A DNA stretch of 64,000 nt, taken from Phytoactinopolyspora halotolerans (GTDB lineage Bacteria; Actinomycetota; Actinomycetes; Jiangellales; Jiangellaceae). How positions within the stretch are numbered: the first letter of the stretch is position 1; each line of letters opens with the position of its first letter. Where the stretch lies: positions 1 through 64,000 of the forward strand of contig NZ_JAAGOA010000013.1 in NCBI RefSeq assembly GCF_010550675.1. Direction: 5' to 3'. Positions 1 to 64,000 of this stretch are shown here, in pieces. A program made the position numbers and the translations under genes. The notes below the pieces were generated by a model. That model searched no databases. It was not told the DNA's origin and worked only from the letters and a program-made list of their open reading frames with translations.

Positions 1-77
1 GGTGTCACGGTACTTGTTCTTCACACATCAAAGACTGCGGCACCTTCGTCCCCGATCCGCACAAGCCACGCAGGACA

Positions 78-104
78 CAAAGAAGGCCGCCCCGAAGGAC
101 GGCC
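78..104 (-). terminator. Intrinsic terminator after tRNA-Leu
   Basis: Read on the minus strand this is an 8-bp GC-rich stem (GGCCGTCC pairing with GGGCGGCC, with one G-U pair) closed by a TTCG tetraloop and followed by TTCTTTGTGT. It lies about 60 bases downstream of the tRNA on the same strand, so it most likely ends that transcript. Confidence 0.75.
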
Positions 105-166
105 TCCCCGCTGAGATCCGAAGACCCCGGAAAGCTCGCGTTCTAGCAGGTCAGAAGCCTGCGCGG

Positions 167-251
167 TGTCCGAGGGGGGACTTGAACCCCCACCCCCTTG
201 ACGGGGACTAGCACCTCAAGCTAGCGCGTCTGCCTATTCCGCCACCCGGAC
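167..251 (-). tRNA. tRNA-Leu (anticodon GAG)
   Basis: The minus strand folds into a class II tRNA of 85 nt. The acceptor strands GTCCGGG and CTCGGAC pair over 7 bp with one G-T wobble. The anticodon stem CTAGC/GCTAG encloses the loop TTGAGGT, which puts GAG at positions 34-36 and so reads CUC/CUU leucine codons. The long variable arm and the T-arm GGGGGTTCAAGTCCCCC are typical of tRNA-Leu. The 3' CCA is not fully encoded: CC follows the discriminator A, then G. No integrase or attachment-site duplication is visible next to it. Confidence 0.95.
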
Positions 252-335
252 AAGGTGTGGGACGCTTGCGCGTCACCGGCCGAGTTACTGTACCAAACTT
301 TCACCGCCGCATGTCCAACCGGCAGGGGCCGGCAG

Positions 336-1463
336 TCAGCCGCTCACGACCGGCTCCGCCGGACCGTCGGCGGCGCGCATCGTCCTCAGTTCAAGATACC
401 GCGCCCTGGCCTGGAAAACCTCCCTCATCTCCCCGGTCATGTCTTCCAGGAACTCTTCCCGGTACGTCGCATCGGTCAGGATGGAGATCGCGTAGTACAG
501 GCCGGTGATCGCCGCCATGGCGGCTGCGACGCGCAGCAGCGCCTCTGTGATCAAGATCTCGTGGCCCAACAGATCCAGCGGCTGCGACCACAGACCGTCG
601 TTGACGTCCCACGCCACCCGGGTCTCCTCCCCCACGGTCAGCGCGCCGAACGCGATGAAGAACAAGCCGACGCCCACGGCGACCACAAAGACCTGCAGGC
701 CCTGGCTGATCAGCAGCGTCAGACCGACATTGATCCGCTGGCGACGGCTCAGCGGCGGCGAGTCTCCCCGCGCATCGCCTTCCAGCTGTCGCACCTGCCC
801 TGGAACCCGCAGAAACACGAACAGCCCGCCCAGTCCCACGAACAATCCGACGACGATCCAGACGAAGGTTCGCGGCATCGTCGAGAACACCTGCCACATC
901 TCCGCGTTCAGGAACAACACCAGAGAGAAGATCAGCAGCAGTGGCAGCGCTCGCACCAGCCGGGACAGCGACTCGGCCAATTCGTCGGCGATCCGCGTCA
1001 GCGCCCAGAAGACCGTCGCGATCAGGCCGTATCCCACCACCAGGTACACCAGCCCGAGCAGCAGGCTGTTGCCGACGATGATCCCCGCCACCTGGCGCAG
1101 CTGACCACCGAAGATCAACGGCAGCAACGCCGGGATGAAGACGAACGCGGCGAGTTCCGGCCGCCCGATGCGCGACGGGAGCGTCCAGAAACCGCGGCCG
1201 AGCAGCCGGTTGAGAATGCCGAAGGCGACCACCAGAACCGCCAGCCCGCCCAGCGCCGCGGCGACGTTGACCAGCAACGGCCAGTCGAAGTCAATGGCGC
1301 CGAGCATCTCGGCGATGAACACCAGCGCCAGGAACGGCGCCGCGCGGTTGAAGATGTCGTCCGACGCGGAGTAATCCTCGATGAACAGCGGCAACCCGCT
1401 GCGCCGGAACGTGCGCTCGTACGTTGCCAGCTCGTCGTCGGTCTCGTCATGCCATGTGCCCAC
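336..1463 (-). CDS. Polytopic membrane protein, function unknown
   Basis: A 375-aa protein with a hydrophilic N-terminus of about 40 residues, then roughly eight hydrophobic segments. These group into two halves (about residues 42-180 and 185-340) separated by a charged loop rich in Gly, Asp and Arg near residue 230. The C-terminus is charged and probably cytoplasmic. No catalytic motif is recognisable and I cannot assign a family beyond actinobacterial integral membrane protein. It starts at ATG, and about 50 bases separate it from the upstream F420-type gene, so co-transcription is possible. Confidence 0.8.
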   Translation of the reverse strand: MGTWHDETDDELATYERTFRRSGLPLFIEDYSASDDIFNRAAPFLALVFIAEMLGAIDFDWPLLVNVAAALGGLAVLVVAFGILNRLLGRGFWTLPSRIGRPELAAFVFIPALLPLIFGGQLRQVAGIIVGNSLLLGLVYLVVGYGLIATVFWALTRIADELAESLSRLVRALPLLLIFSLVLFLNAEMWQVFSTMPRTFVWIVVGLFVGLGGLFVFLRVPGQVRQLEGDARGDSPPLSRRQRINVGLTLLISQGLQVFVVAVGVGLFFIAFGALTVGEETRVAWDVNDGLWSQPLDLLGHEILITEALLRVAAAMAAITGLYYAISILTDATYREEFLEDMTGEMREVFQARARYLELRTMRAADGPAEPVVSG

Positions 1464-1514
1464 GACGGGACCCTACCCGGCACACATGTCCACGCGGCAC
1501 TGTTGGTGGCGATC

Positions 1515-2000
1515 TCAGCGCTGCAGGTGTAGCTCCACCACGGGCACCTGTGGAAGTCCAGCATCGTCGCTCTCCTCCATCGAGGCGTCCAGCACCGGCT
1601 CGAGCGTCTTCCACAACTTCGGATGCCGGGCCGCATAGCCCGCCAGCACCGTCTTGGCCCCCTCCGCACCGAGCTGCCGCGCCTCGGCCGGCACGCGGTA
1701 GCGCAGGCCCACGGAGACCCGGACCTGCGGATGGGCGAGAACGTTCTGGAACCACTGTGCCGACGGTCCGAAGCCGGAGACGATCACACACCTGTCCGGT
1801 CCGCGCTGCGAGACCACCTCCAGCACCACGTACCGGCGAAGCCCGCTGTTCCGTCCGATGTGCTCCAGCATCAGCGCCCGGGAACCGAACAGGAAACCCA
1901 ACCGGGCGCGGTAGAGCCAGATCGGGGCACGGACCAGCCACCGCACCCGCAGCAGCCGGCCCACCAGCGGCTTCCGCTCGTCTCCTTGGTCAGCGGGCAT
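1515..2000 (-). CDS. Deazaflavin (F420)-dependent nitroreductase-family protein
   Basis: At 161 aa it matches the length and layout of the Ddn/DUF385 split-beta-barrel family, which binds coenzyme F420 and reduces quinones or nitro compounds. The segment HIGRNSGLRRYVVLEVV near residues 46-62 is the family's characteristic region (usually TTGRKSGKPR), followed by an ASFGPSAQWFQN-like stretch here reading SGFGPSAQWFQNVLAHPQV. The start codon overlaps the end of the upstream aldose-epimerase gene by 11 bases, which suggests translational coupling. The substrate cannot be told from sequence. Confidence 0.85.
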   Translation of the reverse strand: MPADQGDERKPLVGRLLRVRWLVRAPIWLYRARLGFLFGSRALMLEHIGRNSGLRRYVVLEVVSQRGPDRCVIVSGFGPSAQWFQNVLAHPQVRVSVGLRYRVPAEARQLGAEGAKTVLAGYAARHPKLWKTLEPVLDASMEESDDAGLPQVPVVELHLQR

Positions 2001-2955
2001 CCGCCGTGATCCCCCACGTCCCCTCGAAGACGCCGCCGGGTTTGAGCACGATCAGACCGTCGCCGGTGTTGAACACGTCGACCGCCGACGTCATCGGCTC
2101 CACCGCCAACGAGCGCCGGACACCCTCCTCCTCGCTCACCGCATCCGCGGTGTAGAGCAGGACGAACGGCCACGCTTCGTCCTGCCACAGCGACACCGTC
2201 CACCCGTCCGGCCGCTCGGCGACGACACGCGCCAGCCCTGACGCGTCCCGCTCCAGGTCGGAGTAGAGACCCAGCCGGTTCGGGCCGATCCGGCGCGCGC
2301 GGCGGAAGTCGCTGTCGTCGCCCACGGCCGCGCGTGTGGTCATGATGCCGTCTTCGCCGCGCACGACCGTCGCGCCGGGCACCGTCACCGTCATGTCGTC
2401 GATAGTCCCGCCGCCGGCCGTCCCGCCGCCGACCGTCGCGCCGTCGGCTGTCCCGTGGCCGGCGCTGAGGTAGGGGTGCGCCCCGGCGCCGAACGGCGCC
2501 TCGTCGTCGCTGAGGTTCTCCACGTGCAGCCATGCGCTCAGCCCACCGTCGTCGAGCGACCACCGGGTCCGTACCCGCAGCGGCCATGGGTAACCCGGCC
2601 GCGCCGGCTGCACCATCGCGAGCTCGACCGACGACGCGTCCCTCGCCACCACCTGGAACGGCATCCATCGGATCAGCCCGTGGATCGCGTGCCGCCCCTC
2701 GTCGCCGAAAATCGGCAGCTGGTGTTCGTGTCCGCCGAACCGGTACCTGCCGTCCCGGATCCGGTTGGGCCACGGCACCAGCCAGTGACCGCGTGCGCTC
2801 GGACATAGCGTCCCGGCCGGATAACCGGCCACGATGTCGACGCCGGCGACCTGGTAAGTGCGCAGGCCACCGCCGGCCTCCACGATCACCGCCTCGTGCT
2901 CGCCATGCCGGAGCACGTGCTCCCCGGCGCCGCCTACCTCGCTCAGATCAATCAC
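1990..2955 (-). CDS. Aldose 1-epimerase family protein
   Basis: A galactose-mutarotase-like beta-sandwich protein. Family features are the N-terminal YPAGTLCPSARGHWLVPWPNR region, HAIHGLIR (first conserved His) and FGAGAHPYLS (second conserved His) with a late Glu-rich stretch. I chose the GTG at 2955 because AGGGTGA lies just upstream; an earlier GTG at 2997 would put the start inside a palindromic repeat. Between the AHPYLS motif and the next strand sits a Gly-Thr-rich insertion (GTADGATVGGGTAGGGTIDD) that looks like an in-frame repeat expansion. Its exact sugar substrate is unknown. Confidence 0.85.
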   Translation of the reverse strand: MIDLSEVGGAGEHVLRHGEHEAVIVEAGGGLRTYQVAGVDIVAGYPAGTLCPSARGHWLVPWPNRIRDGRYRFGGHEHQLPIFGDEGRHAIHGLIRWMPFQVVARDASSVELAMVQPARPGYPWPLRVRTRWSLDDGGLSAWLHVENLSDDEAPFGAGAHPYLSAGHGTADGATVGGGTAGGGTIDDMTVTVPGATVVRGEDGIMTTRAAVGDDSDFRRARRIGPNRLGLYSDLERDASGLARVVAERPDGWTVSLWQDEAWPFVLLYTADAVSEEEGVRRSLAVEPMTSAVDVFNTGDGLIVLKPGGVFEGTWGITADAR

Positions 2956-2983
2956 GGCGCTCACCCTACGCCCATCCACCACG

Positions 2984-3034
2984 ATGATCATGAACACTAG
3001 CCGTGCTATGCGAACGGTAAGTGTTCATGATCAT
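2984..3034. repeat. 51-bp palindromic element, family A copy 1
   Basis: A perfect 15-bp inverted repeat (ATGATCATGAACACT and its complement) flanks a 21-base core. The same arms and a very similar core, in inverted orientation (about 18 of 21 bases), recur at 14225-14275. This copy lies between the divergent aldose-epimerase and NUDIX genes. Core conservation argues for a dispersed element rather than an independent hairpin. Confidence 0.85.
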
Positions 3035-3088
3035 GCTGCGGGTACCTCGGTGGCGGTTCCCGCGCCCGCGCATGGCACGCTTGACTCG

Positions 3089-3970
3089 ATGAGCCGGCTG
3101 CAGCACCGAACCGATGGCGACGGATGGGTCACGTGTGATTGCGGTCAGCGGCACTGGGGCGTCTACGGTTCCGCCGGACTGATGCTCGTCGACCCGGACC
3201 GGGGCGTACTGCTGCAACATCGCGCGCATTGGAGCCATTACGGCGGAACCTGGGGTGTGCCCGGCGGCGCCCGCGCGTCCGGCGAAGGTCCGTACGACGG
3301 GGCGCTCCGCGAGGCGCACGAGGAGGCCGCGATCCCACCGGAGAAGGTGCAGCCCAGCCACGCGTGGGTGGAGGATCACGGCCCGTGGTCCTACACGACC
3401 GTCGTCGCCGATTGCGACGGCGAGGTCGACGCCTATGCCAGCGACCCGGAAAGCTTGGCGATCTCGTGGGTGCCCGTCGACGACGTCGACCAGCTTCCGC
3501 TGCTGCCGGCGTTCGGCACCATGTGGCCGTCGATCCGCGCACAGGCATTCCGCCGTCTGGTGCTGGTGGTCGATGCGGCGAACGTCGTCGGATCCCGTCC
3601 AGACGGCTGGTGGCTGGACCGGGCGGGCGCCGCCGAGCGGCTGCGGGACGAGCTGGCCGCCGCCGGTCCGCTACCCGCGCACGATCTCGGGCTGCCAGCG
3701 GCGATGTGGTGGCCGCGAATCCGTCTCGTCGTCGAAGGCGACGCACGTTCCATCGCCGACATCGACGACTCGGCGCGTCTCACCGTCGACCGGGCACCCG
3801 GAAGCGGCGACGACACCATCGTCCAGGTCACCGCCGAGGCCACCTCGGCGCGCCCGGACGATCACGTCATCGTCGCGACGGCGGACCGTGAACTGCGCCG
3901 ACGCGTCGAGCACGTCGGCGCCACCATCGTCGGCCCCGGCTCGCTGCGTCGCATGATCACGCACGCCTAG
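3089..3970 (+). CDS. NUDIX hydrolase fused to NYN/PIN-like domain
   Basis: A 293-aa two-domain protein. Residues about 20-150 form a NUDIX domain with a complete Nudix box (G at the start of GARASGE, then REAHEEAAI, fitting GX5EX7REUXEEXGU), so a nucleoside-diphosphate-X pyrophosphohydrolase activity is expected. Residues about 155-290 begin with LVVDAANVVG and end with VATADRELRRRV and VGPGSLRRMI, the acidic pattern of NYN/PIN-like nucleases. The ATG at 3089 matches the NUDIX domain start; upstream in-frame sequence runs through the family A repeat. The fusion suggests linked RNA cleavage and nucleotide clean-up or RNA cap-like removal, which is inference. Confidence 0.85.
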   Translation: MSRLQHRTDGDGWVTCDCGQRHWGVYGSAGLMLVDPDRGVLLQHRAHWSHYGGTWGVPGGARASGEGPYDGALREAHEEAAIPPEKVQPSHAWVEDHGPWSYTTVVADCDGEVDAYASDPESLAISWVPVDDVDQLPLLPAFGTMWPSIRAQAFRRLVLVVDAANVVGSRPDGWWLDRAGAAERLRDELAAAGPLPAHDLGLPAAMWWPRIRLVVEGDARSIADIDDSARLTVDRAPGSGDDTIVQVTAEATSARPDDHVIVATADRELRRRVEHVGATIVGPGSLRRMITHA

Positions 3971-4015
3971 CGGCGACCTCGGGCACGCGTGCATGGCACG
4001 CTGAAGGCTCGCTCG

Positions 4016-4795
4016 CTAGGCCGACTTGCGGGCCTTGGCCTGCTCGACGCTCTGCCGCAGGGCCTCCATCAGGTCGACCACCTTGCCCTCTTCCGGCTCC
4101 TCGGCCGGCGCCTCCACCGCGACACCCTCCGACTTCGCCGCGATCACCTGCAGCAGCGCCTCACGGTACTCGTCGGTGTACTCATCCGGGTCGAAGTCGC
4201 CGGACAGGGTCTCGATGTAGGACTCGGCCATCGCCATCTCCTGCTCGCGCACCTTGACGTCCTCGTCGAGGAACCCGAACTCCGGGCGGCGGATCTCGTC
4301 CGGCCACAGCATGGTCTGGACGACAAGAACACCCTCGTGCGAACGGAGCACCGCCAGGCGCTCCCGGTTGCGCAGCGCGACCTTCACCACGCCCACCCGT
4401 TCGGACTCCTCGAGCGCGTCCCGCAGCAGCACATACGGCTTGGTGTCACCGGTCGGTTCGACGTAATACGCGCGCGCCAAGGCGGTCGGATCGATCTGGG
4501 AGAACGGGACGAACCCCAGAACCTCCACCGCGCGGCTGGACGCCACCGGGAGGTCAGCCAGGTCGTCGCTGGTGAGGATCACCATCTCACCGTCGGGCAT
4601 CTCGTAACCCTTGGCGATGTCCGCGTAGGCCACTTCCTCGCCGTCCTTCTCGCAGACGCGCCGGTACCGGATCCTGCCACCGTCGGCCGCGTGCACCTGC
4701 CGGAAGCTGACGTCCTTCTCCTCGGTGGCAGAGACGAGCCGCACTGGAATCGACACCAGTCCGAACGAAATCGAGCCCTTCCACACCGTCTGCAT
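4016..4795 (-). CDS. ku: Ku protein, non-homologous end joining
   Basis: A 259-aa bacterial Ku homodimer subunit that binds DNA double-strand ends and recruits ligase LigD. It opens with the family signature MQTVWKGSISFGLVSIPVRL and contains SRAVEVLGFVP, YYVEP-type and LLRDALEESERVGVVK motifs along the beta-barrel ring. A C-terminal Lys/Glu tail follows, as in other actinobacterial Ku. I take the ATG at 4795 because it is the standard Ku start; a longer reading frame reaches 4870 but its added residues look non-coding. No ligD is in the window. Confidence 0.95.
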   Translation of the reverse strand: MQTVWKGSISFGLVSIPVRLVSATEEKDVSFRQVHAADGGRIRYRRVCEKDGEEVAYADIAKGYEMPDGEMVILTSDDLADLPVASSRAVEVLGFVPFSQIDPTALARAYYVEPTGDTKPYVLLRDALEESERVGVVKVALRNRERLAVLRSHEGVLVVQTMLWPDEIRRPEFGFLDEDVKVREQEMAMAESYIETLSGDFDPDEYTDEYREALLQVIAAKSEGVAVEAPAEEPEEGKVVDLMEALRQSVEQAKARKSA

Positions 4796-4983
4796 CCGAT
4801 TCCCCGTTCCCTTGGCCGACCAATACCTGCGATGATGCCGCGAATCCTCGCACCTCGCCAGTACGACCATTCTCGGCCCCGGAACTCATCGCTCTTTCAC
4901 CACCCGGGTGTCGGCGCGCCTCCGCGGTTCCGTCCGCAGGCCGTGGCAGCCTGAGAACATCCCACATGAAGGGAGGATCACCG

Positions 4984-5148
4984 ATGAGCCCGCTGACCAG
5001 TCGATGCATGGAGTGCGGCGGCGAGGTCGAGTTCGATCCGGTTCCCGACGCCATGCCAAGTGAGTTCAGCTGCCGCCGCTGCGCCGCCGCGTACCTGGTA
5101 GATCCGACGCCGTCTGCGGCCCGGTCTTCTGTCGCGGTCGTCGCCTAG
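4984..5148 (+). CDS. Small zinc-ribbon protein
   Basis: A 54-aa protein with two Cys-X2-Cys knuckles (CMECGG near residue 8 and CRRCAA near residue 30) separated by an acidic stretch, EVEFDPVPDAMPSEF. This resembles LysW-like or rubredoxin-type zinc ribbons. The ATG at 4984 follows GGGAGG at good spacing. It lies between Ku and an RNA methyltransferase gene, both on the other strand. It might be a carrier or adaptor protein; the role is unknown. The small size keeps confidence moderate. Confidence 0.6.
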   Translation: MSPLTSRCMECGGEVEFDPVPDAMPSEFSCRRCAAAYLVDPTPSAARSSVAVVA

Positions 5149-5166
5149 GTCGTCGCGGTTGAGATC

Positions 5167-5961
5167 TCAGCGCAGCGCGTAGCAGGCCACCGCGGTCGCC
5201 GCGGCCACGTTGAGCGAGTCGACACCGCCCTGCATCGGAATGCGTACCCGGCGGTCGGCCGAACGCATCCACCGCTGGGTCAACCCTTCGCCCTCGGTAC
5301 CCACCAGCAGCGCCAGCCGCTCCGGCGGCGTCACGTCGGAGAGGTCCGCCGCGTCGTCCGCCGGCGTGAGCGCCCACACGTCGATCCCGGCCGCGCGCAA
5401 CGTGTCCGGGCCGTGATACCAGTCCTCGACCCGGGTGTACGGCACCGAGAACACCGAACCCATGGACACCTTGACCGCACGCCGGTACAGCGGATCGGCG
5501 CACCGCGGGCTCAGCAGGACCGCGTCCCAGCCGAGCCCGGCCGCGCATCTGAAGGCGGCGCCGACGTTCGTGTGGTCCACCAGGTCTTCCAGCACGATGA
5601 CGCGCCGGGCGCCGCTGATGACCGCGTCCAGGCTCGGCAACGGCGTGCGGTGCAGCGACGCCAGCGCACCCCGGTGCACATGGAATCCGGTGACCGTCTC
5701 CACCAGCTGCTCCGGGGCGACGTAGCATGTCACGTCGCCCGCGGCGTCCAGCACGTCGGCCAGCGTCTCCACCCAGCGCGGCGCCATCAGGAACGAACGC
5801 ACCGGATATCCGGCGCCGACCGCACGGCGGATGACCTTCTCGCCCTCCGCGAGGAACAGCCCGTGTTCGCTCTCCAACGACGTCCGTAGCTGAACGTCGC
5901 GCAACGCGACGTAATCGCCGAGCCGCGGGTCGTCCGCGCTGTCGATCTCGACCAAGTCCAC
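5167..5961 (-). CDS. SpoU/TrmH-family RNA 2'-O-methyltransferase
   Basis: A 264-aa SPOUT methyltransferase. An N-terminal substrate-binding region (ESEHGLFLAEGEKVIRRA) is followed by the trefoil-knot domain with the three family motifs: VIVLEDLVDHTNVGAAFRCA, LLVGTEGEGLT and IPMQGGVDSLNVAAATAVA. These bind SAM and place Arg and Asn/Ser for ribose methylation of rRNA or tRNA. I prefer the GTG at 5961, preceded by AGGGGA; an ATG at 6045 would lie inside an inverted repeat. The target nucleotide is not evident. Confidence 0.88.
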   Translation of the reverse strand: MDLVEIDSADDPRLGDYVALRDVQLRTSLESEHGLFLAEGEKVIRRAVGAGYPVRSFLMAPRWVETLADVLDAAGDVTCYVAPEQLVETVTGFHVHRGALASLHRTPLPSLDAVISGARRVIVLEDLVDHTNVGAAFRCAAGLGWDAVLLSPRCADPLYRRAVKVSMGSVFSVPYTRVEDWYHGPDTLRAAGIDVWALTPADDAADLSDVTPPERLALLVGTEGEGLTQRWMRSADRRVRIPMQGGVDSLNVAAATAVACYALR

Positions 5962-5990
5962 CGTGCGATTGTCCCCTGCCTTGCCGGCAC

Positions 5991-6063
5991 GCGCTTCTTG
6001 AGTGTGAGTTGCGCTGGATGCCGCATGATCGGGCTTCAGACGCAACGAACACTCAAGAAGCGC
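5991..6063. repeat. 73-bp inverted repeat, element E
   Basis: Arms at 5991-6013 and 6041-6063 match in 21 of 23 positions (starting GCGCTTCTTGAGTGT) around a 27-base loop. It lies between the SPFH gene's end and the methyltransferase gene, both on the minus strand. It could terminate the SPFH transcript, but the arms are long for a terminator and lack a T tract. A diverged relative may occur at 44147-44224. Confidence 0.75.
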
Positions 6064-6095
6064 GGAACGAGACGAACCAGAACCAGTGAACGCCC

Positions 6096-7385
6096 CTACT
6101 GGCCGGGTGGCGGCGGCGCCGGCGGCGCGTGCGGCGTGTCGTTGCCAGAGTTCTCGCCGCCACCGCGAAGCCCGCCGAGGCCTCCACCTTGCGAACCGCC
6201 GGCGTCGCTCCGCGGGCCCCGTCCCTGCGAGGCGGCCTCAGCGGCCCGCAGCGCCTCCTGGACCTCGTCCTCGGCCGCGGAGACAGCCGCCTCGCCTTCG
6301 GCTGCAGCCTCGTCGGCCGCTTCCGAAACCTCCCCGGCCACCGCGGCTCCCGGCATGTCGCGGCCGTCGCCGCCGTCACCGACGCCGCTGCCGTCGTCGT
6401 CTGCGTCGCCGTCACCGTACGGGCCACCGTCGCCGCCGTCGCCGCCGTTGCCGGCGCCGGGGAGCGCGCTGCCGAACTTGCCGACAGCCGTACCCAGCCC
6501 CTCCAACGCGGCCCCGATCTCACTCGGTACGATCCAGACCTTGTTCGCGTCGCCCTTGGCGATCTCCGGCAGCATCTGCAGGTACTGGTACGACAGCAGT
6601 TTCTGGTCCGGCCTTCCCCGATGGATCGCGTTGAAGACGGCGCCGATCGCCTTGGCCTCACCGTCAGCACGCAGGATCTGCGCCTGCTTGTCCGCCTCGG
6701 CCCGCAGGATCTGCGACGTCTTGTCACCCTCGGCGGAGAGGATCGCCGCCTGCTTCTGTCCTTCGGCGGTGAGGATCTGCGACTGGCGCACACCCTCCGC
6801 GTTGAGGATCGCCGCACGCTTGTCCCGGTCGGCACGCATCTGCTTCTCCATCGAGTCCTGGATGGAGGGTGGCGGATCGATCGCCTTCAACTCGACTCGG
6901 TTGACCCGGATGCCCCACTTGCCCGTGGCCTCGTCCAGCACGCCGCGCAGCGCGTTGTTGATCTCCTCGCGGCTGGTCAGCGTCCGTTCGAGGTCCATGC
7001 CACCGATGACGTTACGCAGCGTGGTGACCGCAAGCTGCTCGATACCCTGGATGTAGTTGGCGATCTCGTAGGTCGCCGCCTTCGGATCGTTGACCTGGTA
7101 GTAGATGACCGTGTCGATGGAGACCACCAGGTTGTCCTGGGTGATCACCGGCTGCGGCGGGAACGAGACGACCTGCTCCCGCAGGTCGACCAGCGGCAGC
7201 ACCCGGTCGACGAACGGGACGACGATCGCCAGGCCCGGCGTCAGTATCCGCTGGTACCGCCCCAGGCGTTCGACGATGCCGGCGCGCGCCTGCGGCACGA
7301 TCCGGACCGACTTGGCCAAGGCGACCAGGACGAACACGGCCAGGAGGAAGATGACAAAGAGGAGGAAGATCTCTCCTGCTTCCAT
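6096..7385 (-). CDS. SPFH/Band 7 (stomatin-like) membrane protein
   Basis: A 429-aa protein with one N-terminal membrane helix (residues about 5-27), an SPFH domain (about 28-190, including PQARAGIVERLGRYQ and GMDLERTLTSREEIN) and a long coiled coil of AEG/EADKQAQIL heptads (about 200-265). The QmcA-like core ends near residue 310. The last 120 residues are unusual: Gly/Asp-rich, then Ala/Glu-rich, ending in a Pro tail, and probably disordered. Such proteins scaffold membrane microdomains. The neighbouring NfeD gene upstream is the classic partner and lies about 95 bases away on the same strand. Confidence 0.92.
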   Translation of the reverse strand: MEAGEIFLLFVIFLLAVFVLVALAKSVRIVPQARAGIVERLGRYQRILTPGLAIVVPFVDRVLPLVDLREQVVSFPPQPVITQDNLVVSIDTVIYYQVNDPKAATYEIANYIQGIEQLAVTTLRNVIGGMDLERTLTSREEINNALRGVLDEATGKWGIRVNRVELKAIDPPPSIQDSMEKQMRADRDKRAAILNAEGVRQSQILTAEGQKQAAILSAEGDKTSQILRAEADKQAQILRADGEAKAIGAVFNAIHRGRPDQKLLSYQYLQMLPEIAKGDANKVWIVPSEIGAALEGLGTAVGKFGSALPGAGNGGDGGDGGPYGDGDADDDGSGVGDGGDGRDMPGAAVAGEVSEAADEAAAEGEAAVSAAEDEVQEALRAAEAASQGRGPRSDAGGSQGGGLGGLRGGGENSGNDTPHAPPAPPPPGQ

Positions 7386-7479
7386 AGATGACCCTTCGTG
7401 TGAACGCGTCAGATGCCTCGTGCGGCCCTGCTGCGCCGCACGGGATGTGGGGCCAACCTACACCGCCCGCGTGCAGGCG

Positions 7480-7947
7480 CTACATCGGTTCCCCACCGGG
7501 AAACACGAGCGCCGTCGCACCGTCGATCTCGATCACGTCGACGTTGTCGCCGGGCTCGATCACGGTACGGCCGTCGAAGCTGCGCGCCGTCCATACCTCA
7601 CCGGCCAACTTGATCCGTCCGCCGTCGCCGTCGACCCGTTCCAGCACCACGGCGCTCTGCCCGACGAGGGCGGCTGCCCCGGTGCGCACGCTGGTCGGCA
7701 CCCGAAGATGTCGCTTCGCGATCGGCCGGACGAAACCGATCATGATCACGCTCACGCCGATGGCGATCAACGTCTGCGCGACGAACGGCAGTCCGGCGAT
7801 CGATGCGACCGCACCGCTGACGGCACCGGCCGCCAGCATCAGGAAGACGAGATCCACCGTTGTGGTCTCGACGATCCCGAAGATGAAGGCCAGTCCCAAC
7901 CAGGCGGACCACTCGTTGTCCCCTAGCCAGTCCCAGAAGCCCTGCAT
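7480..7947 (-). CDS. NfeD-like membrane protein, partner of SPFH protein
   Basis: A 155-aa protein with three or four N-terminal hydrophobic segments (residues about 12-80) and a C-terminal OB-fold NfeD domain (about 90-150), visible as ALVGQSAVVLERVDGDGGRIKLAGEVWTA with GDNVDVIEIDGATALV. This is the short NfeD form that pairs with stomatin-like proteins. It is first in a probable two-gene operon with the SPFH gene. It likely acts in membrane-domain organisation or protein quality control. Confidence 0.9.
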   Translation of the reverse strand: MQGFWDWLGDNEWSAWLGLAFIFGIVETTTVDLVFLMLAAGAVSGAVASIAGLPFVAQTLIAIGVSVIMIGFVRPIAKRHLRVPTSVRTGAAALVGQSAVVLERVDGDGGRIKLAGEVWTARSFDGRTVIEPGDNVDVIEIDGATALVFPGGEPM

Positions 7948-8078
7948 GGCTCAAGATTACGCCCGACGTGCGGCCCCTGTCTGCACCGGGAACCGCAGGG
8001 CGCGTCGCGCGCAACGCTGCGGCGAAAGTCGCACCTGAACAGCAAGGCACGCCGCACGCCGACCCGTGCCGTGGCGGA

Positions 8079-8861
8079 TCAGGCCGCGCGAGCGTTCCAG
8101 CGGCCGTTCTCGTGGTTCACAACCAGCGCAAGCCCGAAACACGCGCTGAGGTTGTCCGCCGTCAGCGTCTCGCCGATCGGTCCGGCGGCCACCACCTGTC
8201 CGCTCCGCAGCAGCAGCGCGTGCGTGATGCCGGACGGAATCTCCTCGACGTGATGGGTCACCAGCACGGTGGCTGGCGACGCCGGGTCCGCCGCGATGCT
8301 GCCCAATGTGGCCACCAAGCTCTCCCGGCCGCCGAGGTCGAGCCCGGCGCCGGGTTCGTCCAGCAACAGCAATTCCGGGTCGCTCATCATCGCCCGGGCG
8401 ATCTGGGTCCGCTTCCGCTCGCCCTCGGACAGCGTGCCGAAGGTCCGCCCGGCCAGGTGCGAGATGCCCAGCCGGTACAGCAGCTCGAACGCGCGCGCGT
8501 CGTCGACGTCGTCGTACGATTCCCGCCACCGCGCCACCACGCCGTAGGCCGCGGTGCGCACCACGTCCAGGACCCACGTCTTGGGCTGGATCCGTTCCCC
8601 GAGCGCCGTGCTGGTCAGTCCGATCCGGGGACGCAGCTCGAAGACGTCGACCTCACCGAGCACCTCGCCGAGCACCGCCACCCGCCCGCTGGTGGGGTGC
8701 ATGTTGGTCGCGGCGATCTGCAGCAGCGTCGTCTTGCCGGCACCGTTCGGGCCCAGGATCACCCACCGTTCGCCGTCCGCCACCGTCCACGTGACCCGGT
8801 CCAGCAGGTTGCTGCCGGAACGCGTCAGCGTCACGTCGGCAAACTCGAGCACGTCGGACAT
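8079..8861 (-). CDS. ABC transporter ATP-binding protein
   Basis: A single ATPase domain of 260 aa. The Walker A motif is GPNGAGKTT (about residue 38), the signature is LSEGERKR, the Walker B is LLLLDEPGAGLD, and the switch His is in VTHHVEE. The closest pattern is the ModF/iron-siderophore-like soluble ABC ATPase group often annotated in actinobacteria without an adjacent permease. No permease gene lies beside it here, so the partner and cargo are unknown. Confidence 0.9.
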   Translation of the reverse strand: MSDVLEFADVTLTRSGSNLLDRVTWTVADGERWVILGPNGAGKTTLLQIAATNMHPTSGRVAVLGEVLGEVDVFELRPRIGLTSTALGERIQPKTWVLDVVRTAAYGVVARWRESYDDVDDARAFELLYRLGISHLAGRTFGTLSEGERKRTQIARAMMSDPELLLLDEPGAGLDLGGRESLVATLGSIAADPASPATVLVTHHVEEIPSGITHALLLRSGQVVAAGPIGETLTADNLSACFGLALVVNHENGRWNARAA

Positions 8862-9032
8862 GGCAGGGCTAACTCCCTCGAGGTCGTGTACGGCGGACGG
8901 CGCCGGTCCACAAAGGGCCGCATCCGCGACCTTACCGGGCGCGAGATCGGCGTTGACCTCTAGGGCACGTCACCAGGGAACCGACATCTGAGAATCCGGG
9001 CGAGGCGTGGCGAACCTCCGGCGGCCCGGATA

Positions 9033-9091
9033 CGTTGCCCAGAACGTCGGACACGTTTCCCGGGAACGTCGACAAGGTGCCCGGAACGGGA
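9033..9091. repeat. Imperfect 21-22 bp tandem repeats upstream of a hypothetical gene
   Basis: About two and a half imperfect copies of a unit like CGTTKCCCRGAACGTCGNACA run head to tail and end about 50 bases before the downstream gene's start. The position suits an operator, but no regulator is assigned. Confidence 0.45.
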
Positions 9092-9142
9092 TGCCCGCGA
9101 GTCAGGCGACTCCGATTCCGCGCGACCTCTAAGCTGGAGGAC

Positions 9143-9904
9143 ATGGTTTCGATGCCCCGGTCCGCACGGCTCGCGGCGTGGGCGAGCGCATGGCTGAACG
9201 GCTCCGGCTCGCTCGATGACGTCCTCACTCGGGTGTGCGGCGACGACGAGCCGCACGACGTCGTGGACGTCCCCGGCACGGACGGAACGGTCAGCCTCGT
9301 GGCGGCGCTCCCGGCGCTGCGCGATGCGGGCGTCTCCTCCTTCCGCGTAGTGCTGCCGGCGCCCGGTGATCCGACTGGCCTGGGCGGTCCCGCCGATCTG
9401 AACGCGGATGCGGTGGACGCCGGCGAGACCGTCCTCGCGGTGGGGGCAGGCGACACCGCGTATGCCCTGGTGCCGGATATCCAAGCGTTCGGACCACCGG
9501 GTGACCAGGGACACTTCGTCACCTGGCGGTGCCGGGAAGCCATCCGTCCGCCGGCCGGCCCGAGCCTCTCCGAGGCCGAACAGGAACTCTCCAGCAACCT
9601 CCGTGAGGCGGGATCCGCGCTGGCCAAACTGGACGTCGCGGCCTGGCGGCCCGAGGTGGCCACCCTGCTGGAGGAGGTCCGTTCCTCTCGGGTGGCCGAG
9701 CCGCTCCCCCGCGGATTTCCGGCGCGGGCGCAGCTGGTGGCGGCACGCAGCATCCGGCTCATGGCCGTGGCAGACTTCGCGCTGACCGACGACGGCGGCG
9801 CGGTGAGCGCATCGGCTGCCGAGTCTCGCCGGGCCCTGCTGACGCCCCTCGAGCGGGCCGCGCGGCACGCACTCGTCGCCGCGTGCAACGCACTCGAGGA
9901 GTAG
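9143..9904 (+). CDS. Conserved hypothetical protein
   Basis: A protein of about 253 aa, soluble, rich in Ala, Asp and Val, with no signal peptide or membrane segment. It has a GDTAYALVPDIQAFGPPGDQGHFVTWRC core and a helical C-terminal half with ARAQLVAARSIRLMAVADFAL. Family unknown to me. Two starts are close together: ATG at 9143, only two bases after GGAGG, and ATG at 9152 with a more usual gap. It is followed by serB on the same strand after 140 bases. Imperfect tandem repeats lie upstream. Confidence 0.75.
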   Translation: MVSMPRSARLAAWASAWLNGSGSLDDVLTRVCGDDEPHDVVDVPGTDGTVSLVAALPALRDAGVSSFRVVLPAPGDPTGLGGPADLNADAVDAGETVLAVGAGDTAYALVPDIQAFGPPGDQGHFVTWRCREAIRPPAGPSLSEAEQELSSNLREAGSALAKLDVAAWRPEVATLLEEVRSSRVAEPLPRGFPARAQLVAARSIRLMAVADFALTDDGGAVSASAAESRRALLTPLERAARHALVAACNALEE

Positions 9905-10043
9905 CCGCGTCAACGGTGGGCCCGTGACCGGCCGGCCGTTGCGACGGCGGTCGCATACCCGCCATCACGGCCTGCGGATTTGCGGCGCTGCGCAGGGTGG
10001 CGAGTTCGGCGTGGCGCGGCGCCCGGTAGCGTTGAACGTTGTT

Positions 10044-11273
10044 ATGACTGCTTCTGCGACTTCCGACGACCGCACGCTCCTGGTCACCTTCTCCGGCCGG
10101 GACCGGCCCGGCCTGACGTCCCGGATATTCACGACGCTCGCCCGCTATCGCATCCACGTGCTGGACATCGAGCAGGTCACCGCCCGCGGTCACCTGCTGT
10201 TGAGCGTGGTGCTGGGGGATGTGCCCGACGACGACGGGCTGATGCAGGCGGTGCACATCGTCGCCGACGAGCTCGGGCTGGACGTCGAGGTCACCGTCGG
10301 GCAGGGCGATCTGTCCGAGCCGGCTGAACGTGCGCACGTCACCGTGCTGGGATCCCCGCTGCGGCCGGAGGCGGTCCGGCTGCTGGCCCGCCGCATCGCG
10401 GACGCCGGCGGAAACATCGACCGCATCATGCGCCTCGCCTCGTACCCAGTGACCTCGATCGAGCTCGAGGTGTCCGGGGTGGATCCGGAGACGCTCAAGG
10501 CGGATCTCACCGCCGAGGCGCTGGCCTGGGGGGTGGACGTCGCCGTTCAGCCGTCCGGGCTGATCCGCCGCGCCAAGCGGCTGATCGTCATGGACGTCGA
10601 CTCGACCCTCGTCCAGGGTGAGGTGGTGGAGATGCTGGCCGCCCGCGCCGGCGTACTCGACCAGGTCGCCAAGGTGACCGAGGCCGCGATGCGCGGCGAG
10701 CTCGACTTCGCCGAATCGCTGCGCGCCCGGGTCCGGCTGCTGGCCGGGCTGCCCGAGTCCGCGATCGACGAGGTGCGCGACGAGGTCAGGCTCACCCCCG
10801 GCGCACGGACCCTGGTGCGCACATTGAAGCGGCTCGGCTACCGGTGCGGCATCGTCAGCGGCGGGTTCAGCCAGGTCACCGACGCGCTCGCGGAGCAACT
10901 CGACCTGGACTTCGCGGCGGCGAACACACTAGAGGTGGTCGACGGGCAGCTCACCGGCGAACTTGTCGGGGACATCTTGGACCGCCCGGGCAAGGCGGCC
11001 GCACTACGGCGGTTCGCCGCACAGGCGGAGGTGCCGCTGTCGCAGACGGTCGCGGTCGGCGACGGCGCCAACGACCTGGACATGATCGGCACGGCCGGGC
11101 TGGGTGTGGCGTTCAACGCCAAACCGGTCGTCCGTGATGCCGCGGACACCGCGGTGAACGTGCCATACCTCGATGCCGTGCTGTACCTGCTGGGGATCAG
11201 CCGCGCCGACGTGGAGGCGGCGGACGCCGACGACGGCTACATCACCCCGGCTCCCCCGGTGCCGCACGCCTGA
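10044..11273 (+). CDS. serB: Phosphoserine phosphatase with ACT domains
   Basis: A 409-aa SerB, the last enzyme of serine synthesis, removing phosphate from L-phosphoserine. Residues about 8-85 form an ACT domain (LVTFSGRDRPGLTSRIF) and about 90-170 a second ACT-like region, a common actinobacterial arrangement for serine sensing. The HAD phosphatase follows: motif I MDVDSTLVQGE, motif II GIVSGGFSQVT, and motif III/IV KAAALRRFA with VAVGDGANDLDMI. The ATG at 10044 matches the start of the ACT domain. It converges with the SixA-like gene, whose end lies only 7 bases away. Confidence 0.95.
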   Translation: MTASATSDDRTLLVTFSGRDRPGLTSRIFTTLARYRIHVLDIEQVTARGHLLLSVVLGDVPDDDGLMQAVHIVADELGLDVEVTVGQGDLSEPAERAHVTVLGSPLRPEAVRLLARRIADAGGNIDRIMRLASYPVTSIELEVSGVDPETLKADLTAEALAWGVDVAVQPSGLIRRAKRLIVMDVDSTLVQGEVVEMLAARAGVLDQVAKVTEAAMRGELDFAESLRARVRLLAGLPESAIDEVRDEVRLTPGARTLVRTLKRLGYRCGIVSGGFSQVTDALAEQLDLDFAAANTLEVVDGQLTGELVGDILDRPGKAAALRRFAAQAEVPLSQTVAVGDGANDLDMIGTAGLGVAFNAKPVVRDAADTAVNVPYLDAVLYLLGISRADVEAADADDGYITPAPPVPHA

Positions 11274-11280
11274 ACACCGC

Positions 11281-11790
11281 CTAGCCGCGTGGCACGGTGA
11301 ACGTGACCAGCCGGGCTCGGCCCGGGTCCAGCTCCGCCCAGCTGCGGTACACGTCGAACACCGCACAGGCCGACGTGCGGTAGTCCAGCCGCATCTGGAA
11401 CCGCTCCGGCACCTCTGAGGTCTCGTCGTCGATCAGGCTCGCCAGCGTGCCGATGCCCGGATTGTGCGCGACGACCAGAAGCGTCGACACGTCGTCGGAG
11501 ACCTGCCGGACGAGATCGAGGAGGTCACCCGCTCCGGCCGCGTACGCTTCGTCGAGCAGCTGCGGTTCCGGCGGCGATTTCAGTTCGCCGGCCAGCGCCT
11601 CGTAGGTCTCGCGGGTGCGCAGCGCGCTGGACACCAGCGCCGCGTCCACGACGATGTCGCGGTCGCGCAGCCAACGACCCACCTCCCCAGCGTCTCGCCG
11701 GCCGCGCTTGCTCAGTGGGCGTTCGTGATCTTCGACGTCGTCGGGCCAGGCGGCCTTGGCGTGGCGCAGCAGCACGAGGGTTCTCGACAT
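11281..11790 (-). CDS. SixA-like histidine phosphatase
   Basis: A 169-aa histidine-phosphatase-superfamily protein. The catalytic RHG-type motif reads LLRHAKAAWP near residue 6, with a second catalytic His in VVAHNPGIG near residue 110 and an acidic motif (DHERPLSKRGRRDA) typical of SixA. The family removes phosphate from phosphohistidine or other phosphoesters. I chose ATG 11790 (MSRTLVLLRHAK) over an ATG three codons upstream. The physiological substrate is unknown. Confidence 0.88.
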   Translation of the reverse strand: MSRTLVLLRHAKAAWPDDVEDHERPLSKRGRRDAGEVGRWLRDRDIVVDAALVSSALRTRETYEALAGELKSPPEPQLLDEAYAAGAGDLLDLVRQVSDDVSTLLVVAHNPGIGTLASLIDDETSEVPERFQMRLDYRTSACAVFDVYRSWAELDPGRARLVTFTVPRG

Positions 11791-11914
11791 ACTGATCAAG
11801 ACTAGGGCGCAGGCCCCAGATCAGACATCCTTCCCACGCCCTTCTCATACCGATTGTGATCTGATAGTTGAGCCGCCTAGTGACTCTTCGGCCCGGGTTT
11901 GATAAGCATGCCGG

Positions 11915-13231
11915 GTGGAGATCAACCTCGCAGATGACTCGGCACCGCCGCCACCGCCCAAGCCCACCGTGGAAGAGGCGACCACCAGCAGCACAACCCC
12001 GCAGGCAGAACCCTCGCGACCGATCACCAGTTCCCGCGCCGATCTGCGGCACCGGCTGAACTCCGCGATCGGCGACGATGACGTCCCGCTCGCCGCGGTC
12101 GACCTGGACGCATGGGACTCCAACGCCGACGAGCTGGTCCGGCTCGCGGCGGGCAAGCCGATCCGCATCGTCAGCGCCGCCGTCCGCAACCGCACGCTGC
12201 TGCGCCAGTTGCTCGCCCGCGACGGCTTCTCCGGCGTACTCGCCTACACCCTGCGCGAGGCTGTCTGGCTGGTCGGCACCGGAATCTGCGACGACGCCGT
12301 GGTCGCCTATCCCAGTGCCGACCGCCGAGCGCTGTCCCGGCTGGTCGGCGAGGAACACCTGGCCGGACGGATCACCATCATGGTCGACGACATCGCCCAG
12401 CTCGACCTGGTGGACGCCGTCGCCCCGCCGGAGGCCCGGGCCGAGCTGCGGGTCTGCCTGGACCTGGACTGCTCCTGGCAGGCCCTGGGCGGAAGGCTGC
12501 GGCTGGGCCCGCTGCGCTCGCCCCTGCGGACCCCGGAGGACATGGCCAGGCTCGCTCGGGCTGTGGTAGCGCGGCCGGGTTTCCGGCTCGTCGGGATCCA
12601 GGCGTACGAGGCGCACGTCGCGGCGGCGCACGACGCACCACCGCACGGCCGCGTCCGCGCGTACCTGCGCCGGCTGATGCGCAAGCGGGCGGACCAGGAT
12701 CTCGCGAGCCGGCGCGCCGCCGTCGTCGATGCGGTCCGGGACATCTGCGACCTGGAGTTCGTCACCGCCGGCGGCACCGGCTCCATCCGCAGCACCGCCG
12801 CGGATGCCTCCGTCACGGAGGTGGCGGCCGGCTCCGGTCTGCTCGGTCCGACCCTGCTCGACCGGTCGGAGGATTTCGTGCCGTTGCCGGCCGCCTTCTT
12901 CGCGCTGCCGGTGGTCCGCCGTCCCCGCAACGGTGTCGTGACCGTCGCCGGCGGTGGATACGTCGCCAGCGGCGCGGCGGGACGAGACCGGTTGCCCGTG
13001 CCGTGGCTGCCTGAGGGGTTGAAGCTGGGCACCCCCGAGGGCGCCGGGCAGACGCAGACTCCCCTGCACGGGCCGACAGCCGACGGACTCGCCCTGGGCG
13101 ACCTCGTCTGGTTCCGGCACGCCAAGGCGGGCGAGCTCGCCGAGCGCTTCGACAGTTACCACCTGGTCCGCGGAGAACGCCTGGTCGACACCGCTCCGAC
13201 CTATCGGGGAGACGGCAAGACATTCTTGTGA
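11915..13231 (+). CDS. PLP-type amino acid deaminase/aldolase homologue lacking the usual lysine
   Basis: A 438-aa protein of the D-threonine-aldolase/alanine-racemase fold (fold type III). N-terminal TIM-barrel signatures are AAVDLDAWDSNADELVRLAAGKPIRI, GVLAYTLREAVWLVG, VVAYPSADRRAL and TIMVDDIAQLDLVD; a C-terminal beta domain holds GGGYVASG and GDLVWFRHAKAGELAERF. In relatives the strand after the first motif reads VRVASKSVR, with the PLP Schiff-base Lys. Here it reads IRIVSAAVR, with Ala88 at that place. It may be a non-catalytic PLP-binding protein or use another residue. The first 40 residues are Pro/Thr-rich. Starts with GTG. Confidence 0.82.
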   Translation: MEINLADDSAPPPPPKPTVEEATTSSTTPQAEPSRPITSSRADLRHRLNSAIGDDDVPLAAVDLDAWDSNADELVRLAAGKPIRIVSAAVRNRTLLRQLLARDGFSGVLAYTLREAVWLVGTGICDDAVVAYPSADRRALSRLVGEEHLAGRITIMVDDIAQLDLVDAVAPPEARAELRVCLDLDCSWQALGGRLRLGPLRSPLRTPEDMARLARAVVARPGFRLVGIQAYEAHVAAAHDAPPHGRVRAYLRRLMRKRADQDLASRRAAVVDAVRDICDLEFVTAGGTGSIRSTAADASVTEVAAGSGLLGPTLLDRSEDFVPLPAAFFALPVVRRPRNGVVTVAGGGYVASGAAGRDRLPVPWLPEGLKLGTPEGAGQTQTPLHGPTADGLALGDLVWFRHAKAGELAERFDSYHLVRGERLVDTAPTYRGDGKTFL

Positions 13232-13249
13232 CACCGGGCACGTGACTCC

Positions 13250-13357
13250 GGCGGTGGAGGGGAGAATTCCCGTCCTCGCCCAGCAACTCGTCGTCGCCTA
13301 GCGGCTTCTCCGAGCTGATGCCCACCACACCATGGACAGAGATTCTCCCCTCCGCCT
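13250..13357. repeat. 108-bp palindromic element, family B copy 1
   Basis: Outer arms (GGAGGGGAGAATTCCCGTCC and a complement with a 3-base gap) match in about 20 of 23 positions and enclose about 60 bases. A second copy of nearly the same total length lies at 46371-46476 in inverted orientation. The inner sequence also shares blocks (CGTCYTCGCCC, GTCGTCGC, GATGCCC) when one copy is reversed. Confidence 0.8.
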
Positions 13358-13406
13358 CACCCTCGGGCGCCAGGGCAGAGCTCAACGGGGCCGGTACGGT
13401 TGAGGG

Positions 13407-14228
13407 GTGCGGATCACCCAGCTGAATATCTATCCGGTCAAATCGACCCGCGGCCGTGAAGTCGACGACGCCGTCGTGGAGCCCTGGGGCCTGGCCGGTG
13501 ACCGCAGGTGGATGGTCGTCGATGGTGAAGGGGACGTGCTGACGGCGCGGATCCTGCCGCGGCTGTTGACGGTGAGAGCTACGCCCTTGGGTGAGGGGCG
13601 GTTGCGGTTGGACGGGCCGCACGCGGAGCCGCTGGAGGTCGACGGGACGCAGGCGGACGAGCGAGTGACCGTGCAGGTATGGCGGTCCCGGGTCGAGGCG
13701 ATGCGGCCGAGCACGGACGCGGACGGGTGGTTCGGCAAGCTGCTGGAGCGCGATGTCCGGCTGGTCTGGCTGGACGATCCGCGACGCAGACCGGTAGACC
13801 CCGAGTACGGGCGCGACGAAGACCGGGTCAGCTTCGCTGATGCCTACCCGTTGCTGCTGGCGAGCACGGGGTCGCTGCAACAGCTCAACGACTGGATTGT
13901 GGAGGGCGCGCTGGAGCGCGGCGAAGCGGTGCCGGAACCGTTGCCGATGCGGCGGTTCCGGCCGAACGTCGTCGTCGACAGCGAGGAGCCGTTCGCTGAG
14001 GACGGCTGGACACGCGTCCGCCTCGGCGGCCTCGACTTCCGGGTCGTCAAGCCGTGCGACCGTTGCGTGCTGACGACGATCGACCCGGAGACCCTGGAGA
14101 AGGGCAAGGAGCCGCTGCGGACGCTGGCGCGGCACCGCCGGTGGGATCAGAAGGTCTGGTTCGGGGTGAACATCATCCCCGACCAGACCGGACGGCTCCG
14201 CGTCGGCGACCCCGCCACCCTCCCATGA
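13407..14228 (+). CDS. MOSC domain protein (YcbX-like)
   Basis: A 273-aa protein with the N-terminal MOSC beta-barrel domain (LNIYPVKSTRGREVDDAVVEPWGLAGDRRWMVVD) and a C-terminal MOSC catalytic domain (about residues 110-265). The domain contains FRPNVVVD and the conserved Cys of VKPCDRCVLTTID that binds sulfur or molybdenum cofactor. The family includes mARC-like N-hydroxylated-base reductases and sulfur carriers. This could serve the molybdenum enzymes further along, but distance gives no proof. GTG start at 13407. Its last codons run into the family A repeat. Confidence 0.88.
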   Translation: MRITQLNIYPVKSTRGREVDDAVVEPWGLAGDRRWMVVDGEGDVLTARILPRLLTVRATPLGEGRLRLDGPHAEPLEVDGTQADERVTVQVWRSRVEAMRPSTDADGWFGKLLERDVRLVWLDDPRRRPVDPEYGRDEDRVSFADAYPLLLASTGSLQQLNDWIVEGALERGEAVPEPLPMRRFRPNVVVDSEEPFAEDGWTRVRLGGLDFRVVKPCDRCVLTTIDPETLEKGKEPLRTLARHRRWDQKVWFGVNIIPDQTGRLRVGDPATLP

Positions 14229-14275
14229 TCATGAACACTTAGCGTTCACATAGCACGGTTAGTGTTCATGATCAT
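14225..14275. repeat. 51-bp palindromic element, family A copy 2
   Basis: The same 15-bp arms as the copy at 2984-3034 with the 21-base core inverted relative to it. It spans the stop codon region of the MOSC gene and ends 14 bases before the hisG stop, so it sits exactly between two convergent genes, where it could also act as a bidirectional terminator. Confidence 0.85.
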
Positions 14276-14288
14276 GGGAGAAGGGGGG

Positions 14289-15146
14289 TTAGATGCGGCA
14301 GGCGTGAATGTCGGTGACGAGGATGGCGCGGGCGCCGATCTCCCACAACTCGTCCATGATCCGGTGCGCCGCATCTCTGGGAACCATCACCCGGACCGCC
14401 ACCCAGCCCTCGCGGTGCAGCGGCGACACGGTGGGCGACTCCAGTCCGGAGGCGATCGCGGTGGCCTGGTCGACGTGCTCGGCCCGGATGTCGTAGTCCA
14501 TCATCACGTACCGGCGCGCCACCAGAACGCCCTTCAACCTGCGCAGCAGCTGCTCGAGCCCGTCAACCGGCGCGCCGTCCGCCCGAGCGATCAACACCGC
14601 CTCCGAGTGCAGGATCGGCTCGCCCAGGATCTCCAGACCGGCCTGGCGCAACGTCGTCCCCGTCTCCACGACGTCGGCGATGACGTCGGCCACACCGAGC
14701 TGCACCGCCGTCTCCACCGCTCCGTCGAGCTTGACCACCTCGGCGTCGACCTTGCGTTCGGTGAGGTACGAACTGAGCAGGCCGGCGAACGACGTCGCCA
14801 CCCGGAGGCCGTCGAAGTCGTCGACGTCGCGCACCGAACCCGGACGGGCGGCGAACCGGAACGTGGAGTGGCCGAAGTCCAGCGCGAGCACTTCCTTCGC
14901 CGGAGCGGCCGAGTCCAGCAGCAGGTCACGCCCGGTGATCCCGACGTCCAGGGTGCCCGAGCCGACGTACACGGCGATGTCGCGCGGGCGGAGGAAGAAG
15001 AACTCGACGTTGTTGTCCGGGTCCCGCAGGACCAGGTCGCGCCCGCCGTCGGAGCGCTGCCGGTACCCCGCCTCGCGGAGCATCGCAGACGCAGGCCCGG
15101 ACAGCGCGCCCTTGTTGGGCACGGCAATGCGCAGGACGTTATTCAT
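14289..15146 (-). CDS. hisG: ATP phosphoribosyltransferase, long form
   Basis: A 285-aa HisG, the first enzyme of histidine synthesis, joining ATP and PRPP. It opens with [22 protein letters not shown] and has the ligand motifs [10 protein letters not shown] and [20 protein letters not shown]. The last 75 residues ([22 protein letters not shown]) form the C-terminal ACT-like domain for histidine feedback found in the hexameric long form. ATG at 15146 is the conserved start. It follows hisE by 56 bases, so the two form an operon that probably continues from the rib genes. Confidence 0.95.
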
Positions 15147-15202
15147 GGAACGGCCATACCTTTCATCGTCAGCGTCCGGCGCAGCTGAGGCCGGCCGCAC
15201 GG

Positions 15203-15466
15203 TCAGAGCTTGGCGTAGACGTCGTCGAGACTGAGGCCACGCGCCAGCATGAGCACCTGGACGTGGTAAAGCAGCTGGGAGATCTCCTCGGCTGCACGTT
15301 CGGCGCTCTCATGCTCCGCCGCCATCCAGGCCTCGGCGGCCTCCTCGACCACCTTCTTGCCGACATGATGGACGCCGCGATGCACCGCCTGCACCGTGCC
15401 CGAATCGGGCGCACCGGACTCCACCTTCGCGGTCAGCTCGGCCCACAGGCCCTCGAAGCTCTTCAC
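15203..15466 (-). CDS. hisE: Phosphoribosyl-ATP pyrophosphatase
   Basis: An 87-aa HisE, which cleaves phosphoribosyl-ATP to phosphoribosyl-AMP in step two of histidine synthesis. The all-alpha MazG-like motif is visible as [18 protein letters not shown] and [26 protein letters not shown] with the metal-binding acidic residues. The length is normal for the stand-alone actinobacterial form. It sits directly upstream of hisG. Confidence 0.95.
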
Positions 15467-15497
15467 GTGGGCCTATCGTACGGGACACGCACCGCGC

Positions 15498-15559
15498 CCG
15501 TGGAAGCTCGGTGCCCCGCTGCCCCACATCCACGTGGAAGATCAGTGCCCACTGCCCCG
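15498..15559. repeat. Two 28-bp direct repeats, period 34 bp
   Basis: A unit like CGTGGAAGMTCRGTGCCC followed by SCTGCCCC occurs twice, 34 bases apart, in the 164-base gap between ribH and hisE. It lies in the hisE leader when read on the minus strand. It could be an operator or attenuator; no His-rich leader peptide is obvious. Confidence 0.6.
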
Positions 15560-15630
15560 TGACCACACGCGTGCACCGTGCGATCTGTGGCGGCCGCGCG
15601 GAAGCGCTGCGGCCGGCCAGCCTGTGACGA

Positions 15631-16119
<489 letters not shown>

Positions 16120-16203
16120 TCATGCGGACCACGAGTCACCTCACTGTCGCCAAAGCAGCAACAAGGTGACACATGGTCACGTCTCTCGGCGCGCCTGATC
16201 TTC

Positions 16204-17472
16204 TCAGGCCGTAGATCCGAACGGGGCCTCAACTGCCGGCGAGTCCCAGACGTCGTCCAGTCCCGGCAACTGGTGGCCGAGCCGGTCCCGTTTAGTCCGC
16301 AGATATCGCAGGTTCTCGGGGTGCGCGGCGACCGGCAGCTGTACCCGCTCGGCGACGGCGATGCCGTAGCCGTCGATGCCGGCCAGCTTCGCCGGGTTGT
16401 TGGTCATCAGCGCGATCGACTCCACACCCAGATCGGCGAGAATCTGCGCACCGATGCCGTAGTCCCGCCCATCGGCCGGCAGCCCCAGCTCGATGTTCGC
16501 GTCCACTGTGTCGTGCCCGTTGTCCTGCAGCTCGTAGGCGCGCAGCTTGTGCGCCAGCCCGATGCCGCGTCCCTCGTGTCCACGCAGATACACGACGACG
16601 CCGCGCCCGGCATGGGCCACGGTCGCGAGCGCCGCCTGCAGCTGCGGGCCGCAATCGCAGCGCAGCGAGCCGAACGCGTCCCCGGTGAGGCACTCCGAGT
16701 GGATCCGGGCCAGTACCGGCTCCTGGCCGGTGATGTCACCCATCACCAGTGCGACGTGTTCGCCGCCGTCCACCAGGTCGCGATAGCCATAGGCACGGAA
16801 TGTGCCGTGCACGGTGGGCAGCCGGGTCGTCGCGAGCCGCTCGACGTGGCCTTCGGTACGTCGGCGGTACCGGATCAGGTCGGCGATCGAGATCATGGCG
16901 AGCCCGTGCTCGTCGGCGAATGCGCGCAGGGCCGGTGCGCGCATCATCGAACCGTCATCGTGGACGACCTCGCCGATCACCCCTGCCGGCGCGAGACCCG
17001 CCATCCGGGCCAGATCCACCGCCGCTTCGGTGTGGCCGGGTCTGCGCAGCACACCGCCGTCCTTGGCGCGCAGCGGGAACATGTGCCCCGGGCGGGTCAG
17101 ATCCTGTGCCTCGGTCGCCGGGTCGGCGAGCACCCGAGCCGTACGTGCCCGGTCGGCCGCCGAGATGCCGGTGTCCACGCCATCACGCGCATCCACCGAC
17201 ACCGAATAGGCCGTGCCCTTGCGGTCTTCGTTCACGGCCGTCATCGGCGGCAGCTTCAGCCGGTCCAGCTCGGCGGCGAGCATCGGCACGCAGACCACGC
17301 CGGAGCTATGCCGCACCATGAAACCCATCAGCTCCGGCGTCGCACACGACGCCGCGAAGGTCAGGTCGCCCTCGTTCTCCCGGTTCTCGTCGTCGACCAC
17401 GACGACGGGGCGACCGGCGGCGATCTCCTTGATCGCCCGCTCGACCGAGTCGAGCCGGATCTCGTTACCCAT
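16204..17472 (-). CDS. ribBA: Bifunctional dihydroxybutanone-phosphate synthase / GTP cyclohydrolase II
   Basis: A 422-aa fusion. Residues about 8-205 are the RibB domain ([19 protein letters not shown], then [20 protein letters not shown] with the metal-binding His) making dihydroxybutanone phosphate from ribulose 5-phosphate. Residues about 210-405 are RibA, GTP cyclohydrolase II, with the zinc ligands in [21 protein letters not shown] and the loop [11 protein letters not shown]. Both halves keep their catalytic residues, so the protein should be fully bifunctional. It lies between ribE and ribH in the operon. Confidence 0.97.
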
Positions 17473-17520
17473 GCGCGCAGCGCTCCTTCGTGTTCCGATG
17501 CTTGCCGTGCGACGTGTCGC

Positions 17521-18165
17521 TCATCTCGTCCGCTCCGGGGTGACCAGGCGTTCCACGTACTTCGCGATCACATCGACTTCGAGGTTGACCTCGTCGCCGG
17601 GCTGTCGGCGGCCCAGCGTGGTGAGCTCCAGCGTGGTGGGGATGAGGCTCACCTCGAACCACTCGTCGTCGCCCCCGCCGCTCAGGGCCGGCACAGCCGA
17701 CACGGCGGAGACGGCGGAGACTGTGAGCGAGACTCCGTCGACGGCGATCGATCCCTTCTCCACCACGTACCGGCTCACCGCCGACGGCAGGCCGATCCGG
17801 ACGACGTCCCAGCGCTCGCCGCGCTTCCGGTTCAGCACCACGCCGACGGCGTCGACGTGGCCTTGGACGATGTGGCCGCCGAGCCGGTCGCTCACCTTGA
17901 CGGCGCGCTCGAGGTTGACCGGGTCGTCGGCGTCGAGGCGCCCGAGTGCGGAGCGGTCCAGCGTCTCCCGCATCACGTCGACCGTGAATGTCGCCCCACC
18001 TCGGTCGACGTCGACCACCGTGAGACAGACGCCGTTCACCGCGATGGAGTCCCCGTGCACCGCATCCGAGGTGACCTTCTCCCCGCGCAGTGTCAACAGC
18101 GCCCATTCGTCGGTGACTTCGAGCTTCACGACGCTGCCGAGCTCTTCCACGATTCCGGTGAACAT
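17521..18165 (-). CDS. ribE: Riboflavin synthase, alpha subunit
   Basis: A 214-aa riboflavin synthase. Two lumazine-binding domains repeat the fold: MFTGIVEELG to about residue 95, then LGGHIVQGHVDAVG to about 200. SIAVNGVCLTV and SIAVDGVSLTV occupy equivalent places. I take ATG 18165, seven bases after AGGAG, rather than the GTG at 18174. It follows ribD by 5 bases. A short AVSAVSAVSAV repeat (about residues 153-163) is an odd in-frame expansion. Confidence 0.95.
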   Translation of the reverse strand: MFTGIVEELGSVVKLEVTDEWALLTLRGEKVTSDAVHGDSIAVNGVCLTVVDVDRGGATFTVDVMRETLDRSALGRLDADDPVNLERAVKVSDRLGGHIVQGHVDAVGVVLNRKRGERWDVVRIGLPSAVSRYVVEKGSIAVDGVSLTVSAVSAVSAVPALSGGGDDEWFEVSLIPTTLELTTLGRRQPGDEVNLEVDVIAKYVERLVTPERTR

Positions 18166-18170
18166 ATGGG

Positions 18171-19232
18171 TCACTCCTTCGATGGGCGGGGTGTCGCGAT
18201 GATGCGGATGTCGCCGCCGATGGTGGCGACATCCTGAGTGTCGAGCCGGATGGCACCGTCGATGCTGGTCACGCCGGCGCCGACGAGAGCATTGGGTCCT
18301 GCTCCGAGCAGCGCCGGGGCGATGTAGGCGACGACCTGGTCGACGAGGCCGGCCGCGAAGAACGCCCCGGCCAGCGTCGGGCCGCCTTCGAGCAGCACGT
18401 ACCGCGCTCCGCGCTCGTACAGCGCGGCCACCAGCTTGGGCAGGTCGACCCGGCCGTCCGGGGTGGCGCCGACCTCGTCGGCGGTGGCGATCCAGGTGGG
18501 CGCCGACTCGTCGCGGACGCGCGCGTGCTCGGGCGTCCGGCCCGAGGAATCGACGACGACGCGCAGCGGCTGATCCTGGTACGGAAGCTCGGCGTCGCCG
18601 TCGCGGGCGGTGAGCTGGGGGTCGTCGACGATGACGGTTCCGGCACCGGCGATGATCGTGTCCACCGCTGCCCGCAGCCGGTGCACGTCGGCCCGAGCGG
18701 CCGCACCGGTGATCCAGCGGCTGGACCCGTCGGCGGCGGCGCTGCGCCCGTCCAAGGTCGCCGCGTACTTCCAGACGACGAACGGCCGGGTGGAGCGGAA
18801 CGGGGTCAGCCAGCGTGCGTTCGCGGCGGCGGCCTCATCAGCGAGCAGGCCACTCTCCACGTCGATCCCGTGCTCCCGCAGATGCGCCGCGCCGCCGGCG
18901 GCGGTCGGGTTCGGGTCGGCGACGGCGTAGACGACCCGAGCGACGCCCGCGTCGAGGAGTGCGTTGCTGCACGGACCGGTGCGGCCCTGATGGTTGCAGG
19001 GTTCGAGGGTGACGACGGCCGTGCCGCCCCGGGCGCGTTCACCGGCGGCCCGCAGGGCGACGATCTCGGCATGTGGGCTCCCCGGCCGCTCGTGCCAACC
19101 CTCACCGGCGATCTCACCCGCGGCATCCAGGATCACGCAGCCGACGTCCGGGTTCGGTGGGGTCGTCCATGTCGCGCGCGTCGACAGCTCGATGGCGCGA
19201 CGCATCGCCGTGTGTTCGGCTTGATTCGCCAC
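18171..19232 (-). CDS. ribD: Bifunctional riboflavin deaminase/reductase
   Basis: A 353-aa RibD. Residues about 1-145 are the deaminase with zinc motif PHAEIVAL and EPCNHQGRTGPC; residues about 148-350 are the reductase with FVVWKYAATLDGRSAAADGSSRWITG and LEGGPTLAGAFF. The protein converts the first pyrimidine intermediate of the riboflavin pathway. The GTG start at 19232 lies 8 bases after a GAGGAG ribosome site that is caught in a hairpin (19234-19266), and an FMN riboswitch lies further upstream. Confidence 0.97.
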   Translation of the reverse strand: MANQAEHTAMRRAIELSTRATWTTPPNPDVGCVILDAAGEIAGEGWHERPGSPHAEIVALRAAGERARGGTAVVTLEPCNHQGRTGPCSNALLDAGVARVVYAVADPNPTAAGGAAHLREHGIDVESGLLADEAAAANARWLTPFRSTRPFVVWKYAATLDGRSAAADGSSRWITGAAARADVHRLRAAVDTIIAGAGTVIVDDPQLTARDGDAELPYQDQPLRVVVDSSGRTPEHARVRDESAPTWIATADEVGATPDGRVDLPKLVAALYERGARYVLLEGGPTLAGAFFAAGLVDQVVAYIAPALLGAGPNALVGAGVTSIDGAIRLDTQDVATIGGDIRIIATPRPSKE

Positions 19233-19233
19233 C

Positions 19234-19266
19234 GGAGCGCCTCCTCACTCGTCATCCGAGCGCTCC
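19234..19266 (-). promoter_or_regulatory. Hairpin masking the ribD ribosome binding site
   Basis: On the minus strand, GGAGCGC and GCGCTCC form a 7-bp stem, and the GAGGAG ribosome site lies at the 3' end of its loop against the stem, directly before the GTG start. This is the arrangement expected if the FMN riboswitch controls translation rather than termination. Confidence 0.65.
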
Positions 19267-19350
19267 GGGGTATGCGTCGCCAAGGCGACAAACCGGACAC
19301 CGGCGGGACGCGACCGTCTCAGACGTCTCGCACCACGGCGGTGCCCTCGT

Positions 19351-19484
19351 GTGCTGCCTCCCATCCGGACTTTCACCGTCGGTCCCGGAATTTCACCAGG
19401 TCAACCGGACCGCTGCCAAGAGCAGTGGGCCGGGTCGCGGACTGTCACCGCCGGTTCGGACTTTCACCGAGCCCCGGAGCACAC
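19351..19484 (-). promoter_or_regulatory. FMN riboswitch (RFN element)
   Basis: The minus strand carries the conserved FMN aptamer blocks in order: CGGTGAAAGTCCG, CCGGCGGT, then a variable stem (about GGCCCACTGCTCTTGGCAGC), TGGTGAAATTCC, CGGTGAAAGTCCGGATGGGAG, and outer strands GTGTGCTCC/GGAGGCAGCAC that close the junction. It lies about 120 bases upstream of ribD and should lower rib operon expression when FMN is abundant. The rib-his block downstream includes hisE-hisG, which may also feel it. Confidence 0.95.
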
Positions 19485-19600
19485 GTTGGTTCTCTCTTGG
19501 CAGTGTAACCGCGCCTGGGCCCATCGTGTTCCCCGACAACGCCACAATGTGCCGTCATCCGTATGCACATGCCATCCAGCGTCGCATGACCGTCTCTGGC

Positions 19601-19609
19601 TGTGGATAA
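19601..19609. promoter_or_regulatory. Perfect DnaA-box 9-mer upstream of FitAB-type pair
   Basis: The sequence TGTGGATAA is the complement of the DnaA consensus TTATCCACA. It stands about 30-40 bases before a possible -10 element (TACGCT). Identical 9-mers precede both Uma2 genes in this window. Whether DnaA binds here is untested. Confidence 0.5.
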
Positions 19610-19721
19610 CCGGATCTTCGTCCGTCAGCGTCGCTACGCTTATGTCAGAGCTCGTTTCCCCGGGAAGAAGGAGTTCTGCATGGCAACGGAGACAACATCA
19701 TCAGCCCCACCGTCGCGCGCG

Positions 19722-19741
19722 TTTGCTAGCGTTGCTAGCAA
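19722..19741. promoter_or_regulatory. Candidate operator of the FitAB-type toxin-antitoxin pair
   Basis: Two copies of TTGCTAGC, 9-10 bases apart, end in the perfect palindrome TTGCTAGCAA, 22 bases before the antitoxin's ATG. Ribbon-helix-helix antitoxins such as FitA bind tandem half-sites like these and repress their own operon. Confidence 0.65.
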
Positions 19742-19763
19742 TGACAGCTGTGGAGGTGGCGCG

Positions 19764-20009
19764 ATGGCGACTCTGACGATTCGAAACGTCGACGAAGACC
19801 TCAAGGCCAGACTGCGAGTCAGAGCGGCAGAGAACGGCCGCTCCATGGAGGCCGAGGTACGTGCGATCTTGCAGGCAGCCCTCGAACCGCCCGGACCCGC
19901 GATCGATATCGGATCCGTCCTTCGCCGCCGGTTTGCCGACATGGATGACGCATCGTTTCCGTTGCCAGAGCGCAATGAACTCGCGCAACCTGCGGAATTC
20001 GGACAATGA
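19764..20009 (+). CDS. FitA-like antitoxin, ribbon-helix-helix
   Basis: An 81-aa antitoxin. The N-terminal MATLTIRNVDEDLKARLRVRAAENGRSMEAEVRAIL is the FitA-type ribbon-helix-helix domain, for DNA binding and dimerisation; the C-terminal part should wrap and block the toxin. The ATG at 19764 follows GGAGG. An in-frame ATG at 19680 with AAGGAG would add 28 residues and place the operator inside the gene, so the canonical start is preferred. The stop overlaps the toxin start by 4 bases (ATGA). Confidence 0.88.
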   Translation: MATLTIRNVDEDLKARLRVRAAENGRSMEAEVRAILQAALEPPGPAIDIGSVLRRRFADMDDASFPLPERNELAQPAEFGQ

Positions 20010-20440
20010 TCGTCCTCGACACCAATGTCGTCTCCGAACTGTGCAGACCGGCACCGGAGCCGGCCGTCGCCGCGTGGGCGAGCCAGCATCCCCGGGATGA
20101 CGTGTTCATCACCGCCACGACTGTCGCCGAGTTACTCTTCGGCATCAGGTGCCTACCAGACGGACGGCGAAAAGAGGAGCTGACCACCCGGATGGCGTCG
20201 GTGGTCGGGCAGGACTTCGATGGCCGGGTTCTTCCATTCGACGTCGTAGCGGCTGGGAACTATGCGCTGATCGCGAGCAGTCGCAGACACCGCGGGAGGC
20301 CGATCAGCGTCGCCGACGCTCAGATAGCAGCCGCATGCCGAAGAGTCTCAGCTACGCTTGCCACGCGCAACGTCAAGGACTTCAGGGATACGGGTATCGA
20401 CGTCGTCAACCCGTGGGAGCACGACGTCGCCGGTCCCTGA
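20006..20440 (+). CDS. FitB/VapC-type PIN-domain toxin
   Basis: A 144-aa PIN ribonuclease. The acidic metal-binding residues are in VLDTNVVSE (Asp5), TTVAELLFGI (Glu near 43) and ISVADAQIAA (Asp near 103), with a final TRNVKDFRDTGIDVVNPW motif typical of the FitB branch. As a free protein it should cleave RNA and stop growth; it is held in check by the antitoxin encoded just upstream, with which it overlaps by 4 bases. Confidence 0.9.
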   Translation: MIVLDTNVVSELCRPAPEPAVAAWASQHPRDDVFITATTVAELLFGIRCLPDGRRKEELTTRMASVVGQDFDGRVLPFDVVAAGNYALIASSRRHRGRPISVADAQIAAACRRVSATLATRNVKDFRDTGIDVVNPWEHDVAGP

Positions 20441-20460
20441 ATTCACCGACGCCTTGCGGA

Positions 20461-21129
20461 TCAGGACAGGTTCGAGGCGTCGGCGGCCAGCGTGCGCAGG
20501 TCCTCGACGGCAGCGGCGGCATCGTCGGCGCCATAGACCGCCGAGCCGGCGACGAACACGTCCGCACCCGCATCGGCGCACCGCTCGATCGTCTCCTTGG
20601 AGACGCCGCCATCGATCTGAATCCACACGTCCAGCCCGGAACGGGACACCATCTCCCGCGCCCGGCGGATCTTCGGCAGGCAGACGTCGAGGAACTCCTG
20701 CCCACCGAACCCAGGCTCTACCGTCATCACCAACAGCATGTCGATCTCGGTGAGGAGATCCTCGAACGGCTCGACCGGTGTGGCGGGCTTCAGGCCGACG
20801 CCTGCCCGCGCGCCCTGACGGCGGATCTCCCGGGCCAACCGGATCGGTGCCGCGGCCGCCTCCGCGTGGAACGTGACGCTGGCTGCGCCGACCTCCGCGT
20901 AGCCCGGGGCCCAGCGGTCCGGGTCGTCGATCATCAGGTGGCAGTCCACCGGCAGTTCGGTGCGGTTCAGGATCGCCTCGACCACGGGCAGCCCGAGCGT
21001 GAGGTTCGGGACGAAGTGGTAGTCCATGACATCGACATGCACCAGGTCGGCGTTGCCGATCCGGTTGATCTCGGACTCGAGATTGGCGAAGTCAGCGGAG
21101 AGGATGCTCGGCGCGATCTGGATGCCCAC
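20461..21129 (-). CDS. rpe: Ribulose-phosphate 3-epimerase
   Basis: A 222-aa TIM-barrel enzyme that interconverts ribulose 5-phosphate and xylulose 5-phosphate in the pentose phosphate pathway. Motifs are [52 protein letters not shown] and [10 protein letters not shown], with the metal-binding His and Asp residues in place. It converges with the toxin gene across only 20 bases. Confidence 0.97.
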
Positions 21130-21180
21130 AAGGCTCCAGCCTAATGCTCACCCCTACCGGGCACGACGACGCCGGTCACC

Positions 21181-21687
21181 TCAGCCCTGCGACCAGCCGC
21201 TCGACGGCGTGGCGCGCGTCGTCTCGGCGCTCGGCTGCTCCACCGGCCTGCCGCTGAACTGGGTCGACAGCACCACCGACGTCCGCATCTCACCGTGCTT
21301 GCCGAGCCGTTCGAACAGTCCCTCCAAATGCTCCAACGACGTCGCCCGGACCTTCAGCATCGAGCAATGGTCTCCGCTGAGCTTGTGGATCTCCACCACC
21401 TCGGGATAGTCGCTGGCCTTGCTGGTCTTCAACAGGCAGTGGTCGAGCCGGCATCGCATCCGGACGAAGGCGGTGTGTTCGTAGCCGACCCGCTGCGGCT
21501 CGACGGCGGCGTGGTATCCGGTGATGACGCCGGACTCCTCTAGCCGCCGCACCCGGTCGGCCACCGCCGGCGGCGACAGATTCACGCGTCGGCCCAGCTC
21601 GTTGTATGACAGCCGCCCGTCGGCCTGAAGCTCTCGAAGGATCCGCCAGTCGGTGTCATCCAGCGTTCTTTGTGTTCGTAAATCCAT
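21181..21687 (-). CDS. Lrp/AsnC-family transcriptional regulator
   Basis: A 168-aa regulator. The N-terminal winged helix-turn-helix is WRILRELQADGRLSYNELGRRVNLSPPAVADRVRRLEESGVITGY; the C-terminal RAM domain (about residues 70-150) binds amino acids and forms the oligomer. It is divergently placed to an MFS transporter with about 95 bases between, so it probably controls that gene. The effector is unknown. Confidence 0.92.
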   Translation of the reverse strand: MDLRTQRTLDDTDWRILRELQADGRLSYNELGRRVNLSPPAVADRVRRLEESGVITGYHAAVEPQRVGYEHTAFVRMRCRLDHCLLKTSKASDYPEVVEIHKLSGDHCSMLKVRATSLEHLEGLFERLGKHGEMRTSVVLSTQFSGRPVEQPSAETTRATPSSGWSQG

Positions 21688-21781
21688 CGCACTGAATTCC
21701 TTTCATACCGACGACGTTGCCGACGATACGCCGTTGATCGGCCATTCGAAATCGCCGGTCAGGTTTCTAACATCGATCCAC

Positions 21782-23032
21782 ATGACCGTTGAGACCTCTC
21801 CCCGCCCGCACCCGTCCCCGCCCGACGACCTTCAGGGCACCGGCCGGTTACGCCCGATGTCCGTGCTCTTCACCGGCGTCGCACTCACCACCGTCGCGCT
21901 CACCGGTGCGAGCGCGGTGTCGACGCTGATCGCCGCCGATGCGGTAGGTGATCGGTGGAGCGGCACTCCGAACGCGCTCGCCGTGCTCGGCACCGCGATC
22001 GCGACGCTCGCCCTCGGCTCGGTGATGGCTCGCCGCGGTCATCGCGCCGGCCTGGCCGTCGGCTACCTGCTGGCCGCGGTCGGCGCCGCCGTCGCCCTCG
22101 GCGGCGTGCTCACCGGCGCACTGCCCCTGCTGCTGGTCGGCATGATAGGCGTCGGGGCCGGAAACGGGAGCGCCCAGCTGGCGCGTTACTCGGCCGCCGA
22201 GTTGTACCCGCGCGATCGCAAGGGGTTCGCCCTGTCACTCATCGTGTGGGCGGGCACCATCGGGGGCATCGTCGGTCCGCTCCTGATCTCCCCGACCGCG
22301 CACCTCGCCGAGCGTCTGTCGATGCCCGCGCACGCGGGACCGTTCCTGCTCACCATCGTCGCGGTCGGCGCCGCGGCGGCGGCATCCGCCGCGCTGCCAC
22401 GCGCGGCCCATCGCGTTCTGGACGGTCCTCGGCGGTTGCTGCCCCGCGGCGCGCTGCGCCGTGCCCTGCGGACGCCGGCCGTCGGCGTCGCGATCAGCGC
22501 CATGGTGGTGGCACAGCTGGACATGGTCGCGGTGATGACGATGACGCCGGTCCACCTGGACCATCACGGCCACGGGCTGGGAACCGTCGGCACCATCCTG
22601 ACCATCCACGTCATGGGCATGTTCGCGCTGTCGCCGCTGTCCGGCCGGCTCGCCGATCGGTACGGCGGCACCGCGGTGATCCTGGCCGGCATCGCTGTCC
22701 TGGTGGCCGCGTCCGGCCTCGTCGCCGTAGCGCCCGATGCGCACACCTCCGCGCTGCCGCTCGCGCTGTTCCTGCTCGGCTACGGCTGGAACCTCGCCTT
22801 CGTCGGCGGCAGCAGCCTGCTCAGTCGCCACCTCCCGGCCGACACACGCACGCAGATCGAAGGCATGATCGACGCTTTGGTGTGGGGCTCGTCCGCACTG
22901 GCCAGCCTCGGATCGGGAGTGATCCTGCAGGGCGGCGGTTATGTCGTCCTCGCCCTGACCGCCGGAGCGATCGTCGTCGTCCCGTTGATCGTCATCGCTG
23001 CAGCCAGAGCGAGACCAACGGACGCAAACTGA
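21782..23032 (+). CDS. MFS transporter
   Basis: A 416-aa major facilitator with twelve likely membrane segments. The MFS motif between segments 2 and 3 is weak (ALGSVMARRGHRAGLAVGYLLAAVG), and the motif after segment 8 is SPLSGRLADRYGGTAVILAG. ATG 21782 is preceded by TAACAT 8 bases upstream, so the message may be leaderless. The divergent Lrp-type regulator suggests export of an amino acid or metabolite, which is inference. Confidence 0.88.
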   Translation: MTVETSPRPHPSPPDDLQGTGRLRPMSVLFTGVALTTVALTGASAVSTLIAADAVGDRWSGTPNALAVLGTAIATLALGSVMARRGHRAGLAVGYLLAAVGAAVALGGVLTGALPLLLVGMIGVGAGNGSAQLARYSAAELYPRDRKGFALSLIVWAGTIGGIVGPLLISPTAHLAERLSMPAHAGPFLLTIVAVGAAAAASAALPRAAHRVLDGPRRLLPRGALRRALRTPAVGVAISAMVVAQLDMVAVMTMTPVHLDHHGHGLGTVGTILTIHVMGMFALSPLSGRLADRYGGTAVILAGIAVLVAASGLVAVAPDAHTSALPLALFLLGYGWNLAFVGGSSLLSRHLPADTRTQIEGMIDALVWGSSALASLGSGVILQGGGYVVLALTAGAIVVVPLIVIAAARARPTDAN

Positions 23033-23044
23033 TCGAATCGGCCC

Positions 23045-23053
23045 TGTGGATAA
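23045..23053. promoter_or_regulatory. Perfect DnaA-box 9-mer upstream of Uma2 gene 1
   Basis: TGTGGATAA lies 59 bases before the first Uma2 gene. The 45 bases around its ribosome site, starting at TGCCATGCTTGTGTGATCAG, match those before the second Uma2 gene almost exactly. Confidence 0.5.
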
Positions 23054-23111
23054 CCCTCTTCGACGCTCGTCTGCTGCCATGCTTGTGTGATCAGCCCATC
23101 AGGGAGGCACA

Positions 23112-23666
23112 ATGAGCAGCATGGCGGTGATGCCCCGTGCGTCGCACGACTGGACAGTCGACGACCTCGAACAGCTACCCGACGACGGCCTGCAGTACGA
23201 GCTGCTCGACGGGATACTCCTCGTGACCCCGGCGCCCATTCCGCTCCATCAGGCGGTGGCGGGGGAACTCTACGTGACGCTCCGGCGTGGGTGTCCGAAG
23301 CACCTCAAGGTGTTCTTCGCCCCGCTGGACTGGCAGCCCGACCATCGCACGTCGCTCCAGCCGGACCTGTTGGTGCTGCGGCGCGACGACATCGGTCCGA
23401 AGGTCATCGAAGAGCCGCTCGCGCTCGCGGTCGAGGTCCTCTCCCCCAGCACAAAGCGCAAGGACCGGGTCCTGAAGTTCTCCAAGTACGCCGACGCCGG
23501 CGTCGCTTCATACTGGATCGTCGACCCGGTCACACGGTCGATCGAGGCATTCGATCTGGTCGACGGCGCCTACGTGCCCGTCGGCAGCGCCTCCGGGACA
23601 GAGACCATCACCCTGCAGCGCCCCTACCCGGTCACCATCACGCCGGCGGAGCTCATCGACATCTGA
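23112..23666 (+). CDS. Uma2-family endonuclease-like protein, copy 1
   Basis: A 184-aa protein of the Uma2 (DUF820) family, a PD-(D/E)XK nuclease fold common in multicopy in actinobacteria and cyanobacteria. Core residues are the Asp of LQPDLLVLRRDD, the Glu of LAVEVLSPST and the Lys of DRVLKFSKYADAGVASYWIVD. Its role in these bacteria is unsettled. It is closely related to the gene at 34360-34914 across the whole length and its upstream region. GGGAGG precedes the ATG. Confidence 0.88.
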   Translation: MSSMAVMPRASHDWTVDDLEQLPDDGLQYELLDGILLVTPAPIPLHQAVAGELYVTLRRGCPKHLKVFFAPLDWQPDHRTSLQPDLLVLRRDDIGPKVIEEPLALAVEVLSPSTKRKDRVLKFSKYADAGVASYWIVDPVTRSIEAFDLVDGAYVPVGSASGTETITLQRPYPVTITPAELIDI

Positions 23667-23708
23667 GGGGTCTGTCCGCGCTGGGACGGTACGTGTCGTC
23701 GCCTGTCG

Positions 23709-25154
23709 TCATCGGCCCAGACTGCGTCGCAGTATTCGGCACAGGAGTTCCAGCGCGCCTGGGTATGCGTGCTCCGGAGGCGTACCGTAACCGACCACCA
23801 CGGCCGGACGCAGGGACGCCGTACTGTCCGGATGGCGGTACCCGGCCAACCCGTCCAGCGTGAGGCCCGCCCGCTCCGCCTCGGCGACGACCTGGGCCTC
23901 GTCGGCATCCGGCGGAAGGTCGACGACCGCGTGCAGGCCTGCCGCGATACCGGACACTCGTACCTGCGGAACGTATTCGCGCAGCACAGCGACCAGCCGG
24001 TCGCGCCGGTCACGATACCGACGGCGCATCCGCCGCACATGCCGGTCGTACCCGCCCGACTCCAGGTAGTCGGCCAGCGTGAGCTGCTCGAGGACACTCG
24101 TCCGCAATTCCCGGTCCCCCTTCACGTCGACGACGGGCCGCACCAGGCGCTCCGGCACCACCAGCCAGCCGATCCGCACGGCCGGGCTGAGGCTCTTGCT
24201 GGTGGTGCCGAGGTAGACCACCCGCTCCGGGTCCAGGCACTGCACCGCACCCACGGGCTGGCGGTCGTAGCGGAACTCGCCGTCGTAGTCGTCCTCCAGG
24301 ATCAGCCCATCGGCCTCCGCGGCCCAGTCGACCAGTGCCACCCGCCGCTCCGGACGTAGTGGACCACCGGTCGGGAACTGATGCGCCGGGGTGAGCAAGA
24401 CCGTCCGTGCGTCCGTGGAACGCAGCGCTTCGATCCTCGCGCCGCCGCCGTCGATCGGCAGCGCGGGAGTGTCCAGTCCCGCTGATCGCAGCAGTCCGCG
24501 GTGGTACTGCAGGCCGTACTCTTCGACAGCGACGACGTCGCCCAGCAGACCGGACAGGAGCTCCAGCGCATGGCCGAACCCGGAGCAGACCACCACGCGG
24601 CCGGGATCGACCCGGACACCACGCGCCCGCGCCAGGTAGTCCGTCAGCGCCCGGCGCAGCTCCACCCGGCCCTGCGGATCGCCCGGACCGAAGGCGTCGT
24701 TGGGTGCGGCAGACAGGGCCCGCCGCGCCGATCGTAGCCAGTCGGTGCGGGGAAACGACGCCGCGTCGGCGCTGCCCTGGAGCAGGTTGTACCGCGGCCT
24801 GGACGGTGGGAGCGCCGGGGATCGCGGCGGCACCGCTGCGGGCGCGAGCGACGATCCCGATGGTGCTGACGCCGCGCTCCGTTGTGCCACCCGGGTGCCG
24901 GAACCCTGCCGGGCGACGAGCCAACCTTCGGCGACCAGCTCGGCGTACGCTTCGCTCACCGTGTTCCGGGCCATCGCCAGGTCGGCCGCCAGCGCGCGCG
25001 ACGGCGGCAGCCGCGTGCCGGGGCCGAGCCGGCCGCTGCGGATGGCCGCGCGCAGTTCCCGCGTCAGGCCCGCGCGTTTCCCTTCTGATGGGGTGAGATC
25101 GAGGTGAAGGTCGATCCCGCCGATCGCCGACGAATTGGCCCAATCATTCTCCAT
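23709..25154 (-). CDS. MocR/PdxR-family transcriptional regulator
   Basis: A 481-aa GntR-type regulator fused to an aminotransferase fold. The winged helix is at about residues 25-95 (RLPPSRALAADLAMARNTVSEAYAELVAEGWLVARQGSGTRV). The PLP domain follows, with PTGGPLRPERR, DDYDGEFRYDRQPVGA and the PLP lysine in TTSKSLSPAVRIGW. ATG 25154 was preferred over a longer frame. It diverges from an AhpD-like gene and an MFS transporter, which it probably controls, perhaps in response to PLP or an amine. Confidence 0.92.
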   Translation of the reverse strand: MENDWANSSAIGGIDLHLDLTPSEGKRAGLTRELRAAIRSGRLGPGTRLPPSRALAADLAMARNTVSEAYAELVAEGWLVARQGSGTRVAQRSAASAPSGSSLAPAAVPPRSPALPPSRPRYNLLQGSADAASFPRTDWLRSARRALSAAPNDAFGPGDPQGRVELRRALTDYLARARGVRVDPGRVVVCSGFGHALELLSGLLGDVVAVEEYGLQYHRGLLRSAGLDTPALPIDGGGARIEALRSTDARTVLLTPAHQFPTGGPLRPERRVALVDWAAEADGLILEDDYDGEFRYDRQPVGAVQCLDPERVVYLGTTSKSLSPAVRIGWLVVPERLVRPVVDVKGDRELRTSVLEQLTLADYLESGGYDRHVRRMRRRYRDRRDRLVAVLREYVPQVRVSGIAAGLHAVVDLPPDADEAQVVAEAERAGLTLDGLAGYRHPDSTASLRPAVVVGYGTPPEHAYPGALELLCRILRRSLGR

Positions 25155-25201
25155 GGAAATGGACCATATAACCGCACCATTTCGTCCATACAGTCGCACT
25201 C

Positions 25202-25654
25202 ATGACTGCTACACAACGCTTGGGCTTCTCCGAGCACGCGCCCGAGATCTACCGGGCGCTGCTGCGGCTGCACCAGGCCGCAACCAAGAACGTCGACCCG
25301 AGGCTGGCCGACCTGGTCATGATCCGCGCCTCTCAGATCAACCGCTGCGCCTTCTGCATCGACATGCACACCGCCGACGCTCGCAAGGCGGGCGAGCGGG
25401 AGGAACGGATCTCCCTGTTGAACGCCTGGCAGGAGGTGGACCGGCTCTACACCGAGCGGGAGCGGGCCGCACTTGCCTTGACCGAGGCGATGACCGTGCT
25501 GACCGACGGATTCGTTCCGGACGAGGTGTTCCGCCAGGCGGCGCGGCATTTCGATCAGGATGAACTGGCGGAACTCATCGGGTTGATCGCCACCATCAAC
25601 ACCTGGAACCGGGTCAACGTCGCGGCGCGGACGGCTCCGGCCTCCATCCGCTGA
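25202..25654 (+). CDS. Carboxymuconolactone decarboxylase/AhpD-like protein
   Basis: A 150-aa all-alpha AhpD-like protein. The redox pair CAFCIDMH near residue 55 is followed by TADARKAGEREERI, as in alkylhydroperoxidase-type carboxymuconolactone decarboxylase family members. Its usual role is peroxide or electrophile defence. It is first of a likely two-gene unit with the MFS transporter 18 bases downstream; the intergenic space to the MocR gene is only about 47 bases. Confidence 0.9.
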   Translation: MTATQRLGFSEHAPEIYRALLRLHQAATKNVDPRLADLVMIRASQINRCAFCIDMHTADARKAGEREERISLLNAWQEVDRLYTERERAALALTEAMTVLTDGFVPDEVFRQAARHFDQDELAELIGLIATINTWNRVNVAARTAPASIR

Positions 25655-25672
25655 GGAACCAGGGAGTCTGCG

Positions 25673-26902
25673 ATGGGTACCACCACGTTGTCCACGCCGG
25701 GCCGGTCCGCCGGCCATCGCTCACCGGTGCGGGGATGGCTGGCCGTCGGCGCGGTCACGCTGGCGATCTTCGCGCTGATGACCTCGGAGCTGCTGCCGGT
25801 AGGGTTGCTCACGCCGATCGGTCACGACCTCGGCATATCCGACGGCACATCCGGGCTGATGGTGACTGTCCCGGGAATCGTGGCCGCGTTCTCCGCGCCG
25901 CTGATCACCGTCTTCGCCGGACACGTGGACCGCCGGCTGGTGTTGTGCGTCCTGGTCGGGCTGATGGGTGCAGCAAATCTCGCGGTGTCACTCTCCGACC
26001 ACATCGTCGCGGCGCTGGCTGCTCGCTTCCTGGTAGGCGCGAGCGTCGGCGGGTTCTGGGCGATCGCCGGAGGGATCGCGCTGCGCCTGGTGCCCGAGCG
26101 GCACGTCGGACGCGCGCTGGTGGTCATCTTCGCCGGGGTGGAGAGCGCCACGGTGCTAGGCGTGCCCGCCGGGACCTACCTCGGGGAGCTCGTGGGCTGG
26201 CGTGCCGCATTCGCCGCCGTCGGGCTGCTCGGTCTCGGCACGCTGGTCTGCATGGCCCTGCTGCTGCCGGCCATGCCGGCCACGCGGACCATCACGCTCG
26301 GATCGCTGCCCAGCCTGTTCCGGGCCAACGGGGCCGTGCGCATCGGTGTGCTGCTGACGTTCCTGATCATCACCGGCCACTTCCTCGCCTACACCTACCT
26401 CCGGCCTGTGCTGGAGGACACCAGGGGCATCGACGGCCGGGCGGTGAGCACGTTGCTCCTGGTATTCGGTGTCGCCGGCATCGCCGGCAACGTCATCGCC
26501 GGCGTGGCGGCGGCGCGGCGAGTCCGGGCGACGGTGCTGACCATCGGGATGGTACTCACCGCCGCCATGGTGTCGGTGATGTTCGCCGGCGACGGCGTGC
26601 CCGGCGCCGTGTTCTCCGTGGTCGTGTGGGGCCTGGCCTACGGCTCCGTTCCCGTCACGCTGCAGACCTGGATCCTCAAGGCGGCACCGGAGGCCGCCGA
26701 GGCGGCGAGCTCGTTGTACGTGCTCATGTTCAACCTATCGATTGCGCTGGGCGCCGCATTCGGCGGACTCGTCGTCGACCACCTCGGCACCCTGAGCATC
26801 CTGTGGCTGGGCGGCGCACTGACCGCGGCGGCCTCGACGGTCGTTGTCTGCGCGCGCAGTACCACGCTGGCGTCCGGCTTCTCCACCGCCGCCGACGGAT
26901 GA
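25673..26902 (+). CDS. MFS efflux transporter (AraJ-like)
   Basis: A 409-aa, twelve-segment major facilitator resembling AraJ/YdhP-type efflux permeases: EL-LPVGLLTPIGHDLGIS in the first loop, APLITVFAGHVDRRLVL in the second, and FLVGASVGGFWAIAGGIALRLVP in segment 4. AGGGAG lies before the ATG. The upstream AhpD-like gene and divergent MocR regulator suggest a small stress- or drug-export unit. Substrate unknown. Confidence 0.9.
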   Translation: MGTTTLSTPGRSAGHRSPVRGWLAVGAVTLAIFALMTSELLPVGLLTPIGHDLGISDGTSGLMVTVPGIVAAFSAPLITVFAGHVDRRLVLCVLVGLMGAANLAVSLSDHIVAALAARFLVGASVGGFWAIAGGIALRLVPERHVGRALVVIFAGVESATVLGVPAGTYLGELVGWRAAFAAVGLLGLGTLVCMALLLPAMPATRTITLGSLPSLFRANGAVRIGVLLTFLIITGHFLAYTYLRPVLEDTRGIDGRAVSTLLLVFGVAGIAGNVIAGVAAARRVRATVLTIGMVLTAAMVSVMFAGDGVPGAVFSVVVWGLAYGSVPVTLQTWILKAAPEAAEAASSLYVLMFNLSIALGAAFGGLVVDHLGTLSILWLGGALTAAASTVVVCARSTTLASGFSTAADG

Positions 26903-26922
26903 GTGCCGCGGGTGTGGCCGCG

Positions 26923-28524
26923 CTATCCGGTGCGGCGGAGCAGGGCCAGATACATCGCATCCGTGCCGTGCACGTGCGGCCAGAGCTGGACGTCCGGGCC
27001 GTCGCCTAGATCGGGCACGCCGGGCAGGTACGGCCGGGCGTCGATACGCTCCATGTCGTCGCGTTTACGCAGCACATCGTCGACGATCGTCGCCGTCTCC
27101 GCCAGGTGCGGCGTGCACGTGACATACGCGACCACTCCGCCCGGCCGGACCGACCGCGCCGCCTCCAGCAGGAGCGCAGCCTGCAGCGGCCGGAGTTCGC
27201 CGACGTCGGCCGGCGTGCGTCGCCAGCGGGCCTCCGGGCGACGGCGCAGCGCGCCGAGCCCCGAGCAGGGGGCGTCCAGCAGCACCCGGTCGAAGTCTTC
27301 GTCCGGCCACGGCCCCTCGGTAGCATCCGCCACCAGCACCTCGTGCTCGCTCGGGTCGCCACTGAGCGCCTGCTCCACCAGCCGGGCCCGATGCACGTGC
27401 TGCTCCACGGCCAGCAGCCTGCCGCCCTGGCCGCCCACCAGGCCGCCGAGCACCGCGGCCTTGCCGCCCGGCCCGGCGCACATGTCCAGCCAGCGCTCGT
27501 CCGGACCGTCCACCGGGACCGCGGCCAACGCCAGCGTGACCAGTTGGCTGCCCTCGTCCTGGACGCCGGCGCGCCCGGACCGCACCGCCGCGAGCCGTCC
27601 GGGGTCGCCGGACGTCAACGTGGCCCCGATCGGCGACCACCGAGCCGGTTCCGCCCCGGCATCCAACAACTCGGACACCTCCCCGCGACCCGGACGGACC
27701 GCAAGCGCCACCGGTGCCGGCTCGTTGTTCGCCCGCAGGCACGCCTCGAGCGCGTCGCCGTCGGCTTCCGGACCGAGGGCGTCGCGGAACGCCCGCACGA
27801 TCCACGCCGGGTGCCCGTGCCGGAAGGCCACATAGCCGGCCAGGTCGTCGTCTCGGGTCGGCGCCAGCTCGGCCGTCCAGCCGTCCAGATCGTGGCGCTC
27901 CACCTTCCGCAATACGGCGTTGACGAACCTGCCGGCGCCTTCACTGATCCGCCGACGGACCAGGTCCACCGTCGTCGACACGGCGGCGTGCGGCGGGACC
28001 CGCAGCGCCAGCAGCTGGTGCGTGCCCAGACGCAACGCATCGAGCACCGGCGGGTCCAGCTCGCTCAGCGCCCGGTCGACGCACGCGCCCACGATCCGGT
28101 CATAGGTCCCCTGCCAGCGCAGGGTGCCATACGCGAGTTCGGTGGCGAAGGCGGCGTCCCGGCCGCCGACGCGGCGGTCCCGCAGCCGCTCCGGCAAGAC
28201 AAGGTTGGCGTACGCGTCCTCGTCCGTCACCGCGCGCAGCACGTCATAGGCCACCTGCCGCGCCGGATCGGCGCTGTGCCGCTGCTGACCGCCGCCGGTA
28301 CCCGCGCCGCGCCCGCGCTGCTGGCCACTGCGCGCGCCTTGCGGTTTCCGCCCGCGCGATGGCGGGTGGCCGGCCGAGCGGTTCCTGCCACCGCCCGCGC
28401 CGCCGTCCGTCCCACGTCCGTACCGTCGGTCACCCCGACGGTCGTTACGCCCGTGGTCGCTGCCACGCCCGTGGTCGCCGCCGCGCCCGTGGTCGCCGTC
28501 GCCGTCGTGCCCGTCGTCGCTCAT
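26923..28524 (-). CDS. rsmB: 16S rRNA cytosine-C5 methyltransferase
   Basis: A 533-aa RsmB/Fmu-type enzyme. After a disordered, basic N-terminus come the NusB-like RNA-binding domain (about residues 90-220, ARQVAYDVLRAVTDEDAYANLVLP) and the SAM domain. The latter holds DMCAGPGGKAAVLGGL, LLDAPCSGLGALRRRPEARWRR with the release Cys, and VTCTPHLAET with the catalytic Cys. The first 70 residues are rich in Gly, Asp, His and Arg with DHGRG-like repeats, unusual for RsmB. ATG 28524 is probable. It follows fmt after 16 bases, the common fmt-rsmB order. Confidence 0.93.
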   Translation of the reverse strand: MSDDGHDGDGDHGRGGDHGRGSDHGRNDRRGDRRYGRGTDGGAGGGRNRSAGHPPSRGRKPQGARSGQQRGRGAGTGGGQQRHSADPARQVAYDVLRAVTDEDAYANLVLPERLRDRRVGGRDAAFATELAYGTLRWQGTYDRIVGACVDRALSELDPPVLDALRLGTHQLLALRVPPHAAVSTTVDLVRRRISEGAGRFVNAVLRKVERHDLDGWTAELAPTRDDDLAGYVAFRHGHPAWIVRAFRDALGPEADGDALEACLRANNEPAPVALAVRPGRGEVSELLDAGAEPARWSPIGATLTSGDPGRLAAVRSGRAGVQDEGSQLVTLALAAVPVDGPDERWLDMCAGPGGKAAVLGGLVGGQGGRLLAVEQHVHRARLVEQALSGDPSEHEVLVADATEGPWPDEDFDRVLLDAPCSGLGALRRRPEARWRRTPADVGELRPLQAALLLEAARSVRPGGVVAYVTCTPHLAETATIVDDVLRKRDDMERIDARPYLPGVPDLGDGPDVQLWPHVHGTDAMYLALLRRTG

Positions 28525-28540
28525 TCGGGGACCCCTTCTC

Positions 28541-29485
28541 TCACGCGGGCCCCGCCTGGTCGCCCAGCCGCTCACCGGGCTCGGGCCGCACGCCACGTGC
28601 CCAGTCCGTGGCCGGCATCGCACGCTTGCCCTGCGCCTTGACATCGCCGAGGACGACGGCGTGGCTGCCGGTACCGACCCGCACTCCGTTCTTCTCCACC
28701 ACGATCTCCCCGGGCGCGATTCCGTCCCGGCCACGCTCCAGCTGCACCGGCTGCAGTTTCAACCGCTCCCCGCGGAACGTCGTCCACGCCCCGGGCGCGG
28801 GGGTACAGGCTCGAATCAGCCGATCCACCCGCATGGCGGGCGCCGTCCAGTCCACCCGGGCGTCCTCCACCGTCAGCTTCGGCGCCATCGACACGCCTTC
28901 GGCCGGCTGCGGCTCGGCGCGCAGGCTCCCGTCCTCGATCCCGTCCAGCGTCCGGACCAGCAGGGTCGCTCCCGACTTGGACAGCCGCTCCAGCAGGTCG
29001 CCGCTGGTGTCCGTGGGGCGGATGTCCTCGGTCACCAGGCCGTAGACCGGGCCGGTGTCCAGCCCTTCCTCCAGCTGAAACGTGCACGCGCCGGTCACGT
29101 CGTCGCCGGCCAGCACGGCATGCTGCACCGGGGCCGCCCCGCGCCACGCAGGCAGGATCGAAAAGTGCAGATTCACCCAGCCGTGCTTCGGCACATCCAG
29201 CGCGGCGCGCGGGATCAGGCCGCCGTAGGCCACCACGGGCGCGCAGTCCGGTGCGATCGCCGCCAGCCGCTCCAGGAACTCGACGTCGCGTGGTTTGGCC
29301 GGTTTGAGCACCTCGATGCCCGCCTCCTCCGCCACCGTAGCCACCGGGCTGGGCATCAGCTTCCGTCCCCGTCCGGCCGGCGCGTCGGGCCTGGTCAGCA
29401 CCGCGACGACGTCGTGTCGCGACTCCAGCAGCGCACGCAGCGGAGGCACCGCGACCTCGGGTGTACCGGCGAACAGAACGCGCAT
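28541..29485 (-). CDS. fmt: Methionyl-tRNA formyltransferase
   Basis: A 314-aa Fmt, which formylates initiator Met-tRNA. The Rossmann core begins [20 protein letters not shown], with the formyl-donor loop [14 protein letters not shown], the catalytic [22 protein letters not shown] and [14 protein letters not shown]. The C-terminal OB-fold domain (about residues 205-305) binds tRNA. ATG 29485 is the conserved start. Co-directional with rsmB downstream. Confidence 0.96.
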
Positions 29486-29623
29486 GTCGGTGAACCTCTT
29501 CACACGGGGGATGTGCATGACGCGACGGCGGGTAGCGCGCGTCCGAGGCCAACGATATCCACTGTGCCGGCGATCGCCGCCATCGACCGCACCAACGGCC
29601 GCCGTATCGGTCGACACTCAGCT

Positions 29624-29719
29624 GCGCGCTCGACCTCACGCTCGACCGCGCGCTCGACCGCACCGAAGATCGCGCCACGGGTCACGCCACGAGTCGCGCC
29701 ACGAGTCGCGCCATTGTGC
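29624..29719. repeat. Eight tandem 12-bp repeats upstream of fmt
   Basis: Eight head-to-tail 12-base units fall into two subtypes: GCGCGCTCGACC (three copies) and GCGCCACGAGTC (four), with a hybrid between. They fill the gap between divergent fmt and the F420-type gene. All units keep the 12-base phase. It may be a minisatellite of no function or a promoter array; the two coding starts lie 138 and 49 bases away. Confidence 0.75.
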
Positions 29720-29767
29720 GGCCCTCCCGGTTCATGCCGCAGCGGCAGCGGGGTAACGCAAAGAGGC

Positions 29768-30733
29768 ATGGTTCAGATCGGCTACACCATGATGTCCGAG
29801 CAGGCGCCCGCGCGGCAGCTCGTCGACGACGCCGTCACCGCTGAGCGGGTCGGCTTCGACTTCGCCGCGCTTTCCGACCACTACTTCCCCTGGCTGGACG
29901 AGCAGGGACACTCGCCGCACGCCTGGCCGGTGCTCGGTGCCGCCGCGCACGCCACCGATCGGATTCCGCTGATGTCCTACGTGACCTGCCCGATCATGCG
30001 CTACCACCCGGCCGTGGTGGCACAGAAGGCGGCCACTGTCGGTGTGCTCAGCGAGGGCCGGTTCTCGCTCAGCCTCGGCTCCGGCGAGAACCTCAACGAG
30101 CACGTCATCGGGCAGGGCTGGCCGCCCGTGGACACCCGGCACGAGATGTTCGACGAAGCCATCGAGATCATCCACGCGCTGCTGGGTGGCGACTACATCA
30201 CCTACCACGGCCGCCATTTCGACGTGGATTCGGCTCGCCTCTATGACCTGCCGGAGACCCAGGTTCCGATCGGCGTCGCCGCCTCAGGTAGCCAGTCGGC
30301 GGAGATCGCGGCGCAGCGTGGCGACTACCTCGTGGTGAACACACCGTCGCCGGACGTGGTGCAGCGGTTCCAATCCGAGGGAGGCGAAGGTAAGCCGGTG
30401 TACGGCCAGCTCCCGGTTTCCTACGACACCGACGCCGAGGCGGCCAAGGCCCGGGCGCACGAGCAGTTCCGCTGGATGGCCGCCGGTTGGAAGGTGATGG
30501 CGGAGCTACCCGGCCCGGTGAACTTCGCCGCCTACACCGAGTACGTCCGTCCGGACGACGTCGCCCAGGCGGTCCCGTGCGGAACGGACGTCGACGCCGT
30601 CGTCGACGGGGTCAAACAGTACGTCGACGCCGGCTTCACGCACGTCGCGCTGGTCCAGATCGGCGGCGACCAGCAGCAGCCGTTCTTCGACTGGGCGGAG
30701 AAGGAGTTGCTGCCCGCACTGCGCGAGCTCTAA
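29768..30733 (+). CDS. F420-dependent LLM-class oxidoreductase (TIGR03557-like)
   Basis: A 321-aa luciferase-like TIM barrel. Diagnostic blocks are MVQIGYTMMSEQ, DFAALSDHYFPWLDEQGHSPHAWPVLGAAAHAT, TCPIMRYHPAVVAQKAATV, RFSLSLGSGENLNEHVIGQGWPP and GVAASGSQSAEIAA. These match the F420-dependent glucose-6-phosphate-dehydrogenase-like TIGR03557 group. It should move hydride to or from F420; the substrate is unknown. It converges with the barbiturase-like gene. Confidence 0.9.
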   Translation: MVQIGYTMMSEQAPARQLVDDAVTAERVGFDFAALSDHYFPWLDEQGHSPHAWPVLGAAAHATDRIPLMSYVTCPIMRYHPAVVAQKAATVGVLSEGRFSLSLGSGENLNEHVIGQGWPPVDTRHEMFDEAIEIIHALLGGDYITYHGRHFDVDSARLYDLPETQVPIGVAASGSQSAEIAAQRGDYLVVNTPSPDVVQRFQSEGGEGKPVYGQLPVSYDTDAEAAKARAHEQFRWMAAGWKVMAELPGPVNFAAYTEYVRPDDVAQAVPCGTDVDAVVDGVKQYVDAGFTHVALVQIGGDQQQPFFDWAEKELLPALREL

Positions 30734-30782
30734 GCCTCGTCTTCTCCCGACCAGATAGTCCCGGAACAGGCCGGTGTGGCCG

Positions 30783-31916
30783 TCACGGGTACCGGTAGCC
30801 GGACGGCTCGTCGCCCAGGTCGACGATCGCCGCCACCGGTCCCCCGCCGTCCGGGCCCTGGTGCGCGGCCGATACCGAGACATAGACGGCCGGGTCTCCG
30901 GTGACCGACGCGGCCACGCCGCCCACCGCGGCCTTGATCTGCCGGTGCCAGTGCACGTCGGAGTCGTCCAGCATGGCGTTGCGGCGTCCGCGCACGGTTC
31001 CGTCCTGGCTCGTCTCGCATTTGAGGAAGACGTTCACCAAGCGCCCGTCGAGGTCACTCGGATGCGGGCGTTCCGGGAGCTTCAGGCCCGCGTCGCGGAT
31101 CGCGGCCCAGATCCCGTCGGCGTCCAGGGCGTCGCGCATCACCGCGTGCCCGATCCGGTATCGCCCGCCGACGCCGCGCGCGTTGCCCACCACGACCACC
31201 TGCGCCTGGTCCAGCTCCACGCCCGACGAGCAGGACGCCACCGCCGAGTACAGGTCCCGGTCGTGCATGACCGCGTCATCGCCGGGCATGTCGATCTCGC
31301 CGAGCGCCACCGCGATACCGAGCGCGGTACAGCCGTTGGACAGATCCATCGACTCGTGGGTGTGCTCGGTCCAGACCGTCTGGCCGCGCGCCTTGGCGTC
31401 GCGGATGGTGTGGATCGTCAGCAGCGGCGTCTTCGTCTGCACGTAGTGGACGTCGGCGGGATCGCTGATGCCGGCCCGTTCCATGGCCAGCCGCACCGCT
31501 GCGGCCACTTTCTCGATCATGCCGCGCCGCCCGATCTCCTCCGGCAGCAGCACGTCGCTCATCGCGAAGCCGACGGTCAGCCTGGGTTCGTCGGTCGGCT
31601 CCACCCGGTCGGCCGGGACGGTAGCGAAGATCGTGGCGTGCGGGCTGATCACCCCGTCGGTGCCGCCCGACCAGACGATCGGCACCTCCTTCACCTCGTC
31701 CGCGGTCCGGGTCCCCTTCCCGACCAGTACCTCGCGGAAGGCTCGGTCGGCGATGATCCGGGTGTAGTCGTTGACTCCGCCGTTGCCCTCGGTCTTGCCG
31801 ATCACGGCGATCACCCGGTCCGCCTCGATCAGACCTGAGTCGATCAGTTCGGCGAGCCCGGAGGCGTCGCTGACGTGCTTGATGGCCACCTTGCGGACCT
31901 CGATCGGCTCGGGCAT
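30783..31916 (-). CDS. Ring-opening amidohydrolase (barbiturase/cyanuric acid hydrolase family)
   Basis: A 377-aa toblerone-fold enzyme made of three homologous Lys-Ser units around a threefold active site. Family marks are [54 protein letters not shown] and a C-terminal [27 protein letters not shown]; the acid after LK-C-E (KCETS) is near the metal-site region. Barbiturase opens barbiturate to ureidomalonate; relatives open cyanuric acid to carboxybiuret. Which of the two cannot be told by eye, but the pyrimidine genes nearby favour barbiturate. ATG 31916. Confidence 0.9.
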
Positions 31917-32158
31917 CTGCAGGCCACCTCTCCAGCTCGGGATCGCCGGACGGTGTCCCCGCCCGGTGCGTCGAGCGTATGAAGTGCGGCCCGCGACAAC
32001 GATGGTGACGTTCGCCCAATCCAGTACGGTTCCGTCGGCGATATCGCACAGACCGGGTCCAGCCATGGAAGACATCCGCGGATGCAGCGCCCATGCAGCA
32101 CGCTCTGGCACGATGTGCGCGGACCGCGCCCGACCGAACCGCACGTTGGAGACACCTC

Positions 32159-33259
32159 ATGACCGCAGCCGCCCGATTTCGGCCGGACCGTCGGCTGACC
32201 TTCCGGATCGGCGAGACGTGGCTGTTGCTGCTCGTCGTCACCGCCGGGTACGGGGCGCTGATCGGGCTCGTCCTGCAATGGCTCGTCGGCCTGCCCTGGT
32301 GGATCGGCCTGGTTCTGCCGATGCTCGCCACCGTGCTCTTCTACGCTCAGCACGACGGCGGCGTCCTCCCCAGGACACTCCGCACCACCGATGCGGATCC
32401 GGCGCGGGAACCACGCCTGTATGCGGTACTCGAGCGGCTATGTGCCCTCGCTGACGTGCCACCACCGCGGGTCAAGGTCATCGATGCGGAGTGGACAAAC
32501 GCGCTCGCCGTGCAACTGCCCGGCCGCAGGCCGGTGATCGCTGTGAGCCGTGGCTTGCTCGATACCGCCGACGACGACCGGCTGGAGTCCGTCCTGGCGC
32601 ACGAACTCGCCCATGTGATCCATCGCGACGCGACGGTGATGACCTTCGCGGCCAACACGTCTACGGCGGTGCTCACGTTGCCGGCACACCTGGTAGACGT
32701 CTTCTACGCCGCGGACCGGGCGCTGTGCTGGCTCGCCCGCCGGTGCGGATTCGGCTGGCAGCCGATCGACCACGACGCGGACGACGAGCGGCTGCCGGCG
32801 CGGAACGTCGCCGCCGGCCTGCGGACGCTGCTGGGCTGCACGGCCATGCCGGTGATCGGCCTGATCCGGGCGCTCCTGGTACTGTCCGTCTTTCCGTTCG
32901 GGATCGTCACCCTGCCCGCCATCCTTGTGCTGTCGATACCGGCGGTGCTGGTGCTCACCAGGCTCAGCCGCTACCGGGAGTTCGCCGCCGACCGGACCGC
33001 GGCGATGCTGACCGGGCGGCCCACGGTACTGGCCGCCACCCTCACGTCCCTTGACGAGGACAGCCGGCGGATCCCGAACAAGGACCTGCGCGAGTTGCGG
33101 GCGGCGTCGTCGATGGCGATCGTTCCGCTGCCGGTGAAGCACGAGCAGAAGAAGGGCCAACCGAGAGTGAGCGCCCTAGAGCGCGCCGTCGCGTCGCACC
33201 CGCCGATCGGCCAGCGCGTGAAACGCCTGGACGAACTCAGTCGCGGCCTCGCGCAGTAG
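32159..33259 (+). CDS. M48-family membrane metalloprotease, copy 1
   Basis: A 366-aa protein with two N-terminal helices (residues about 20-65) and the HEXXH zinc motif in LESVLAHELAHVIHRDATVM. Further membrane segments follow (about 165-195, 225-265), and then RYREFAADRTAAMLTG with the third zinc ligand (Glu/Asp in the EFAAD box). This is the HtpX/M48 layout, active at the membrane on misfolded proteins. It starts at ATG 32159 and is followed after 11 bases by a clear paralogue. Confidence 0.9.
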   Translation: MTAAARFRPDRRLTFRIGETWLLLLVVTAGYGALIGLVLQWLVGLPWWIGLVLPMLATVLFYAQHDGGVLPRTLRTTDADPAREPRLYAVLERLCALADVPPPRVKVIDAEWTNALAVQLPGRRPVIAVSRGLLDTADDDRLESVLAHELAHVIHRDATVMTFAANTSTAVLTLPAHLVDVFYAADRALCWLARRCGFGWQPIDHDADDERLPARNVAAGLRTLLGCTAMPVIGLIRALLVLSVFPFGIVTLPAILVLSIPAVLVLTRLSRYREFAADRTAAMLTGRPTVLAATLTSLDEDSRRIPNKDLRELRAASSMAIVPLPVKHEQKKGQPRVSALERAVASHPPIGQRVKRLDELSRGLAQ

Positions 33260-33270
33260 ATACGGGCGAC

Positions 33271-34344
33271 ATGACGACGGGCCGATTTCAGCCGGACCGA
33301 CGGCTGACCATCCGCATCGCGGAGACATGGGTGCTGCTCCTGCTGATCACAGCGGGCTACGGGGCGCTGATCGGCCTCGGCCTCCAGCACCTGTGGGGAT
33401 GGCCGTGGTGGATCGGACTGTTCCTGCCTGCTCTTGCCGTCGTCGCCTACAGAGGCGAGGACGGCGGCGTGTTGCCGAAGCACCTCACCGTCCTCGATGC
33501 CGACGAGTTCCAGTACTCGGAACTTCATGCCGCGATCGATCGGCTCTGCGCGCTATCGAACACGCCGATGCCACGAGTGAAGATCATCGACACGGAGTGG
33601 CCGAACGCTCTCACGCTGCAGGTACCGGGCCGCCGACCGGTCATCGCGATCACCTGGGGGCTGCTCGCCACCACCGAAGAAGCCGAATTGGAGGCCGTTC
33701 TTGCTCATGAGCTGGCGCACATCCTGCATCGCGATGCGAAACTGATGACGTTCGCCACCCAGATCTCCACGTCGCTGCTCACCCTCTGGATATACGTCGC
33801 CGACGTGTTCAACGTGGCCGACGAAGCGCTGTGCCGACGTGCACGACGATGCGGACACGGATGGCAGGCGCTCTTTGCGGACGACTCTGCTGCCGAGACG
33901 AAGACGGCCATGCGTCAAGCGCTGCTCGACTGGACCGTCGTCCCGCTCATCGGCTTCCTCCGAGCAATCGCGATCCTGTTGTTCTTCCCGCTCATCCTGG
34001 TCGCATTCGTCGCGATGCTCCCGCCCGCGCTGCCCGTCACCGTGGTCCTCACCAGGCTCGGCCGGTACCGCGAGTATGCGGCCGATCGCACCGCGGCCAT
34101 GATGACAGCCCAGCCGGCGGCGCTCGCCGCGGCCCTGACCAGGCTGAGCGGGCACATGCCGGCCTTTCCGAAGAAGGAGCTGCGCAACCTCAACACGCTG
34201 TCGTCGATGTCGATCATGCCGCTGCCCGACGAGAAGACCGGCAAACAGACCCATGACATCGTCGACCGCGTCCTGGGATGGCACCCACCGGTGCAGAAGC
34301 GGATAGACCGCCTCGCGGATCTCACCCGCGACCTCGCCCAATAG
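33271..34344 (+). CDS. M48-family membrane metalloprotease, copy 2
   Basis: A 357-aa paralogue of the upstream protease with the same segment order: two N-terminal helices, VLAHELAHILHRDAKLM, more helices, then RYREYAADRTAAMMTA and a C-terminal HPPVQKRIDRL element. About half the residues match the first copy by eye, the most conserved being around the zinc site. The pair arose by tandem duplication and is probably co-transcribed. Confidence 0.9.
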   Translation: MTTGRFQPDRRLTIRIAETWVLLLLITAGYGALIGLGLQHLWGWPWWIGLFLPALAVVAYRGEDGGVLPKHLTVLDADEFQYSELHAAIDRLCALSNTPMPRVKIIDTEWPNALTLQVPGRRPVIAITWGLLATTEEAELEAVLAHELAHILHRDAKLMTFATQISTSLLTLWIYVADVFNVADEALCRRARRCGHGWQALFADDSAAETKTAMRQALLDWTVVPLIGFLRAIAILLFFPLILVAFVAMLPPALPVTVVLTRLGRYREYAADRTAAMMTAQPAALAAALTRLSGHMPAFPKKELRNLNTLSSMSIMPLPDEKTGKQTHDIVDRVLGWHPPVQKRIDRLADLTRDLAQ

Positions 34345-34359
34345 CCCCGGGAGTGGAGC

Positions 34360-34914
34360 TCAGATATCGACGAGCGCAGCCGGCGTGATGGTGATCGGAT
34401 AAGGGCGCTGGAGAATGACTGAATCCGAGCCGGACGCGCTCCCGGCTTCGACGTAGGCTCCGTCGACCAGGTCGTAGGCATCGATCGACGGCCTCGCCGG
34501 GTCGACGATCCAATACGAGGCGACGCCGGCCTCGGCGTACTTGGAGAACTTCAGTACCCGGTCCTTCCGCCCGGTGCTGGGTGAGAGGACTTCGACCGCC
34601 AGCAGCGGAGGCCGGATTATGGCCTGCTCGCCGATATCCCCCCGCGCGACGACGAGCAGGTCCGGCTGGAGCGAGGTGCGGGTGTCGGGACGCCAGTCGA
34701 GCGGCGCGACGAGAGCTTTGAGATGCCGAGGGCACGACCGTCGCAACTGCACACACAACTCGCTTACCGTCTCCTGGTGCAACGGAATGGGCGCCGGAGT
34801 CACGAGGAGTATCCCGTCGAGCAGCTCGTACTGCAGGCCGTCGTCGGGTAGCTGTTCGAGGTCGTCGACTGTCCAGTCGTGCGACGCACGGGGCATCAAC
34901 GCCATGGTGCTCAT
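34360..34914 (-). CDS. Uma2-family endonuclease-like protein, copy 2
   Basis: A 184-aa twin of the gene at 23112-23666: same length, same start context, same core residues (LQPDLLVVARGD, LLAVEVLSPSTGRKDRVLKFSKYAEAGVASYWIVD). Most changes lie in the middle (QETVSELCVQLRRSC). It ends 16 bases from the end of the second M48 gene. Expansion of this family in one genome is common; the function is unsettled. Confidence 0.88.
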   Translation of the reverse strand: MSTMALMPRASHDWTVDDLEQLPDDGLQYELLDGILLVTPAPIPLHQETVSELCVQLRRSCPRHLKALVAPLDWRPDTRTSLQPDLLVVARGDIGEQAIIRPPLLAVEVLSPSTGRKDRVLKFSKYAEAGVASYWIVDPARPSIDAYDLVDGAYVEAGSASGSDSVILQRPYPITITPAALVDI

Positions 34915-34972
34915 TGTGCCTCCCTGATGGGCTGATCACACAAGCATGGCAATGGCCAGGACCCCAGATGAG

Positions 34973-34981
34973 TTATCCACA
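34973..34981. promoter_or_regulatory. Perfect DnaA-box 9-mer upstream of Uma2 gene 2
   Basis: TTATCCACA lies 58 bases before the second Uma2 gene, in the same relative place as in the first copy. About 45 bases from the box-distal segment to the start codon are shared with that copy. Confidence 0.5.
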
Positions 34982-34999
34982 GGGACAACCTCGATGAAT

Positions 35000-36181
35000 C
35001 TATTCGTCGTCCAACCAGGCGCGAACGCTCTCGTTGTGCTCGCCGAGGAGCGGCGGCGCCACGTGCGCGCGCGGCTGGGCGTCGTCGAACCGCAACGGCG
35101 GCCCCGGCAGCTGCATTCTGCCGAGAACAGGGTGTTCGACATCCACCAGCAACCCCTGCGAGCGGGTCTGCTCCCACTCGTAGACCTCGTCGATGCTGCG
35201 CACCTTGCCGCTGGCGATGCCGGCCCTCTCCAGCATCTCCAGCCAATGGTCCCGGGTTCCGGCGGCGAACGCGCGCTCGATCTCCTCGATGAGCTCCTCC
35301 CGCCGGCTCACCCGGTCCGCATTGGTGGCGAACCGCGGGTCGTCCGCCGCCACGCCGATGATCCGCGCGAACGCCGCCCACTGTGTCTCGCTTCCCACGG
35401 CGACCTGCAGCGCGCCGTCGGCGGCCCGGAACAGCCCGTACGGCGCGATCGACGCGTGGTGGTTCCCCGTCGCCTCCGGCACCTCGCCGGCGACGGTCCA
35501 CTTCGTCCCCTGGAATGCGTGCACTCCCACCACCGAGGCGAGCAACGACGTGCGCACCACCCGGCCCCGGCCCGTCCGTTCCCGCTCCAGCAGCGCCGCC
35601 AGCACCCCGCTCGCACCGTACATGCCCGCCAGGAGGTCCGCGATCGGCACGCCCACCTTCGTCGGCTCGCCGGGCTCGCCGGTGATGCTCATCAGCCCGG
35701 CCTCGCCCTGGGCGATCTGGTCGTATCCGGCGCGTCCGCCCTCCGGGCCGTCGTGTCCGAAGCCGGTGATGGAGAGGACGACCAGGCCGGGGTTGATCTC
35801 GTGCAACTCGTCCACGCCGAAACCGAGCCGCTCCAGCACGCCGGTGCGGAAGTTCTCCACCAGCACGTCCGCGCGGCGCACCAGCTTGGTGAGGACATCC
35901 CGGCCCTCCGGAGTCTTCAGGTCGGCGGTGACCGACTCCTTGTTCCGGTTGCACGACAGGTAGTAGGTGGACACCGTCTGGTCGCCGGTGCCGGCGAACG
36001 GCGGGCCCCAGCCGCGTGAGTCGTCGCCGTGCCCGGGGGCTTCGACCTTGATCACTCGCGCGCCGAGGTCACCCAGCATCATGCCGGCGTGCGGCCCGGC
36101 GAGTGCCCGGGAGAGGTCGACCACGACGTACCCGGCCAGCGGCCCGTCGCTCGATCCGGACGTCTCATCGATGCCGCTCAC
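35000..36181 (-). CDS. CaiB/BaiF-family CoA transferase
   Basis: A 393-aa class III CoA transferase. Diagnostic: VVDLSRALAGPHAGMMLGDLGARVIKVEAPGHGDDSRGWGPP near the start; NKESVTADLKTPEGRDVL; ENFRTGVLERLGFGVDEL; and GYDQIAQGEAGLMSITGEPGEPTKVGVPIADLLAGM with the catalytic Asp. It moves CoA between carboxylic acids. In this setting it could activate malonate, oxalate or a related acid from the ring-degradation pathway; that link is inference from position only. Confidence 0.9.
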   Translation of the reverse strand: MSGIDETSGSSDGPLAGYVVVDLSRALAGPHAGMMLGDLGARVIKVEAPGHGDDSRGWGPPFAGTGDQTVSTYYLSCNRNKESVTADLKTPEGRDVLTKLVRRADVLVENFRTGVLERLGFGVDELHEINPGLVVLSITGFGHDGPEGGRAGYDQIAQGEAGLMSITGEPGEPTKVGVPIADLLAGMYGASGVLAALLERERTGRGRVVRTSLLASVVGVHAFQGTKWTVAGEVPEATGNHHASIAPYGLFRAADGALQVAVGSETQWAAFARIIGVAADDPRFATNADRVSRREELIEEIERAFAAGTRDHWLEMLERAGIASGKVRSIDEVYEWEQTRSQGLLVDVEHPVLGRMQLPGPPLRFDDAQPRAHVAPPLLGEHNESVRAWLDDE

Positions 36182-36354
36182 CGATCACCTCCACGTGACG
36201 GTCGAGACCCGGCCGTTCGGAGCATGCCGCAACCGCAGACCCGTCTCGAAGGGAACGCTTTGTCGAAGCGTAGACCCGCTCGCCGGCGATCCGCTGTGAC
36301 GACCTTCACGGATTCGGTGGCCGCCGCTTGCGCAAGCTGCCTAACGTACTGGCC

Positions 36355-37152
36355 GTGATCGCCCCTGATAACGACGCCCGGGTGTCCCGGCGTCGCGCCC
36401 TCGCCATGCTGACCGCCACCGCCACGGCCACCGCCGCCGCATTCGGTGGTGACATGACCACCTCGAGCGCGGCCGATGCTTCGCCCGCCTCGTCCACCGA
36501 AGACAGCGACCCGACCACGCAGGCCGCCGACAACGACGACGGCGGTCGGCGGCCCAGCGCTGAAGAGGCGTGGCGGAAGCTCGTCGACGGAAATGCCCGG
36601 TTCGTCGCCGGCGAGCCTCGTCGTCCGCACCAGAACAGAGCCTGGCGAGAATCCCTGCTGGACGAGCAGCATCCGTTCGCCACTGTGCTGAGCTGTGCCG
36701 ATTCGCGCGTACCTCCGGAGCTGCTGTTCGATCAGGGGTTCGGCGACCTGTTCACCATCCGTTGCGCCGGCGAGGTCCTCGACGCGGCGGTGATCGGCAG
36801 CGTCGAGTACGGCGTCGAACATCTGGGCACGCCACTCGTCGTCGTGCTCGGTCATTCCGGTTGTGGCGCGGTCAGGGCCGCCATCGACGCCGTGCGTGGC
36901 GACGGCTATCCGTACGGCGATGTCGCCGCGCTGGTGCACGCGATCGAGCCGGCTGTGCGCAGCGTTCCGGACACTCCGGACGATCCGGACGACGACGCAT
37001 TCGTGGCGGCCTGCGTCGAGCAGCAGGCCCGCCGGGTGGCGGACGCGCTCCCGGCCCGCTCGTCGGCGATCCGCGCCGCCGTTCAGCACGGCCACACCCG
37101 CGTCGTCGCCGCCGTCTACGACCTCACCACCGGCACCGTCACTCCTAAATGA
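36355..37152 (+). CDS. Beta-carbonic anhydrase with Tat-type signal
   Basis: A protein of about 265 aa. The N-terminus carries a twin-arginine pattern (ARVSRRRALAMLTATATATAAA), so it is probably exported or lipid-anchored. The catalytic domain (about residues 65-250) has the beta-class zinc ligands in VLSCADSRVPPE and VVLGHSGCGAV. I favour the GTG at 36355 because TAACGT lies 7 bases before it (leaderless); a TTG at 36328 is possible. It ends inside the 94-base repeat at 37144. It converts CO2 and bicarbonate, perhaps linked to carbamate-derived CO2. Confidence 0.88.
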   Translation: MIAPDNDARVSRRRALAMLTATATATAAAFGGDMTTSSAADASPASSTEDSDPTTQAADNDDGGRRPSAEEAWRKLVDGNARFVAGEPRRPHQNRAWRESLLDEQHPFATVLSCADSRVPPELLFDQGFGDLFTIRCAGEVLDAAVIGSVEYGVEHLGTPLVVVLGHSGCGAVRAAIDAVRGDGYPYGDVAALVHAIEPAVRSVPDTPDDPDDDAFVAACVEQQARRVADALPARSSAIRAAVQHGHTRVVAAVYDLTTGTVTPK

Positions 37153-37237
37153 TCATGTGAAGTGGGTCTTCTCGTGCTTCAACAGGTCTGCAGGCATGGT
37201 AGGGCACGAGAAAACCTACTTCACATGATCATTTAGG
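37144..37237. repeat. 94-bp inverted repeat, element D
   Basis: Arms of about 32 bases, starting CCTAAATGATCATGTGAAGT and its complement, match in about 30 positions. They run from the last codons of the carbonic anhydrase gene to the stop codon of hydantoinase B. The TGATCATG core near the ends recalls family A. As a bidirectional terminator it would suit these convergent genes, but the arm length is extreme. Confidence 0.8.
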
Positions 37238-39220
37238 TCAGTGGCGGTCGACGGGGGCGGAGGTGCGGCCGCCGGAGAGGCGGGGATAGCCGGGGCCACG
37301 GTCGAAGAACGGCGCATCGTCGGCCCGCGCATGCCGCATCTGGGCACGCAGCTCGTCGCTCGCCGGCTCGTCGACCGTCGGGTCGTCCACGGTCCCGCCG
37401 ACGACGACGCCGTAGTCGGCCCGCGCCCCCTCGAACGAGACCTTGTGCCAGCGGATGTCCCGCAGCACGTCGCCGAAGGGCCGATCCAGCGGATCACCCC
37501 AGCCGCCGCCCCCGGTGGTGCGGATCCGGATCACCTCGCCGGCGCGCACCGGCTCGTCGTCGGCCAGCGCGTCCACCTCCCGCTCCCCCGCACCGCCCGG
37601 ATCGATGGTCACCTGGAACGGACGGCCCGCCCGGCCGCCGCGGACGCCCCAGCAGGACAGGATGGACCGATCGGCGATGGACATGAACGACGCGTCGCGC
37701 AGCATCCGGATGTGTTTCTCATAGCCGAGGCCGCCCCGGTAACGGCCAGGACCTCCGGAGTCGATCGCCAGGCCCAGCTGCTCGACGACGAACGGAAACC
37801 TGGATTCGCTGAACTCGGTCGGCAGGTTCCGCGAATCCGGCACCACGTGGATCGTGTCCTCGCCGTCCGCGTAGTACCGCCCGCCCGACCCGCCGCCGAG
37901 CACCTCCCGCATCAGGTACGGCCGCCCGTCGGCGTCCGCGCCGTAGACGCCGGTGTAGCGGATGGTCTCCTGGTCCGCCGGCATCCGCCCGTCGACCGCC
38001 TTCGCCACGGCCCCGGCCAGCACACCCAGCATCCGCAGGATGACGAACGTGCGGGCATTGGTCGGCGCCGGGAACTCCGGAGTCAGCAGCGTGCCTTTCG
38101 GCGGGAAGCGCATCTCGATCAGCGGCACCACGCCCTCGTTCACGTCCAGTTCGGCCATCCGCTCCGGGCTGTCGGCGAGGTTGCGCAGGATCGGTGCCAG
38201 CCACTTCTTCAGGAATACCCCGTCCGCGTAGTCTCCGGCGTGGTTGATGGGCCCCCTGGCCTGCGGCCCTGTGCCGGTGAAGTCGATGATCAGCCTCGGC
38301 CCCGCCTCGGTCCCGGTGGCGGCGGACACTCCGGTGGCTCCGGTGGCGTCGCTGGCCCCGGTGGCTCCGGTGGCGTCGTCGCTGGCCTCGCCGTCGACCT
38401 TGGTGAGGGTGATGCGCTGGACGTGCAGCTTCGGCTCATCGACGCCGTCGTGCTCGGCGTAGTCCTCCCAGACGTAGGTGCCGGCCGGGATCTTCGACAG
38501 CACCTCCCGTTGGAATGTCCGTGTCGTCTGCTCCAGGATCGCGTCGAAGCACGCCTCCACCCCCGCACGCCCGTACCGTCCGAATAGCTCCGCCATCCGG
38601 CGCGCACCCATGAGGCATGCGGCGCACTCGGCGTCCAGATCCGCCGCGAGCGAGTCCGGCATCCGCGAGTTGCGGGTCATGATCTTCAACGCCGCCTCGT
38701 TCGGCACGCCCCGGTCCCACAGCTTGATCGGCGGCACCATGAGGCCCTCCTCGAAGACGCTCGTGGCGCGCGACGGCATCGACCCCGGCACGGTGCCGCC
38801 GATGTCGTCGTGGTGGCCGAAGGCCTGCACGAACGCCACCACCCGCGGGCCGTCGCCGGCACCGTCATCGTGAAAGACCGGAGCCGTGACGCACAGGTCC
38901 GGCAGGTGCCCGATGCCGCCCTCGGAGAGGTAGACGTCATTGTGGAAGTACACGTCGCCCGGGCGCATCGTCTCCAGCGGATAGTCGCGCACCACCGGGT
39001 GCACCAGCGCCGAGTACGAGCGCCCCGTGAGTTTGCGCAGCAGCCGGTCGTGGATCCCGGCGCGGTAGTCATGCGCGTCGCGGATCATCGGCGACCGCGA
39101 CGTCCGTCCGATCGCCGTCTCCACCTCCTGCTCCACCGACGCCAGGTACCCCTCGACGATCTCCACCAGCACGGGGTCCGCGTCGATACCATCGGTTAAT
39201 CGCCGCATCGGTCCGCTCAT
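37238..39220 (-). CDS. Hydantoinase B/oxoprolinase-family protein
   Basis: A 660-aa HyuB-type subunit. N-terminal family blocks are VEIVEGYLASVEQEVETAIGRTSRSPMIRDAHDYRAGI and GDVYFHNDVYLSEGGIGHLPDL; C-terminal are GGLGYEKHIRMLRD and RIRTTGGGGWGDPLDRPFGDVLRDI. With HyuA it would open cyclic amides (hydantoins, 5-oxoproline) at the cost of ATP, or carboxylate ketones in relatives. Residues about 277-310 hold a low-complexity ATGATGASDATGATG insertion. ATG 39220 follows GGAGG. It lies 101 bases after hyuA, with a repeat between. Confidence 0.9.
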   Translation of the reverse strand: MSGPMRRLTDGIDADPVLVEIVEGYLASVEQEVETAIGRTSRSPMIRDAHDYRAGIHDRLLRKLTGRSYSALVHPVVRDYPLETMRPGDVYFHNDVYLSEGGIGHLPDLCVTAPVFHDDGAGDGPRVVAFVQAFGHHDDIGGTVPGSMPSRATSVFEEGLMVPPIKLWDRGVPNEAALKIMTRNSRMPDSLAADLDAECAACLMGARRMAELFGRYGRAGVEACFDAILEQTTRTFQREVLSKIPAGTYVWEDYAEHDGVDEPKLHVQRITLTKVDGEASDDATGATGASDATGATGVSAATGTEAGPRLIIDFTGTGPQARGPINHAGDYADGVFLKKWLAPILRNLADSPERMAELDVNEGVVPLIEMRFPPKGTLLTPEFPAPTNARTFVILRMLGVLAGAVAKAVDGRMPADQETIRYTGVYGADADGRPYLMREVLGGGSGGRYYADGEDTIHVVPDSRNLPTEFSESRFPFVVEQLGLAIDSGGPGRYRGGLGYEKHIRMLRDASFMSIADRSILSCWGVRGGRAGRPFQVTIDPGGAGEREVDALADDEPVRAGEVIRIRTTGGGGWGDPLDRPFGDVLRDIRWHKVSFEGARADYGVVVGGTVDDPTVDEPASDELRAQMRHARADDAPFFDRGPGYPRLSGGRTSAPVDRH

Positions 39221-39234
39221 CCCGCCCTCCTCGA

Positions 39235-39307
39235 GCATGGTGCGCTGAGTGCTCGCCAGTGCGTCCGGCGGAATGTCCCGTTTGAGGAGGTCCCCACCGC
39301 ACCATGC
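39235..39307. repeat. 73-bp palindromic element, family C copy 1
   Basis: Ends GCATGGTGCG and its complement form a terminal inverted repeat. Outer 25 bases match, with about four changes, the reversed ends of the element at 50774-50842. It fills the gap between hyuA's end and hyuB's start. Confidence 0.75.
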
Positions 39308-39320
39308 TCCCGCTGCAGGC

Positions 39321-41477
39321 TCACGACGTCGCCTCTCGCGTGATGAGCAGGTTGCCGATACGGTCGACCTCGGCGCGGTATCCCGGGTGGATGGGGACGG
39401 TCGACCCGAATTCCTCGATGACCGCGGGCCCGACGACGACGTCGGCGGCGCCGAGCGTCTCCCGCACGTACACCGGCGCGTCGAGCCAGCCGTCGAAGTA
39501 GACCTGACGCGTACCCGCCGGGCGAGCGCCGGTGCCCCGCGGCAGCTCGATGATCTCCGGCCGACGGATCGGGCCCACCCCGGTCACGCGCAGGTTCACC
39601 CACTCCACCTGTTGCCGTGCGTCGGAGCGGAAGTCGTAGCCGTACAGCCGACGGTGCTCGGCATGGAACCGATCGGCGACGACGCCGGCCAGATCCGCGG
39701 TGAACTCGCCGTCGGGCACGTCGACCCGCACCTCGAACGCCTGCCCGAAGTAGCGCAGATCAGCCGTGCGCAGAAACCGCCGATCGGGTGCGGCGAAGCC
39801 CTCCCGCGCCAGCGCGGCGTCCGCGTCGACCCGCAGCTCGTCGAAGACCTTCGCGACGACGTCCGGCTTCAGCGCCTCGTGCCGGGCGACGGCGGTACGG
39901 ACGTCATCGTTGCGGACGTCGACCGTGAGCAACCCGTACGCGGACAGGTTGCCCGGGTTCACCGGCACCAGCACACCCTCCAGCCCCAGAATGTCGGTCA
40001 GCCGGCACGCCAGCAACGGCCCCGATCCGCCGCACGTCACCAGCATGAAGTCCCGCACGTCCAGTCCGCGACCGACGGTGACTTGGCGAAGCGCATTGGC
40101 CTGATTCCACGCCGAGACCTCCAGGATGCCGGCCGCGGCCCGCTCCGGCGTGAGGCCCAGCCGCCCCGCGAGCTCGCCCACGCCGTGGAGTGCCGCCGAC
40201 GCGTCCAGCGGCACCTCTCCGCCAAGCAGGTGTGGCGGGATCCGGCCGAGCACCAGGTGCGCGTCGGTGACCGTGGGCTCGTCGCCGCCCATCCCGTAGC
40301 AGATCGGCCCCGGATCAGCGCCGGCCGAGCGCGGCCCCACCTTCAACGTGCCCTCCGGGCTGACCCGCGCGATCGAGCCACCGCCGGCGCCCACCGTGAC
40401 CACGTCGATCATCGGGATCTTGCTCGGATACGAGCCGATCGAACCCTCGGTGGTCAATGCGGGGTGGCCATCGACGACGACCGTGACGTCGGTCGACGTG
40501 CCGCCCCCGTCCAACGTGAGAACGCTCGCATGACCGGCGGCCTCGGCAATGACGGCGGCGCCCAGCGCGCCGGCCGCCGGCCCGGACAGCACGGTGCTGA
40601 TCGGCTGTTCGACCACCTCGTCGGCGGAGAGCACTCCCCCGTTGGACTTCATCACGTAGAACGGGATCTCCCGGCCGCCGCCCGGCACGTGCGACGACGA
40701 GCCGTCCGGCACCCGCAACGACGCGCTGTCCGGCGCGCCCGACGACGTGTCGCCCGGCGTGCCGGACGCCGCCAGCGCGTTCAAGCGGCGGGCGATGTTT
40801 CGCACATAGCGACGGATACGCGGCTTGACGGCGGCGTCCACCAGGGTGGTGACGCTGCGTTCGTACTCGCGGTACTCCCGCAGCACCTCGGCCGAGATCG
40901 ACACGGTGGCCTCTGGGTGTTCCCGGGCGAGCACGTCCCGCATCCGCAGCTCATGGTCGGGGTTGGCATAGCTGTGCAGGAAGCAGACGCCGATGGTGGT
41001 GATTCCCCGGTCGCGGAAGAACCGCGCGGCGGCGACCGCATCGTCCTCGTCGAACGGGCGGACCTCAGTTCCGTCGAACGCGAGCCGCCCGCGCACGGTA
41101 CGGACGCGGTCGACCGGCACGATCCGCGGTGGCTTCACCCAGAAGTAGCTGTTCCCGTAGCCGTCCGGCACCGACTGCCGGGCGATCTCCAACACGTGCC
41201 GGTACCCCTCGGTGGTGATGAACCCGAGGTCACCGACATCGCCCTGGAGCAGCGCGTTGGTCGCCACCGTGGTGCCGTGCGACACCGCCGAGAGCGCGGC
41301 CGGGCCGGCACCCAGCACGTCGAGTACCTTGCGCAGACCGGTCATGAACCCGTCCGCCGGGTCGGCCGGCGTGGACGGCGTCTTGGTGGTCGCGATCCGG
41401 CCTGTCTCTTCGTCGACGGCGACGACGTCGGTGAACGTGCCACCGGTGTCGATGCCGACGCGGATTCTTCGCGGCAT
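39321..41477 (-). CDS. Hydantoinase A/oxoprolinase-family protein
   Basis: A 718-aa HyuA-type ATPase of the acetate/sugar-kinase fold. It begins RRIRVGIDTGGTFTDVVAVDE (phosphate 1 loop), followed by VSHGTTVATNALLQG, the LDGGGTSTDV second phosphate motif and VGAGGGSIA. The C-terminal part (GVDPIRRPEI-like region, FGSTVPIHPGYRAEVDRIGN) is the regulatory end. Together with HyuB it should form an ATP-dependent cyclic amidohydrolase (hydantoin, N-methylhydantoin or oxoproline type). It diverges from the MerR gene across 360 bases. Substrate not fixed by sequence. Confidence 0.93.
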   Translation of the reverse strand: MPRRIRVGIDTGGTFTDVVAVDEETGRIATTKTPSTPADPADGFMTGLRKVLDVLGAGPAALSAVSHGTTVATNALLQGDVGDLGFITTEGYRHVLEIARQSVPDGYGNSYFWVKPPRIVPVDRVRTVRGRLAFDGTEVRPFDEDDAVAAARFFRDRGITTIGVCFLHSYANPDHELRMRDVLAREHPEATVSISAEVLREYREYERSVTTLVDAAVKPRIRRYVRNIARRLNALAASGTPGDTSSGAPDSASLRVPDGSSSHVPGGGREIPFYVMKSNGGVLSADEVVEQPISTVLSGPAAGALGAAVIAEAAGHASVLTLDGGGTSTDVTVVVDGHPALTTEGSIGSYPSKIPMIDVVTVGAGGGSIARVSPEGTLKVGPRSAGADPGPICYGMGGDEPTVTDAHLVLGRIPPHLLGGEVPLDASAALHGVGELAGRLGLTPERAAAGILEVSAWNQANALRQVTVGRGLDVRDFMLVTCGGSGPLLACRLTDILGLEGVLVPVNPGNLSAYGLLTVDVRNDDVRTAVARHEALKPDVVAKVFDELRVDADAALAREGFAAPDRRFLRTADLRYFGQAFEVRVDVPDGEFTADLAGVVADRFHAEHRRLYGYDFRSDARQQVEWVNLRVTGVGPIRRPEIIELPRGTGARPAGTRQVYFDGWLDAPVYVRETLGAADVVVGPAVIEEFGSTVPIHPGYRAEVDRIGNLLITREATS

Positions 41478-41670
41478 GGCGACTCCCCTCGGCCGGCACC
41501 GGAGTGGCGAACAGTTGCACCAAGCGGCCCGCGTGGCGTGGCCGCTGGTCGCGATTCAACCGGCAGGGTTCGCCCGAAGCGTCGGCAACATCTGCCAACG
41601 ACGAAGCTGGCGCGTTGTCGCCGTCCTGAAGCTCGGCCGGATGTCCATCCCGTTCGTCGGGCCCACGCTG

Positions 41671-41715
41671 CCGGTCTTCGCGCCAACGAGACGGCCGGTC
41701 TTCGCGCCAACGAGA
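41671..41715. repeat. Two 21-bp direct repeats in the hyuA-merR gap
   Basis: A block CGGTCTTCGCGCCAACGAGA occurs twice, 24 bases apart, midway in the 360-base gap between divergent hyuA and the MerR gene. It could be an operator for either gene. The rest of this gap holds the MerR promoter and a possible ATCTGCCA site near 41590. Confidence 0.6.
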
Positions 41716-41786
41716 TACGCGATGCGGCAAAAGGCGTGACCCGGCACGGGTCGACGGTCGTACTTGACGGCCACGGCGGCGCGGCC

Positions 41787-41817
41787 TTGACTCGTCCCCT
41801 GGGGGAGACATCAGGCT
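41787..41817 (+). promoter_or_regulatory. MerR-type promoter with 19-bp spacer
   Basis: A -35 TTGACT (41787-41792) and a -10 like CAGGCT (41812-41817) are 19 bases apart, the overlong spacer that MerR proteins correct. Inside is the dyad CTCGTCCCCTGGGGGAGAC, close to the BmrR/TipA-type operator. It should be the self-regulated promoter of the MerR gene 23 bases downstream. Confidence 0.75.
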
Positions 41818-41839
41818 CCATGACGTCAGGGAGGTGGCG

Positions 41840-42643
41840 ATGGACGAGCTGCTCAGCATCGGACGGTTCGCGCGGGTGTGCTGGCTCAGCATCAAGGCGC
41901 TCCGGCTCTACGACGAGACGGGGCTGCTGCGGCCGGCGTACGTGGATCCGGTCTCCGGTTACCGGTACTACAAGGCCGAACAGGCGGGCACCGCACGAGC
42001 CATCGCGATTCTGCGTTCGCTGGACATGCCGTTGTCCGAGATCAAGGATCTGGTCACGGAGAAGGATCCGGATCGGTTCCGCGACCGGCTCGACGCGCAC
42101 CGCGCCGTGCTGGAGGAACGGATCGAGCGCCATCGCCACATGCTCCAACGTGTCGACGATTTCATCCGAAAGGGAGCTGTCATGGCCTACGAGTTCTCCA
42201 CCACCACCATCGAGCCGGTCACCGTCATCGGCCGGACGCTGTCCACGCCGCCGGAGGCGATCAGCGAGACCGCCGGACCGGTCTACCACCAGATCTACGA
42301 GGCGCTCGGACGCGCGGGTATCACCCCGACGGCGCCACCCCGCATGGCGTACCCGCAGATGGAGGGCGATACCTGGACGATCGAGCTGTGGGTCCCGGTT
42401 CCGGAGGGCAGCAGCGCACCGGACGGACTCACCGCGCGCCGCTTCCCCGGCGGACGGGTGGCCCGCACGCTGCACGTCGGCCCGTACGACGAGCTCGGCA
42501 TGGCCTACCGGGAGCTGGAGGCGTGGATGGCGAAGCAGGGCCTGACACCGTCCGCGCCGCCGTTCGATGTCTACCCGAACGACCCCGCCGTCGTGAAGGA
42601 CCCCGCCAAGTACGAGACCGAGATCCTCTGGCCGATCAGGTAG
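41840..42643 (+). CDS. MerR-family regulator with GyrI-like effector domain
   Basis: A 267-aa regulator. The MerR winged helix (LLSIGRFARVCWLSIKALRLYDETGLLRPAYVDPVSGYRYYKAEQ) is followed by a dimerisation coiled coil (about residues 75-112) and a GyrI/SOUL-type small-molecule domain (about 115-265, EFSTTTIEPVTVIGRTLSTP). This is the BmrR/multidrug plan. ATG 41840 lies five bases after GAGG. It diverges from hyuAB and overlaps the converging amidohydrolase gene by 8 bases. Confidence 0.92.
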   Translation: MDELLSIGRFARVCWLSIKALRLYDETGLLRPAYVDPVSGYRYYKAEQAGTARAIAILRSLDMPLSEIKDLVTEKDPDRFRDRLDAHRAVLEERIERHRHMLQRVDDFIRKGAVMAYEFSTTTIEPVTVIGRTLSTPPEAISETAGPVYHQIYEALGRAGITPTAPPRMAYPQMEGDTWTIELWVPVPEGSSAPDGLTARRFPGGRVARTLHVGPYDELGMAYRELEAWMAKQGLTPSAPPFDVYPNDPAVVKDPAKYETEILWPIR

Positions 42644-44048
42644 CCGCGCCGTGCTCAGGCCAGCCCGCGGGCACACTCTGCTCGCCCCGCGCGCCGAGGT
42701 GGAACGCGGTTGAGCTGGAGTTGACGGCGACGATCCGGCCACCTGCGACGACGTAGCGCGGCGGGTTGTGCCGGATCAGCACGTCACGCACGGAGGAGCC
42801 GTCCAGGACCACCAGGTCGGCGGCCCCGCCGACCGCCAGGCCGGGGCCGTTCAGCCCCAGCACCTGGGCGGCTTCTCCGGTGACCATGTCGAACACTCGC
42901 TCCAAGGCCTGGTGCGTGACCGCCCCCAAGGAATGCGCCGCGAGGAACGCCACCTCCAGCATGTTGTTCCGGCCGAACGGATAGTAAGTGTCCTCGATGT
43001 CGTCCTGTCCGAACGCCACCGGCACGCCCAGGTCGGCCAGCTGGAACGCGGGCAGATGTGCCGGGCCGGTGTGTGGCGAGCTGACGAAGGTCAGGCCGGC
43101 CTGGCGGGCCAGGTTCGCCAGCCGGCGTACCGACGGCTCGGCGTAACTGCCGACTGCCCGGGCGTGGTGCGCGATGCCCCGCCCTTCCAGCCCTTGCCGG
43201 ATCATCTCCGCCGCCAGCATCTCGGTGGTCCGTAGCGCCGGATCCCCGGCGTCGTCCACCAGCATCGCGACCATCCGCCCGTGCTCCGCCGCCAGGGCGC
43301 ACATCCGGCTGATGTGCTCGCGTGCGTCGTCGTCGCTGTGCTCGATCCACGGAATGCCGCCGACGACGTCCGCGCCCAGCGCGATCGCCTGCCGCACCAG
43401 GTCTTCCGCGCCCGGGTCCCGTAACAGTCCTTGCTGTGGGAATGCCACGATGTACAGCTCGGCGACGCCTTCGAACTCCTCGCGCAGCCGCACCAGCGGC
43501 CCGACGCCGGTGAGCTGTGCCTTGGTGTCGACGTCGACGAACGCCAGCACGTGCCGCACACCGTGTCGCACCGCCTCGAACATGGCGCGGCGCGCGTTCG
43601 CCTCGATCGCGTCCTCGCCGTAGCCGTCCTTGACGGCGGACGCCAGCTCCACCGCGGACATCGCGGCACCCATGGAACCGCCCGCGTAGGCACTCGCGAC
43701 CGCGTCACCGGCGCGGCCGTGCGTGTAGGCCTTGCACAGATGCAGGTGAGCGTTGACGAACGGCTCGGTGACGAGGTTGCCGCCGGCGTCGATTTCGACC
43801 CGGCCGCTGAGCGGTTCCTGCTGCACCGCGGCGATCTGGCCGTCGCTCACGCCGATCGAGTACCGGCCATCCCGGCCGCGCAAGGCTGCGTCGGTTACGA
43901 CGAGTTCGAACTGGTCCGTCGCCCGTGGGTGGTCAGGCGGAGCCGGTTGATCGGGTTCGCCCCGGTACTCCGGCTGGACGGCGTAACTCGGCTCGGCGAG
44001 CGGATCGGGCTGCTCGGGCCGGCCGAACTGATCGGGCTGGTCGGACAC
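42636..44048 (-). CDS. Cytosine-deaminase-like metal-dependent amidohydrolase
   Basis: A 470-aa amidohydrolase closest in layout to CodA/AtzC. The HxH metal site is NAHLHLCKAYT (His101, His103); later blocks are VVGGIPWIEHSDDD, GIAHHARAVGSY (His285), and VAFGQDDIEDTYYPFGRNNML (Asp339). At the place of the third metal-binding His and catalytic Glu in CodA (HVDE-type) it reads MLVDDAGDP, so Leu253 and Asp256 stand there. It may bind metal differently or act on another substrate. The first 45 residues are Pro/Glu-rich and extra. GTG start. Probably co-expressed with the amidase and Cox genes upstream. Confidence 0.85.
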   Translation of the reverse strand: MSDQPDQFGRPEQPDPLAEPSYAVQPEYRGEPDQPAPPDHPRATDQFELVVTDAALRGRDGRYSIGVSDGQIAAVQQEPLSGRVEIDAGGNLVTEPFVNAHLHLCKAYTHGRAGDAVASAYAGGSMGAAMSAVELASAVKDGYGEDAIEANARRAMFEAVRHGVRHVLAFVDVDTKAQLTGVGPLVRLREEFEGVAELYIVAFPQQGLLRDPGAEDLVRQAIALGADVVGGIPWIEHSDDDAREHISRMCALAAEHGRMVAMLVDDAGDPALRTTEMLAAEMIRQGLEGRGIAHHARAVGSYAEPSVRRLANLARQAGLTFVSSPHTGPAHLPAFQLADLGVPVAFGQDDIEDTYYPFGRNNMLEVAFLAAHSLGAVTHQALERVFDMVTGEAAQVLGLNGPGLAVGGAADLVVLDGSSVRDVLIRHNPPRYVVAGGRIVAVNSSSTAFHLGARGEQSVPAGWPEHGAAT

Positions 44049-44146
44049 GGTGTCGGTTTCCTTCTGAAATCGGAGCTATGCACCCGACCGTACCGCAACG
44101 TCGACCCGCGGCGGGCGCCAGTCGACCAGACAGAATGACGGCGTTG

Positions 44147-44224
44147 AGCACTTGTTGAGTCTCAGTTGCGTATAGACGCCCCGGAGAGGGTCCGGTACGA
44201 CACTGATGCTCAAGAAGCGGCGCC
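44147..44224. repeat. Diverged inverted repeat, possible relative of element E
   Basis: The left part (CACTTGTTGAGTCTCAGTTG) resembles the left arm at 5991, and the right part (CTCAAGAAGCGGCGC) resembles the right arm there. It covers the promoter side of the amidohydrolase gene and the last codons of the amidase gene. The match is weaker, so this is tentative. Confidence 0.35.
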
Positions 44225-45583
44225 GGCAGCGTCGCTCGCCAGCACCTCCGCCACCTGCCGCGCCGCACGCAGGGCCACGTCGTCACGACCAGGCGGGGCG
44301 ATGACCTGCAGACCCAGCGGAAGCCCAGCCGGCCCGGTGAGCCCGGGCACGGCGACGGCGGGGGTGCCCAGCGCCGTCCACATCCGGCACAACACCGGAT
44401 CGCCGGTGCCCGACTCCAGCGGCGGCGCCTCGCCCAGCACGGCCGGCGCGAGCAACACGTCGACCGGCGCGAACACGTCGTCGAGCAGCCCTCGGCACAG
44501 GTGTATGCGTGCCAGCGCCGCGTCGTAGGCCCATCCGGCCCGGTCCCCCGCGGCCAGGATCTCCCGTAGCCGCGGGCTGAGCCGGTCACCGTGGCGTGCG
44601 CGCTCGTCCCTGAGCGACCGGCTGACCTCGACCAGCATCAGGAATGTCTGGGCGTCCGTCAGGCCGCCGAACGGCTCCGGCAGGTCCACCTCGGCCATGT
44701 CCACGTCCGGGTCTCGGGCGAGCCGGTCGGCGGCGGCCTCGATCCGCGAACGCGTGTCCCGCGGGACGATCCCCCAGTCATGGGTGCGGGTGAAGCCCAC
44801 CCGTAGCCCGCGCTCGCGCCCAGTGGGGTACGGCTGCTGCCGAGCGACGCCGCCGGTGCCACGACCGGTGCCGCCGCCGGTGCCGCCACCGGTCGCTTCG
44901 TGCGGGACGCCGCCGATCGCCCGCAGCACGTGTGCGGCACCGTCGACGTCTCGGGCGAACACCCCGACCGTGTCCAGCGACGGGGCGCACGCCTTCACCC
45001 CACGGGTCGGCACCACGCCGAATGTGGGCTTCACGCCGACGACGCCGCAGAACGCGGCAGGCCGGACCACCGACCCGGCGGTCTGCGTCCCGAGCGCGAC
45101 CGGCACCGTGCCCGCGCCTACCGCCGCCGCCGAGCCGCTGGACGACCCGCCAGGGGTGCGTGCCGGGTCGTGCGGGTTGGTCGTCGGACCCGGCTGAAAC
45201 AGGGCGAACTCTGTGGTCACCGTCTTGCCCAGGATCACCGCACCGGCCGTGCGCAGGCGCGCGACCACGTCGGCGTCCCGGTCCGGTCGATGATCGGCAT
45301 AGATGGCCGACCCGTACGCCGTGGGCAGGTCGGCCGTGTCGATGATGTCCTTCACCCCGACCGGGATTCCGTGCAGCGGCCCGCGGTTCTCCGGCGCCAC
45401 CCCGTCCAGCTCGCGCGCCCGGGCCAGTGCCAGCTCGGCGTCGACGATCGTCCAGGCGTGCAGGGTCGCTTCCCTCGCGTCGATCGCGTCCAGACACGCC
45501 GTCGTCAGCTCGGTCGCGCTCACCTCGTCGGCGCGCAGCAGGCCGCTGAGTTCGGCGACTGTCCGTCCGGCCAGATCGCTCAT
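44210..45583 (-). CDS. Amidase-signature family hydrolase
   Basis: A 457-aa amidase. The Ser-Ser-Lys triad is in GIPVGVKDIIDTADLPTAYGS (Lys), TPGGSSSGSAAAV (first Ser) and ALGTQTAGSVVRPAAFCG (nucleophile Ser). It hydrolyses amides to acid and ammonia. In this cluster it could act on malonamate, ureidomalonate or another ring-opening product, but the family is broad. Residues about 233-250 hold a GGGTGGGTGRGTGG insertion that looks like repeat growth. It lies 27 bases after the CoxG gene. Confidence 0.92.
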   Translation of the reverse strand: MSDLAGRTVAELSGLLRADEVSATELTTACLDAIDAREATLHAWTIVDAELALARARELDGVAPENRGPLHGIPVGVKDIIDTADLPTAYGSAIYADHRPDRDADVVARLRTAGAVILGKTVTTEFALFQPGPTTNPHDPARTPGGSSSGSAAAVGAGTVPVALGTQTAGSVVRPAAFCGVVGVKPTFGVVPTRGVKACAPSLDTVGVFARDVDGAAHVLRAIGGVPHEATGGGTGGGTGRGTGGVARQQPYPTGRERGLRVGFTRTHDWGIVPRDTRSRIEAAADRLARDPDVDMAEVDLPEPFGGLTDAQTFLMLVEVSRSLRDERARHGDRLSPRLREILAAGDRAGWAYDAALARIHLCRGLLDDVFAPVDVLLAPAVLGEAPPLESGTGDPVLCRMWTALGTPAVAVPGLTGPAGLPLGLQVIAPPGRDDVALRAARQVAEVLASDAAGAAS

Positions 45584-45610
45584 CCGTCCATGTCCCCCGT
45601 GTCGTCTCCG

Positions 45611-46300
45611 TCAGCCGCCGGTTCGTCGCCGGCCGGCGATGCGCGCGCCTACCGCCACACCGGCCAGTGCGATCGCCGCGCCCGCCAGCACGCCCCAGGC
45701 GAACTCCTGCCGCGCCACCATCCCCGCCCGGCCTGGACGGCCGGCCGTCGACGGCTCGTACACCGCACTCGCCGCCGGGCGTGCCCGGCCCTGCTCGTCA
45801 TCGCTCTGCGCCGTCTCATCCGCTCCCGCCGGGCGCTGCGCCGGGATGGCGCCCACATCCACGCCGGCCAGCACGTCGTCCACCGCGGCGAAGAACTCAC
45901 CCGCCGTTTTCGTCGCCACCCCGGTGAGCATCCGCTGGCCGACACCGGCGATCATGCCGCCGACGATCGCGTCCGCATCGTACTCCAGCCGAGTCGTGCC
46001 GGTACCGTTCTCGTGCAAACTCACCCGTACGTCGGCGCTCACCGTCCCCGGCGCACCGGAGCCGGACGCGCGCAGCAGGAACGACGACGGCTCGTCCTGC
46101 TCTCCCAGGCGAACCTGGCCGGCATACGTGCCCTTCACCGAGCCGACCCCCGCGCGCACCGTCATCGCGTAGGTGTCGGTGCCCGTCTCCTCCAGCCGCA
46201 CACAACCCGGAATGGTGCGCACCAGCACAGCAGGGTCGTTGAGCGCGCTCCACACCCGCTCGCGCGTGGCGTGCAACGTCGCCGAGCCGCTCACCTTCAT
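45611..46300 (-). CDS. CoxG-like SRPBCC protein with membrane anchor
   Basis: A 229-aa protein. Residues about 1-145 form the CoxG/SRPBCC ligand-binding fold (KVSGSATLHATRERVWSALNDPAVLVRTIPGCVRLEETG) with KGTYAGQVRLGE and GGMIAGVGQRMLTGVATKTAGEFF. A disordered linker (about 150-190) and one C-terminal helix (about 198-217) follow, fitting the CoxG role of holding the molybdenum hydroxylase at the membrane. Confidence 0.9.
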   Translation of the reverse strand: MKVSGSATLHATRERVWSALNDPAVLVRTIPGCVRLEETGTDTYAMTVRAGVGSVKGTYAGQVRLGEQDEPSSFLLRASGSGAPGTVSADVRVSLHENGTGTTRLEYDADAIVGGMIAGVGQRMLTGVATKTAGEFFAAVDDVLAGVDVGAIPAQRPAGADETAQSDDEQGRARPAASAVYEPSTAGRPGRAGMVARQEFAWGVLAGAAIALAGVAVGARIAGRRRTGG

Positions 46301-46370
46301 CCGTCGGTCGCCTCCTCGCGCGATATGTCCTGCCTCTGCCGCAAACGCTCATGCCGACCGGTGCCCAGAA

Positions 46371-46476
46371 GGCGGGGAGGGAGAATTCCCGGCCAGGGTT
46401 CGGCTCGGGCATCGGCGTGGTAGGAGCCCCGCGACGACCTCGCCGCGGGCGAAGACGGGAATTCTCCCTCCCCGCC
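46371..46476. repeat. 106-bp palindromic element, family B copy 2
   Basis: Perfect 21-bp arms (GGCGGGGAGGGAGAATTCCC plus one more base, and the complement) enclose 64 bases. It is the second copy of the family at 13250-13357, in inverted orientation. It lies between the CoxG start and the CoxL stop, so it interrupts the operon and might tune relative expression. Confidence 0.85.
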
Positions 46477-46477
46477 G

Positions 46478-48871
46478 CTACGGCGCTTCGTCGGCAGCAC
46501 CGTGCCCCTCCCGCCTGAGGTCGTGCAGTTCACTCGGGGAGATCGGCATCCGCGAGATCCGGATGCCCTCGGCGTCCTCGATCGCCGACGCCAGCACCGC
46601 CGCACCCGGGATCACCCCGGCCTCCCCCGCCCCCTTGATGCCGAGCGGGTTCAGCGGCGAGGGCGTCTGCAGGTGGTCGGTCTCGATCATGGGAACCTCG
46701 GTCGAATACGGCATCAGAAAGTCCATGAACGACGCGTTGAGCAGCTGGCCCGCGTCGTCGTAGACCATCCGCTCGTACAGCGCGCCGCCGACGCCCTGTG
46801 CCACCCCTCCGTGGATCTGGCCTTCCACGATCCGTGGATTGATCAGCGTGCCGCAGTCATGCACCACGCAATACCGCAGGATCGAGATCTCGGCCGTGTC
46901 CGGGTCGGTCTCGACGATCGCGGCGTGCATGCCGTTGGCGAACGTGGACCGGGGCGGCGAGTAGTAGCCGGTCGCCTCCAGGCCCGGCTCGTCGCCCTCG
47001 GCCACCGGCGGCTTCTCCGGATCCGAGGGGCCGGCGAACTGCGTGGCCCGCTTGGCCTCGTCATCGAACGCGTACCGCAGCGGGTTGGACAGCACGGCGA
47101 CGGTGGACAGCGGCACGCTCGCGCCCGGCACGCCCTTGACCCGGACCTCGCCGTCAGCCAACTCGAGATCCCGCGGATCCGCCTCCAGCGCCTCGCCGGC
47201 CACGCGCAGCGCCTTCTCCTTCACCTGGCGCGCGGCCAGCGCCACGGCGTTGCCGCTCATCACGGCGGCGCGGGAGGCGAACGTCCCCACGGCGTAGCCG
47301 AAACGGCGGGTGTCGCCCGTGGTCACCACCACGCGGTCCACCGGTACGCCCAGCTCGTCGGCGACGACCTGCGCGAATACCGTCTGGTGGCCTTGGCCCT
47401 GGGTGGTGAGCCCAGTGGCGACGACGACGGTGCCGTCGGTCTCCACCTTGACGAAGCCGCCCTCGTACGGGCCGACCCCGGTGCCCTCGACGTAGCAGGC
47501 GATGCCGATGCCGACGCGCCGCCCCTCGGCCCGGGCCGCCGCCCGGTATTCGGCGAACTCATCCCAGCCGATCAGCTTCTTCAGCTTCTCCAGCGTGGCC
47601 GGGTAGTCGCCGGAGTCGTAGATCAGCGGCCGCCCGTCCTGGAAGGTCAGCCCGTGGTCGTAGGGCATCTCGCCGGGCTGGATGAAGTTCCGCTCCCGGA
47701 CGGTGACGCGGTCCAGGCCGAGGTGCTCCGCGATCGCGTCCATGGTGCGCTCCATCGCGAAGCAACCTTGCGGCCGGCCCGCGCCTCGGTACGGCGTGAC
47801 CGTGAGAGTGTTCGTGTACAGGCTGAAGAACTCCGCCCGGTACGCTCCCGGTTTGTACGGTCCGAGCAGCTGCGTCGTGGTGATGATCGGGACGATGATC
47901 CCGTACGGCGTGTAGGCGCCGTTGTCGTGCCACACGGTCACGTCCAGGCCGTGGAGCCGCCCGTCGTCGTCGAATCCGACTCGCACGTGCTGAAACTGGC
48001 CGCGCTCGTGCGCGCTGGAGACGAAATGTTCGCGGCGGTCCTCGGTCCATTTCACCGCGCGACCGAGGCGGATCGCCGCCATCGGGACCAGCACTTCCTC
48101 CGGCCACGGATGCACGATCTTCACGCCGAACCCGCCGCCCACGTCGGGCGCGATCACCTCGACCCGGTCCGCCGGCAGCTCCAGCTTGGCCGCGACCGCG
48201 GCTCGAACCGAGGTGGATGCCTGCGTGGAGGTGTAGACGCGCAGGCTACGGTCGTCCGGGTCCCAACGGGCGTGCACTCCCCGGCCCTCCAGCGGCGTGG
48301 ACGCGCTGCGCTCGATCTCCAGGTCGAGCTCGAGGACGTTCGGTGCCTGTGCGATCGCCGACGGCGCGTCGCCCGACTCCTGCACCAGGTGGGCCGAGAC
48401 GTTGTCTGGGACGTCGTCGTGGACCAGCAGCGCGGCGGAGCGTGCCGCTTCGATGCCGACGACGGGCGGGAGCGGGTCGTACTCGACGGCGATTCGGTCG
48501 CAGACGTCCTCGGCGACGTAACGATCCGTGGCGACGACCATCACCACCGGCTCGCCGACGTGGTTCACCTCGTCCTTGGCCAGCACGTACGGGGTCCGGC
48601 CGTGGGTCAGGCCAGGGTGCGGGATGAGAATCGGCAGCGGCTCGGCCATCCGGTCGCGCAGATCCTCGTACGTGTAGATCGCCACCAGACCATCGACGTC
48701 GAGCGCGTCCATGACGTCGATGTCGACGATGCGTGCGTGCGCGTGCGGGCTGCGTACAAATGCCACCTCCAGCGCGTCGCCCCCGATATCGTCGACGTAG
48801 CGGCCCTCGCCGGTGAGCAGCCGTGGGTCCTCGGCGCGGGGAATCGGCTCACCGACCGTCCTCGTCGTCAT
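46478..48871 (-). CDS. Molybdenum hydroxylase large subunit (xanthine dehydrogenase/CoxL family)
   Basis: A 797-aa molybdopterin-cytosine-dinucleotide subunit. Residues about 1-120 form the small N-terminal domain (IPRAEDPRLLTGEGRYVDDI); the Mo-binding part follows, with VIAPDVGGGFGVK and a base Glu in GIKGAGEAGVIP near the C-terminus. The active-site loop is TPYRGAGRPQGCFAMER (about residues 359-375), the form II/xanthine-type loop. It lacks the AYXCSFR of true CO dehydrogenase, so oxidation of a heterocycle or aldehyde is expected. Overlaps CoxS by 4 bases. Confidence 0.93.
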   Translation of the reverse strand: MTTRTVGEPIPRAEDPRLLTGEGRYVDDIGGDALEVAFVRSPHAHARIVDIDVMDALDVDGLVAIYTYEDLRDRMAEPLPILIPHPGLTHGRTPYVLAKDEVNHVGEPVVMVVATDRYVAEDVCDRIAVEYDPLPPVVGIEAARSAALLVHDDVPDNVSAHLVQESGDAPSAIAQAPNVLELDLEIERSASTPLEGRGVHARWDPDDRSLRVYTSTQASTSVRAAVAAKLELPADRVEVIAPDVGGGFGVKIVHPWPEEVLVPMAAIRLGRAVKWTEDRREHFVSSAHERGQFQHVRVGFDDDGRLHGLDVTVWHDNGAYTPYGIIVPIITTTQLLGPYKPGAYRAEFFSLYTNTLTVTPYRGAGRPQGCFAMERTMDAIAEHLGLDRVTVRERNFIQPGEMPYDHGLTFQDGRPLIYDSGDYPATLEKLKKLIGWDEFAEYRAAARAEGRRVGIGIACYVEGTGVGPYEGGFVKVETDGTVVVATGLTTQGQGHQTVFAQVVADELGVPVDRVVVTTGDTRRFGYAVGTFASRAAVMSGNAVALAARQVKEKALRVAGEALEADPRDLELADGEVRVKGVPGASVPLSTVAVLSNPLRYAFDDEAKRATQFAGPSDPEKPPVAEGDEPGLEATGYYSPPRSTFANGMHAAIVETDPDTAEISILRYCVVHDCGTLINPRIVEGQIHGGVAQGVGGALYERMVYDDAGQLLNASFMDFLMPYSTEVPMIETDHLQTPSPLNPLGIKGAGEAGVIPGAAVLASAIEDAEGIRISRMPISPSELHDLRREGHGAADEAP

Positions 48872-49569
48872 CGGTGCGCCTTCCCGGCACCCGGAGCGGT
48901 CTGATCGCGACCGTCGGTCTGGTCGCGACCGTCGGTCTGGTCGCGACCGTCGGTCTGGTCGCGACCGTCGGTCTGGTCGCGACCGTCGGTCTGGTCGTCA
49001 CCGTCCAGCAGCTGGGCTGCCCGCAGCACCGAGGCGACGATGTTCTGGTATCCGGTGCAGCGGCACAGGTTGCCCGCGATCGCCTCGCGTGCCTCCGCTT
49101 CGGTGGGTGACGGATTCTCCTCCAGGTAGGCCGTGATCGTCGTCACGAAGCCCGGCGTGCAGAATCCGCACTGCAACCCGTGGCAATCACGGAACGCCTG
49201 CTGCACCGGGCCGAGCCCGCCGTCGGGTGTGCCGCACCCTTCTATCGTGGTGATCTGGGCACCGTCGTGCATCACCGCGAACTGCAGACAGGAGCGGATC
49301 GGCCGGCCGTCCAGCAACACCGTGCAGGCACCGCAGACACCGTGTTCGCAGCCGACGTGGGTGCCGGTGAGTCCCAGGTCGTGGCGGAGGAAATCGGACA
49401 GCAGCCGCCGCGCCGGCACGCTCGCCGACCGGTGCACGCCGTTGACCACCGCGTGGACCTCATGCAGACCCTCGTCGCCGGATCCGTCGCTCGTCGTCGC
49501 CGCCTGGTCGCTAGTCACCTGGCCGTGTGCCGCCTGGCCGTTCGTCGTCGCAGATTGTTGGTCGCTCAC
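48868..49569 (-). CDS. Molybdenum hydroxylase iron-sulfur subunit (CoxS family)
   Basis: A 233-aa [2Fe-2S] subunit. The plant-type cluster is in GCEHGVCGACTVLLDG; the second cluster uses QCGFCTPGFV and NLCRCTGYQNI. A disordered 35-residue N-terminus rich in Thr and Gln and a C-terminal DQTDGR repeat tail (about residues 192-225) make it longer than the usual 160 residues. The tail may be harmless or mediate contact with other subunits. Overlaps both neighbours by 4 bases. Confidence 0.93.
   Translation of the reverse strand: MSDQQSATTNGQAAHGQVTSDQAATTSDGSGDEGLHEVHAVVNGVHRSASVPARRLLSDFLRHDLGLTGTHVGCEHGVCGACTVLLDGRPIRSCLQFAVMHDGAQITTIEGCGTPDGGLGPVQQAFRDCHGLQCGFCTPGFVTTITAYLEENPSPTEAEAREAIAGNLCRCTGYQNIVASVLRAAQLLDGDDQTDGRDQTDGRDQTDGRDQTDGRDQTDGRDQTAPGAGKAHR
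48899..49006 (-). repeat. 18-bp minisatellite inside the CoxS gene
   Basis: Five exact or near-exact 18-base units (GGTCTGGTCGCGACCGTC on the plus strand) and a degenerate sixth encode DQTDGR repeats at the C-terminus of the small iron-sulfur subunit. The unit length keeps the reading frame, so copy number can change without loss of the gene. Confidence 0.9.
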
Positions 49570-50507
49570 GATACGCGCCTCGCCCGCGTGGCGCCGTCGA
49601 TCTGCTCGGCGGACTCGGCGGATTCGCCGCGCTCCGCCCGGCCGGCGGCTTCCCGTAGCGCCCGCTCGGTCAGCACCGCGGCGAGATGCTTGCGGTAGTG
49701 TGCGGTAGCGTGGATGTCGTCCCCCGGCGTCAGCTGTTCAGCCGCCCACCGACCCACGGTGGCCCAGTCGGCCGTGTGCAGCGGAGCGGCGTCGAGCTCG
49801 TCGGTCACGTCCAGCACCACCGGCGTCGGACCGACCGACACGTATGCGGTGCGGGCAGCGCGGACGCGCCGGTCGTCGTCGATCGTCACCAGTGCACCGA
49901 CGCCGCACAGGGCGTAATCACCGTTGCGGCGGGCCACCTCGACCCAGGAGGAACCGGTGCGCGGGACGGGGACGGGAAAGAGCGCCGACGTGGCGAGTTC
50001 GTCCGGCTCGACGCACGACTCCAGTAGTCCGACGAAGAACTCCGTTGCCGGCACCGTGCGCGTGCCCCGGGTGCTGCGCAGCTCCACCGAACCGCCCAGC
50101 AACGCCAGCACGGCGGTCAGTTCACCCGCCGGGTCCGCGTGCACCAGACTGCCTACCGTGGTCCCGCGGTTGCGGATGGTCGGGTGTGCGACGCACGCCA
50201 GCGCCTGCTGCAGCAGCGGTACCGCTCGGCCCGCGTCGTGATCCCGCTCGACGTCCGCGTGCCGCGCGGTGGCGCCGACCCGCACGCCCGACCGTCCGTC
50301 ATCCTGGCCCTCGACCTGGACGAATCCGAGATCTGGAAGATGGTTGATATCCACCAGGTGCTGCGGGGCGGCGAGACGCATGTTCATCATCGGCACCAGG
50401 CTCTGCCCGCCGGCGATGACCTTCCCTTCCGGGCCGACCTCGGCCAGCACGTCGAGGGCCTCCTCGACGGTCTGTGGCCGGTGGTAGGTGAACCCGGGTG
50501 GTTTCAC
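49566..50507 (-). CDS. Molybdenum hydroxylase FAD subunit (CoxM family)
   Basis: A 313-aa FAD subunit that takes electrons from the iron-sulfur clusters. The FAD-binding loops are VIAGGQSLVPMMNMRL and TIRNRGTTVGSLVHADPAGELTAVL; the C-terminal domain has the usual ELDAAPLHTADWATVGRWA and HYRKHLAAVL region. I take the GTG at 50507, which has AGAAGG just upstream and gives the normal family length; an ATG at 50585 would add 26 atypical residues. It is the first gene of coxM-coxS-coxL-coxG. Confidence 0.9.
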   Translation of the reverse strand: MKPPGFTYHRPQTVEEALDVLAEVGPEGKVIAGGQSLVPMMNMRLAAPQHLVDINHLPDLGFVQVEGQDDGRSGVRVGATARHADVERDHDAGRAVPLLQQALACVAHPTIRNRGTTVGSLVHADPAGELTAVLALLGGSVELRSTRGTRTVPATEFFVGLLESCVEPDELATSALFPVPVPRTGSSWVEVARRNGDYALCGVGALVTIDDDRRVRAARTAYVSVGPTPVVLDVTDELDAAPLHTADWATVGRWAAEQLTPGDDIHATAHYRKHLAAVLTERALREAAGRAERGESAESAEQIDGATRARRVS

Positions 50508-50773
50508 ATCGCCTTCTTCCGTCCTCAGGGTCGTGTCATCCGTGACGCGGACCTCCGCACATCCTGATGCAGGAAACTTAGGCATCCGACCTTACGCCCG
50601 CATGGGCATGTTCTGCCGACGACGCGGCGCCGACCTCGGCAATCTCTGCGCGGTCCCGCCGGCTGGCCCGCGCGCAGCTCCAGCTGGGCCCTGTCCCACG
50701 TTCCAGTTCGGACGAGACGATGAGCGTCGCCGCGCGCTCCCGTTCCGGACCTCCGCCGCCGCCCTTACCGGTC

Positions 50774-50842
50774 CATGGTGCGCTGAGTGCACGCGTTTTG
50801 GGCCAGGAAACCGCCTTCCAGCGAGCAATCACCGCACCATGC
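50774..50842. repeat. 69-bp palindromic element, family C copy 2
   Basis: Starts CATGGTGCGCTGAGTGC and ends CACCGCACCATGC. The ends are those of the copy at 39235-39307, and reversing one copy extends the match to about 25 bases. It lies 267 bases upstream of the coxM start. Confidence 0.75.
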
Positions 50843-50913
50843 TGAACTTGAAGCGGCTGTACGAGGCGTTGCGCGCGAATCTGCCAAGGTGCGGCCACAT
50901 GGTCGTGTGGTGT

Positions 50914-51243
50914 ACCTCACCGTCGTGTCACATGCCGTGTGCGACCGCGCCGCTCACCTCGCCGTCGTGTGACGTGCCGTGTGCGACCGCCTCGCTCACC
51001 TCCCCGTCGTGTGACGTGCCGTGTGAACGGGAGCCGCGCTACGCGGTGACACGACGGTCGTGACCGTGGTCGTGCCAGGTCCGGCCGCGTACACCGGCGC
51101 GAGCTCCCACGACTCCCACCACGACCAGTGAGACCGGCGAACAATCACACGACCGCCCCCACGACAGCCCGGAGCGGCGGCCGACAATCACACAACCGTC
51201 CCCACAGCACACATCACGACAGACCGTGTGATCCGTCGTGTGG
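50914..51243. promoter_or_regulatory. Motif array upstream of the molybdenum hydroxylase operon
   Basis: The 843-base gap between the PucR gene and coxM holds no convincing gene but a structured array. A 42-base unit occurs three times from 50914 with GTCGTGTGA (or one change) at 50922, 50964 and 51006. An inverted copy lies at 51047, two more inverted copies within 29-base direct repeats at 51145 and 51188, and another at 51235. Spacing is mostly 41-43 bases, about four DNA turns. It may be an operator array for PucR or another regulator. A G-rich GGATCCGG direct repeat lies near 51260-51290. Confidence 0.6.
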
Positions 51244-51350
51244 AGAATGGCGGGGTCGCGGGGGGATCCGGATCCGGGGGATCCGGATCGTTGCAGGCAC
51301 ACATTCGTCGAGGGCCTTCCGTGCCGCCACCACCGCGATCCGTGCCGGCG

Positions 51351-53099
51351 TCAGGGGCGTTCCATGCCGCGCATCTGGAGCACCTTCAACGCCAGGGCGA
51401 GGTCCAGGCGCAGTTCGGGATCGGTGGTGAACGGGCCGAGTATCCGCTCCAGCTTGCTGATCCGGTAGCGCAGCGTGTTGTAGTGGAAATGCAGCGTCCG
51501 CGCTGCCTCGGCCACGTTCAGGTTCGCGTCCAGCAGGATCTTCAGGGTATGCCGCAGGTCCGCCATGTCCTCGTCGTCCGTCGCCGCCAGCTCACGCAGC
51601 GTCTCCCGGATGAACCCGCGCAACTCGTCGTTGTCCCTGATCAGGCTGATCAGCCGGAATGACCGCAACGCGTCGAAATGCGCCACGGCTCCGGATCCGT
51701 GCACCTGCCGGCCTACGTGGACCGCCCGCCTGGCCTGCTCGTATGCGGCCGGCAGCTCGTCCGGCCCGGTCACCACCCGGCTGACCCCGGTGGAGAAGGA
51801 ACGGCGGCCGCCCCCACCATCCCCGGAGACCTCCCGGACGACGTCTTGCACCACCGCCTCGGCGTTCCCGAACGGCACCGGGAGCAACGCCACCACCTCA
51901 CGGGCGAAGCCGACAACCGGCGCGCGCCGGTCGCGCCTCCCCACCACGGTCTGCCACGCGGTGCTGAACCGCTCCTGGATGGGACGGAGCTCGAAGCCGG
52001 ATTCCGGCAGGTCGTTCGCATCGGGGTCGACCTCGGCGACCGCGACCACCATCGGACGGTCGATCTGCCAGCCGAGCGTCTCGCAGTGCGCCACCACCTG
52101 TTCCCGGCCCCCGGCCCGCCCGGCCAGCACGTCCCGCAGGAAGTCGCCCCGGTACTTGCTCTCCACCGCCGTGACGGCCAGCTGCTTGTTCACCGACAGC
52201 GCGGCCACCGTTGCGGCCCGCTCCAGCACGTGCACGTCCCCGTCGTCGAGCCGCCGGTCGGCGGAGAAGGCGACGATCCGGCCGTGGTCCACCCGGCCCG
52301 CCACGATCGGCACGACGGCGTGCCACCCGGGTACGTCCGCGTGCGCGTGCACACCGCGCTGCTCGTACTCGATGCGGAATCTGCCGGTCTCCTCGAAGCA
52401 GGCACTGGCCCTCCACGCCTCCAGATCCGCCGGTTCGCCCCCGTCCGCCAGGACGCGCCCGTCGGGCGTGGTGACGAACACGGACGCCGGCAGCGTGGCC
52501 GCCACCCGGTCGGCGATCTCCTCCAGGCCGCCCCCGTCCAGCACGATGGCCAGCAACGCCTGGTGCACTTCCCAGGAACGTTCGAGCGCGCCCGCTTGCC
52601 GGTTGAGCACCTCGGTCAGGACCTGATTGATGATCTCGTCGAACCCGATCGCGTCGGGCAGGAGCAGCAGCGGCAGGTCGAGACGGTCCGCCTCGGCCAC
52701 CATCTGCTCCGGCAGCGCATCCAGGTAGCGGTGCAGTTTGACGCCCATCGCGGCGAGTCCGTGGCGCTGCAGGTCGCAGACGAGCTCGGGCAGACCCTGC
52801 GGCGTGTTGCGCAGCGGATAGCCCGTGGTCAGCAGAAGCTCGTGTGGCTTCACCCACGGGAGGATGTCGGGCACCTCCATCACATTGGCCCGCAGGATGA
52901 CGCGGTCCAGCCCGCCGGCGCCGCCCATCAGCCTGGCTCCGGCCAACGCCGGCATCTCCATCGCCTTGCGCACGGTCAGGCCGGTCGGCGTCAGCCTGGG
53001 GGCCGGAGCGGGCGAATCCGCCGCGAGGCCGGTCGGGCGCGCGCCGGTTTCTGGCAAATCCGGCGAACCAGCGGCCCGATCGTTGGCAAGTTTTTCCAT
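51351..53099 (-). CDS. PucR-family transcriptional regulator
   Basis: A 582-aa PucR/CdaR-type activator. Residues about 42-165 are the PucR N-terminal domain (TVRKAMEMPALAGARLMGGAGGLDRVILRANVMEVPDI). A GGDEF-like/GAF middle region follows. The C-terminal helix-turn-helix (about 505-575) is LRHTLKILLDANLNVAEAARTLHFHYNTLRYRISKLERILG. PucR proteins control purine or ureide catabolism. It diverges from the DUF2877-FdrA-DUF1116 operon and stands downstream in position from coxM, so it is the likely regulator of both. ATG 53099. Confidence 0.93.
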   Translation of the reverse strand: MEKLANDRAAGSPDLPETGARPTGLAADSPAPAPRLTPTGLTVRKAMEMPALAGARLMGGAGGLDRVILRANVMEVPDILPWVKPHELLLTTGYPLRNTPQGLPELVCDLQRHGLAAMGVKLHRYLDALPEQMVAEADRLDLPLLLLPDAIGFDEIINQVLTEVLNRQAGALERSWEVHQALLAIVLDGGGLEEIADRVAATLPASVFVTTPDGRVLADGGEPADLEAWRASACFEETGRFRIEYEQRGVHAHADVPGWHAVVPIVAGRVDHGRIVAFSADRRLDDGDVHVLERAATVAALSVNKQLAVTAVESKYRGDFLRDVLAGRAGGREQVVAHCETLGWQIDRPMVVAVAEVDPDANDLPESGFELRPIQERFSTAWQTVVGRRDRRAPVVGFAREVVALLPVPFGNAEAVVQDVVREVSGDGGGGRRSFSTGVSRVVTGPDELPAAYEQARRAVHVGRQVHGSGAVAHFDALRSFRLISLIRDNDELRGFIRETLRELAATDDEDMADLRHTLKILLDANLNVAEAARTLHFHYNTLRYRISKLERILGPFTTDPELRLDLALALKVLQMRGMERP

Positions 53100-53196
53100 G
53101 CGAAGACGGTAGCGCCGTAGATACGTTCGTGACAGCCCTGGAGTTCGTTCCGACGGATTCCCACAGTAAGCACCAGGCACAACCAGGAGGCGGCTC

Positions 53197-54045
53197 GTGA
53201 CAGTCGCGCCGCTGCGGCACCGTACCGCGCCATCCAGCACCCGGACGACGTTGGCCGCCGCCGCGAGCACCGCCGTCCAGCCACTCCTCGTCGCGCCGCC
53301 TCGCCGCGGGCACGTGGTCGCCAGCACCAGCGACTTGCTGGCCGTCCAGGTGCCGGGCGTGCGCCACGGGCTGATCTGCCTCACCGGCACTCGTGCGGTC
53401 CGCATTCCGTGCGCGATGGTACTCGCCGGCCCGGTACCGCAGATCGATGTCGGCACACCGGTCGAGGTAGGCGCCGGCCGGGTCACGCTCCCTGAGATCA
53501 CGGTGTCGGCGATCCGCTGGTGGCAGCCGCGCCGACCACTGGTGGCCGACCCGGTGGGTGCGGTGCGGCGGGCCGGTCGCTGTCCCGCGCCCGACCTGGA
53601 CGCGCCCGTCCTCGAGGCCGCGGCGGGTCTCGCCTGCGCTCTGCACTCGACCGCACTCCGCCTGGACGAGTCGGTCACCGCCCTGCTCGGGCTCGGTCCC
53701 GGTCTCACGCCCGCCGGCGACGACGTGCTGGCCGGCGCCGTCGTCGCCTTCCGGTCGATCCGCAGCAGCGTCGCCGACGAGCTGACCGAAGTGATCTCCG
53801 CGGCCGCACCGCCCACCCGGACCACAGCGGTCTCCGCGGCGCTGCTCCGCTACGCCTGCGAGGGGCACTGCGTGCCTGAGCTCGCCCGCTTCCTGGGCTG
53901 CCTCAGCGCTCCGCAAGCGAACGTGATCGCCGCCTACCGGGAGCTGCTCGGTGTCGGCCACACCTCCGGCGCCGGCCTGTACGCCGGGGTGCTCTCGGCC
54001 CTGGCCGGGCCCGCCGCGCTCTCCCCGAGCCGGAGACGCGCATGA
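53197..54045 (+). CDS. DUF2877 protein (AllH/YlbF-like)
   Basis: A 282-aa protein with the DUF2877 hallmark LLGLGPGLTPAGDDVLAGAVVAFRS near residue 165. In E. coli the homologue YlbF (AllH) forms oxamate carbamoyltransferase with FdrA (AllF) and YlbE (AllG). That enzyme splits N-carbamoyl-oxamate with phosphate to carbamoyl phosphate. GTG start with AGGAGG upstream; its end overlaps fdrA by 4 bases, so the trio is translated together. No carbamate kinase gene is seen in the window. Confidence 0.87.
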   Translation: MTVAPLRHRTAPSSTRTTLAAAASTAVQPLLVAPPRRGHVVASTSDLLAVQVPGVRHGLICLTGTRAVRIPCAMVLAGPVPQIDVGTPVEVGAGRVTLPEITVSAIRWWQPRRPLVADPVGAVRRAGRCPAPDLDAPVLEAAAGLACALHSTALRLDESVTALLGLGPGLTPAGDDVLAGAVVAFRSIRSSVADELTEVISAAAPPTRTTAVSAALLRYACEGHCVPELARFLGCLSAPQANVIAAYRELLGVGHTSGAGLYAGVLSALAGPAALSPSRRRA

Positions 54046-55658
54046 CCCGGGACCTCTCGGTGCGGCCCGGCGTGTACCACGACTCGGTCGCGCTGATGCA
54101 GGTCAGCCGCAGCGTCGCCGACGAGCCCGGAGTCAACGCGGCGCTGGTGGCGATGGCCACACCGCTCAATGTGGATCTCGCGGCCGGGATGGGGTTCACC
54201 GCGCCGGATGGAGCCGGCCCGAACGACCTCATGATCGCCATCGACGCCGCAGACGACGATGCGCTGGCCCGGGCACGTGCAATCGTGGAGGCGGCGCTGG
54301 CCGGGCGCCGGGCCCAGGCGACGCAGGCCCACCAGTCCGACGCCGGACCGCAGCCGCGCACCCTGGGTTCGGCGGTGGAGCGCTCCGACGCGACGGTCGC
54401 GTTCGTCGCCACCCCGGGGCCGCACGCCTTCGTCGACGCGATGGACGCCCTGCTCAGCGACGTGCCGGTGGTGGTGTTCTCGGACAACGTCTCCGTCGCG
54501 GACGAGGTTCGGCTCAAGCAGGCGGCCCAGCGGCGCGGATTGCTGGTGATGGGACCGGACTGCGGCACCGCCGTCATCTCCGGCGTGGGGTTCGGCTTCG
54601 CCAACGTGGTGCGGCCCGGCCCGGTCGGCATCGTGGCGGCGTCCGGCACCGGCGCGCAGCAGCTGATGTCGCTGTTGGACGCGTCCGGAGCCGGGATCAG
54701 CCACTGCCTCGGGGTGGGCGGACGCGACATGTCCGACGAGGTGGGCGCCCTGTCGACGCTGACCGCCCTGGACATGCTGGCGGCCGACCCGGCGACCGAG
54801 GTGATCGTCGTCGTCGGCAAGCCGCCGGGACGACGTGCTGCGGAGCAGGTCCACGAACACGCCGCCACCCTGACCACGCCGGTGCTCTTCGCCATGCTCG
54901 GCCCGGGGCAACCGGACCTGACCGCTGCCGCGCGGTCCGCCGTCGAAACCCTCGGTATGCCGTGGCAGGAACCTCGATCCTGGGCGGCGCCCGACGACGC
55001 CGCGCCGACGACCCCACCGGCCGCCGACGTCGCCCCCCGCTACGTACGCGGTCTGTTCTCCGGCGGCACGCTCTGCGACGAGGCGATGGCGGTGGTCGCC
55101 GCCGAGCTCGGCCCGGTGTACTCCAACATCCCGCTGCGGCCGGAGTGGTCGCTCGGCACCGATCTGCAGCCGATGTCCGCGGCGGGCGTCGAGCACCACG
55201 TCATGGTCGACTTCGGCGACGACGCGCTGACCCTGGGCCGGCCGCATCCGATGATCGACGGCTCGTTGCGCGCTCATCGCATGCTGGCCGAGGCGCTGGA
55301 CCCCACCTGTGGAGTGCTGCTGCTCGACGTCGTGCTCGGCCATGGCGCCCACCCCGACCCCGCGGCCGAACTCGCCCGGGTGATCGCGGAGTGCCGGACG
55401 ATCGCCTCCCGACGCGGCCGGGAACTGCCGGTGGTGGTCTCCTTGATCGGAACGGCGGGCGACCCGCAGGATCTCGACCGCCAGGCGGAGGCGCTGAACG
55501 GTGCCGGCGCGTCCGTCCATCTGTCCAACGCGGCCGCCGCGCGCGAGGCGGTCCGCCACGTCGTCGCGCCCTCCTCCGGCCTCCCGCCGACACCCACGGC
55601 GAGGCCGACGACGCCGCCGACGACGAGGCCAACGCCGACCTATCGGAGTGACGGATGA
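54042..55658 (+). CDS. fdrA: FdrA-like acyl/carbamoyl transferase subunit
   Basis: A 538-aa protein with a CoA-ligase-like fold in two halves. The first has a Rossmann domain, LLVMGPDCGTAVISGVGFGFANVVRPGPVGIVAASGTGAQQLMSLL, close to the CoA-binding domain of succinyl-CoA synthetase. The second (about residues 330-500) holds VRGLFSGGTLCDEAM and LLLDVVLGHGAHPDPA. Homologous to E. coli FdrA (AllF). The gene is the middle of a tightly overlapping trio (ATGA overlaps at both ends). The C-terminal 35 residues are Pro/Thr-rich. Confidence 0.88.
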   Translation: MTRDLSVRPGVYHDSVALMQVSRSVADEPGVNAALVAMATPLNVDLAAGMGFTAPDGAGPNDLMIAIDAADDDALARARAIVEAALAGRRAQATQAHQSDAGPQPRTLGSAVERSDATVAFVATPGPHAFVDAMDALLSDVPVVVFSDNVSVADEVRLKQAAQRRGLLVMGPDCGTAVISGVGFGFANVVRPGPVGIVAASGTGAQQLMSLLDASGAGISHCLGVGGRDMSDEVGALSTLTALDMLAADPATEVIVVVGKPPGRRAAEQVHEHAATLTTPVLFAMLGPGQPDLTAAARSAVETLGMPWQEPRSWAAPDDAAPTTPPAADVAPRYVRGLFSGGTLCDEAMAVVAAELGPVYSNIPLRPEWSLGTDLQPMSAAGVEHHVMVDFGDDALTLGRPHPMIDGSLRAHRMLAEALDPTCGVLLLDVVLGHGAHPDPAAELARVIAECRTIASRRGRELPVVVSLIGTAGDPQDLDRQAEALNGAGASVHLSNAAAAREAVRHVVAPSSGLPPTPTARPTTPPTTRPTPTYRSDG

Positions 55659-57100
55659 GCGCACTGGACACCCTGCTGACGGCCGAACCACGGGTCGCGG
55701 CGGCCGGGGCCGACCTGCTCATCGACAGTCTCGGCGCCCAGGCGGTACCGGTCGAGCGGGTCGAGTGGCGGCCTCCGCTGCCCGGCACGGAGAACAGCCT
55801 GGCCACGGTAGTGGCCGACCCGCGCCGAGCCGAGGCCAACCGGCAAGCGCTCGACCGCATGCTCGCGTCCACGTCCGAGCTGGTCGACGTCCGCCCGGCC
55901 CGGGACGCGCTGGGACTCCAGCCCGGCGAGCTCCTGCACGCCGGTCCCCCGTTGACCTGGGATCGGGCGTCCGGCCCGATGCGCGGCGCGCTGATCGGTG
56001 CGATGATCTTCGAAGGCCTCGCAGACTCGCCGGACAGCGCCGAGGCGAAGCTGGCGGCCGGCGCGGGAATCACCCTCACCCCGTGCCACGAGCGCGGCGC
56101 CGTCGGCCCGATGGCGGGCGTGGTCTCCCCTTCGATGTGGATGTTCGAGCTGCGTGACGAGGCGAACGACGGCACGTCCTGGTGCTCGCTGAACGAAGGG
56201 CTCGGCAAGGTGCTGCGATACGGCGCCTACTCCGACGACGTCATCGAGCGGCTGCGCTGGATGAGCGCCGTGCTCGGACCGCTGCTGCAGGCTGCGGTGC
56301 GTCGGCGCGGCCGGATCGACATCAAGGCCATCGTGGCGCAGATGGTGCAGATGGGCGACGAGGGTCACAACCGGAATCGGGCCGGTACCCTCATGCTCCT
56401 GCGCGAGCTGCTGCCTGACCTGATCGAGTGCGGCGCACCGTCGTCGCAGGTCGCTGAGGTCACCCGGTTCGTCTCCGGGAACGATCACTTCTTCCTCAAC
56501 CTGGTCATGCCGACCGGCAAGCTGCAGACGGCCGCCGGGGCCGGAATCGCCGGCAGCACCGTGGTCACCACCATGGCACGCAACGGCACCGACTTCGGCA
56601 TTCAGGTGTCCGGCACGGGTGACGAGTGGTTCACCGCCCCCGCTGACACACCGGACGGGCTGTTCCTCGGCTCCTTCGGACCGGACGACGCCAATCCCGA
56701 CATCGGCGACTCGGCCGTCTGCGAGACGATGGGCATCGGCGGGTTCGCCATGGCCGCCGCTCCGGCCATCGTGCGGTTCGTCGGCGGCTCGGTTCCGCTG
56801 GCGCTGCACACCAGCCGGTTGATGTACGAGATCACGCTGGCGGAGAACCCCGCGTACGCGTATCCGATCCTGGATTTCCGCGGCGCACCCACCGGGATCG
56901 ACGTCACCCTCGTCGCCCGCACCGGCGTGCTGCCGCAGATCAACACCGGGATGGCCGGCAAGGTGGCCGGCACCGGCCAGGTGGGCGCCGGCCTGGTCAA
57001 GCCGCCCGCGGCGTGTTTCACCGCAGCGCTGGACGCCCTTGCCGCGCGGACGCCCGGGCCGGCCGCCGATTCGCCCTCGCCACCGAAGTCGGTCGTCTGA
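55655..57100 (+). CDS. DUF1116 protein (AllG/YlbE-like)
   Basis: A 481-aa protein matching DUF1116, the large catalytic-like subunit of the FdrA system: NRQALDRMLASTSELVDVRPARDALGL, TLTPCHERGAVGPMAGVVSPSMWMFEL, QMGDEGHNRNRAGTLMLLRELLPDLIE and NGTDFGIQVSGTGDEWFTAPADTP. Homologous to YlbE (AllG). It is last in the DUF2877-FdrA-DUF1116 operon. Next comes an XRE-cupin regulator on the same strand, 125 bases on. Confidence 0.87.
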   Translation: MSALDTLLTAEPRVAAAGADLLIDSLGAQAVPVERVEWRPPLPGTENSLATVVADPRRAEANRQALDRMLASTSELVDVRPARDALGLQPGELLHAGPPLTWDRASGPMRGALIGAMIFEGLADSPDSAEAKLAAGAGITLTPCHERGAVGPMAGVVSPSMWMFELRDEANDGTSWCSLNEGLGKVLRYGAYSDDVIERLRWMSAVLGPLLQAAVRRRGRIDIKAIVAQMVQMGDEGHNRNRAGTLMLLRELLPDLIECGAPSSQVAEVTRFVSGNDHFFLNLVMPTGKLQTAAGAGIAGSTVVTTMARNGTDFGIQVSGTGDEWFTAPADTPDGLFLGSFGPDDANPDIGDSAVCETMGIGGFAMAAAPAIVRFVGGSVPLALHTSRLMYEITLAENPAYAYPILDFRGAPTGIDVTLVARTGVLPQINTGMAGKVAGTGQVGAGLVKPPAACFTAALDALAARTPGPAADSPSPPKSVV

Positions 57101-57124
57101 GTGCCGTCGGAGCGCCGTCGTTCT

Positions 57125-57139
57125 CTGGACATTGTCCAG
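57125..57139. promoter_or_regulatory. Palindromic site upstream of the XRE-cupin gene
   Basis: CTGGAC-ATT-GTCCAG is a perfect 6-bp inverted repeat with a 3-base centre, 87 bases before the regulator's start and 25 after the DUF1116 stop. It suits a dimeric XRE regulator acting on its own gene. Confidence 0.55.
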
Positions 57140-57225
57140 GCCATGGCTGAGATTCCGTCGAGAGATCGCCCGACGGCGGATCGGCGTCGACGGATGTGCG
57201 CACCGGACCTAGGTACGCTGTGCCC

Positions 57226-57930
57226 GTGACCTCTCCGGTACCGTTCCCAGCCGACGACGACGCCGGCCGCACGTTGGACGACGAACCCGGCCGCCCATTG
57301 GACGACGAGGCCGGGCGTCGACCAGACGACGAGCCGGGTGGCCGGATGGACGACGAGCCCAGCCGACAACTAGAAGGAGTCATCGCCAACCAGGTGCGCG
57401 AGTACCGGCTCACCGCGGGCCTGTCCGTCGCTGAGCTCGCCGCCCGGGCCGGCATCTCCAAGGCGATGCTGTCCAAGATCGAGAACGTGCAGACGTCGTG
57501 CTCGCTGACGACGCTCGGCCGGCTCGCGAGGGCGCTGGGCGTGCCGGTCACCGCGCTCTTCCGCGGGGTCGACACCGAGCGCGAAGCCGTGTTCACCAAG
57601 GCGGGCCACGGCGCCGTCATCGTCCGGCGCGGCACCGGCGTCGGCCACGTCTACCGGCTGCTCGGGGAGCTGCAAGGGTCACAGACCAGGATGGAGGCGC
57701 ACGTGGTCGAGCTCAGTGAGAGCTCGGACGTGTTCCCGCTGTTCGAGCACCCCGGCACCGAGCTGATCTACATGCTGGAGGGCGCCATGGTGTACGGACA
57801 CGGCGAAGCCCGGTATGAGATGCGGGCCGGCGATGCGCTCCAGTTCGACGGCGAGGGTCCGCACGGTCCCGATACCCTGCTCGAGTTCCCGATCCGGTTC
57901 CTCTCCGTGGTCGCCTACCCCGATCACTGA
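57226..57930 (+). CDS. XRE-family regulator with cupin domain
   Basis: A 234-aa regulator. After a 50-residue repeat-rich tail comes a helix-turn-helix (REYRLTAGLSVAELAARAGISKAMLSKIENVQTSCSLTTLGRLARALGVPVTALF) and a small cupin (about residues 150-230, FEHPGTELIYMLEGAMVYGHGEARYEMRAGDALQFDGEGPHGP) for a small ligand. GTG 57226 lies 6 bases after TACGCT, so a leaderless start is likely; an earlier GTG at 57196 is possible. Its position after the FdrA trio suggests it regulates that operon or the NCS2/Mo genes. Confidence 0.9.
   Translation: MTSPVPFPADDDAGRTLDDEPGRPLDDEAGRRPDDEPGGRMDDEPSRQLEGVIANQVREYRLTAGLSVAELAARAGISKAMLSKIENVQTSCSLTTLGRLARALGVPVTALFRGVDTEREAVFTKAGHGAVIVRRGTGVGHVYRLLGELQGSQTRMEAHVVELSESSDVFPLFEHPGTELIYMLEGAMVYGHGEARYEMRAGDALQFDGEGPHGPDTLLEFPIRFLSVVAYPDH
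57253..57372 (+). repeat. 24-bp in-frame repeats at the N-terminus of the XRE regulator
   Basis: Five 8-residue units follow the pattern DDEPGRxL (DDDAGRTL, DDEPGRPL, DDEAGRRP, DDEPGGRM, DDEPSRQL). The DNA units are 24 bases and keep frame. Probably disordered and fast-evolving. Confidence 0.85.
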
Positions 57931-58040
57931 CGGTCGTTCACGGCGTCCATTCGAGCACCAGCCGCCGCTCGGGCCATCGCCAGAGCAGGCGCCGTGTCGT
58001 TCGATCAGACCGAGCTCCGCGAGACGCTGCATTCGCTCCT

Positions 58041-58634
58041 CTACGGTTTCGTGACGTCCAGATCTTCCGGATAGTCGACGTCGTCCGGGCGGCCGGTGTT
58101 GTCGCACGGCACCGCGGTCACCAGCTCAGGATGCCGGATCATGAACGCGCGCGCCCCCTGATCGCCCTCGGCCAGCGCCGCCACGTCCGCCCATACCTCG
58201 CGGCCGAGCAGGACCGGGTTGCCGCGCGCTCCGCCGTACGTGGCCGCGGCGACGAACGCGCCGCCCACTCGTGCCGCGCGCAGCCGCCGGACCGCCTCCG
58301 GCCCCAGCCACGGTTGGTCCACCAGCGCCACCACGACGGCGTCCACCTCGTACTCGCGGACGGCGTCCAACCCCGCCCGCAGCGACGAGCCCATCCCAGA
58401 CTGCCAGTCCGGGTTATACACCAGGTGGATCGGGACACCGGCGGGATGTCCGGAGACCTCCAGGCCGACAGCACCTTCGACGACGACGATCGGCGTGCAG
58501 CCACCGTCGGCCAGCAGGCGCACCGCGCGGTCGACCAGCCGTTCCCCCGCGACCTCCACCAGGGCCTTCGGTGTGCCGAACCGCCGCCCTTCACCCGCCG
58601 CGAGCACCAGTCCTCCTGCCGTCGCCGTCGTCAT
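58041..58634 (-). CDS. MocA/MobA-like nucleotidyltransferase
   Basis: A 197-aa nucleotidyltransferase. The nucleotide site is GLVLAAGEGRRFGTPKALVEVAGERLVDRAV; the acidic metal site follows in AVVVALVDQPWLGPEAV, and the GARGNPVLLGR motif is typical of MocA. MocA adds CMP to molybdopterin to give the cytosine-dinucleotide cofactor of xanthine-dehydrogenase-type enzymes, which matches the CoxMSL genes here. It is last of four co-directional maturation genes. Confidence 0.9.
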   Translation of the reverse strand: MTTATAGGLVLAAGEGRRFGTPKALVEVAGERLVDRAVRLLADGGCTPIVVVEGAVGLEVSGHPAGVPIHLVYNPDWQSGMGSSLRAGLDAVREYEVDAVVVALVDQPWLGPEAVRRLRAARVGGAFVAAATYGGARGNPVLLGREVWADVAALAEGDQGARAFMIRHPELVTAVPCDNTGRPDDVDYPEDLDVTKP

Positions 58635-58651
58635 CGTGAATCACGACCCGT

Positions 58652-59797
58652 CTACGAAATCGCCCCGCCGGCCAGAGGTCTCGCCTCGCGCTCGCCGATG
58701 CGGTCGTGGTGAATCGGGCCGGTCAATTCACTCAGCCTCCGTCCCGAGCCGCCCCATCGCGCCGCGATGATCTCCGCGGCGATCGAGATCGCCGTCTCCT
58801 CCGGCGTGCGAGCCCCGATGTCCAGCCCCACCGGCGCCGACATCCGGCCCAGCTCCTCCTCGCTCAGGCCCAGCTCGCGCAGGCGCGCCAGCCGGTCCGC
58901 GTGCGTGCGCCGGGACCCCATCACCCCGATGTACGCGGCGGGTGTGCGCAGCGCCGCTTCCAGCAACGGCACGTCGAACTTCGGATCGTGGGTGAGCACG
59001 CAGATCACGGTCCGCGCATCCACGCTCACCCCGGCCAGGAAGTCGTGCGGCCAGCTCACCACCACCTCGTCGGCATCCGGGAACCGCCGCTGGGTCGCGA
59101 ACACCGGCCGGGCGTCGCAGACCGTGACGTGATACCCCAGGAACTTGCCGATACGGACCACCGCGGCCGCGAAATCGATCGCCCCGAACACCAGCATCCT
59201 GGGCCGCGGCGCGAACGACTGGACGAGAACCTCCAGCTCGTCCATCCGTCGCTCGCCGTCGGCACCGTACCGCCGCACACCCGTGATGCCCTGGTCGAGC
59301 ATTCCCCGCGCGTCGTCGGCGACCGCGTCGTCCAGACGCTGTCCGCCGAGGCTTCCCTCCGTAGTATCCGGCCACACCACCAGGTGCGCGCCCGGCTCGC
59401 CCGGTCCGGACACCACCGTCGCCAGCGCCACCGGCTCGTGCCGCTGCACCGTCTCCGCCAGCGCACCCAGCTGCGGGAAGGTCTGGGCATCGACCGCCTC
59501 GACGAAGACGTCGATCGTGCCGCCACAGGTCAGGCCGACGGCGAATGCGTCGTCGTCGCTCACGCCGTAACGCTGCTTGACCGGCTCGCCCCCGGCGATC
59601 ACCTCCTGCGCCAGCTCGTAGACCGCACCCTCGATGCACCCGCCGGATACGCTGCCGACGGCTTCTCCCGTGTCGGTCACCAGCATCGACGCACCGGCCG
59701 GCCGTGGTGCCGACTGGAAGGTGCCGACGACCGTCACCAGGCCCGCTCGGCCGCCGCGCCGCACCACCGACACCAGGTCGGACATCACCTCACGCAT
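58652..59797 (-). CDS. XdhC/CoxI-family maturation protein
   Basis: A 381-aa XdhC. The N-terminal XdhC_CoxI domain (GLVTVVGTFQSAPRPAGASMLV and GSVSGGCIEGAVYELAQEV) is followed by a Rossmann domain (PRMLVFGAIDFAAAVVRIGKFLGYHVTVCDARPVF) and AYIGVMGSRRTHADRLARLREL. XdhC inserts the sulfurated molybdenum cofactor into the enzyme. It starts inside the end of the VWA gene (8 bases overlap). Confidence 0.93.
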   Translation of the reverse strand: MREVMSDLVSVVRRGGRAGLVTVVGTFQSAPRPAGASMLVTDTGEAVGSVSGGCIEGAVYELAQEVIAGGEPVKQRYGVSDDDAFAVGLTCGGTIDVFVEAVDAQTFPQLGALAETVQRHEPVALATVVSGPGEPGAHLVVWPDTTEGSLGGQRLDDAVADDARGMLDQGITGVRRYGADGERRMDELEVLVQSFAPRPRMLVFGAIDFAAAVVRIGKFLGYHVTVCDARPVFATQRRFPDADEVVVSWPHDFLAGVSVDARTVICVLTHDPKFDVPLLEAALRTPAAYIGVMGSRRTHADRLARLRELGLSEEELGRMSAPVGLDIGARTPEETAISIAAEIIAARWGGSGRRLSELTGPIHHDRIGEREARPLAGGAIS

Positions 59798-60971
59798 CGC
59801 TCACCGCCTCCGTAGCGTCCTGCAATCGGTGCGTCCCAGGCCACGGCGTGCAGGACGTCGTCGTTGTCAGCAGGATGGCCAGATCCTCCATCGCGCCGAG
59901 GGAATGACCCGCCACCAGATCGTCGATGTGCGGCAACGCCGCGCGCATCCCGCCGGTGCGCGGCGCGTAGCCGTCGTGGCCGCGATGGGGGTTGACCCAC
60001 ACCACCCGCCGCGCCAACCGCCGCAGCCGCGCCATCTGCTCGCCCAGCAGCGTCGGATCACCCTGCTCCCAACCGTCGCTGGCGAGCACGACGACGGCAC
60101 CCCGTGCGACGCCCCGCTGCCCCCACCGGTCCAGGAACTCCTTCACCTCCGGACCCAACCGGGTGCCACCGCTCCAGTCCGGGATGGCCTGCGACGCCTT
60201 GGCTATCGCGGCCGCGGCGCCCCGGCCGCGCAGCTCGCGCGTCAGCCTGGTCAACCGCGTGCCGACGGTGAACACCTCGGTGCCCGGACGCGCCCGGCAC
60301 GCCGCGTGCGCGAACCGAAGCACGGTGTCGGCGTATGGTGCCATCGAGCCGCTGACATCGATCAGGAATACCAGCCGGCGGGTCCGGCGCGACTTGCGGT
60401 GCCGGAGTACCTCCACCGGCTCACCGCCGCGGCGCATCATCGCCCGGATCGTGCGGCGCGCGTCGATCGTGCCGCCCGGTGCGGCCCGCATGCGCCGGGT
60501 GATGCGCTCCGGCACCGCGATCACGAGTGCGCTGAGATAGTGGTTCACCTCGGCCCGCTCGGCGGCGGTCAGCTCAGTCACGTCGCGGTTGCGGAGAACC
60601 TCGTGCCGGCTCGCCGTGGCCAGCTTCTCCGGCGGCGGCCCGTCGTTCTTCGCACCGGTCTCCGGCTGGCCGTCGGCGGGCGCGGCGACCATCCGGTACG
60701 CCGGTGCGACCTGCACCCGCGGCCGTGGCCGGCCCTGGCCAGCGCCGAAGTACGCGCTGAACACCTGGTCGTAGCGTTCGATGTCGTCGGGCGAGGCGCA
60801 CAGCGTCAACCGGCCGGACCAATAGACCGCACTCAGCGAGTCGGCGCCCAGTTCGGCCAGCGCACGCAGCATCATGTGCACGCGGGTCGGCGGCACCGAC
60901 GCCCCGGACGCACGCAGCCGGCCGGCGAACTCCACCACCGGCTCGACCGCGTGCTCGGGGCCTGCATTCAT
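59790..60971 (-). CDS. VWA-domain protein (CoxE family)
   Basis: A 393-aa CoxE-type protein. Residues about 1-190 form the helical region of the family; residues about 200-370 are the von Willebrand A domain with the MIDAS motif DVSGSMAPY and VVVLASDGWEQGD. CoxE works with the AAA protein CoxD in activating molybdenum hydroxylases. It overlaps coxD by 4 bases and xdhC by 8, so one operon is clear. Confidence 0.92.
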   Translation of the reverse strand: MNAGPEHAVEPVVEFAGRLRASGASVPPTRVHMMLRALAELGADSLSAVYWSGRLTLCASPDDIERYDQVFSAYFGAGQGRPRPRVQVAPAYRMVAAPADGQPETGAKNDGPPPEKLATASRHEVLRNRDVTELTAAERAEVNHYLSALVIAVPERITRRMRAAPGGTIDARRTIRAMMRRGGEPVEVLRHRKSRRTRRLVFLIDVSGSMAPYADTVLRFAHAACRARPGTEVFTVGTRLTRLTRELRGRGAAAAIAKASQAIPDWSGGTRLGPEVKEFLDRWGQRGVARGAVVVLASDGWEQGDPTLLGEQMARLRRLARRVVWVNPHRGHDGYAPRTGGMRAALPHIDDLVAGHSLGAMEDLAILLTTTTSCTPWPGTHRLQDATEAVSDA

Positions 60972-61894
60972 CCGGCCGTCTCCACCACCATCTCGCCGAT
61001 CTCCGCGCGGATCCGTTCGGTGTCTTCCTGGTACTTCAACACGGCCCCGAGAGTGCGGGAGGCCAGGTCCGCGTCGAGCTCCCGGGCCCCCAGCGCCGCC
61101 AGCGCCGCCGCCCAGTCGATGGACTCGGCGAGCCCGGGCGGCTTGAGCAGGTCGGCGGAACGCATCCGTTCCACCACGCGCGCCACGTCACTCGCCAGCC
61201 GCTCGCTCACCTCCGGCAGTCGCCGGGTGATCACCGCGATCTCGCGCTCGAACGTCGGATGGTCGAGCCAGTGGTACAGGCACCGCCGCTTCAGCGCGTC
61301 ATGCACCTCACGCGTGCGGTTACTGGTGACCACGACGGTCGGCGGGGTCTCCGCGCGCACCGTCCCCACCTCCGGGATGGAGATGGTGAAGTCCGAGAGC
61401 ACCTCCAGCAGAAACGCCTCGAACTCATCGTCCGCCCGGTCGATCTCGTCGATCAACAGCACGCACGGAACCTCCTCCAGCGCCCGCAGCAGCGGCCGCG
61501 CCACCAGGAACCGACGGTCGTAGAGTTCATGCTCCAACCGGTCGACGTCGGACACGCCGGCCGCCTCGGCGGCGCGCAGATGCAGCAGCTGCCGCGGGAA
61601 GTCCCAGTCGTAGAGTGCCTGGGCGGCGTCCACGCCCTCGTAGCACTGCAACCGGATCAATGGCGCGGACAACGCCGCGGACAGTGCATGCGCCAACGAC
61701 GTCTTGCCGACGCCGGCCTCCCCTTCGATGAACAGCGGGCGACGCATCCGCAGGGCGAGAAAGGCCGCGGTGGCCAAGCCGTCGTCGGCGAGATAACCGG
61801 CGGCATCCAGCCGCCTGGCCAGCTCCTCCGGCCCGGCGACGACGCCGTCGGTGGGCGGTCCGGATGCATCGGAGCGGTCCCGGATCTCCGTCAT
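60968..61894 (-). CDS. MoxR-type AAA ATPase (CoxD family)
   Basis: A 308-aa AAA protein: Walker A GEAGVGKTSLAHALS, Walker B CVLLIDEIDRADDEFEAFLLEVLSDF, sensor 1 VVVTSNRTREVHDALKRRCLYHWLDHP. CoxD is the chaperone-like ATPase that assembles the metal site of CoxL-type enzymes. First gene of the coxD-coxE-xdhC-mocA unit. Confidence 0.95.
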   Translation of the reverse strand: MTEIRDRSDASGPPTDGVVAGPEELARRLDAAGYLADDGLATAAFLALRMRRPLFIEGEAGVGKTSLAHALSAALSAPLIRLQCYEGVDAAQALYDWDFPRQLLHLRAAEAAGVSDVDRLEHELYDRRFLVARPLLRALEEVPCVLLIDEIDRADDEFEAFLLEVLSDFTISIPEVGTVRAETPPTVVVTSNRTREVHDALKRRCLYHWLDHPTFEREIAVITRRLPEVSERLASDVARVVERMRSADLLKPPGLAESIDWAAALAALGARELDADLASRTLGAVLKYQEDTERIRAEIGEMVVETAG

Positions 61895-62186
61895 GAAACA
61901 ACGCTACGCCCTCCACCCGTCCCGCGTCCCGCCCCTCGCCGGCGCCGCACCGACGCCGCCGCGCCGGGTGCTTGAGCCGGTTCCCACCATGGCGAAATCT
62001 GCCAGGATGGCCCTCGGCAACGTCGTGAACCTGCACACATGACCGAGCCGGCGCGATCGAGTACCGTCACGCAGAAGCTCCACCGGCGGGGCGATCAGGT
62101 GAGGCGGGCACGCGAGACAGGCAAGCTGGACGGCAGGACGCGCCGGCACTCCCGGGCGGCGCGCGATCCGAGTCAGGAGGCGCTTG
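61895..62186. other. Intergenic region between coxD and the NCS2 permease
   Basis: The 290-base gap between divergent coxD and the permease gene holds the promoters for both and a possible site GGCGAAATCTGCCA at 61991. No gene, RNA family or clear terminator is visible. A GC-rich stem near 62120-62165 (GGCACTCCCGGGCGGC) could fold in the leader, but I do not recognise a riboswitch. Confidence 0.5.
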
Positions 62187-63644
62187 ATGAGCTCCCCGGT
62201 CAGACCGGTAGACCTGAACTACGGTCTCGACGACGTACCGCGACCGCTGGCCAGCCTCGGCCTGGGCGTGCAACACGTGCTCACCATGTTCGGCGCCACC
62301 GTCGCCGTCCCGCTCATTCTCGGTCCGGCGATGGATATGCCGCCGGACGATCTGGCCATCCTGGTCAGCTCGGTGATGATCTGCTCCGGGATCGCCACCT
62401 TCATCCAGGTCCGCTTCGGCACCCGGCTGCCCATCATCCAAGGCGTCTCGTTCGCGTTCCTCGGACCGTTCTTCGCGATCATCGCCGCCACCGCCGCGCA
62501 GGGCGGCGACGTCACCATGCAGTACATCGCCGGTGCCATCATCGCCGGTGCCGTGCTGGAGATCGTCCTCGGCTACACCGGGCTCTTCGGCAAGCTGCGA
62601 CGATACATCACCCCGGTGGTGATCGGACCGGTCATCGCGCTGATCGGGCTGGCCCTGTTCGAATCCGGCGCACCGATGGCCGGCGGTAACTGGTGGTTCG
62701 GCGCGCTGACCATCGTCGCCGCGCTCGGTTTCGTGCTGATCGTCGCGCCGCGATCCAGGTTCTTCTCGCTGTTCCCCATCCTGCTGGCCGTGCTCGTTGC
62801 GTACGTCGTCGCCTGGTTCTGCAGCGCCGTCGGGATCCTGAGCGAGGACAATCCCGCATACATCAGCTTCGACGCGGTCGGCGACGCCCCGTGGATCCGC
62901 AACCTGGTGATCGAGGACGGCGGCATCTTCCTGCCGTGGGGATGGCCGCAGTTCACGGCCGGATTCATCCTCGCCACTCTCGCCGGCTACCTCGCATCCA
63001 TGATCGAGTCCTACGGCGACTACCACGTGATCTCACGGTCCGTGGGCCGGGGCGATCCGAGCGAGAAGCAGATCAGCCGCGGCATCGGCGCCGAGGGGGC
63101 CGGCTGCCTCGTCACCGGCTTCTTCGGCGGTTTCGCCTCGACCAGCTACACCGAGAACGTCGGCCTGGTCGCGATGACCAAGGTCGCCAGCCGACGCGTG
63201 GTCTACATCGCTGCCGGCCTGCTGATCCTGCTCGGTCTGATCGCCAAGGTGGGGGCTGTCGTCGCGACGATCCCGGGGCCGATCGTCGGCGGCCTGTACT
63301 GCACCCTGTTCGGCCTGATCGCCTCGATCGGCATATCCAACCTGATGCGCGCCGACATGCACAGCCAGCGCAACCTACTGATCGTCGGGTTCATCCTGTT
63401 CATGGGGCTGTCCGTACCCGCCTACTTCGAGAACGTCACCATCGAGATCTCCTGGGCGGAATGGTTGGGCGATGCCATCACCACCGTCGGCAGCACCGGC
63501 ATGGCGGTTGCGGCCATCCTCGGATTGATCCTGGACAACCTGGTGCCCGGCACACCCGAGGAACGCGGATTGACTCATCTGGACGAGACCCGCGGGCCGG
63601 TCGGTGAGGTCGAGGTGCACGACGGCGACGACGAGCAGAGCTAG
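62187..63644 (+). CDS. NCS2-family nucleobase permease
   Basis: A 485-aa, 14-segment transporter of the uracil/xanthine NCS2 family, importing nucleobases with protons. Marks are LGVQHVLTMFGATVAVPLILG, QGVSFAFLGPFFAII, ASMIESYGDYHVISRS and FGGFASTSYTENVGLVAMTKVASRRV. Loop residues that separate uracil from xanthine/urate members cannot be judged safely by eye. ATG 62187 follows AGGAGG by six bases. It diverges from the molybdenum maturation operon, supporting a shared pathway. Confidence 0.95.
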   Translation: MSSPVRPVDLNYGLDDVPRPLASLGLGVQHVLTMFGATVAVPLILGPAMDMPPDDLAILVSSVMICSGIATFIQVRFGTRLPIIQGVSFAFLGPFFAIIAATAAQGGDVTMQYIAGAIIAGAVLEIVLGYTGLFGKLRRYITPVVIGPVIALIGLALFESGAPMAGGNWWFGALTIVAALGFVLIVAPRSRFFSLFPILLAVLVAYVVAWFCSAVGILSEDNPAYISFDAVGDAPWIRNLVIEDGGIFLPWGWPQFTAGFILATLAGYLASMIESYGDYHVISRSVGRGDPSEKQISRGIGAEGAGCLVTGFFGGFASTSYTENVGLVAMTKVASRRVVYIAAGLLILLGLIAKVGAVVATIPGPIVGGLYCTLFGLIASIGISNLMRADMHSQRNLLIVGFILFMGLSVPAYFENVTIEISWAEWLGDAITTVGSTGMAVAAILGLILDNLVPGTPEERGLTHLDETRGPVGEVEVHDGDDEQS

Positions 63645-63662
63645 CTCGCCCGGCTGACGACG

Positions 63663-64000
63663 TCACCCGGCTCCGTTGCTCTTGCGCATATCGCGTCGTT
63701 CGCGCTCCCGGTAACTGAACGCGGCCTCACGGATCGACTCCTCGCTTTCGAAGCCGGAGCCGATCGCCCCAGCGACCGTCGCGGCGGCGGTCACCAGCAT
63801 GGTCACCACGACGTAGTCGAGGAGACCGGGATCCGCGCCGACGTACTCGCCGAGCACGCTTCCGGTCAGCACCACGGCCGCGGCAGCGAGATTGACCAGG
63901 AACAACGCGACATACATGCAGCCCACGCCGATCGTGAGCGTCACCAGAGTCGAGACGTTGAACAGCGCCGTCTCCCACTGCTCATGCGGCGCATCGCTGC
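63663..64000 (-). CDS. Membrane protein, N-terminus beyond the window
   Basis: The reading frame stays open to the window's edge, giving at least 112 residues. A GTG at 63944 could start it, but the residues upstream (SDAPHEQWETALFNVSTL) look like protein. Two or three hydrophobic segments (about residues 18-45 and 60-85 of the visible part) precede a charged tail, SFSYRERERRDMRKSNGAG-like. I do not recognise the family with confidence. It converges with the NCS2 gene across 18 bases. Confidence 0.65.
   Translation of the reverse strand, partial: SDAPHEQWETALFNVSTLVTLTIGVGCMYVALFLVNLAAAAVVLTGSVLGEYVGADPGLLDYVVVTMLVTAAATVAGAIGSGFESEESIREAAFSYRERERRDMRKSNGAG

Follow-up and report, generated by a model that had tools for sequence, protein, structure and literature searches.

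Gene content of the locus

The window, as we call the whole 64-kb stretch of DNA analysed here, encodes together all three subunits of an enzyme of the oxamic transcarbamylase type (AllFGH). The genes lie in the order H-F-G at 53197-57100, their coordinates give two 4-base ATGA overlaps, and all three reading frames are open. A PucR-family gene is transcribed divergently, its start lying 97 bp from AllH, and may control the trio. This arrangement had been described in a first-pass annotation of the DNA, with which profile matches and coordinates agree.

53197..54045, + strand: AllH subunit (PF11392, 84 bits; GTG start, AGGAGG upstream)
54042..55658, + strand: AllF (FdrA) subunit (PF00549, Ligase_CoA, 111 bits; conserved GRPHPMID stretch kept)
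55655..57100, + strand: AllG subunit (PF06545, 317 bits; PDB homologue 3clq, 368 bits)
51351..53099, − strand: PucR-family regulator (PF07905, 112 bits, HTH_30, GGDEF_2; start placed at 53099)
57196..57930, + strand: XRE-cupin regulator, directly 3' of AllG (PF13560, PF07883)

Against the FdrA model, AllF scores 392.5 bits and does not reach the cut-off of 433. An order-wide search recovered AllG from 20 of 22 genomes, and among those with a completeness of 90% or more the count is 20 of 20, so the presence of the trio is more than chance. The genes on either side are the following.

35000..36181, − strand: CoA-transferase family III, with a putative role in malonate activation (PF02515, 415 bits)
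37238..39238, − strand: HyuB-type hydantoinase/oxoprolinase subunit (PF02538, 444 bits)
39321..41477, − strand: HyuA-type hydantoinase/oxoprolinase subunit (PF01968, 281 bits)
42636..44048, − strand: cytosine-deaminase-like amidohydrolase (PF07969, 114 bits; cytosine deaminase subfamily model 244 bits, cut-off of 438 not reached)
44210..45583, − strand: amidase, candidate malonamate amidase or ureidomalonase (PF01425, 278 bits)
45611..46300, − strand: CoxG-like protein (PF06240, 89.5 bits)
46478..48871, − strand: molybdenum hydroxylase large subunit, candidate uracil dehydrogenase (NF040766, 1533 bits, cut-off 950; motif PYRGAGRP)
48868..49569, − strand: molybdenum hydroxylase 2Fe-2S subunit (PF01799, PF00111)
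49566..50585, − strand: molybdenum hydroxylase FAD subunit (glyceraldehyde-dehydrogenase-beta and XdhB-type models, below cut-offs)
58041..58634, − strand: MobA-like NTP transferase, putatively of MocA-type role (PF12804, 125.5 bits)
58652..59797, − strand: XdhC/CoxF-type maturation factor (NF045664, 215 bits, cut-off of 350 not reached)
59790..60971, − strand: CoxE-like VWA maturation protein (PF05762, 193.5 bits)
60968..61894, − strand: AAA ATPase, which by context we take to be CoxD-like (AAA families)
62184..63644, + strand: NCS2 nucleobase permease (PF00860, 303 bits; PbuX 275 and NCS2 246 bits, both below cut-off)

The molybdenum hydroxylase is conserved with the cluster and is a candidate enzyme for the conversion of uracil to barbiturate. 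The NCBI model NF040766 labels it a CO dehydrogenase; Form I CO dehydrogenases have the active-site motif AYXCSFR, in place of which PYRGAGRP is present here. Xanthine dehydrogenase was rejected as the molybdenum enzyme, since its models score far under the CO-dehydrogenase-group model and their own cut-offs, and uricase is absent from the host genome. Three permeases were tested, all with scores below cut-off. The xanthine permease model is the best match for that of the window (275 bits) and that of genome G338 (272 bits); for one from the relatives' loci the best match is RutG, a pyrimidine permease (336 bits).

A barbiturase in the same window

About 21 kb from the trio, the window encodes a ring-opening amidohydrolase. 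It lay outside the first-pass annotation, as did the carbamate kinase found beside the barbiturase of relatives.

30783..31916, − strand: barbiturase, ring-opening amidohydrolase (PF09663, 489 bits)

The protein is 84% identical to PDB entry 5hwe, 'Barbiturase'; its score with the PDB 'Barbiturase' is 678 bits, whereas the highest-scoring cyanuric acid hydrolase reaches 327. The available text of PMC3758960 gives the barbiturase signature as Asn, His, Lys, Val and Ser/Ala at five specificity positions, and that of PMC4051656 names glutamine instead of asparagine at one position. All five published residues (N-H-K-V-S) are present in the window protein, which by family, close identity and these residues belongs to the barbiturases (AtzD/Bar family, Group VI). 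Judged by this close homology, its substrate is probably barbiturate. Cyanuric acid hydrolase was ruled out by PDB score and signature, although the protein passes NF052395 (480, above its cut-off of 360). A plasmid search for a Rhodococcus barbiturase returned 132 records, two of them with more than 60% identity (Nonomuraea and Embleya); the Embleya record is without annotation at that place.

Carbamate kinase and allantoin genes

That the 64 kb hold neither allantoin genes nor a carbamate kinase had been stated before and was confirmed here: tblastn at 1e-15 with E. coli AllA, AllB, AllC, AllD and AllE and with a relative's ArcC gave no match in the window. Eight ArcC queries run against the window at E up to 10 gave, among the matches listed, chance-level ones only, and inspection by eye of the genes listed for the contig between 60 and 120 kb suggests no allantoin genes there. 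Carbamate kinase and allantoin genes linked in the E. coli style were not found here (AllA, AllC, AllD and AllE having been searched for in the 64-kb window). The check was extended to the host genome (65 contigs totalling 7.3 Mb, with a completeness rating of 100%) for carbamate kinase, uricase and allantoinase. No full-length ArcC and no uricase were found in it, and the best allantoinase-model match, at 222 bits, falls below the cut-off of 358; this match, probably a dihydroorotase, has a transcarbamylase gene of the aspartate/ornithine type beside it.

ArcC is present in 19 of the 22 order genomes, and those with no full-length match are the host (G000), its sister G018 and the 75%-complete G003. 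Gene order in relatives defines the place of the missing gene:

31917..32092, no strand: site of the relatives' carbamate kinase gene, empty here

An ArcC pseudogene in the window was rejected, as tblastn gave no remnant at 1e-15, nor among the matches listed at E up to 10. Carbamate kinase is lost in the host genome and in G018. The suggestion that another kinase uses the carbamoyl phosphate found no support within the AA-kinase family: the four family matches in the host genome are LysC, ProB, ArgB and PyrH, and another AA kinase in the place of ArcC was rejected. The host genome has two ATCase/OTCase-family genes; in eight genomes of the order, AllG has one such gene at a distance of 8-11 kb.

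Co-occurrence in Actinomycetota

The phylum was sampled by a draw of 396 Actinomycetota genomes, host included, with PF09663 in 27, AllG in 49 and ArcC in 134. Barbiturase-type genomes number 22, and AllG is found in 22 of 22 (Fisher p ~1e-22, kinship ignored). The other five PF09663 genomes gave no AllG match, as scored by the phylum-wide AllG search alone; their proteins are 37-43% identical and in none is the full signature present (one sequence is incomplete). Of the 49 AllG genomes, 27 lack barbiturase, and in some of these AllFGH lies beside HyuAB and CoxMSL; Brevibacterium sp. ZH18 has kept trio and ArcC without barbiturase.

As named loci we took the best 80 among 546 relatives, which hence lie near the window AllG (61-78%). 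Those of at least 20 kb (n=58) contain CoxL in 54 cases, an NCS2 permease in 53, PucR in 48 and AllB/C/D in 0. From the 80 named AllG-hit loci, 50 genomes, mostly isolates, were picked by hand; barbiturase was by then already known in five of the chosen (L153, L189, L190, L194, L204) and in three omitted ones (L178, L203, L213). PF09663 is present in 49 of the 50 (385-503 bits; signature checked in nine of these 49 barbiturase-family proteins) and ArcC in all 50. Barbiturase and ArcC lie on the same strand with a gap of less than 500 bp in 44 of the 49, which suggests that the carbamoyl phosphate comes from the barbiturase product. Four genomes (G407, G338, G329, G107) have a single array of barbiturase, cytosine-deaminase-like gene, permease, ArcC, AllF, AllG and CoxM; in three of them the array is interrupted by contig ends.

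The near one-to-one link with barbiturase gives good support to another option raised at first pass, namely that the trio has another substrate. A different substrate is also the likely reason for the absent allantoin genes.

Phylogeny and conservation of the trio

In a quick AllG tree, built without eight of the 49 draw genomes (G110, G113, G121, G124, G153, G274, G323, G350), 78 of the 79 rows from barbiturase genomes cluster together with one barbiturase-less row (SH-aLRT 96). The E. coli enzyme forms a separate clade with two AllD-linked actinobacterial rows (SH-aLRT 100), so the window AllG does not group with it in this tree. These results bear on the reading of the trio as an ordinary oxamate carbamoyltransferase, acting, as proposed for nitrifiers, on oxalurate that is imported or supplied by another route. 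The trio and the E. coli enzyme are homologous; of the AllF and AllG positions whose conservation in barbiturase-linked rows reaches 97% or more, most are common to E. coli; and the available text of PMC12625717 offers a precedent in nitrifier allFGHK without upstream purine genes. However, the strict link is with barbiturase and not with allantoin genes (above-cut-off allantoinase in 11, uricase in 10 and AllG in 20 of the 22 order genomes), and with E. coli AllG in its separate clade we regard this reading as unlikely.

A decaying remnant, left after loss of carbamate kinase, is a very improbable description of the host trio. ArcC is missing in G000 and G018, and the G018 barbiturase matches are split over two reading frames, as would fit decay; but AllH, AllF and AllG are open, and among strictly conserved positions the window protein departs at 1 of 90 in AllF and at 1 of 131 in AllG. 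Between G000 and G018, pN/pS is 0.40 for AllH, 0.36 for AllF and 0.21 for AllG, none of which exceeds the range seen in two ArcC-bearing pairs (0.18 and 0.22 for AllG). The trio is still under purifying selection despite the loss of ArcC, and its carbamoyl phosphate may therefore feed pyrimidine or arginine synthesis. This last use, also named in the first-pass annotation, is plausible for the host genome, in which ArcC is lost and the two ATCase/OTCase-family genes are left.

A proposed role in oxidative pyrimidine degradation

To our knowledge, no genes are known for two steps of oxidative pyrimidine degradation, and none of 11 papers retrieved with related terms is, by its title, concerned with such genes. 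The pathway runs from uracil through barbiturate to ureidomalonate (Soong et al., through the available text of PMC3758960). Ureidomalonate, the product of opening the barbiturate ring, exceeds oxalurate in length by one CH2. We consider it likely, from gene content and linkage, that the trio provides a transcarbamylase step of this pathway, acting on ureidomalonate. The NCS2 permease would import the base, the cytosine-deaminase-like enzyme would yield uracil, the CoxMSL-type hydroxylase would convert uracil to barbiturate, and barbiturase would open barbiturate to ureidomalonate. AllFGH may then convert ureidomalonate and phosphate to malonamate and carbamoyl phosphate, by analogy with the cleavage of oxalurate to oxamate and carbamoyl phosphate. 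From carbamoyl phosphate, carbamate kinase would yield ATP, CO2 and ammonia, while the amidase could deamidate malonamate and the CoA-transferase activate malonate. In the host and G018, which lack the kinase, carbamoyl phosphate would probably pass to aspartate and ornithine transcarbamylases. All substrates and the flow of carbamoyl phosphate are here predicted from sequence.

The main fact against the transcarbamylase proposal is the hydrolytic ureidomalonase that ends the published pathway. This step has reportedly been found in R. erythropolis. According to the available text of PMC3758960, it follows barbiturase and yields malonate and urea, and R. erythropolis JCM3132 is listed within the barbiturase group. 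The cluster amidase (44210-45583) could be such an enzyme, and we also count against the proposal the 27 of 49 AllG genomes without barbiturase, Brevibacterium sp. ZH18, the ~21 kb distance in the window, the best scores of the window and G338 permeases with the xanthine model, and the CO dehydrogenase name of the hydroxylase model. If the amidase released malonate and urea, trio and ArcC would act on some other ureido acid, such as one that HyuAB opens; HyuAB lies in the same region within the order and adjoins the trio in G053, G178 and G156. Given that ArcC adjoins barbiturase in most of the picked genomes, we hold this division of labour to be improbable.

The ureidomalonate reading suggests that the trio recovers energy or nitrogen as uracil is broken down, at a step for which no enzyme of this kind is known. 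Taken together, we slightly favour a broader combined view, in which AllFGH-type enzymes would form a wider N-acylurea transcarbamylase family; its actinobacterial branch would cleave ureidomalonate with phosphate and gain ATP from uracil via carbamate kinase, the CoxMSL-type hydroxylase would be the uracil dehydrogenase, and the host lineage would have dropped the kinase and reused carbamoyl phosphate anabolically. If true, this would supply genes for two such steps of the pathway and a second substrate for a transcarbamylase family described in 2024, and a pathway described as hydrolytic would conserve energy across several actinobacterial families. The names that current models give (CO dehydrogenase, acyl-CoA synthetase FdrA) hide the proposed role, and the lineage without carbamate kinase offers a natural test of the destination of carbamoyl phosphate.

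Comparison with known systems

The three subunits are homologous to the E. coli oxamic transcarbamylase AllFGH as described in the available text of PMC11326118, and many conserved residues are common to both; E. coli AllG is 44% identical to the window AllG over 439 aligned residues. Whereas E. coli allF-G-H adjoins ybcF and allantoin genes, the window has the order H-F-G, lacks both allantoin genes and carbamate kinase, and shows a barbiturase partner and an AllG of a separate clade. Nitrifier allFGHK, found with biuret genes, resembles the window in lacking upstream allantoin genes; the nitrifiers differ in carrying carbamate kinase and biuret/triuret genes, and the available text of PMC12625717 mentions no barbiturase link. 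AtzD/TrzD cyanuric acid hydrolases belong to the same protein family as the ring opener, but the window protein has N-H-K-V-S where the AllG-less genomes G071 and G212 show R-T-R-G-G. With the oxidative pyrimidine pathway, as presented in the available text of PMC3758960, the window shares a barbiturase of the same signature; the published last step is hydrolytic, whereas we propose a transcarbamylase together with carbamate kinase.

The trio and its surroundings

Profile matches identified the three genes at 53197-57100 as homologues of AllH, AllF and AllG, whose E. coli homologues are the subunits of oxamic transcarbamylase (PMC11326118). The genes overlap twice, by four bases each, and a gap of 97 bp separates them from the PucR gene that they face. 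An XRE-cupin regulator gene (57196-57930) directly follows AllG; no counterpart is listed at this place in the seven relatives compared for gene order, and XRE-cupin genes lie near AllG at distant loci (G063, G210, G188 and the second copy of G407). The first-pass annotation had described a trio without allantoin genes or carbamate kinase (ArcC) nearby, and this description stands: none was found within the 64-kb window, where AllA, AllC, AllD and AllE were searched for, and whole-genome searches of the 7.3-Mb genome, rated 100% complete, yielded no full-length carbamate kinase, no uricase and no allantoinase match above the cut-off. A molybdenum hydroxylase locus flanks the trio on both sides.

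Genes surrounding the trio in the window
30783-31916, ring-opening amidohydrolase, matching PDB 'Barbiturase'
45611-50585, FAD, iron-sulphur and large subunits and a CoxG-like gene (molybdenum hydroxylase locus)
58041-61894, MobA-, XdhC-, CoxE- and CoxD-like genes (molybdenum hydroxylase locus)
beyond 58041-61894, nucleobase permease
farther from the trio, amidase, cytosine-deaminase-like gene, HyuAB and CoA-transferase

The amidohydrolase scores 678 bits against PDB 'Barbiturase', at 84% identity (best cyanuric acid hydrolase, 327 bits), and carries Asn-His-Lys-Val-Ser, the signature assigned to barbiturases (PMC3758960). Another source gives the barbiturase group glutamine, not asparagine, at one signature place (PMC4051656); both the window protein and the PDB barbiturase have asparagine there. 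Elsewhere in the window, the 2Fe-2S subunit (48868-49569) has five DQTDGR repeats plus a partial one at its end, which look like a tandem repeat within the coding sequence, and two 184-aa ORFs with nearly identical N-termini (23112-23666 and 34360-34914) point to a gene duplication. In some relatives an AccA/AccD-like carboxyltransferase (L042 7427-8941), possibly connected with malonyl-CoA, lies between CoA-transferase and ArcC; it has no match in the window at 1e-15.

Association with barbiturase

The 396 Actinomycetota genomes drawn, among them the window's own, comprise 49 with AllG, 27 with the AtzD/barbiturase family and 134 with carbamate kinase (E up to 1e-40). AllG occurs in 22 of the 27 genomes with the ring-opener family (Fisher's p about 1e-22, kinship ignored). 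These 22, half of which belong to f17, come from seven of the draw's families (f1, f5, f6, f17, f34, f40 and f48), and their ring openers share at least 62% identity with the window protein; all have N-H-K-V, with S, A or G in fifth place. The published signature ends in S or A (PMC3758960), from which G, found in 10 of 53 N-H-K-V copies compared, departs. In the five genomes without AllG, the proteins are 37-43% identical to the window's, and the signature reads R-T-R-G-G (G071, G212) or N-gap-G-G-G (G202, G318), or belongs to a cut-off copy (G213). Carbamate kinase accompanies barbiturase and AllG in 20 of the 22, with no row at E up to 1e-40 for the window's genome and G300. The latter (L087), of another lineage and 93% complete, has barbiturase and the trio.

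Barbiturase is lacking in 27 of the 49 AllG genomes, so the AllG family has other uses. One of these other settings has HyuAB and CoxMSL-type genes beside the trio (G053, G178 and G156). This gene context in f10 genomes without barbiturase (L102, L108, L133) suggests a parallel route by which ring opening yields a different acylurea.

Several genomes unite the genes in single arrays. G329 carries, in one run on one strand, barbiturase, a cytosine-deaminase-like gene, permease, ArcC, AllH, AllF, AllG, CoxM, CoxS, CoxL, CoxG and amidase; G407 and G338 keep this order until their contigs end in Cox genes, and G107 shares it except that barbiturase, adjoined by the end of the deaminase gene, is on a short contig of its own. 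Six f17 genomes (G030, G045, G072, G247, G374 and G391) have barbiturase, permease, ArcC, AllF and AllG in order, with no deaminase match. Besides E. coli and the window, AllH was found by profile in all four further loci checked (two arrays, two named loci).

A public-genome scan with an AllG alignment supplied a second sample: the best 80 of 546, all named actinobacterial loci. Of these, 58 span 20 kb or more; they contain CoxL (54), NCS2 permease (53) and PucR (48), and none contains AllB, AllC or AllD. Because barbiturase lay inside the fetched stretch in only seven of these 58, whole genomes were searched: 50 of the 80, hand-picked and mostly isolates, of which five had already been seen with barbiturase (three such were omitted). 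The barbiturase family was present in 49 and carbamate kinase in all 50, and in 44 of the 49 barbiturase and ArcC share a strand with a gap below 500 bp. All nine proteins compared from the 49 have a barbiturase-like signature. The sole genome without barbiturase, Brevibacterium sp. ZH18, carries both ArcC and HyuAB no more than 10 kb from the trio.

In a quick AllG tree of 100 rows, with several long branches of unsure placement, 78 of 79 rows from barbiturase genomes form one group (SH-aLRT 96) together with one row lacking barbiturase. The 79th is the second copy of G407, which has one AllG in its barbiturase array and the other in a different clade (L116, L079); close to the latter copy lie an XRE-cupin gene and an ArcC match. 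E. coli falls outside the barbiturase group, in a clade with two AllD-linked rows from actinobacteria (SH-aLRT 100).

Loss of carbamate kinase

Full-length carbamate kinase is present in 19 of the 22 Jiangellales genomes, the exceptions being the window's genome, its sister G018 and G003, which is only 75% complete and also lacks AllG; G004 (81% complete) has the kinase and no AllG match. In seven relatives (G002, G011, G012, G017, G019, G020 and G021) ArcC adjoins barbiturase on the same strand, and its other neighbour in G019 and G012 is related (41% and 51%) to the window ORF 32093-33259. In both the window and G018 this ORF directly neighbours barbiturase with no ArcC between them, and the window showed no ArcC remnant either among the matches listed or at 1e-15. 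The AllG tree pairs the window's genome and G018 as sisters (SH-aLRT 97), which fits one loss, and from gene order and phylogeny we infer that the kinase is absent by loss in their lineage. Between them, pN/pS is 0.21 for AllG, 0.36 for AllF and 0.40 for AllH, similar to two ArcC-bearing pairs (0.18 and 0.22, 0.33 and 0.41, 0.47 and 0.61, respectively), and the trio thus appears to be still in use. Two ATCase/OTCase-family genes, ordinary consumers of carbamoyl phosphate, are present in the window's genome.

The G018 barbiturase (L045 17470-18709) has matches in two different reading frames and may be broken or reflect a sequence error. G010 (C34 398863-400764) and G014 (C402 2839-4741) have a second carbamate kinase, above the cut-off, directly after a third ATCase/OTCase-family gene, an arrangement resembling that of an arginine deiminase operon.

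Proposed reaction and comparison with known systems

Barbiturase converts barbiturate to ureidomalonate (3-oxo-3-ureidopropanoate) (PMC3758960). Against the reaction proposed here, ureidomalonate is hydrolysed in the published pathway, and the same source places Rhodococcus erythropolis JCM3132 in the barbiturase group (PMC3758960). The AllG genomes without barbiturase count against it too. Gene order gives the strongest ground for deriving carbamoyl phosphate from the barbiturase product: ArcC adjoins barbiturase, and the published hydrolytic route gives urea, which is not a known ArcC substrate. Oxidation by the molybdenum hydroxylase would lie upstream, and malonamate would be used downstream. 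The GRPHPMID stretch of AllF is common to E. coli and the barbiturase-linked rows; that its histidine has a role is a guess.

Two observations made us very slightly less confident that the trio phosphorolyses ureidomalonate. The permease of the commonest arrangement (L137) has pyrimidine permease RutG as top model (336 bits), followed by NCS2 and uracil permease models, the window and G338 permeases have xanthine permease, and all these specific scores fall below the cut-offs. Eight genomes of genus g5, within the order, carry an ATCase/OTCase-family gene at a distance of 8-11 kb from AllG (G005, G006, G009, G010, G012, G013, G015 and G016); this placement could be coincidental or reflect consumption of carbamoyl phosphate. 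In most of the eight, a dihydroorotase-like match adjoins that gene.

We found no paper joining barbiturase with fdrA or with carbamate kinase, in a search that left subscription literature mostly uncovered, so that prior publication is possible; among the eight papers found to name allFGH, DUF1116 or DUF2877, none was on barbiturate by title. Genomic context led to the trio being put forward as a candidate carbamoyltransferase in 2012 (PMC3364942), and nitrifiers with such a trio but no allantoin genes have been published (PMC12625717). Oxalurate and ureidomalonate, two N-acylureas with a terminal carboxylate, differ by a single CH2; by analogy, ureidomalonate could be split into malonamate and carbamoyl phosphate by an enzyme of the kind that cleaves oxalurate into oxamate and carbamoyl phosphate.
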